IMG/VR virus record: IMGVR_UViG_3300021963_000811
Coordinates: 1 to 20,441 of that record
DNA length: 20,441 nucleotides
Direction: 5' to 3' (one strand)
Origin: a virus
Part shown: one piece after another, positions 1 through 20,441 of the stretch
Numbering within the stretch: the first letter of the stretch is position 1
How the letters are laid out: the number at the start of each line of letters is the position of its first letter
Position numbers and translations under genes: made by a program
The notes under the pieces: model-generated
The model's input: only the letters and a program-made list of their open reading frames with translations
What the model was told of the DNA's origin: nothing
Databases searched by the model: none

Positions 1-1
1 A

Positions 2-55
2 GTAACAAATTATTCAAAAGGAGCTCAAAACTGGGACGCAAACGATTTATTTTAA
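2..55 (+). CDS. C-terminal end of upstream gene, possibly NrdB (partial)
   Basis: An open frame enters from the left edge and stops with TAA three bases before the nrdA start. Only 17 residues are visible, ending in WDANDLF. Class I ribonucleotide reductase beta subunits commonly end in a short acidic tail with a terminal hydrophobic residue that docks on the alpha subunit, and nrdB often neighbours nrdA. The tail and position fit NrdB, but 17 residues cannot prove it. Confidence 0.35.
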   Translation, partial: VTNYSKGAQNWDANDLF

Positions 56-58
56 TAT

Positions 59-1774
59 ATGGACAATAACAGCTTAATATCAGATTACACCCAATGGGAA
101 AGAGGTAAAGACTATCCTGAATATTTTGATGAAATATCATTAGCAACAATTAGCAAGGGATACTTGCTACCTGGAGAAACACCTAGAAAAGCATATAGAA
201 GAGTAGCTGTAGCTACAGCAATGAGATTAAACAGACCTGATTTAGAGAATAAATTCTTTAAAATATTATGGAATGGTTGGTTAGGATTAGCATCACCTGT
301 ATTATCAAACATGGGTACAGATAGAGGTTTACCTATTTCATGTTTTGGTGTAGATACACCAGATTCTATACGAGGAATAGGCTTAACTAACGCAGAACTG
401 ATGAAATTGACATCTGTTGGTGGAGGAGTAGGTATTAGTTTATCTCGTATTAGACCACGTGGAAGAGAAATTAAAGGTAATGGTAAATCTGAAGGAGTAG
501 TGCCATGGGCTAAAATTTATGATTCAACTATTATTGCTACTAATCAAGGCAATGTTAGAAGAGGAGCAGCATCTGTTAATTTAGATATTAACCATTTAGA
601 TATTGATGAGTTTTTAGAAATTAGAAGACCAAAAGGTGATCCAAATAGACAATGCTTAAATTTACATCAATGTGTTGTTGTAGATGATATGTTTATGAGA
701 AAATTAGAATCAAGAGATCAACCATCAATGGAGCGTTGGGCTAAGATTTTAAAAGCTAGAATGGAAACAGGAGAACCTTATATCATGTTTAAGGATAATG
801 TAAATAAAGCAAATCCTATTGCTTACATGATGAATAATCTTGATGTTTCAATGACTAACATTTGTACTGAAATTACTTTGCATACAGATGAAGAACATTC
901 ATTTATATGTTGTTTATCTTCATTAAATTTAGCTAAATATGATGAATGGAAAGATACAGATACTGTTCAATTATCAGTTTATTTCTTAGATGGGGTAATG
1001 CAAGAATTTATTGAAAAAACAAGTGGTAAAGAAAGTATGGTTAGAACAAATAATCATGCTAAAAAAGGTAGAGCATTAGGATTAGGAGTAATGGGATGGC
1101 ATACATTCTTACAACAAAAAGGATTACCATTTAATTCAATTGCTTCAACTGCTCATACTCATAATATCTTTAGTAAAATTAAAAATGATGCAGAAGCTGC
1201 TTCAAGACAATTAGCTGTAGAGTATGGAGAGCCATTATGGTGTAGAGGTACAGGAATGAGAAATACTCACTTATTAGCTATAGCACCTACAGTTTCTAAT
1301 TCAGTAATTACAGGAGGTATTTCAGCAGGAATTGAGCCTTTACCAGCTAACATTTATACTTTTAATGGTGCTAAAGGTACATTTATTAGAAAAAATAAAG
1401 TATTAGAAGCATTATTAGAATCTAAAGGTGAAAATAAAGATAAATACTGGGATCAAATGCTAAGAGATAATGGTAGTGTTTTAGGTTTACCTGATAATAT
1501 TTTATCACCAGATGAAAAAGAATTATTCTTAACATTCCCTGAAATAAATCAGTTAGAATTAGTTAGACAAGCAGCTATTAGACAAAGATATATTGATCAA
1601 ACTCAATCCTTAAATCTATCATTTGATCCTCAAGATTCACCAAAATGGATTAATCAGGTTCACATGGAAGCTCATAAATTAGGTATTAAAACACTTTATT
1701 ACTTAAGAACAGACTCAGTTATTAAAGGTGATTTAGGATCACGTCAAGCTGAATGTGTTTCATGTGACGGATAA
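59..1774 (+). CDS. nrdA: Class I ribonucleoside-diphosphate reductase, alpha subunit
   Basis: Reduces ribonucleoside diphosphates to deoxyribonucleotides for phage DNA synthesis, together with a beta (radical) subunit. The 571-residue protein is short for the family because it lacks the N-terminal ATP-cone. It starts directly at the catalytic core (YFDEISLATISKGYLLPGET, residues 22-41). Expected catalytic elements are visible: C95 in LPISCFG (the E. coli C225 position), the radical motif N267-x-C269-x-E271, C284/C285 as redox partner, the nucleotide-binding stretch PTVSNSVITGG (410-420), and paired tyrosines Y547-Y548 of the radical path. The C-terminus carries the shuttle cysteine pair C566-x-x-C569. 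The gene follows the probable nrdB tail by 3 nt and is closed by a strong hairpin terminator. Without an ATP-cone, allosteric activity control is probably absent. Confidence 0.93.
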   Translation: MDNNSLISDYTQWERGKDYPEYFDEISLATISKGYLLPGETPRKAYRRVAVATAMRLNRPDLENKFFKILWNGWLGLASPVLSNMGTDRGLPISCFGVDTPDSIRGIGLTNAELMKLTSVGGGVGISLSRIRPRGREIKGNGKSEGVVPWAKIYDSTIIATNQGNVRRGAASVNLDINHLDIDEFLEIRRPKGDPNRQCLNLHQCVVVDDMFMRKLESRDQPSMERWAKILKARMETGEPYIMFKDNVNKANPIAYMMNNLDVSMTNICTEITLHTDEEHSFICCLSSLNLAKYDEWKDTDTVQLSVYFLDGVMQEFIEKTSGKESMVRTNNHAKKGRALGLGVMGWHTFLQQKGLPFNSIASTAHTHNIFSKIKNDAEAASRQLAVEYGEPLWCRGTGMRNTHLLAIAPTVSNSVITGGISAGIEPLPANIYTFNGAKGTFIRKNKVLEALLESKGENKDKYWDQMLRDNGSVLGLPDNILSPDEKELFLTFPEINQLELVRQAAIRQRYIDQTQSLNLSFDPQDSPKWINQVHMEAHKLGIKTLYYLRTDSVIKGDLGSRQAECVSCDG

Positions 1775-1797
1775 AATAAATTAAAATTTTTAAAAAT

Positions 1798-1821
1798 AAA
1801 GCCCCTAATACAGGGGCTTTT
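1798..1821 (+). terminator. Rho-independent terminator after nrdA
   Basis: A 9-bp perfect stem (AAAGCCCCT / AGGGGCTTT) with a 5-nt loop follows the nrdA stop by 23 nt. The T-run is short because the stem itself ends in TTT followed by one more T. It separates nrdA from the lysis region. Confidence 0.85.
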
Positions 1822-1851
1822 CATATTTATTACAAAATAATGTTTTAGTAA

Positions 1852-1875
1852 TTAGGTTATATAATTAACTAACTT
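1852..1875 (+). promoter_or_regulatory. Candidate late promoter, AGGTTATAT type
   Basis: TTAGGTTATATAATTAACT lies 35 nt before the ATG at 1889. A near copy (CTAGGTTATATTAACAATTA) lies 34 nt before the ATG at 6855. No other copy was seen in intergenic DNA. Because both precede genes expected late in infection, this may be a phage-specific late promoter or leader. Two copies only. Confidence 0.35.
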
Positions 1876-1888
1876 AACACAAAATATT

Positions 1889-2140
1889 ATGGGATTTTTC
1901 AGTATTTTCAAAAAATCAAATGATTACAATGAAAAAGTTGTAATTGGATTCATGTCATTCATGGTAATGGTAATTGCTATTATAGTAGATCTTGTAACAG
2001 GATACATGGGTAAAGCATTAGAATTAAACGAGTACATCTTCGATGCATTTATGTACATTACATTAGGTTCATTCCTTCCAGATGTATTAGAAAAATTTGC
2101 AGCAATGAAAAACGGAGGTAAAACAAACAACGAAGAATAA
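1889..2140 (+). CDS. Small two-segment membrane protein, possible holin or lysis accessory
   Basis: The 83-residue protein has two hydrophobic stretches (about residues 17-38 and 50-64) flanked by charged ends: a lysine-rich N-terminus (FKKS) and a hydrophilic C-terminal tail (NGGKTNNEE). I recognise no family. Its size, membrane topology and position 2 nt before the endolysin are typical of a holin or lysis accessory protein, but a second, more convincing holin candidate lies after the endolysin. It may be the first gene of a lysis operon starting after the terminator at 1798-1821. Function is inferred from context only. Confidence 0.6.
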   Translation: MGFFSIFKKSNDYNEKVVIGFMSFMVMVIAIIVDLVTGYMGKALELNEYIFDAFMYITLGSFLPDVLEKFAAMKNGGKTNNEE

Positions 2141-2142
2141 TT

Positions 2143-2754
2143 ATGAGCTTAAAAAGTTTACAAGAAAAGATCGGAGTAACAGCAGATGGAGCATTCGGTC
2201 CTGGAACAATGAAAAAAGCAATGGAGTTTTATAAACTAACTCCTGTAAGAGCAGCGCATTTCTTTGCACAAACTGCACATGAAACAGGTGGTTTTAAAGC
2301 CTTCTCAGAAAATTTAAACTATTCAGCGCAAGGTCTTCAAGGTATCTTTGGAAAATATTTTCCTGGTAACTTAGAAGAATCTTACGCTAGAAATCCTGAA
2401 AAAATCGCTAACAGAGTTTACGCATCTAGAATGGGTAACGGTGATGAGAAATCAGGAGATGGATATAAGTTTAGAGGAAGAGGTGCTCTTCAATTAACTG
2501 GAAAAGATAACTATAAAGCATTTTCAGATTATTTGAAAAAACCAGAAATTATGACAAACCCTGACTTAGTAGCTACAACTTATTCATTTGAATCAGCTAT
2601 GTTCTTCTTTGACAAAAACAAATTGTGGTCAATTTGTGATCAAGGAGTTAATGATGCTTCTATCTTAGCTCTTACAAAAAGAATTAACGGTGGTACTCAT
2701 GGTTTAGCTGACCGTTCAGAAAAAACTAAAAAGTATTACGAATACGTTAAATAG
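2143..2754 (+). CDS. Endolysin: peptidoglycan-binding segment plus GH19 lysozyme/chitinase domain
   Basis: Degrades host peptidoglycan at the end of infection. The N-terminal 30 residues resemble a peptidoglycan-binding repeat (LQEKIGVTADGAFGPGTMKK, residues 6-25). The catalytic domain follows with the GH19 signature AHETGGF (H46, E47) and SENLNYS (E56), then GDGYKFRGRGALQLTGKDNY in the substrate cleft, also typical of GH19 phage lysozymes. The two glutamates are the likely acid and base. The 203-residue length suits a modular phage endolysin. There is no signal peptide, so it should rely on a holin for access to the periplasm. It sits 2 nt after one small membrane-protein gene and 12 nt before a holin-like gene. 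The stop codon is TAG. Confidence 0.9.
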   Translation: MSLKSLQEKIGVTADGAFGPGTMKKAMEFYKLTPVRAAHFFAQTAHETGGFKAFSENLNYSAQGLQGIFGKYFPGNLEESYARNPEKIANRVYASRMGNGDEKSGDGYKFRGRGALQLTGKDNYKAFSDYLKKPEIMTNPDLVATTYSFESAMFFFDKNKLWSICDQGVNDASILALTKRINGGTHGLADRSEKTKKYYEYVK

Positions 2755-2766
2755 TAAAAATATAAG

Positions 2767-3192
2767 ATGAAAACTTCACTTTTAATCACATTATCATTGA
2801 CAACAGTATGCGCATTTATAGGTTCATATTTTATGAATCTTACAGCAGATAACATCGAACAATACCTTTCAGTAGCATTTGTAGTGTTTGCTGATGGATT
2901 TTTTGGAGTATGGGCCGGTATTAAAAGAGAAGGATTTCAAACTTTTAAAGCATTAAAAGTAATAAGAACATTTGGATTTTGGGTAGTTATGCTATCTGCT
3001 ATCCTAACAATAGAGAAAGGATTTACTGGAACATCATGGTTAAGCGAAACAATTATCGCTCCATTCCTAGTATTCCAGTTAATCTCTATTTTAAAAAATG
3101 CCTCAATGGTAGGTGTTGTACATAACGAACTACTAACTCAAATTTTAGATAAGTTAGATAAACATAAAGGAGACAGAGATGTTACAAAATAA
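2767..3192 (+). CDS. Holin-like membrane protein (phage holin 4 type)
   Basis: The 141-residue protein has about four hydrophobic segments (residues 3-24, 33-50, 68-82, 96-110) and a charged C-terminal tail rich in K and D. The order ADGFFGVWAGIKREGFQTFK, then KVIRTFGFW, then FQLISILKNASMVG resembles the toxin-secretion/phage-lysis holin 4 family, whose members carry a D near the second segment and an E/Q-x-ISIL-[EK]N motif. Such proteins form inner-membrane lesions that release the endolysin. It lies directly downstream of the endolysin and overlaps the next gene by 14 nt, consistent with coupled translation in a lysis operon. The family call is from remembered motif similarity. Confidence 0.65.
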   Translation: MKTSLLITLSLTTVCAFIGSYFMNLTADNIEQYLSVAFVVFADGFFGVWAGIKREGFQTFKALKVIRTFGFWVVMLSAILTIEKGFTGTSWLSETIIAPFLVFQLISILKNASMVGVVHNELLTQILDKLDKHKGDRDVTK

Positions 3193-3532
3193 ACAAAACA
3201 TTTTACTTATTATTGTAGTTATATTAATTGGTTACAATATTTTTACTACCAACAGTATTAGAACTGATGTTAAAGGATATAAAGCCAAGATAGAATTACT
3301 ACAAACTAAAGTAGATTCAGCTAAAGTAGTTAATACTCAAATTGACACTAAAATAGATTCAGTAAAAGAGAATGTAGTTTCTATTACAAAAGAAATACAT
3401 CATATTGATAATACTATAACAATTGTAAAAAAACAAACAGATGAAAAAATTAATAATATTGATAAGCTTTCTAACGTTGAGCTTGAGCAGTTTTTCACAA
3501 GTAGATACAACGAAAACAACTTTACCAAATAA
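3179..3532 (+). CDS. Inner-membrane spanin-like protein (TM plus coiled coil)
   Basis: A 117-residue protein with one N-terminal transmembrane segment (about residues 8-22) followed by a long heptad-like, charged helical region and no enzymatic motif. This is the topology of an i-spanin (Rz-like): anchored in the inner membrane with a periplasmic coiled coil that helps fuse inner and outer membranes during lysis. Its start overlaps the holin-like gene by 14 nt, and its last 92 nt overlap the next gene in another frame, as in classical nested Rz/Rz1 pairs. Spanins have little sequence conservation, so the call rests on topology, order and overlap. Confidence 0.55.
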   Translation: MLQNKQNILLIIVVILIGYNIFTTNSIRTDVKGYKAKIELLQTKVDSAKVVNTQIDTKIDSVKENVVSITKEIHHIDNTITIVKKQTDEKINNIDKLSNVELEQFFTSRYNENNFTK

Positions 3533-3842
3533 AGTATTAAGACTAGTAGCGAAAGATTTAGTTAAATACGATGGTTGTAAACAGGAATTAAAACTTACTC
3601 AAGAGAAAGTTATTAAATTACAAGAAAGAGAAGTACAAAAAGATACTATCATTAAATTATTAAATGATAAAGATGAGAATAATAAATACATCATTCATCA
3701 ACAAGAACTTCAAATTGGACAATATGAACATTTAACTGATGATCTACAAAAAGAATTAAAGGGACAACGTACTAAAACCTTCCTTTATAAAGTAGGAACA
3801 TTTATAGGAATAGCAACTTCACTCTTTCTATTTGTAAAATAA
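3441..3842 (+). CDS. Exported coiled-coil protein with C-terminal membrane anchor, spanin-like
   Basis: The 133-residue protein starts with a Sec signal peptide (MKKLIILISFLTLSLSSFSQ), continues with a charged helical region (about residues 40-105) and ends in a hydrophobic segment FIGIATSLFLFVK at the very C-terminus. Its gene begins inside the preceding spanin-like gene in a different frame, overlapping it by 92 nt. An N-terminal export signal plus a C-terminal transmembrane anchor recalls unimolecular u-spanins. Those normally carry a lipobox cysteine, and none is present here (SSFSQ precedes the predicted cleavage). It could therefore be an o-spanin variant, an independent u-spanin-like protein, or another envelope protein. 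Transcription ends at the terminator just downstream. Confidence 0.5.
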   Translation: MKKLIILISFLTLSLSSFSQVDTTKTTLPNKVLRLVAKDLVKYDGCKQELKLTQEKVIKLQEREVQKDTIIKLLNDKDENNKYIIHQQELQIGQYEHLTDDLQKELKGQRTKTFLYKVGTFIGIATSLFLFVK

Positions 3843-3844
3843 AT

Positions 3845-3873
3845 TTGGCTTCCTAGGAAGCCTTTTTTATATT
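3845..3873 (+). promoter_or_regulatory. Promoter TTGG-N19-TATATT embedded in a terminator
   Basis: TTGG at 3845-3848 and TATATT at 3868-3873 are separated by exactly 19 nt, the same spacing as six other sites in the window. The pattern resembles the Bacteroidetes housekeeping promoter (TTTG about -33, TAnnTTTG about -7). The ATG of the next gene is 18 nt downstream. The spacer is almost entirely the terminator hairpin. Confidence 0.65.
3847..3868 (+). terminator. Terminator of the lysis region, overlapping a promoter
   Basis: The palindrome GGCTTCCTAGGAAGCC is followed by six T. It begins 5 nt after the stop at 3842. Its first GG is also the end of the TTGG box of the following promoter, and the T-run leads directly into TATATT. 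Confidence 0.85.
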
Positions 3874-3891
3874 ACCGTCAAAATAAAAGTT

Positions 3892-4407
3892 ATGATATAC
3901 AATCCATCTTTATCTGAAGTAGAATTAGAAAAAAAATTCAAAAAACTTCGTAAACTAAATTACAATGCTTTTAGATGGTGGAGGATGTATGACGATCCTA
4001 AACCCTCATTACCTAAACAATCCCAATTAATAGACAGGATAAAAAATGGTGATTTTGATTATTCTCATTACAACTACCAAGCTATGTGGTGTGAACATGA
4101 AATGAATAAAATTTACAATAAATACGGTTTTGAAGATATGGGACGTTATGTAGAAGAAACTTCATTACTTCGTTCTAGAAGAAAACGTTTATTAGAAGAT
4201 CATTATCGAGAAGAAGATAATAGATTAGAATCAATTACTATTGAATTATCAAAAGCCTTTAGAATCACCAAAGACGAAGTAAAAGTATTTATGGAAGAGT
4301 TTGGAGGTACTTTAGAAGAATTATATATTCATTTAGAACAAAAATTTCCATTTAACAAATTTTATTTACCAAAATCATTAAAACATTTACAATCACGTTA
4401 TGATTAA
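3892..4407 (+). CDS. Hypothetical protein, charged and helical
   Basis: I do not recognise this 171-residue protein. It is rich in K, R, E and Y, predicted mostly helical, and has no signal peptide or membrane segment, so it should be cytoplasmic. Visible features include an aromatic cluster near residues 24-33 (NAFRWWRMYD) and a basic run SLLRSRRKRLL (about 91-101). It is the first gene after the terminator-promoter at 3845-3873. Its stop overlaps the start of the TGT-like gene by 8 nt, so the two are probably translated together and could act in the same process, but nothing in the sequence shows how. Confidence 0.7.
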   Translation: MIYNPSLSEVELEKKFKKLRKLNYNAFRWWRMYDDPKPSLPKQSQLIDRIKNGDFDYSHYNYQAMWCEHEMNKIYNKYGFEDMGRYVEETSLLRSRRKRLLEDHYREEDNRLESITIELSKAFRITKDEVKVFMEEFGGTLEELYIHLEQKFPFNKFYLPKSLKHLQSRYD

Positions 4408-5188
4408 AATTTCACATGAATTACCACTTAGTCTACTTCCTTATAGTATGGACTGGAACGATTATGAGTATTGTTTACCTCATTTAATAGATAAACATGA
4501 AGACTATAGACAATTTTTCCTAGATTCTAGCGAAAGAGGTCGCTTTATTATAATGGACAATGGTCTATTTGAAGGTGTTACTCACACAACTCAGGATTTA
4601 TTAGAAAAAATAGATCTAATCCAACCTAACATCTTTATTGTACCTGATGAATGGAATGAAAGGGACATCACGGCTAAAAACGCCAAACATTGGACCCAGT
4701 ACAAGTTGCCGTTTAAAACTAAATTAATGGTAGTATTACAGGGTAAGACCGTAAATGAGATACATACATTGTACCAACAGTGTGTAGATTTAGGTTATAC
4801 TCATTTTGCTTTTAATCATTCTTCTATTGTATATCAAGAATTAGGAGGATCAGAAAATCCATTAGCTAACCAATCAGTTGGTAGAGTAATGTTAATCCAA
4901 TATTTACTAACACAAAATGTTATTAAAGACCATCATTACATTCATTTATTAGGAGCATCTACTCCACAAGAATTTATTTATTACAGAGACACTCATCCAA
5001 CATTAATCAATTCAGTTGATACTTCAAACCCAATTATATGTGGAGCTTTAGGTATAAGATATGATGAAATAGGATTATTAACTAAACCTTCTAATAAAAT
5101 AGAAGAATTTATGGAACAGAATCTTGAAGATAAATTAGAAGACATAATATTTAACGTCAGCGCATTTAAAAAATTCTGCAACAAATAA
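4400..5188 (+). CDS. TGT-like TIM-barrel transglycosylase, candidate phage DpdA
   Basis: The 262-residue protein shows the motif order of the tRNA-guanine transglycosylase superfamily: FIIMDNGLFEG (D53, equivalent to the DSGGF aspartate), IVPDEW (D83), VVLQG (Q114-G115), IHLLGASTPQEF (181-192) and NSVDTSNPI (D207, at the place of the nucleophilic aspartate). Phage members of this superfamily, called DpdA, exchange guanine in DNA for a 7-deazaguanine base and thereby block restriction enzymes. A queC homologue 7.7 kb downstream makes the preQ0 precursor and favours this reading. No zinc-binding cysteine cluster of bacterial Tgt is present. It could instead act on tRNA, but phage context favours DNA. 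The start overlaps the upstream gene by 8 nt. Confidence 0.55.
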   Translation: MIKISHELPLSLLPYSMDWNDYEYCLPHLIDKHEDYRQFFLDSSERGRFIIMDNGLFEGVTHTTQDLLEKIDLIQPNIFIVPDEWNERDITAKNAKHWTQYKLPFKTKLMVVLQGKTVNEIHTLYQQCVDLGYTHFAFNHSSIVYQELGGSENPLANQSVGRVMLIQYLLTQNVIKDHHYIHLLGASTPQEFIYYRDTHPTLINSVDTSNPIICGALGIRYDEIGLLTKPSNKIEEFMEQNLEDKLEDIIFNVSAFKKFCNK

Positions 5189-5190
5189 TT

Positions 5191-5769
5191 ATGAAAAACC
5201 TATTTTTATTCCTCCTATTACCATTATTCTCTTTTAGTCAGTTAAGAGATAGTGTTTATGTTAAAACTGACATTTATGAAGTAATGTATTCTGAAACATT
5301 AGAACAACCTCTTTGGGTAAAATATCAAGTTCAATGTGTTGATGGTACAGCATCTAGAAAAGGAATGGATTTTTATGTAGATAAAACAATCCATACATCA
5401 GATGCAAAAGACTATGTAAATAATGTTTACGATAAAGGGCATTGCGCCCCAGCAGCTGATTTTAACTGTACTAGAGAAATGTTATTTAAAACCTTTTCAT
5501 ACTTAAATTGTACTCTTCAAAATGAAAGACTAAATAGAGTTCATTGGAGGTTATTAGAAGATTATGAAAGACTGTTAGCTTATACAGAAGGTCCAGTAAA
5601 TATAGAAATAAGAATAGTATTTGATAAAAATCCCATTAGGGTACCCGCAGGTGCGGCTATACCTTCCTCTTTTTACAAAATCATCAAAACAAAAAATAAA
5701 ACACTTAAATTTTTCTTTAAAAATGAGCCACCTACAAAAGCAACATTTGTAGACTATCAAATAAGATAA
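5191..5769 (+). CDS. Secreted non-specific DNA/RNA endonuclease (beta-beta-alpha-Me, DRGH type)
   Basis: A 192-residue exported nuclease. A Sec signal peptide (MKNLFLFLLLPLFSFSQ) precedes a domain with the Endonuclease_NS active-site motif DKGHCAPAADF (D81-K82-G83-H84). H84 is the general base. Downstream, CTLQNERLNRVHWRLLEDYER supplies the metal-binding asparagine (N111) and the following helix with W119 and E123. Lysine replaces the usual arginine of DRGH. The protein should act in the periplasm or outside the cell. Possible roles are removal of host DNA from lysate, degradation of DNA of competing phages entering the periplasm, or biofilm DNA digestion; the sequence does not decide. It starts 2 nt after the transglycosylase gene and uses the common AATTATG start context. 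Confidence 0.8.
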   Translation: MKNLFLFLLLPLFSFSQLRDSVYVKTDIYEVMYSETLEQPLWVKYQVQCVDGTASRKGMDFYVDKTIHTSDAKDYVNNVYDKGHCAPAADFNCTREMLFKTFSYLNCTLQNERLNRVHWRLLEDYERLLAYTEGPVNIEIRIVFDKNPIRVPAGAAIPSSFYKIIKTKNKTLKFFFKNEPPTKATFVDYQIR

Positions 5770-5782
5770 ATATTTATATGAA

Positions 5783-6784
5783 ATGAAACTTGGTCCGCAA
5801 CATATTTTAAAATTGTTATACCCCCTTATTCTCACTATAGGGGGTATTTTGTCTACATACGGGCAAACTTTTACACACTCTGGCTATATCTATGGATCAA
5901 ATAGCACAGGAATATCAGGTGTGCCAGTTTATCTATACAGTAGAACAACTCCAGCATTAACAGGATTTACCTCACAAAATAATTACAATGGTCATTCCTA
6001 TTATAGAAGTACAGGTTCAATGACTTGGACAGCTGCGAAAACAGCTTGCACTAATATGGGAGGGCATTTAGTAACTGTAACCACAGCCGCAGAAAATAGT
6101 TTTATATTTGGATTATGGCCTTCTGGATGGATAGGTCTAACAGATGAAGTAACTGAAGGGGTTTGGCAATGGGTAACAGGAGAACCTTATTCTTGGTCTA
6201 ACTGGAACTCAGGAGAACCTAATAATGCTGGTAATGAAGATTATATTCAATTTGTAGGAGGAGGAAAATGGAACGATTTACCTAATACATCTTTACCTTA
6301 TGTATTAGAATTTGAATATATTGTAGATTATACTCCTTGGACTTTAATAGCCACCTCTACAACAGATATCACAGGAAGGTACTCATTTTCAAGTGCAACT
6401 AATCCATCTATAGAATATTATATTACATTTAATGCTCCTTCTCCAATAACACCAATTACTTCAGATGGGATATCTTTAAATAGTATTGTAACAGGTATTA
6501 CAACTACTAAAGCAGTAGATTATTTTAGATTTGATATAAACGGAGATAATAGACTTACAGTTTCAGACACATATAGTGTAATAGCTAGAAAATCAGGATT
6601 AATTCCTCCATTTACTTTAACTCCACTTAGTAGAATTTTTACATCAACACAATGGACAACTATTAATCCTTCAACATTAAATTTAAAAACAACATACCCC
6701 GGAGTTCAATCTATAACAATTAATACTCCTGTATCAGGAGGTGTATCAAATTATTACATAACAAGATTAGGAAACGCTAATTAG
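5783..6784 (+). CDS. Exported C-type lectin protein with dockerin-like C-terminal module
   Basis: A 333-residue surface or extracellular protein. A signal peptide (about residues 1-28, ending TYGQ) is followed by GVPVYLYSRT (46-55), the start of a carboxypeptidase-regulatory/CnaB-like sandwich. A C-type lectin domain (about 68-178) is inserted, and the sandwich resumes with TDITGRYSFSS. The lectin has the mannose-type calcium site EPNN (145-148) and WND (163-165), so it should bind sugars. It keeps only one cysteine (C89), so the usual disulfides are missing. Residues 251-262 form an EF-hand-like dockerin loop, D-x-N-x-D...D, followed by a 70-residue tail shared with the next protein. Probable role: the sugar-binding end of a cohesin-dockerin assembly. 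The stop is TAG. Confidence 0.75.
   Translation: MKLGPQHILKLLYPLILTIGGILSTYGQTFTHSGYIYGSNSTGISGVPVYLYSRTTPALTGFTSQNNYNGHSYYRSTGSMTWTAAKTACTNMGGHLVTVTTAAENSFIFGLWPSGWIGLTDEVTEGVWQWVTGEPYSWSNWNSGEPNNAGNEDYIQFVGGGKWNDLPNTSLPYVLEFEYIVDYTPWTLIATSTTDITGRYSFSSATNPSIEYYITFNAPSPITPITSDGISLNSIVTGITTTKAVDYFRFDINGDNRLTVSDTYSVIARKSGLIPPFTLTPLSRIFTSTQWTTINPSTLNLKTTYPGVQSITINTPVSGGVSNYYITRLGNAN
5818..5850 (+). terminator. Terminator-like hairpin inside the lectin signal-peptide codons
   Basis: ATACCCCC (5818-5825) pairs with GGGGGTAT (5840-5847) across a 14-nt loop and is followed by TTT. It lies 36 nt into the lectin gene and about 50 nt after the nuclease stop. It could be the terminator of the preceding operon or an attenuator of the lectin gene. 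The loop is large and the T-run short. Confidence 0.4.
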
Positions 6785-6819
6785 TAAATATTTATTCAAG
6801 ATATAAGTGCTAAAGCACC

Positions 6820-6843
6820 TAGGTTATATTAACAATTAACTTA
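6820..6843 (+). promoter_or_regulatory. Candidate late promoter, second AGGTTATAT copy
   Basis: TAGGTTATATTAACAATTAA lies 34 nt before the ATG at 6855 and matches the element at 1852-1875 in sequence and in distance to the start codon. A small GTGC-TAAA-GCAC hairpin lies just upstream (about 6808-6819). Confidence 0.35.
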
Positions 6844-6854
6844 AAAACAAAAAA

Positions 6855-7949
6855 ATGAAAAAAATTCTTTTAGTTTTAAGTATGTTTTTAGTAGTAATCA
6901 CAGGCTTTGCACAACAAGTAGCGCCAGATAACACTAAACCATACTTAGTATTTGACGCGAGTTACAACTTAGCTCCTGTATCTTCAGGGACAAACACGCA
7001 AGTTGCAATTTACTACAGCAATTTAAATGCGACAGCTATTAAAGCAGTTCAATTTAGATTCTGGTATGATAAAACTGTATTTGATTCTCCAACTGTAACT
7101 TATACAGGTACTGAAGCAAATAACTTATTCAACACAAAAGTAAACACTACAGAAGGAAATGTAACTGTTACGTGGGTTTACACTGGAACAGATGCTAATT
7201 TTAATATTGCCAATGGAGCAATGTTTAATGTAGCTTTACCGTTTAAAGCCACTTATACTAATGGTACAGTGACAGCAATGGCATTTACAGGAGCAACAGC
7301 TTATCCAGCTTATGGAGCTTTAGCAAATGGAACTGATACTACTTTAGGATTACAAAACTACGGAGGTGCATTTACAGAACCAGTATTCCAATATGCAGCT
7401 ACAATGTTAAACAGCCCAACTAATCCTGCTTCAGATGTACCAGTTATTCTACAAAAATCTTCAAATGGAACAACTTGGGTAGATGTAATGACTGTTAATA
7501 CTGCTCCAACAACAGGAGTAGCATCATTTACAACTAACTTAGATCAAAACTACTGGCAAATTAGAGTTAAAGTAGCTCCAGGTATTACAGCACCAGGTGC
7601 TTTAGCAGCTGCAGATGCAGATATGATCGCTCAAATTGCTACAGGATTACAAACACCAACTGGAATTCAATTCTATACTGCTAACCCTAACCAATCAAAT
7701 GGAATCACAATTTCAGATTCATATACAGTATTCTCTAGATTAGCTCAAGGTTTATCAGCATATCCAACTACACCTGATATTTTATTCTTTACAGAAGCTC
7801 AATATAATACAATTGCAGCATCTTCTACAGATCAATCAGCTACAATTCCAGGAGTATCAACATTCTTATCGGCTAATATCAACAATACTACAGCTGCAAA
7901 TTACTATCTGTTAGTATTAGGAGACGCCAACGGAACAGGACATAATTAA
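6855..7949 (+). CDS. Exported cohesin-like and dockerin-like adaptor protein
   Basis: A 364-residue secreted protein. The signal peptide MKKILLVLSMFLVVITGFAQ is followed by a beta-rich domain (about residues 28-175) whose pattern AVQFRFWYDKTVF ... GNVTVTWVYTG ... NGAMFNVALPFKATY resembles a cohesin: a beta-sandwich that binds dockerins. A second beta-rich stretch follows (180-240). Residues 277-288 (N-P-N-Q-S-N-G-I-T-I-S-D) align with the dockerin-like loop of the lectin protein, and the remaining tail also aligns: SDSYTVFSR, FTEAQYNTI, PGV and ANYYLLVLG. A protein with both partners can link a sugar-binding unit to an anchored unit. The gene has its own candidate promoter and stops one base before the next start. 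The cohesin call is from fold pattern and is less certain than for the next gene. Confidence 0.65.
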   Translation: MKKILLVLSMFLVVITGFAQQVAPDNTKPYLVFDASYNLAPVSSGTNTQVAIYYSNLNATAIKAVQFRFWYDKTVFDSPTVTYTGTEANNLFNTKVNTTEGNVTVTWVYTGTDANFNIANGAMFNVALPFKATYTNGTVTAMAFTGATAYPAYGALANGTDTTLGLQNYGGAFTEPVFQYAATMLNSPTNPASDVPVILQKSSNGTTWVDVMTVNTAPTTGVASFTTNLDQNYWQIRVKVAPGITAPGALAAADADMIAQIATGLQTPTGIQFYTANPNQSNGITISDSYTVFSRLAQGLSAYPTTPDILFFTEAQYNTIAASSTDQSATIPGVSTFLSANINNTTAANYYLLVLGDANGTGHN

Positions 7950-7950
7950 T

Positions 7951-8361
7951 ATGCTACGCTATTTATTCATAGCATTATTATCAATAAATTCACTATATTC
8001 CCAGGTACAATTTCAAGTGCCTGGGATTACAGTGACTCCCTCTAATACTATAGATTTACCTGTAACAATCCAAACAAATGGAAATACAGTAGGAAGTTTA
8101 GAATTTGCTTTGAATTATGACCAATCAATTTTACAATTTACAGAAATAGTATTATCTGAAAAAACACAAACCTGGTTAACATATGTGATGGATACAGGAA
8201 GTGGAAAAGTAAGATGGGGTGGTTATGATAAAACTCATGGGCAACATTCTGTTAACACACCAACTGAACTCTTTATTTTAAAATTTGCGGTATTAAATCC
8301 AAACTGGATTACAACTCCTATCACTGTTGGGAGAAAAACAGCAGGAGATGTTCAAGGATGA
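7951..8361 (+). CDS. Cohesin-domain protein, ended by an in-frame TGA before its T9SS signal
   Basis: As read with the standard code, this gene gives a 136-residue protein: signal peptide MLRYLFIALLSINSLYSQ, then a cohesin fold. Diagnostic segments are the DLPVTIQTNGNTVGSLEFAL strand pair, NYDQSILQF, SGKVRWGGYD and ELFILKFAVL. The open frame ends with TGA at 8359-8361 inside the last part of the cohesin domain, but the same frame continues for 106 more residues (8362-8679) with the missing last strand and a T9SS sorting domain. The expected residue at the TGA is plausibly tryptophan (TGG). The product is probably the anchor of the surface assembly when the TGA is read through; without readthrough it is a truncated soluble cohesin. 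Confidence 0.7.
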   Translation: MLRYLFIALLSINSLYSQVQFQVPGITVTPSNTIDLPVTIQTNGNTVGSLEFALNYDQSILQFTEIVLSEKTQTWLTYVMDTGSGKVRWGGYDKTHGQHSVNTPTELFILKFAVLNPNWITTPITVGRKTAGDVQG

Positions 8362-8682
8362 GATATTGCGGTAGTAAATACTGACGGGTACATAAATTAT
8401 AATAGAACAGGAATACCTGTCAATGAAACTAAAATACAAGGGATTGTACATCCAAACCCTACAGACGGATTAGTAACTATAGATTTAATATTACCAGTAA
8501 GTGATTACTATAAAATAACAGTCCTTAATATAAATGGCTCTGAATTAAGAAGAAGAGTAGAACGATACATTAAAGGATCAAATATATTAGAAGAAGATTT
8601 AACATCTTACCCAAGTGGTACCTATTTATTAAATATAACAACTAGGGATTTTACCCAAACATTTAAAATTATAAAAAATTAA
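8362..8682 (+). other. In-frame continuation after TGA: cohesin end plus T9SS type A sorting domain
   Basis: The frame of the preceding gene continues from 8362 to a TAA at 8680-8682. It encodes DIAVVNTDGYINYN (end of a cohesin) and then a T9SS type A sorting domain: HPNPTDG, VTIDLIL, YYKITVLNINGSEL, LTSYPSGTYLL and terminal FKIIKN. Such domains direct export and surface attachment by the type IX system, found only in Bacteroidetes. There is no methionine codon in this segment, so it can only be made by reading through the TGA. Alternatives are a nonsense mutation or a base error (TGG read as TGA). The intact coding quality of all 106 codons argues against long-standing decay. Confidence 0.7.
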
Positions 8683-8685
8683 ACT

Positions 8686-9012
8686 ATGTCAGAAGAAACA
8701 AACAACGAAGGTGGATTATCAGGATTGAAAAAAACCATCATTGGAACATTAGGAACTGTAGTAACAGCTGGAGGAGTATGGTTAACAACTCACTTAGGGG
8801 GTGGTGAAACAGAACACAAAGAAGAGCCAAAAACTGAAGTAGCAGCTCCTGCACCAGCAGCAGCACCTGTTGTTATTAATTTACAAAATAATAACACCAA
8901 CCAACAAAAACAACAATCAAACAATTCAAACACAGCTAAAGCAGCACCTGCACCTGTACAACAACAACCAGCACCGGTACAAGCAGCTCCAGCTCAAAAA
9001 GAATCATGGTAA
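8686..9012 (+). CDS. Small membrane protein with Pro/Ala/Gln/Asn-rich tail
   Basis: The 108-residue protein has a glycine-rich hydrophobic segment (about residues 15-34, LKKTIIGTLGTVVTAGGVWL) after a short acidic N-terminus, then a low-complexity tail of APAPAA, Q/N runs and AAPAPVQQQPAPVQ. No family was recognised. An N-terminal membrane anchor with a long flexible P/A/Q tail resembles periplasm-spanning linkers, as in TonB-like or tail-tether proteins, but no TonB motif is present. It lies 3 nt after the T9SS segment and overlaps the CsgG-like gene by 7 nt, so it probably belongs to the same envelope cassette. Confidence 0.65.
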   Translation: MSEETNNEGGLSGLKKTIIGTLGTVVTAGGVWLTTHLGGGETEHKEEPKTEVAAPAPAAAPVVINLQNNNTNQQKQQSNNSNTAKAAPAPVQQQPAPVQAAPAQKESW

Positions 9013-9716
9013 GAAAATTACTATTTCTATTTTTATTCTTTGGATTAACAGCCTGTGCTCAAAAAATAGGATCTGTAAAAACTGAGGAATATAAAGCCGA
9101 TTTTGAAAAGAAACAATCATTAGAGGTTGTATCTGATTATAACGGAAACATTATTATTCCTATTCAGATACTAAAGATTGGTATTAATGAAGAATTATAT
9201 GAGATGTACCCTGAACTAAAAGATAAAAGAGTTGGTTTAGGGGTATCAAATATTGTATTAGAATACTTAGAATCTACAAACAGATTTAAATTTACAGAAG
9301 ATAAAGAAGAAATAAAACAAAAAATGATTGCTCAACATATAGCTTCAGCTAAGGGTATATCAGAAAATAAAATAGAAGTTAAGGGAAATGTTATATTAGC
9401 AAAATATTTTGTTTATATAGAAGTTTATGATTTTAGCGTAGGTGAAGACGAAGAAGTAACAACTTCAGGAGCTGAAATAAGACAAAAAACAATATTAGGG
9501 TTACAAGTAAGATTTGTGGATGCACAAACTGGTGAAATAATCACAGGATCAGGATCCGGTGAGGCTGTTACGGTGAAGAAAGCTAATCTACTTGACGGAC
9601 TCGACGATATAAAATTTAATCAATCAACAATCGGGATATCTACTAAAAAGTCATTAGAAACTGCTTCTTCAAGAGTAGTAAGTAAAATGATTAAAAAGGG
9701 GATATTTCCAAACTAA
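9006..9716 (+). CDS. CsgG-like outer-membrane lipoprotein
   Basis: A 236-residue lipoprotein: signal sequence with lipobox GLTAC (C17). The body matches the CsgG pattern: VGLGVSNIVLEYLESTNRFKF (where CsgG has an activator-helix segment ending in F-x-V), AKYFVYIEVYDFS (the ALVYG-x-I-t-e-F strand), LQVRFVDAQTGEIITGSGSG (the R-V-D-x-x-T-G-E-I strand) and a final helix with repeated alanine and valine. CsgG forms a nonameric secretion pore for curli subunits in the outer membrane. Homologues are known in some marine phages, where their role is unsettled. Here it lies with two outer-membrane barrel candidates and a periplasmic protein. The start overlaps the upstream gene by 7 nt; its stop and the next start share one base (TAATG). 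Confidence 0.7.
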   Translation: MVRKLLFLFLFFGLTACAQKIGSVKTEEYKADFEKKQSLEVVSDYNGNIIIPIQILKIGINEELYEMYPELKDKRVGLGVSNIVLEYLESTNRFKFTEDKEEIKQKMIAQHIASAKGISENKIEVKGNVILAKYFVYIEVYDFSVGEDEEVTTSGAEIRQKTILGLQVRFVDAQTGEIITGSGSGEAVTVKKANLLDGLDDIKFNQSTIGISTKKSLETASSRVVSKMIKKGIFPN

Positions 9717-11149
9717 TGAAAAAATGGATTTCTTTATTTGTATTCTTTCTTTCCCTACAGGCTTTAGCCCAGTACAGTTATACCTATACAGACCCTTGTA
9801 CCTTAACATCAAAAACCGTATTCGTACCTGCTGGAGGAAATGTAGTGGTAAACTACTTCAATAACACAAACACCTTTAATTCAAACGACTTCTCATCAGG
9901 AGCATTCGATGCTTGGATAACTCTAGTATCTCAATTAAATTCAAACTCACCTTGTCAATCTGTAACTACAGCTATTGTAAATAGTATAACTAATGTAACA
10001 GTTGCAAACACACTAACTGTTGTTACAAATGTAATATCAGTAACAAATGTAGCTCAATCTATAGCAACCATAGGAGGATCTATGGGAAGTTCTATGACAG
10101 CTACAGCCGGAGGCGTAACAAACTCTTCACAAAGTGAAGGAGGTAGTACTAACCAAAACTCAACAAATGAAAAAAAATCAAACTCAAATACCACTTCAGG
10201 AACAAATTCAGGATCTACTGGAACAAGCCCAGCAGGTAACCAAAATCAAGGAAGCCAAACCAATCCTAGTTCTTCTGGAGGAACACCTGCGGGATCTTCA
10301 ACAGGAACACCTCAGCAAGGAGGAGACACTACAAATCCAAATCAACCAACTTCAACAGGAAGTTCAACGTCTGAGTCATCTGTAGAAGGGTCAAGTGGTA
10401 GTGGTAATAATTTAGCTAACTCTTTATCAAATTCTGTAGATGGAGGATCAGCTGATGGTGGAAGTACATCAGGTGGAGGAGGAACATCAGGTGGTAGTAA
10501 AAAATCTAACACTGCTGCTAAAAGTGTAGGAAGTTTAATTGCCTCAGGAGATATAGTAGCTATCGCCAATACTGACCAAACTCAAAACTTCAGATTTGTA
10601 GGAAGTATAACTCATGCTAATACTAGAGGAACTAGAATTAAAGGAGTATTATTTAATTTTACATCAGGAGTTAATAACTTAAATGTTACTTTTTATAAAT
10701 CTTGGATTAATAAATCTAAAAAATTAAATACAGTAGGTGCTCAATCCTTTATGATGGATTTTGATAAAAACTTCTTTAGCACAACTACAGTGTTAGAATC
10801 ATATAAAGTAAGTAACAAACTAACAGGAATGTTTGGGGTTAATTTTACAGCAGGTAAAATGGGAGAAAGATCCTTATTAAATCTATCTGCTGTAGCTGGA
10901 GGGCATAGTAGCTTTAAAGTAAACGATAGAATTAGTACTAGCGTACTTGTACTAGGAGTATATTCTCCATTCACTCAATTCTACGAAGGTAAGTGGTGGG
11001 ATGCAGGAATAATAGCTGTACCATTTAATTCATGGGATATAAAAATAACTAAAACGTTTAAATTTAACGTAAGCCTTACAGGAGTGTACGAAGTAGGTAA
11101 ACAATTTCTAAACTATCAAATACTAACAGGAGGTAAATTAAATTTTTAA
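9716..11149 (+). CDS. Exported Ser/Gly/Thr/Asn-rich protein with outer-membrane barrel-like C-terminus
   Basis: A 477-residue protein with three parts. The signal peptide MKKWISLFVFFLSLQALAQ is followed by an N-terminal domain with two cysteines (CTLTS and SPCQS). Residues about 130-270 are a low-complexity S/G/T/N/Q tract with many SGGTS-like repeats. From about 275, alternating hydrophobic and polar strands end in GGKLNF, as expected of an outer-membrane beta-barrel with a terminal phenylalanine. The next large gene ends in the same way (GGNLDF), so the two are related in their barrel part. The low-complexity region may be exposed outside or span the periplasm. It overlaps csgG-like by one base. 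Function unknown; a secreted or pore-associated partner of the CsgG-like protein is plausible. Confidence 0.65.
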   Translation: MKKWISLFVFFLSLQALAQYSYTYTDPCTLTSKTVFVPAGGNVVVNYFNNTNTFNSNDFSSGAFDAWITLVSQLNSNSPCQSVTTAIVNSITNVTVANTLTVVTNVISVTNVAQSIATIGGSMGSSMTATAGGVTNSSQSEGGSTNQNSTNEKKSNSNTTSGTNSGSTGTSPAGNQNQGSQTNPSSSGGTPAGSSTGTPQQGGDTTNPNQPTSTGSSTSESSVEGSSGSGNNLANSLSNSVDGGSADGGSTSGGGGTSGGSKKSNTAAKSVGSLIASGDIVAIANTDQTQNFRFVGSITHANTRGTRIKGVLFNFTSGVNNLNVTFYKSWINKSKKLNTVGAQSFMMDFDKNFFSTTTVLESYKVSNKLTGMFGVNFTAGKMGERSLLNLSAVAGGHSSFKVNDRISTSVLVLGVYSPFTQFYEGKWWDAGIIAVPFNSWDIKITKTFKFNVSLTGVYEVGKQFLNYQILTGGKLNF

Positions 11150-11152
11150 ATT

Positions 11153-11221
11153 ATGAAAAAAATATCAGATTATTTAGCAGCTTTATACGATAGAATTTCA
11201 AATTTCCTTTTTGGAAAATAA
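11153..11221 (+). CDS. 22-residue amphipathic micro-ORF
   Basis: ATG at 11153 opens a 22-codon frame: MKKISDYLAALYDRISNFLF followed by GK, ending TAA. It begins 3 nt after the preceding stop in the same TAA-ATT-ATG arrangement used by neighbouring real genes. The peptide would form an amphipathic cationic helix, with hydrophobic residues I4, Y7, L8, L11, Y12, I15, F18, L19 on one face. It fills the only gap between two outer-membrane protein genes. It may be a membrane-active peptide or a translational coupling leader. No homologue is known to me. Confidence 0.45.
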   Translation: MKKISDYLAALYDRISNFLFGK

Positions 11222-11231
11222 AACTTTAATT

Positions 11232-12020
11232 ATGAAAAAATTATTATTAATTATCTTAATATTGGTAGGTAATCTGGTGTATTCTCAAACATCACCTCCA
11301 CCACCAGCACCAGCACCCCCATCTGCTAACGAGCAGTTTAACTCAACTCAAAATAATATTATAGGGGCTCAAGCAAAATCATTTGGAGGAGGATCTTTAG
11401 TAAAACCTAACCCTATGCTAACATCTGCTGATTTTGCATTAATCCAAAATCCAACATTTGAATCTGGATGGAGATATGGTACTAGTTTAGGTTACAGTAA
11501 GATAAGTAAAGGAAGAGGTTTTGGTGTTAACGCTGTGCTTACTTTTGATTTAACTCAACAGTCTTATTCATCTTATTATAGAAACAAAAACTGGTATTAC
11601 CATTTTAATTTTGGAAAAATGGGTACTGCCCATAACATAGGAGGGAGTGTTACTAATATGAAATTAACTAAAAAAATTAATTACGGTTACCAAATTGGAG
11701 CTTCTGTAGTTGAAGATAGTGAATATATTTATTTTATATTAGTTCCCTATGCTGTTATTATGGCAAATAAGGAAATGACTATAACCTCTAGAACTAAATG
11801 GACACCAGAAGTATTTATAACAGTGTGTTCACCTTACTATGATTTAGGTATTAGTAAAAGCGGAACTTCAGATACATTTAATGCAGTTGTAGGTAATAAC
11901 ATGTCAGTTAAAGTATCAAAAGCTTTTAAGTTAAATATTAATTGGAGAATGAATATAAACACAACACCAAAATTTGGCATAATGAATAATGTACTAATTG
12001 GTGGAAATTTAGACTTTTAA
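11232..12020 (+). CDS. Exported outer-membrane beta-barrel protein
   Basis: The ATG at 11232 gives 262 residues with a clean signal peptide (MKKLLLIILILVGNLVYSQ); the frame is open further upstream only through a TTG at 11211, which would bury this signal, so the ATG is preferred. After a proline-rich linker (SPPPPAPAPP) come alternating beta strands with many aromatic residues (YGTSLGYSKIS, GFGVNAVLTFDL, KLNINWRMNINT) ending in GGNLDF, typical of an outer-membrane barrel. Size suggests a small barrel of about 10-12 strands. It is paralogous in its last part to the preceding 477-residue protein. Role unknown; it belongs to the CsgG-like cassette by position. Confidence 0.65.
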   Translation: MKKLLLIILILVGNLVYSQTSPPPPAPAPPSANEQFNSTQNNIIGAQAKSFGGGSLVKPNPMLTSADFALIQNPTFESGWRYGTSLGYSKISKGRGFGVNAVLTFDLTQQSYSSYYRNKNWYYHFNFGKMGTAHNIGGSVTNMKLTKKINYGYQIGASVVEDSEYIYFILVPYAVIMANKEMTITSRTKWTPEVFITVCSPYYDLGISKSGTSDTFNAVVGNNMSVKVSKAFKLNINWRMNINTTPKFGIMNNVLIGGNLDF

Positions 12021-12022
12021 AA

Positions 12023-12481
12023 ATGAAAAAATTATTATTAATATTACCGCTATTATTCTTACTATCAGCTGATACAGCTACTAAAGAATGTTACAAAGTG
12101 ACAAAAGTGTCTTCACAAGTTGAAGCACCAGAAATGAAAAAAGAAAGAGTTGTCTTTGGTATCAAACAAATGACCGAAGAAATTCTATCTGAAAAATATG
12201 ATATATGTGAAGATGGTACCCCAGTTGAAGTAGAAGTATTATCAGTTGAAGCACCTTCCACAAATACTTCTTTTGGTCCATTTTCTAAAACTAAAAAAAT
12301 TACTATTGTAAAATTAAGACTTATAGTAGGTAAAGAAGAATATTGGGGTCAAGGAGAAGCAAACGTAACAGTTCAATCAACATTCTTAGATTTAAATGAT
12401 GATAACTTACCATTTAATAAGACAGCGTTCTCTGGAGCCGTCAAGAAGGCTTTAATAGAGGCAGTAGATGAAATGAAATAG
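12023..12481 (+). CDS. Exported periplasmic protein of unknown function
   Basis: A 152-residue protein with a signal peptide (about MKKLLLILPLLFLLSADTA) and a mixed alpha/beta domain: KQMTEEILSEKYDICEDG, EVEVLSVEAPS, TIVKLRLIVGKEEYWGQGE and a C-terminal helix AVKKALIEAVDEMK. Two cysteines (C23 and C62) could form a disulfide. The alternation of strand KLRLIV with GQGEA and a late amphipathic helix resembles the small periplasmic domains that accompany CsgG-type pores, but I cannot assign a family. It is the last gene of the cassette; its TAG stop overlaps the first base of the terminator hairpin. Confidence 0.65.
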   Translation: MKKLLLILPLLFLLSADTATKECYKVTKVSSQVEAPEMKKERVVFGIKQMTEEILSEKYDICEDGTPVEVEVLSVEAPSTNTSFGPFSKTKKITIVKLRLIVGKEEYWGQGEANVTVQSTFLDLNDDNLPFNKTAFSGAVKKALIEAVDEMK

Positions 12482-12504
12482 ACTTGGTATTCCAAGTCTT
12501 TTTT
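12481..12504 (+). terminator. Terminator of the envelope cassette, overlapping a promoter
   Basis: GACTTGG (12481-12487) and CCAAGTC (12492-12498) form a 7-bp stem with loop TATT, followed by six T. The first G belongs to the stop codon of the preceding gene. The TTGG of the stem is the upstream box of the next promoter. Confidence 0.88.
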
Positions 12505-12512
12505 ATTATATT
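12484..12512 (+). promoter_or_regulatory. Promoter TTGG-N19-TATATT embedded in a terminator
   Basis: TTGG at 12484-12487 and TATATT at 12507-12512, 19 nt apart. The spacer contains the 3' half of the terminator hairpin and its T-run. A second copy of the promoter follows 70 nt downstream. Confidence 0.6.
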
Positions 12513-12553
12513 AAATAAAATTAAAAATAAGAAAAACATTTTTTAACTCTTGC

Positions 12554-12582
12554 TTGGAATAGCAGGATATTTATGTTATATT
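12554..12582 (+). promoter_or_regulatory. Promoter TTGG-N19-TATATT before the gene at 12600
   Basis: TTGG at 12554-12557 and TATATT at 12577-12582, 19 nt apart, 17 nt before the ATG. Followed by TTAAATAAAA as in the copy at 12484-12512, making a tandem pair. Confidence 0.65.
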
Positions 12583-12599
12583 AAATAAAAAATAAAGTT

Positions 12600-12860
12600 A
12601 TGGAAGAACAAAAACCGTACATGATGTCTCTTTATGATTATTTAGGTAGAGCAGCAGGACCTGAATTAGGTAAAGAAGTAGCAGAAACTGCTGTAAAGTT
12701 AAAAGAAACTATAGAAAAAAGGTTCGTAACTAATACTCGTTATAAAGGCGAAATACTAATGTACCGTAGAGAATTTCTTGATGAATATTTTGGGAAGAAA
12801 ATTTATGATGGTGAAGTAAAACCTTCTAATGGAGATCCTGAAAATTATGTTCAATTATAA
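12600..12860 (+). CDS. Hypothetical small protein
   Basis: An 86-residue cytoplasmic protein without signal peptide, membrane segment or known motif. The central part (GKEVAETAVKLKETIEKRF) is a probable helix; the C-terminal part contains YRREFLDEYFG. It is the first gene after the tandem promoters and lies 56 nt before queC, so the two could be co-transcribed. No function is suggested. Confidence 0.65.
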   Translation: MEEQKPYMMSLYDYLGRAAGPELGKEVAETAVKLKETIEKRFVTNTRYKGEILMYRREFLDEYFGKKIYDGEVKPSNGDPENYVQL

Positions 12861-12916
12861 TAATAACGTTTGCCTATACGTTTCAAATACCTGGCACAAA
12901 TCAAAACAATTAAATT

Positions 12917-13798
12917 ATGTCTAAAAAACATGTTGTAGTATCACTTTCAGGTGGTATGGACTCAAGTACTTTGTTACTTAGATGTCTAAAAGAGTATGAT
13001 AGTGTAACAGCTATCTCATTTGACTATGGTCAAAAACACAGAATAGAGCTAGAGAGAGCTCAATCATTAATTGATTACTTAAATAATGCTTATAATGTTT
13101 CAACATTTGAGCCTATTAAGGTAAACTATCGTCAAATTCAATTAAACGGATTAGTTGATCTATTAGATTCAGCTTTAGTAACAGGAGGAGAAGATGTACC
13201 TGAAGGTCATTATGCAGAAGATAATATGAAAGCAACAGTTGTTCCTAATAGAAACAAAATATTTGCTTCTATTACTCAAGCAGTAGCCTTATCAGTTGCA
13301 AACAGAACAGGAGAGACTTGTGACATTGCAATGGGTATCCATGCAGGTGATCATGCAATTTATCCAGACTGTAGACAAGAATTTAGAGATGCAGATGATG
13401 CGGCTTTTAGAATTGGAAATTGGGAAGCAGAAAGAGTAGGTTATTTTACACCTTATTTAGAAGGAGATAAATTTACTATCTTACAAGACGGAGAAGTATT
13501 ATGTAAAGAGTTAGGATTAGATTTTGATGAGGTTTATAAAAGAACTAATACATCTTATAAGCCAATTAAAATAGTAACTAGTGGATTTGTACAAACATCT
13601 CCAGAAAATACAAAATTTACCTCACCTGTAGTGACTTGGTACTCAGACTATAAATCAGCTTCATCAGTTGAAAGAGTAGAAGCATTTATTAAATTAGGAA
13701 GACCTGATCCAGCACCTTATGCAGACGAAACAGGACCAGTAACATGGGAACATGTAGTAACAGAAGTAACAAAAGTATTAGATAATCATAACAAATAA
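12917..13798 (+). CDS. queC: QueC-like 7-cyano-7-deazaguanine (preQ0) synthase lacking zinc cysteines
   Basis: QueC converts 7-carboxy-7-deazaguanine to preQ0 using ATP and ammonia. The ATP-pyrophosphatase loop SGGMDSS (residues 11-17), FDYGQKHRIELERA (35-48), VVPNRNKIFASI (108-119) and GIHAGDHAIYPDCRQEF (140-156) are all present and diagnostic. At 293 residues it is longer than typical bacterial QueC (about 220-230). The C-terminal Cys4 zinc site is gone: before VERVEAF (251-257) the family normally has C-x-x-C-x-x-C, here D244, S247 and S250, and the first cysteine is also absent, with an insertion of about 25 residues (214-240). Cysteines occur only at 23, 135, 152 and 196. The enzyme may fold without zinc or have altered activity. 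It pairs logically with the TGT-like gene at 4400. Confidence 0.88.
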   Translation: MSKKHVVVSLSGGMDSSTLLLRCLKEYDSVTAISFDYGQKHRIELERAQSLIDYLNNAYNVSTFEPIKVNYRQIQLNGLVDLLDSALVTGGEDVPEGHYAEDNMKATVVPNRNKIFASITQAVALSVANRTGETCDIAMGIHAGDHAIYPDCRQEFRDADDAAFRIGNWEAERVGYFTPYLEGDKFTILQDGEVLCKELGLDFDEVYKRTNTSYKPIKIVTSGFVQTSPENTKFTSPVVTWYSDYKSASSVERVEAFIKLGRPDPAPYADETGPVTWEHVVTEVTKVLDNHNK

Positions 13799-13802
13799 AA
13801 TT

Positions 13803-14138
13803 ATGTTCGAAGCAAGCACAACAAACCTGGTAACAGGATATTCAGGAACAACAATTAATGGAGGTACAGGACTAACCTTACAAGGAACTTCAACAATTAA
13901 TTATTCACATTCAAATTTAATATCAAACAATATGAGACCAACTCAAGCAAAAGTAGCAGTATTCACAATCACAAGAGATTCAGATACAAATGAAATCAAT
14001 TCAACAAAATTCGTAAAAGAATTATGGGTTGAGCAAAAAAATGGAACATCAATTGATTTGATTGTTGCAAAACAATTAGATAAAGATTTTGATCCAGAAA
14101 CAACTGTTATTAAAGTTCTTTCTACAGTAAGCTTCTAA
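13803..14138 (+). CDS. Hypothetical Thr/Asn/Ser-rich protein
   Basis: A 111-residue protein with no signal peptide or membrane segment. The first half is rich in T, G, N and S (TTINGGTGLTLQGTSTINYS), followed by beta-like strands AKVAVFTITRD and TSIDLIVAKQL. Composition suggests a virion or other beta-structured protein, but no family is recognised. It lies 4 nt after queC, and its stop shares one base with the next start. Confidence 0.6.
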   Translation: MFEASTTNLVTGYSGTTINGGTGLTLQGTSTINYSHSNLISNNMRPTQAKVAVFTITRDSDTNEINSTKFVKELWVEQKNGTSIDLIVAKQLDKDFDPETTVIKVLSTVSF

Positions 14139-14401
14139 TGGGATTTTACAGAAAGAAACCAGTTGTAATTGAAGCAGTTCAGTTAGAAGACTTAGATGCT
14201 TATACTTTAATGGCGATTCAACATCTTGTTGGGTTAGGTAGAGATATTTTTGAAGTCAAAGGAGATGGTTTGATAATTAAGACTCTTGAAGGTGATATGA
14301 GAGCCTCTATAGGTGATTGGATTATCAAAGGAGTACAAGGAGAATTTTATCCTTGCAAACCAGATATTTTTGAAAAAACTTACGAAAAGCTTGGAAATTA
14401 A
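14138..14401 (+). CDS. Small conserved phage-type protein (PCKPDIFEKTYE family)
   Basis: The 87-residue protein starts FYRKKPVVIEAVQL and ends GDWIIKGVQGEFYPCKPDIFEKTYEKL. This pair of segments, with LIIKTLEGDMRA between them, is typical of a small protein family widespread in phages and prophages of many hosts, usually annotated as a hypothetical phage protein. The predicted fold is a compact beta-rich domain. Function is unknown in the family as far as I know. The ATG shares its first base with the upstream stop (TAATG). Confidence 0.75.
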   Translation: MGFYRKKPVVIEAVQLEDLDAYTLMAIQHLVGLGRDIFEVKGDGLIIKTLEGDMRASIGDWIIKGVQGEFYPCKPDIFEKTYEKLGN

Positions 14402-14419
14402 AAAATCAATTCGTATATT
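14391..14419 (+). promoter_or_regulatory. Promoter TTGG-N19-TATATT before the 58-aa lipoprotein gene
   Basis: TTGG at 14391-14394 (inside the last codons of the upstream gene) and TATATT at 14414-14419, 19 nt apart, followed by the ATG at 14453. Confidence 0.6.
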
Positions 14420-14452
14420 TAAATATAAATTAATTAACAAATAAAAAGAAAC

Positions 14453-14629
14453 ATGAAAAAAGTATTTTTAGTATTAGCATTAGTAGCTGGTTTAACAGTT
14501 ACAAGTTGTAAACAAGTAGGAACAGCTGAAACATCAGCTACAGATTCAACAGCAGTAGCAGTTGATTCAGTATGTTGTGATTCAACATCAGTTGATACAG
14601 TAGCAGTAGATACTACAGCTACAAAGTAA
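14453..14629 (+). CDS. Small lipoprotein with acidic Thr/Ser/Ala/Val repeat tail
   Basis: A 58-residue lipoprotein: MKKVFLVLALVAGLTVTSC with lipobox cysteine C19, then a tail built of ATDSTAVAVDS and SVDTVAVDTT units with a CC pair in the middle. Very similar small lipoproteins (signal peptide plus DSTAV repeats) are common in Flavobacteria chromosomes, so this may have been acquired from a host. It would sit on the periplasmic or outer face of the envelope. It has its own promoter and is followed by a structured non-coding region. A role in altering the cell surface of the infected host is possible but unproven. Confidence 0.7.
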   Translation: MKKVFLVLALVAGLTVTSCKQVGTAETSATDSTAVAVDSVCCDSTSVDTVAVDTTATK

Positions 14630-14749
14630 TTACCAATGCTCACTGTTAATTGAGAGGTAGAGTGTATTAATTTCCGAACAAGGGTTAACAGTAGGAAGGC
14701 GCCACTCATTGCACTCAATCAGTAACCCCGAAAGACACAGGTTGGTAAT
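14629..14749 (+). ncRNA. Candidate structured RNA between lipoprotein gene and tRNA-like gene
   Basis: No reading frame is present, but nested pairings cover most of the segment: ATTACCAA (14629-14636) with TTGGTAAT (14742-14749), ATTGAG (14649-14654) with CTCAAT (14714-14719), and GAGTG (14660-14664) with CACTC (14703-14707). In addition GGGTTA (14682-14687) can pair with TAACCC (14723-14728), which would form a pseudoknot. GC content is higher than in neighbouring genes. It ends 5 nt before the tRNA-like gene. I recognise no known RNA class. Confidence 0.45.
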
Positions 14750-14754
14750 AAAAA

Positions 14755-14839
14755 GAATCGGTTGGTGTAATCAGCATAATGCTGGCAGAGGGTAACATCA
14801 CTTCTATGTGAGATGAGGGTTCGAATCCCTCACCGATTC
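14755..14839 (+). tRNA. tRNA-like gene, anticodon not assignable
   Basis: The acceptor GAATCGGT pairs with ACCGATTC over 8 bp, and the T-arm GAGGG-TTCGAAT-CCCTC is perfect. The last C is followed by CAA, as after the other tRNA genes here. The 52 nt between acceptor and T-arm do not fold into normal D and anticodon arms: CAGCA-TAA-TGCTG lies where the D-arm should be, and a second imperfect hairpin ends near TTCTAT. It may be a degenerate tRNA or a tRNA mimic. Confidence 0.5.
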
Positions 14840-14851
14840 CAAATTTTAAGA

Positions 14852-15208
14852 TTACCGTTCTTTAAATTTAAAAAATGTAATTATGGAACAAATTTTAGCA
14901 TTTGTTTTAGGTGTTAGTGCAGTTGCCTTTATATGGGTAGTTGTGGTAGCGTTTAAGACAGTAAAAAAAGTAAAACAGATTGAACAGATGATCACAGGTC
15001 ATCAGGAATGGATCTTAAGAAACGATGAATTAGTAAATCGTAGAATAGATCAAGAAATTGATCGAGTAAATCAAATCGCTAATGACTGTATTAGGCATAC
15101 AGATTCAAGAGTAGATAGATTAGAATCAAAAATCTTATCAGTTGATAAGGATGGTTGTAAACCAGCAAAAAAATTAATAAAAGGATAAATTAATCAAAAG
15201 AACGGTAA
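14852..15208. repeat. 12-bp inverted repeat flanking the gene at 14883
   Basis: TTACCGTTCTTT (14852-14863) and its exact reverse complement AAAGAACGGTAA (15197-15208) bracket the gene at 14883-15188. In the transcript the 5' and 3' untranslated regions could pair. Confidence 0.6.
14883..15188 (+). CDS. Hypothetical membrane-anchored coiled-coil protein
   Basis: A 101-residue protein with one N-terminal transmembrane segment (about residues 5-25, ILAFVLGVSAVAFIWVVVVA), a short basic linker (FKTVKKVKQ) and a charged helical domain with heptad-like spacing (about 35-88). The positive side after the membrane segment places the helix in the cytoplasm by the positive-inside rule. No family recognised. 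It is bracketed by a 12-bp inverted repeat. Possible roles include tethering or a membrane-associated regulator, but the sequence gives no specific clue. Confidence 0.7.
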   Translation: MEQILAFVLGVSAVAFIWVVVVAFKTVKKVKQIEQMITGHQEWILRNDELVNRRIDQEIDRVNQIANDCIRHTDSRVDRLESKILSVDKDGCKPAKKLIKG

Positions 15209-15269
15209 CTTAAAAAAAATAAATTGAGGTTTTTATCTCTTATATATATTTATAATCACAAAAAATAAA

Positions 15270-15413
15270 ATGACACAGATTCAAAACATACATCAACAAC
15301 TTAGCACAGCGACAAGAGCACTTAATACGTGGTCGGATTCGTTATGTGGGGATGTCATTTTAGGCTTTAGCGCATATAATAACGAACCAAAACAAGGTAA
15401 AACCGGGGTATGA
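15270..15413 (+). CDS. Possible 47-residue protein
   Basis: ATG at 15270 opens a 47-codon frame (MTQIQNIHQQLSTATRALNT...) ending in TGA, preceded by an AT-rich promoter-like stretch (TTGA at 15224, TATATATATTTATAATC near 15241-15257) and followed by a terminator at 15443. It is not in the usual start arrangement after another gene. Its TGA stop is unusual in this window, where recognised genes end in TAA or TAG. It may be a short cytoplasmic protein or a leader; coding status is uncertain. Confidence 0.4.
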   Translation: MTQIQNIHQQLSTATRALNTWSDSLCGDVILGFSAYNNEPKQGKTGV

Positions 15414-15442
15414 TATAGGTAAATAAACATATAACATAAATT

Positions 15443-15481
15443 AAGACTCGGATCAAATAAAAAGATTCGAGTCTTTTTTTT
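15443..15481 (+). terminator. Strong Rho-independent terminator before the tRNA array
   Basis: AAGACTCGGATC (15443-15454) pairs with GATTCGAGTCTT (15464-15475) over 12 positions with one G-T wobble and a 9-nt loop of A and T, followed by six T (15476-15481). Confidence 0.92.
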
Positions 15482-15490
15482 CACTTAGGT

Positions 15491-15519
15491 TTGGCTACTG
15501 GAAATAAGTTTCGTATATT
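15491..15519 (+). promoter_or_regulatory. Promoter TTGG-N19-TATATT for the first tRNA group
   Basis: TTGG at 15491-15494 and TATATT at 15514-15519, 19 nt apart, beginning 9 nt after the upstream terminator and 52 nt before the first tRNA gene. Confidence 0.7.
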
Positions 15520-15571
15520 ATAGCATAATAAAAAAATAAAGAGTTCATTGACATATTGGATAAGATTAAAT

Positions 15572-15655
15572 GGAAGGCATCCGGCTGGATCAGGAGCTAC
15601 TCTTGAAAAGTAGTAGCAGGTAATACTGTTGTGGGTTCGAGTCCCACGTCTTCCT
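15572..15655 (+). tRNA. tRNA-Ser(TGA)
   Basis: Acceptor GGAAGGC/GTCTTCC, anticodon arm CTACT-CTTGAAA-AGTAG, a long variable arm as expected for serine, and T-arm GTGGG-TTCGAGT-CCCAC. First tRNA of the array. CCA is not encoded. Confidence 0.93.
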
Positions 15656-15661
15656 CAATAT

Positions 15662-15733
15662 TGGCTTATAGTGTAACGGTTAGCACAAAACACTTTGACT
15701 GTTTTAGTCTAGGTTCGAATCCTGGTAAGCCAA
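15662..15733 (+). tRNA. tRNA-Gln(TTG)
   Basis: Acceptor TGGCTTA/TAAGCCA, anticodon arm AAACA-CTTTGAC-TGTTT, T-arm CTAGG-TTCGAAT-CCTGG, discriminator A followed by CAAA. Confidence 0.93.
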
Positions 15734-15742
15734 CAAATAATT

Positions 15743-15818
15743 CGGGTAGTAGAGGAGTCAGGTTTATCTCGCTGGCCTTGGACGCTAGAGCACGCAGGTT
15801 CGAATCCTGCTTACCCGA
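15743..15818 (+). tRNA. tRNA-Pro(TGG)
   Basis: Acceptor CGGGTAG/TTACCCG, anticodon arm CTGGC-CTTGGAC-GCTAG, T-arm GCAGG-TTCGAAT-CCTGC, discriminator A. Confidence 0.9.
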
Positions 15819-15824
15819 CGAATT

Positions 15825-15896
15825 GCCCCTATAACTTAACGGCTAAAGTACTATACTTTTAATATAGGAATCCAAGTTCGATTCTTGGTGGGGGTA
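15825..15896 (+). tRNA. tRNA-Lys(TTT)
   Basis: Acceptor GCCCCTA/TGGGGGT, anticodon arm CTATA-CTTTTAA-TATAG, T-arm CCAAG-TTCGATT-CTTGG. Confidence 0.93.
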
Positions 15897-15904
15897 CAAA
15901 AATT

Positions 15905-15975
15905 GCCTCGTTGGCGTAATGGAAGCGTATTTCTTTTACATGGAAATGGCAGTAGTTCGATTCTACTACGAGGTA
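15905..15975 (+). tRNA. tRNA-Val(TAC)
   Basis: Acceptor GCCTCGT/ACGAGGT, anticodon arm TTTCT-TTTACAT-GGAAA, T-arm GTAGTTCGATTCTAC. 71 nt, with a compact D-arm. Confidence 0.9.
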
Positions 15976-15983
15976 CAAAAATT

Positions 15984-16064
15984 GGGATGCTTCAGTCACT
16001 GGTGTGATAAGCGGTCTGTAAAATCGTTCTGTAAGAAGGTGTGGTTCGATTCCACAGTGTCCCA
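15984..16064 (+). tRNA. tRNA-Tyr(GTA)
   Basis: Acceptor GGGATGC/GTGTCCC, anticodon arm GCGGT-CTGTAAA-ATCGT, extended variable arm as in bacterial tyrosine tRNA, T-arm TGTGG-TTCGATT-CCACA. Confidence 0.92.
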
Positions 16065-16069
16065 CAATT

Positions 16070-16142
16070 GGACCTTTTGTATAGCTGGTGCGTACGCTAG
16101 TCTGAAGAACTAGAGGAACAGGTTCGATTCCTGTAGGGTCCA
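16070..16142 (+). tRNA. tRNA-Phe(GAA)
   Basis: Acceptor GGACCTT/AGGGTCC, anticodon arm CTAGT-CTGAAGA-ACTAG, T-arm ACAGG-TTCGATT-CCTGT. Confidence 0.93.
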
Positions 16143-16151
16143 CAATAAAAA

Positions 16152-16223
16152 GGGTTTGTCGTATAAAGGCTATTACGGAGAGCTGTTAACTCTTTTATGA
16201 AGGTTCGATTCCTTCCAGGCCCG
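16152..16223 (+). tRNA. tRNA-Asn(GTT)
   Basis: Acceptor GGGTTTG/CAGGCCC, anticodon arm GAGAG-CTGTTAA-CTCTT, T-arm GAAGG-TTCGATT-CCTTC, discriminator G. Confidence 0.92.
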
Positions 16224-16229
16224 CAAAAT

Positions 16230-16303
16230 AGGTAATTAGCTCAATTGGTTAGAGCACTCGCCTGATACGTGAGAGGTTATAGGTTCGATTCCTATATTAC
16301 CTA
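16230..16303 (+). tRNA. tRNA-Ile(GAT)
   Basis: Acceptor AGGTAAT/ATTACCT, standard D-arm TAGCTCAATTGGTTAGAGCA, anticodon arm CTCGC-CTGATAC-GTGAG, T-arm ATAGG-TTCGATT-CCTAT. Confidence 0.94.
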
Positions 16304-16308
16304 CAAAT

Positions 16309-16393
16309 GGAAAGTAAACTGACAAGGTGTTAGGATGCCCTGCTAAGGCAATCGCTCGATAAAACGGGTTCGTTTCGAGTACGATGCTTTCCT
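16309..16393 (+). tRNA. tRNA-Ser(GCT)
   Basis: Acceptor GGAAAGT/GCTTTCC, anticodon arm ATGCC-CTGCTAA-GGCAA (inner four pairs), long variable arm. The T-arm is weaker than in neighbours (TCGT-TTCGAGT-ACGA, four pairs). Confidence 0.88.
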
Positions 16394-16400
16394 CAAAAAA

Positions 16401-16491
16401 ACCTACTCCCCGCCCTCACAACGTATTTAAGGAATACAGGAGCAGAATGTACAATCGGGGCGACGTGGTGGGACACTTTAAAATCTTAGGT
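16401..16491 (+). ncRNA. Structured non-tRNA segment 1 of the array
   Basis: Begins after the same CAAAAAA spacer that precedes other elements. ACCTA (16401-16405) can pair with TAGGT (16487-16491). Inside, CCCCG (16408-16412) can pair with CGGGG (16456-16460), GTATT-TAAGG-AATAC forms a hairpin, and CAC/GTG plus CCC/GGG (16413-16419 with 16465-16472) would cross the CCCCG helix as a pseudoknot. GC-rich compared with coding DNA. No tRNA arms recognised. Confidence 0.4.
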
Positions 16492-16493
16492 AC

Positions 16494-16590
16494 AACGATA
16501 AGTTAATGGGTTCTTATCAAACGCCGACTTGATCAGGTGATCGAAAATATCTCATAAGTATTTTCAGAGTGGATCGTTACCACTAGTCGG
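16494..16590 (+). ncRNA. Structured non-tRNA segment 2, pseudoknot type
   Basis: AACGAT (16494-16499) pairs with ATCGTT (16573-16578) and CCGACT (16524-16529) pairs with AGTCGG (16585-16590), crossing as an H-type pseudoknot. A hairpin GAAAATA/TATTTTC (16543-16565) lies in the connecting loop. GATAAG/CTTATC (16497-16518) is a competing local hairpin. It ends 8 nt before tRNA-His. Confidence 0.4.
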
Positions 16591-16598
16591 TACTATAT

Positions 16599-16671
16599 GG
16601 TGGTTCTAGCTTAATTGGTAAAGCGCTTCACTGTGAATGAAGAGAACAGGGTTCGAAACCCGGTATCACCC
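16599..16671 (+). tRNA. tRNA-His(GTG)
   Basis: Anticodon arm CTTCA-CTGTGAA-TGAAG, acceptor GGTGGT/ATCACC plus one mismatch, discriminator C as expected for histidine. The usual extra 5' G (G-1) is T here, so it would not be encoded. T-arm CAGGG-TTCGAAA-CCCGG with one mismatch. Confidence 0.88.
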
Positions 16672-16674
16672 CAA

Positions 16675-16727
16675 CCCGTAGGAAGCCTATCATGACCTGA
16701 GTAGGATGGAAACTCGGATATCAGGTC
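16675..16727 (+). ncRNA. Structured segment between tRNA-His and tRNA-Leu
   Basis: A hairpin TAGG-AAG-CCTA (16679-16689) is followed by GACCTGA (16694-16700) pairing with TCAGGTC (16721-16727); inside, GAGT pairs with ACTC. The segment ends 5 nt before tRNA-Leu, the usual spacing in this array. Confidence 0.35.
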
Positions 16728-16732
16728 TTTAA

Positions 16733-16812
16733 ACCCCTGTGGTGAAAATGGTAAACACACCAGGCTTAAAACTTGGCGCTCAGGCTTGCTGGTTCGACTC
16801 CAGTCAGGGGTA
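16733..16812 (+). tRNA. tRNA-Leu(TAA)
   Basis: Acceptor ACCCCTG/CAGGGGT, anticodon arm CCAGG-CTTAAAA-CTTGG, T-arm GCTGG-TTCGACT-CCAGT. The variable arm is short for a leucine tRNA. Confidence 0.9.
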
Positions 16813-16819
16813 CAAAAAA

Positions 16820-16897
16820 ATCGCTGATGTCCTCTTTAATTGTTCGACATCGAAGATGTGTAATGATATCAACATCGTAGGTTAAGCGATATCCTAC
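16820..16897 (+). ncRNA. Pseudoknot RNA element A of a two-member family
   Basis: ATCGCT (16820-16825) pairs with AGCGAT (16885-16890). Hairpin GTAGG (16877-16881)/CCTAC (16893-16897) holds that strand in its loop, giving an H-type pseudoknot. Two more hairpins fill the first loop: GATGTC/GACATC and GATGT/ACATC. It begins 7 nt (CAAAAAA) after tRNA-Leu and ends 4 nt before tRNA-Arg. The 3' module GTAGGTTA-N6-nTCCTAC is shared with the element at 17059-17110. Confidence 0.55.
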
Positions 16898-16901
16898 AAC
16901 T

Positions 16902-16973
16902 GGTCTTATAGTTTAATTGGAAAAACTTATCGCTACGAACGATAGAACGTAGGTTCGACTCCTACTAAGACCT
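16902..16973 (+). tRNA. tRNA-Arg(ACG)
   Basis: Acceptor GGTCTTA/TAAGACC, anticodon arm TATCG-CTACGAA-CGATA, T-arm GTAGG-TTCGACT-CCTAC. The A34 is normally edited to inosine by host TadA. Confidence 0.93.
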
Positions 16974-16979
16974 CAAAAT

Positions 16980-17051
16980 GCTCTTATAGTTTAATCGGAA
17001 GAATAAAACGCTTCTAACGTTTTGGTCCTGGTTCGAGTCCAGGTAGGGGTA
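16980..17051 (+). tRNA. tRNA-Arg(TCT)
   Basis: Acceptor GCTCTTA/TAGGGGT with G-T pairs, anticodon arm AAACG-CTTCTAA-CGTTT, T-arm CCTGG-TTCGAGT-CCAGG. Confidence 0.93.
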
Positions 17052-17058
17052 CAAAAAA

Positions 17059-17110
17059 ACCTTTCAAAAAGCAAGTCTGATCAACTTCAGTAGGTTAAAA
17101 GGTGTCCTAC
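17059..17110 (+). ncRNA. Pseudoknot RNA element B of a two-member family
   Basis: ACCTTT (17059-17064) pairs with AAAGGT (17098-17103), which lies in the loop of GTAGG (17090-17094)/CCTAC (17106-17110). A short hairpin AAGT-CTGATCA-ACTT fills the first loop. It starts after the identical CAAAAAA spacer and ends 5 nt before tRNA-Trp. Compared with the element at 16820, the N6 pairing partners change together while the flanking GTAGGTTA and TCCTAC are unchanged. Confidence 0.55.
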
Positions 17111-17115
17111 AAAAT

Positions 17116-17186
17116 GCGTTCCGCAGACAAGGTGTCGGTCAGGTCTCCAAAACCTCGACGGCGGGGTTCGATTCCTCGGGTTCGTG
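17116..17186 (+). tRNA. tRNA-Trp(CCA), atypical
   Basis: Anticodon arm CAGGT-CTCCAAA-ACCTC (four inner pairs) and T-arm CGGGG-TTCGATT-CCTCG identify it. The acceptor GCGTTCC/GGTTCGT has two T-T mismatches in the middle and the D-arm has a 3-bp stem with a 5-nt loop. Function may be reduced or processing unusual. Confidence 0.8.
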
Positions 17187-17218
17187 CAAATATATTGTTT
17201 CATTAAAAATTAAAAATC

Positions 17219-17725
17219 ATGAGTAAGTATCAAAAAGCACTAGTAGTGGATGCAAGCTTTACAGCAAGATCAGTTATAAGTACCGAACGAGCGTTCGTGA
17301 TTTTTTATAAAGGTAATGCTGAAGTGATAGCAGAGCATCCAGAAACATTTAGTCTGATTAATCCAGAGTTAACTATTTACAAACCATCTATTATTAGAGT
17401 TGCTAAATATGTAAAACAGAATATTCAGAAAGTACCTCTAACAAGAGAGAACGTTTACAGAAGAGACAACTACGAATGTGTGTATTGCGGTTGTTCAAAT
17501 CAAAAAATATTAACATTGGATCATGTTGTTCCTCAATCAAAAGGAGGAAAAGATGCTTGGGACAATTTAGTAACAGCATGTAGACCATGTAACCATGCGA
17601 AAGCAGATTTAACATTAGAGGAATATGGTAAGGAAATTCCAGAACCAAAAAGACCTCACTATTTAATGTTAATGAGAAGTATGACTTACATACCAAAAGA
17701 ATGGGAAACATTTTTATTCTTCTAG
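17219..17725 (+). CDS. HNH endonuclease
   Basis: A 168-residue HNH nuclease lying inside the tRNA array. Zinc-type HNH core: C88-x-x-C91 (YECVYCGCSNQ), LDHVVPQSKGG with the catalytic histidine, WDNLVTACRPCN with the second cysteine pair, and a final lysine (HAKADLT). The N-terminal 70 residues (LVVDASFTARSVISTERAFV, FYKGNAEVI) match the leader region common to a widespread family of bacterial and phage HNH proteins. It may be a free-standing homing-type nuclease that spreads the surrounding tRNA genes, or have a role in DNA packaging; the location favours the former. No promoter was seen directly upstream, so it is probably transcribed with the first tRNA group. Stop TAG. Confidence 0.85.
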   Translation: MSKYQKALVVDASFTARSVISTERAFVIFYKGNAEVIAEHPETFSLINPELTIYKPSIIRVAKYVKQNIQKVPLTRENVYRRDNYECVYCGCSNQKILTLDHVVPQSKGGKDAWDNLVTACRPCNHAKADLTLEEYGKEIPEPKRPHYLMLMRSMTYIPKEWETFLFF

Positions 17726-17735
17726 TAAAATAAGT

Positions 17736-17764
17736 TTGGAAAACCAAAAATAATTTCTTATATT
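17736..17764 (+). promoter_or_regulatory. Promoter TTGG-N19-TATATT for the second tRNA group
   Basis: TTTGG ends at 17739 and TATATTTAG begins at 17759, with exactly 19 nt between TTGG and TATATT. It lies directly after the HNH stop and 17 nt before tRNA-Cys. Confidence 0.7.
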
Positions 17765-17781
17765 TAGGTATAAGAAAATTT

Positions 17782-17851
17782 GACCGAGTTGACCATGGAG
17801 GTCGGCAGGATTGCAAACTCTGCAGAGTAAGTTCGATTCTTACCTTGGTCT
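17782..17851 (+). tRNA. tRNA-Cys(GCA)
   Basis: Acceptor GACCGAG/CTTGGTC, anticodon loop TTGCAAA on stem CAGGA/CTCTG (one A-C mismatch), T-arm GTAAG-TTCGATT-CTTAC, discriminator T. Confidence 0.9.
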
Positions 17852-17857
17852 CATTAA

Positions 17858-17940
17858 GGTTCGACCCTCTACCAAATGTGTTACACCCACAGGTGGATTC
17901 ATGAGGGAGCTACCGATTGATAAGTGGTCGCACACGCGAC
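17858..17940 (+). ncRNA. Structured segment between tRNA-Cys and tRNA-Leu
   Basis: Contains hairpins GTCGC-ACAC-GCGAC (17927-17940) and CACC-CACA-GGTG (17884-17895), and CCTC (17866-17869) can pair with GAGG (17903-17906). It ends 4 nt before tRNA-Leu. Fold is less clear than for other segments. Confidence 0.3.
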
Positions 17941-17944
17941 AAAT

Positions 17945-18018
17945 GCCTGAGTGGTGGAATTGGAATACACGGCGGCCTTAGAACCCGTCTATTGAGAGTT
18001 CGAGTCTCTCCTTAGGTA
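17945..18018 (+). tRNA. tRNA-Leu(TAG)
   Basis: Acceptor GCCTGAG/CTTAGGT, anticodon loop CTTAGAA with stem GCGGC/CCCGT (one C-C mismatch), T-arm GAGAG-TTCGAGT-CTCTC. The variable region is short for leucine. Confidence 0.86.
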
Positions 18019-18023
18019 CAATA

Positions 18024-18101
18024 GATAGGTCTCAAAGTGATTGAGATATTGGTAGATTTAATTGCTCGGAAGAGCTAGACTAAGCATCTAGTCCGCCTAT
18101 C
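18024..18101 (+). ncRNA. Structured segment after tRNA-Leu(TAG)
   Basis: GATAGG (18024-18029) pairs with CCTATC (18096-18101), enclosing hairpins TCTCA/TGAGA, GCTC-GGAA-GAGC and CTAGA-CTAAGCA-TCTAG. The terminal helix is followed by G-CA, like the tRNA 3' ends here, but there is no T-arm. 78 nt, tRNA-sized. Confidence 0.42.
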
Positions 18102-18109
18102 GCATTAAA

Positions 18110-18177
18110 ATTAGAGTTAGCTTATAGTAAAGCAGCGGGGGCTAACCCGCAGAACGGATACGAAAACCGGCTCTAAT
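18110..18177 (+). ncRNA. Structured segment before tRNA-Thr, pseudoknot type
   Basis: ATTAGA (18110-18115) pairs with TCTAAT (18172-18177). Inside, GTTAGC (18116-18121)/GCTAAC (18141-18146) crosses GCGG (18135-18138)/CCGC (18147-18150). The closing helix gives it a tRNA-like outline, but D, anticodon and T-arm consensus are missing. It ends 5 nt before tRNA-Thr. Confidence 0.42.
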
Positions 18178-18182
18178 TATCT

Positions 18183-18256
18183 GCTTCTGACGCACAAATG
18201 GTGGTGCACTGGATTTGTAACCCAGAATAGAGTCGGTTCGATCCCGTCCAGAAGCT
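18183..18256 (+). tRNA. tRNA-Thr(TGT)
   Basis: Acceptor GCTTCTG/CAGAAGC, anticodon loop TTTGTAA on CTGGA/CCCAG, T-arm GTCGG-TTCGATC-CCGTC with one mismatch, discriminator T. Confidence 0.88.
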
Positions 18257-18260
18257 CAGC

Positions 18261-18310
18261 AGTCATTTGAACTAGCACTAGGACAATGACTACCAGCGGA
18301 GGAAGCTAGT
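18261..18310 (+). ncRNA. Structured segment after tRNA-Thr, H-type pseudoknot
   Basis: AGTCATT (18261-18267) pairs with AATGACT (18285-18291) and ACTAGC (18271-18276) with GCTAGT (18305-18310), crossing with loops of 3, 8 and 13 nt. This is a compact, geometrically plausible pseudoknot beginning 4 nt after the tRNA. Confidence 0.42.
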
Positions 18311-18346
18311 CTCACGGTTGGTCCTGTAGGTTGTGGTTACCCGTAA

Positions 18347-18412
18347 ATCCACATAAAGAGACTCCTGCCAGGTAAAGTAGGTGGATGGTCCGGTTTTGGA
18401 CTAAGCTTTACC
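18347..18412 (+). ncRNA. Structured segment before tRNA-Gly, pseudoknot type
   Basis: ATCCAC (18347-18352) pairs with GTGGAT (18381-18386) and GGTAAAG (18371-18377) with CTTTACC (18406-18412), with a 3-nt junction and a hairpin GTCC-GGTTTT-GGAC in the third loop. Topology and the 5-nt distance to the next tRNA match the elements at 16820 and 17059. Alternative pairings with 18308-18313 (AGTCTC/GAGACT) exist. Confidence 0.42.
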
Positions 18413-18417
18413 AAATT

Positions 18418-18490
18418 GCGAATGTCGTATAACGGCTCATTACTCTTGACTTCCAATCAAGGAATGAGGGTTCGATTCCCTCCATTCGCT
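18418..18490 (+). tRNA. tRNA-Gly(TCC)
   Basis: Acceptor GCGAATG/CATTCGC, anticodon arm CTTGA-CTTCCAA-TCAAG, T-arm GAGGG-TTCGATT-CCCTC. Confidence 0.94.
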
Positions 18491-18498
18491 CAATAAAC

Positions 18499-18570
18499 GC
18501 TGCGTTAGTGAAGAGGTTAACACGTATCACTTTCTATGATGAGGCACGGGTTCGAATCCCGTACGCAGTA
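18499..18570 (+). tRNA. tRNA-Glu(TTC)
   Basis: Acceptor GCTGCGT/ACGCAGT, anticodon arm TATCA-CTTTCTA-TGATG, T-arm ACGGG-TTCGAAT-CCCGT. Confidence 0.93.
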
Positions 18571-18576
18571 CAATAA

Positions 18577-18648
18577 GGGGCTATAGTATAACGGCTATTA
18601 CAATGGTTTTGCAAATCATAAATTGGAGTTCGATTCTCCATAGCTCCA
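18577..18648 (+). tRNA. tRNA-Ala(TGC)
   Basis: Acceptor GGGGCTA/TAGCTCC, anticodon arm ATGGT-TTTGCAA-ATCAT, T-arm TGGAG-TTCGATT-CTCCA. Confidence 0.93.
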
Positions 18649-18653
18649 CAAAA

Positions 18654-18725
18654 GGTCTATTCGTTCAACGGCTAGGATACTACCCTGTCACGGTAGGGAT
18701 GAGAGTTCGATTCTCTCATAGACCG
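18654..18725 (+). tRNA. tRNA-Asp(GTC)
   Basis: Acceptor GGTCTAT/ATAGACC, anticodon arm CTACC-CTGTCAC-GGTAG, T-arm GAGAG-TTCGATT-CTCTC, discriminator G. Confidence 0.94.
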
Positions 18726-18734
18726 CTTATAAAT

Positions 18735-18804
18735 TGCGTTAAAGTGTAAAGGTTGCATCCTGGTCTCATAAGCCAGGGGGGTGGTTCGAGTCCACGCTAC
18801 GCTA
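18735..18804 (+). tRNA. tRNA with CAT anticodon (Met, or Ile2 if lysidine-modified), degenerate acceptor
   Basis: Anticodon arm CTGGT-CTCATAA-GCCAG and T-loop TTCGAGT are clear. The acceptor is poor (GCGT/ACGC only) and the T-stem has a mismatch, so the exact ends are uncertain. Since a better elongator Met tRNA follows, this copy may be Ile2 or initiator-like. Confidence 0.72.
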
Positions 18805-18810
18805 CAAAGG

Positions 18811-18917
18811 ACTAAATGTCGGTGTCAGACACCCACTGCAGAGGGTACAAAGAAGAATCTGCTTTATATAGTGTGAAAGTTGGTTAACGTGATTTTTCGC
18901 CCTATAACACATTTAGT
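18811..18917 (+). ncRNA. Large structured segment between the two CAT tRNAs
   Basis: A 9-bp perfect helix ACTAAATGT (18811-18819)/ACATTTAGT (18909-18917) encloses a hairpin GGTGT-CAG-ACACC and a branch CACT...AGTG with GCAG/CTGC inside. 107 nt, non-coding. It ends 6 nt before tRNA-Met. Long perfect closure makes this one of the better-supported segments. Confidence 0.45.
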
Positions 18918-18923
18918 TTATTT

Positions 18924-18997
18924 GGTCTTTTAGCTCAGATGGTTAGAGCAGCTCGCTCATAACGAGAAGGTCACAGGTTCGAGTCCTGTATGGACCA
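18924..18997 (+). tRNA. tRNA-Met(CAT), elongator type
   Basis: Acceptor GGTCTTT/ATGGACC with one mismatch, D-arm TAGCTCAGATGGTTAGAGCA, anticodon loop CTCATAA, T-arm ACAGG-TTCGAGT-CCTGT. Last tRNA of the array. Confidence 0.92.
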
Positions 18998-19024
18998 CAA
19001 AATTTTATCCAATAATAATTGAAA

Positions 19025-19053
19025 GAGAGACTTGGCCCCCCAAGTCTCTTTTT
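19025..19053 (+). terminator. Terminator of the tRNA array, overlapping a promoter
   Basis: AGAGACTTGG (19026-19035) pairs with CCAAGTCTCT (19040-19049) over 10 bp with loop CCCC, followed by a T-run. The TTGG of the stem is the upstream box of the next promoter. Confidence 0.92.
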
Positions 19054-19060
19054 GTATATT
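19032..19060 (+). promoter_or_regulatory. Promoter TTGG-N19-TATATT embedded in a terminator, RNA-repair operon
   Basis: TTGG at 19032-19035 and TATATT at 19055-19060 with exactly 19 nt between them. The ATG of the phosphoesterase gene is 17 nt further, so the leader would be very short. Confidence 0.7.
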
Positions 19061-19077
19061 ACATTAAATAAAGAGAC

Positions 19078-19728
19078 ATGAAACTAGTATTAGAAAAGGG
19101 ACAACAGTTGTTCTTTACATCAGACACACATTACTCACACTCAAACATTTGTAGTGCTACTACAAACTGGTCTGTGAACGATGGATATGCTCGTAAATTT
19201 GATTCATTACAAGATATGAACCAAAAACTGGTGGATAACATCAATAACATGGTTGGTGAAAATGATATTCTAATTCACTTAGGAGATTGGTCATTTGGAG
19301 GATTCGATAAGATAGAAGAATTCAGAAGTCAAATCAACTGTAAGAACATTCACTTGACATTTGGTAACCACGATCACCACATTGAAAGAAACAAGGAAGG
19401 TGTTCAAAAACTGTTCTCTTCAGTACAACAATACTTGAGATTGGAAGTAAGAAGACCAATTAATAAAACAACAGTTGAAAGATTTACTTTCATTTGTATG
19501 CACTATCCAATTGCGTCATGGCATGATATGAATCAAGGAGTAATTCACTTACACGGTCATGTTCATTTACCTGAACATTTAAGAATAGCAGAAGGTAAAG
19601 CAATGGATGTTGGAGTAGATGGAAATGGTTTAGAGCCAATCTCATTAGATGAAGTATTATCATTGATGGAGAAACAACCAATTAAAAAATTAGCCTTACC
19701 AAAGGATCACCATGAAAAAAGAATCTAA
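19078..19728 (+). CDS. Calcineurin-like metallophosphoesterase
   Basis: A 216-residue metal-dependent phosphoesterase. All family motifs are in order: TSDTHYSH (D16, H18), IHLGDWSFG (D70), FGNHDHH (N97, H98), MHYPI (H142), HLHGHVH (H161, H163). The arrangement DxH, GD, GNHD, H, GHxH binds two metals. No signal peptide, so it is cytoplasmic. It heads an operon with a P-loop kinase and an RNA ligase. In bacterial Pnkp, kinase, metallophosphoesterase and ligase domains are fused in one RNA-repair enzyme, so this protein may remove 2',3'-cyclic or 3' phosphates from cleaved tRNA. The family also includes nucleases and nucleotidases, so substrate is inferred from neighbours. Confidence 0.87.
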   Translation: MKLVLEKGQQLFFTSDTHYSHSNICSATTNWSVNDGYARKFDSLQDMNQKLVDNINNMVGENDILIHLGDWSFGGFDKIEEFRSQINCKNIHLTFGNHDHHIERNKEGVQKLFSSVQQYLRLEVRRPINKTTVERFTFICMHYPIASWHDMNQGVIHLHGHVHLPEHLRIAEGKAMDVGVDGNGLEPISLDEVLSLMEKQPIKKLALPKDHHEKRI

Positions 19729-19729
19729 T

Positions 19730-20212
19730 ATGAAAGAGTTATTTTTATTAAGAGGATTACCTGAAGCAGGTAAATCAACATTAGCCAAGTCAATAGGAGG
19801 TGTTTTTATAGAAGCAGATTTATTTTTTCAATATGAAGGTAAATATGAGTTTGATGCTTCTAAATTAAAAGACGCACACGCTTGGTGTCAAAATGCTGTA
19901 AAAGTATGGACAAAAAATGGTGTTGAAAAAATTGTAGTATCAAATACATTTACTCAAACTTGGGAAATGGATTATTACTTTGAATTAGCTAAAGAACATG
20001 GATACAGAGTTTATTCTTTGATTGTAGAAAATAGACATGGAGGAGTAAATGAACATGGAGTACCAGAAGAAAAATTAGTACAAATGAAAAATAGATTTGA
20101 AGTACAATTACTCCCAGTGAAAGAAATTAAACTGGAGGATGTATTCAATGATGAGAAGAAAGAAAAACTAAAAGAATTTATTAAAGAACATAAAGATGGA
20201 AAATCAAAATAG
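19730..20212 (+). CDS. P-loop polynucleotide kinase-like protein (AAA_33 / N4BP2-like)
   Basis: A 160-residue nucleotide-binding protein starting MKELFLLRGLPEAGKSTLAK. The Walker A motif GLPEAGKST (residues 9-17) lies directly after the first strand. FIEADLFFQYEGKYEFDA resembles the lid/substrate region of polynucleotide 5'-kinases, and ENRHGGVNEHGVPEEKLVQM is a hallmark of the N4BP2-like kinase group. It probably phosphorylates 5'-OH RNA ends. The start at 19730 (TAATATG, right after the upstream stop) places the P-loop strand at the N-terminus; an in-frame ATG at 19712 would add MKKESN and overlap the phosphoesterase gene by 17 nt. The end overlaps the ligase start by 17 nt. Stop TAG. Confidence 0.8.
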   Translation: MKELFLLRGLPEAGKSTLAKSIGGVFIEADLFFQYEGKYEFDASKLKDAHAWCQNAVKVWTKNGVEKIVVSNTFTQTWEMDYYFELAKEHGYRVYSLIVENRHGGVNEHGVPEEKLVQMKNRFEVQLLPVKEIKLEDVFNDEKKEKLKEFIKEHKDGKSK

Positions 20213-20441
20213 TGTTTGCTATGTAGCAACAATCAAAGAAGTAAGAGCAATTGAAGGCGCTGATAACATCGAATTAGTAATTGCTGGAGGATGGAATGCC
20301 ATCACTAAAAAAGGAGAATTTAAAGAAGGTGACTTAACTGTTATTGCAACAACTGATGCAGTTATTCCAGAAAAACTATCTGAAAAAATGGGAGTTACTT
20401 CTTACCTAAGAAAAGGAGGTAGAGTAAGAACTGTTAAACTA
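20196..20441 (+). CDS. RNA ligase, N-terminal part (DRB0094/Rnl5-like), cut by window end
   Basis: The first 82 residues of a protein running off the right edge. The segment VCYVATIKEVRAIEGADNIE, then GWNAITKKGEFKEGDLTVIA and RTVKL matches the N-terminal OB-fold of the Deinococcus DRB0094-type RNA ligase family, in which this domain precedes the nucleotidyl-transferase core. The catalytic lysine (KxDG) would lie beyond the window. Ligase, kinase and phosphatase together would repair broken RNA, most likely the tRNAs encoded just upstream or host tRNAs cut by anticodon nucleases. The start overlaps the kinase gene by 17 nt. Confidence 0.75.
   Translation, partial: MENQNSVCYVATIKEVRAIEGADNIELVIAGGWNAITKKGEFKEGDLTVIATTDAVIPEKLSEKMGVTSYLRKGGRVRTVKL

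What the first reader, a model, noticed from the sequence alone, without database searches (positions are those of the whole stretch)
5783..8682. Phage-encoded mini-cellulosome-like surface assembly: lectin-dockerin, cohesin-dockerin and cohesin-T9SS proteins
Three adjacent exported proteins carry complementary parts. The first has a C-type lectin with an intact EPNN/WND sugar site and a dockerin-like calcium loop. The second has a cohesin-like domain plus a dockerin-like loop. The third has a cohesin and, after a TGA, a T9SS sorting signal that would attach it to the Bacteroidetes cell surface. This is the logic of a cellulosome (effector, adaptor scaffoldin, anchoring scaffoldin) but encoded by a phage. 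Signal peptides and the T9SS tag imply display on the infected cell rather than packaging in the virion. Possible uses: blocking superinfection, aggregating cells, or holding progeny near sugar-coated hosts. Domain calls are from remembered patterns; the adaptor cohesin is the weakest.
Basis: partly seen in the sequence, partly recalled or inferred. Interest (0 to 1): 0.88.

Follow-up and report, generated by a model that had tools for sequence, protein, structure and literature searches.

The report
Phage-encoded cohesin–dockerin surface lectin display
A large family of viruses that infect aquatic Bacteroidota carries a gene cassette that probably makes the infected bacterium build a lectin-bearing protein assembly on its own surface, out of the same snap-together parts (cohesin and dockerin) that bacteria use in cellulose-digesting machines; the parts are well supported by computation, but the binding and the purpose have not been tested.

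Summary
ORF1 (5783-6784) is an exported C-type lectin with intact EPN/WND motifs and a dockerin-like insert. ORF2 (6855-7949) is a cohesin plus the same dockerin-bearing module. ORF3 (7951-8682) is a cohesin plus a T9SS type A sorting tag, interrupted by one TGA (8359-8361) where 74/74 homologues with this motif read TGG. In most related phages ORF2 and ORF3 are one ~634-aa protein, Coh-X-Coh-T9SS. Its AlphaFold model matches solved cohesins at both cohesin positions (Z 14.8) and CipA's Coh-X-Doc unit in the same order. Pfam Dockerin_1 hits 53/73 segments. All 107 distinct scaffold alleles tested have an X-bearing effector gene beside them, nearly always exactly one. The effector's binding head is exchanged between lineages (C-type lectin, laminin-G, PA14, GEVED, others). 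The cassette lies by replication genes, far from virion genes. Bacteroidia chromosomes hold only the X-T9SS end of giant adhesins, a likely source. Best reading: an exported cohesin-dockerin display platform on the infected cell, probably masking glycan receptors. Not tested: binding, surface location, function, and how the untagged effector crosses the outer membrane.

The parts
5783..6784 (+). ORF1, X-effector: signal peptide, transthyretin/CnaB-like sandwich with a C-type lectin inserted in one loop and a dockerin-like helix pair in another
5960..6322 (+). C-type lectin domain of ORF1 (EPN at 6215-6223, WND at 6269-6277)
   Evidence: Pfam E=1.3e-15; profile hits solved C-type lectins; AlphaFold did not model this part with confidence
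6446..6610 (+). dockerin-like segment of ORF1 with canonical loop DINGDNRLTVSD
6855..7949 (+). ORF2, adaptor-like: signal peptide, cohesin (about 6933-7400), X module
7596..7760 (+). dockerin-like segment of ORF2, calcium loop partly degenerate (NPNQSNGITISD)
7951..8682 (+). ORF3, anchor-like: signal peptide, cohesin (about 8005-8415), T9SS type A sorting domain (8446-8679); interrupted by TGA
8359..8361 (+). in-frame TGA, TGG (Trp) in 74/74 homologues carrying this motif
8686..9012 (+). P16: small protein with one membrane segment and a proline/alanine-rich tail, conserved in the cassette
9006..9716 (+). CSG: exported, highly conserved; one of 15 relatives weakly hits CsgG (E=0.01)
9716..11149 (+). 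BAR: exported, low-complexity linker and a C-terminal region that looks like an outer-membrane barrel (inference)
   Evidence: no useful PDB match
11211..12020 (+). BAR2: exported, barrel-like by eye, present in some cassettes only
12023..12481 (+). P19: exported, conserved in the cassette; one of 23 relatives weakly hits TraT (E=4.9e-4)
5191..5769 (+). exported EndoG-like DNA/RNA nuclease, next to or inside the cassette in some relatives
   Evidence: Pfam E=1.5e-24

Best explanation
The cassette encodes a surface display complex made by the infected Bacteroidota cell. (1) Export through the inner membrane by signal peptides [strong inference]. (2) The anchor cohesin (COH3) is carried across the outer membrane and fixed to the cell surface through its T9SS type A tag [inferred from the tag]. 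(3) The dockerin-like part of the adaptor X module pairs with the neighbouring COH3, in cis when the two are fused and in trans when they are separate proteins, as in this window [inferred]. (4) The dockerin-like part of the single X-effector (here a C-type lectin) pairs with the remaining cohesin (COH2), which would explain why there is one effector gene per scaffold [inferred]. (5) The linked CsgG-like, barrel-like and TraT-like proteins help place or export the untagged parts at the outer membrane [speculative]. (6) The exposed lectin head binds glycans of the infected cell and hides phage receptors, so that related phages and the phage's own progeny do not waste themselves on infected cells and debris, as T5 Llp does by another route [function: about 35% on its own; alternatives are cell aggregation or retention on surfaces]. 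In this contig a nonsense codon, recent or a sequence error, would cut off the anchor tag.
For: Solved cohesins match both cohesin positions of the fused homologue (Z 14.8, rmsd 2.6-2.9), and CipA Coh-X-DocII (4fl4_I, 3kcp_A) aligns over model 26-302. Profiles: COH3 versus solved cohesins E=2.5e-6; X insert versus solved dockerins E=0.0033; Dockerin_1 in 53/73 segments, best 6.7e-7; N and last D of the loop invariant in 73. T9SS: Por_Secre_tail in 34/34 fused scaffolds. Pairing: 107/107 distinct scaffold alleles have an X-effector in the locus; in 100 of 102 fetch-wise counts exactly one. Heads vary: C-type lectin, laminin-G, PA14, GEVED, others, with 28 changes on the CSG tree where 6 would be the minimum. 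ORF2+ORF3 fused in most relatives, split in the window's clade. Cassette at 10-16 kb in immuto, virion genes at 82-101 and 119-160 kb. T5 Llp precedent for receptor masking (PMC9586334).
Against: No binding or localisation data, and no complex prediction could be run. Effectors and split ORF2 lack a T9SS tag. The first half of the dockerin is degenerate throughout, and the calcium loop is degraded in the window clade's ORF2. Host adhesins carry X, a cohesin-like stretch and the T9SS tag in one chain, so cis stalk functions are possible. The window's own anchor gene has an in-frame stop. The role as receptor mask rests on analogy alone.
Confidence: 0.6

Rival explanations
1. The cohesin and dockerin domains work only within one chain, as a rigid stalk or fold brace next to the T9SS anchor, and the lectin is an independent secreted protein that happens to share the X domain.
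For: Bacteroidia chromosomal proteins have X and the T9SS tag in one chain in the same order, dockerin in 5/5 and a weak cohesin in 1/5; phage X and COH3 are neighbours in the fused form.
Against: Effectors have the dockerin part but no cohesin and no anchor; every scaffold allele with CSG and P19 in its locus has an effector beside it; a second cohesin (COH2) lacks a cis partner; the scaffold is split into two proteins in the window's clade and stays adjacent.
Confidence: 0.2
2. The proteins are virion components (decorations or tail adhesins).
For: Lectin, PA14 and laminin-G heads are also seen in phage adhesins (general knowledge).
Against: Signal-peptide-like N-termini in 88-100% of scaffold, anchor and effector proteins, T9SS tags, and position next to replication genes more than 60 kb from annotated baseplate, tail and capsid genes in immuto.
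Confidence: 0.05
3. The cassette is first of all an outer-membrane export machine (CsgG-like pore, barrel, TraT-like protein) that secretes an extracellular fibre or matrix, with scaffold and lectin as its cargo; function is adhesion or aggregation, not receptor masking.
For: P16-CSG-BAR-P19 are linked to the scaffold in most loci; effectors lack a T9SS tag; one CsgG and one TraT hit.
Against: The family hits are single weak ones; structures of these proteins were not predicted; scaffolds carry a T9SS tag.
Confidence: 0.12
4. Captured host adhesin fragments without a phage function, decaying in this lineage.
For: In-frame TGA in ORF3; degenerate loop in ORF2; T9SS adhesins as a likely source.
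Against: TGG in all 74 homologues scored; more synonymous than non-synonymous codon differences before and after the TGA against the nearest relatives (21/7 and 28/11 versus L005); conserved order in more than 100 loci.
Confidence: 0.03

Closest known systems
Cellulosome scaffoldins (e.g. CipA CohI9-X-DocII, PDB 4fl4/3kcp; OlpA/OlpC anchoring scaffoldins)
   Same: Cohesin and dockerin folds; Coh-X-Doc order; effector, adaptor and anchor division of labour; surface anchoring
   Different: Phage-encoded; effectors are glycan-binding heads, not glycoside hydrolases; anchor is a T9SS tag, not SLH or sortase; the dockerin is inserted inside the X-like sandwich and its first half is degenerate
Non-cellulosomal cohesin modules (Clostridium perfringens GH84C/GH33, PDB 2w1n, 2jh2, 2vo8, 2o4e; Archaeoglobus 2xdh)
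   Same: Cohesin fold used outside cellulosomes
   Different: Secreted cellular enzymes and proteins, not a phage surface cassette
Bacteroidota T9SS adhesins ending in CarboxypepD_reg/dockerin, a cohesin-like stretch and a Por_Secre_tail domain (found here)
   Same: Same X module and T9SS tag in the same order as the X-COH3-CTD half of the phage scaffold
   Different: Single giant chains in chromosomes; no extra N-terminal cohesin and no adjacent small X-effector seen in the six loci read
T5 Llp superinfection-exclusion lipoprotein (PMC9586334)
   Same: Proposed purpose: phage protein on the infected cell that blocks receptor use and loss of progeny to debris
   Different: Llp is a small lipoprotein that jams one protein receptor; unrelated in architecture
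Immutovirus genes 13-15 (MW353176) and 'Secretion system C-terminal sorting domain' protein A0A6J5M064 of an uncultured Caudovirales phage
   Same: Orthologous or homologous proteins already deposited, annotated one by one
   Different: Not described as a complex in the papers searched here

Membership tests
Cohesin (PF00963) | Cohesin sequence profile above Pfam's gathering score | tested here: met
   ORF3 32.1 bits against 24.1; 31/34 fused scaffolds hit, best 1e-15; ORF2 alone falls short at 20.3 bits
Cohesin (PF00963) | Nine-stranded cohesin fold | tested here: met
   Both domains of the fused homologue match solved cohesins, Z 14.8, 140-146 residues; predicted model of a relative, not of the window protein
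Cohesin (PF00963) | Binds a dockerin | not testable with these tools
   No complex prediction or assay available
Dockerin type I (PF00404) | Sequence profile | tested here: met
   Met for the family: 53/73 isolated segments hit, best 6.7e-7; solved dockerins retrieved at E=0.0033. ORF1's segment does not hit by itself and neither full window ORF does
Dockerin type I (PF00404) | Two calcium-loop/helix repeats | tested here: inconclusive
   Second repeat canonical; first keeps the helix and one Asp but has no canonical calcium loop; two helices predicted
T9SS type A cargo (TIGR04183/PF18962) | C-terminal sorting domain plus signal peptide | tested here: met
   ORF3 E=1.2e-10, all 34 fused scaffolds; in the window only past the TGA
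C-type lectin (PF00059) | Profile and EPN/WND calcium-sugar site | tested here: met
   E=1.3e-15; motifs invariant in 37 homologues
Cellulosome | Cohesin-bearing scaffoldin plus dockerin-bearing partners | tested here: met
Cellulosome | Dockerin-borne plant-polysaccharide-degrading enzymes | tested here: not met
   39 non-redundant effectors carry lectin, laminin-G, PA14, GEVED and similar heads; no glycoside hydrolase family among the hits. Hence not filed as a cellulosome
CsgG curli secretion channel (PF03783) | Profile match | tested here: inconclusive
   1 of 15 members at E=0.01, none in PDB
Phage superinfection exclusion | Reduces adsorption or infection by related phage | not testable with these tools
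   needs an infection assay

The most novel reading that the evidence does not exclude
A viral, cellulosome-like, modular surface-display platform: one phage cassette encodes anchor, adaptor, exchangeable glycan-binding head and its own outer-membrane helpers, and remodels the surface of the living infected cell; heads are swapped between phages by recombination around a constant dockerin plug.
Probability: 0.35. Interest if true: 0.88.

Novelty: new variant of a known kind. Interest (0 to 1): 0.73.

Why it matters
Cohesin-dockerin assembly is known from cellulose-digesting bacteria, with scattered non-cellulosomal cases; the papers searched here describe none in a phage. A conserved phage cassette of this kind, found in many environmental virus contigs and in a cultured phage-host pair (immuto on Flavobacterium sp. 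LMO8), would make the question of how phages reshape infected Bacteroidota surfaces directly testable. It would also offer compact new cohesin-dockerin pairs and show a virus using the host's type IX secretion system.

Tried and rejected
Pfam and PHROGs on single window proteins missed the dockerin; only relatives showed it. Recoding of TGA as Trp: rejected as a general code, since 64 TGG codons occur in the window's genes, TGA ends 9 of 149 long immuto ORFs, and no tRNA with a TCA anticodon was found; a tRNA-like stretch at 17113-17188 has a CCA anticodon loop. The AlphaFold model of the lectin left the C-type lectin domain itself at pLDDT under 50, and its Foldseek search gave nothing at E<=0.001; the lectin call rests on sequence. 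PDB profile searches with CSG, BAR and P19 alignments gave nothing useful. Host-chromosome origin of the whole cassette: the scan of 84,980 species genomes with the scaffold found only two loci, in metagenome bins, one clearly a phage contig, and in 395 genomes of the class the other matches were confined to the X part. Virion role: judged unlikely on signal peptides and gene position. Papers on phage-borne cohesin or dockerin: none found.
Full report
What was checked. The window is a 20.4-kb IMG/VR virus record related to the cultured Flavobacterium phage immuto (160 kb; 44% of the window covered at about 81% identity). In immuto their orthologues are 65-72% identical and intact, and two of them are already labelled 'lectin C-type' and 'cohesin domain-containing' by the depositors.

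Domains. ORF1 has a C-type lectin (E=1.3e-15) with EPN and WND motifs invariant in 37 homologues. Its remainder is a transthyretin/CnaB-like sandwich (Z up to 7.7 against UafA, a modest match) into which both the lectin and a two-helix, calcium-loop segment are inserted (model). ORF2's C-terminal half is homologous to that part of ORF1 (E=1.8e-12). I call this shared module X. ORF2 starts with a cohesin-like domain, and ORF3 has a cohesin and a T9SS type A tag.

Fused relatives. A scan of viral contigs gave 33, 28, 84 and 145 relatives of ORF2, ORF3, ORF1 and the downstream CSG protein, and 327 stretches related to the fused scaffold. Own profiles built from them show that ORF2 and ORF3 are usually one protein of about 634 residues, Coh-X-Coh-T9SS. 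On a tree of the linked CSG protein the split form is concentrated in the clade of the window and immuto, among fused relatives (3 changes in all), so fusion is probably the older state; rooting is only by midpoint.

Fold tests. The fused protein models at mean pLDDT 81.5. Both cohesin positions match solved cohesins at Z 14.8 and rmsd 2.6-2.9 over 140-146 residues, and CipA's Coh-X-DocII segment aligns from residue 26 to 302 at Z 14.7, with high rmsd (9.3) that would fit a different angle between domains. The COH3 profile finds solved cohesins at E=2.5e-6. The dockerin segments of 73 X modules give a profile that ranks solved dockerins first (E=0.0033), and Pfam Dockerin_1 hits 53 of the 73 one by one. 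The second repeat is canonical (N and last D invariant, the first D in at least 90%); the first repeat is degenerate. In the window, ORF1's loop is canonical and ORF2's is partly lost. ORF1's own segment does not reach Pfam Dockerin_1 by itself, so the assignment for the window proteins rests on homology to the family.

Pairing and head exchange. Of 107 distinct scaffold alleles whose locus also holds CSG and P19, all 107 have an X-bearing effector. Counting by how loci were fetched, 40/40, 38/38 and 24/24 have one, and in 100 of these 102 it is exactly one (the three sets may share alleles). None of these three sets was fetched with the lectin, so this is not selection by the query. Thirty-nine non-redundant effectors carry C-type lectin (25), laminin-G (7), GEVED (4), PA14 (3) and further heads. 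Head class changes 28 times on the CSG tree where six changes would be the minimum and shuffled labels need about 46: inherited but often exchanged.

Neighbourhood. Downstream P16, CSG, BAR and P19 accompany the scaffold in most loci. CSG, BAR and P19 have signal-peptide-like starts in 85-96% of cases; P16 in 58%, which fits a membrane segment. CSG weakly resembles CsgG and P19 weakly TraT, one member each; I treat these as leads. In immuto the cassette sits at 10-16 kb beside RecA, helicase and ribonucleotide reductase genes, whereas annotated baseplate, tail and capsid genes lie at 82-101 and 119-160 kb.

Origin. A scan of one genome per bacterial and archaeal species found only two loci related to the scaffold, both in metagenome bins; one contig carries topoisomerase, endolysin-like and tail-collar-like genes, so it is a phage. 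In 395 genomes of the class, thirteen others match, essentially only in the X part, inside mostly large surface proteins. Five checked have CarboxypepD_reg, Dockerin_1 (best 3.1e-8) and Por_Secre_tail in the phage order, one with a weak cohesin hit (E=0.0049). The phage scaffold therefore looks like a shortened host adhesin end with an added cohesin, paired with a separate dockerin-bearing head.

The TGA. It replaces a Trp codon that is TGG in 74 of 74 homologues with this motif. Against the nearest relative, codon differences are 21 synonymous and 7 not before it, and 28 and 11 after it, so the downstream part was under constraint until very recently. TGA is used as a stop in immuto (9 of 149 long ORFs). 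A recent nonsense change or a sequence error is most likely; readthrough cannot be excluded. As written, the product loses the last cohesin strand and the anchor.

Mechanism. Shown by computation: identities, folds (of a fused relative), export signals, linkage, one effector per scaffold, exchange of heads. Inferred: X(adaptor):COH3 and X(effector):COH2 pairing, surface anchoring by T9SS. Guessed by analogy with T5 Llp (PMC9586334): masking of glycan receptors against superinfection and loss of progeny. The main gap is how an effector without a T9SS tag gets out; the linked CSG/BAR/P19 proteins are candidates.

Verdict. It is not a cellulosome (no polysaccharide-degrading enzymes seen), but it appears built to work like one.

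Noticed in passing
window 15572-18998: Array of 22 tRNA genes for 19 amino acids; a tRNA-like stretch at 17113-17188 with a CCA anticodon loop may supply the missing tRNA-Trp, and 18735-18804 is a degenerate tRNA with a CAT anticodon. An HNH-like endonuclease ORF (17219-17725, by eye) sits inside the array.
   Followed up: partly
window 4400-5188 and 12917-13798: ORF resembling the DpdA-type DNA guanine transglycosylase by eye, and a QueC-like gene: the 7-deazaguanine DNA modification pathway annotated in the relative immuto.
   Followed up: no
window 5191-5769: Exported EndoG-like nuclease next to the cassette, inside it in some relatives; a secreted nuclease could destroy DNA of competing phages.
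   Followed up: partly
L208:53-2650 and relatives L204, L210, L212: Single proteins of about 865 aa that join a C-type lectin, an LCCL domain (Pfam E=8e-12 in L208), a dockerin-like loop and a terminal cohesin: a natural fusion of effector and cohesin parts.
   Followed up: partly
L306-L311 (Bacteroidia genomes): Large chromosomal T9SS proteins with a dockerin-bearing X module a few hundred residues before the sorting domain; a host counterpart that deserves its own study.
   Followed up: partly
window 12023-12481: One of 23 relatives of this protein (P19) hits TraT, the plasmid surface-exclusion protein (E=4.9e-4): weak, but it would fit an exclusion role.
   Followed up: partly
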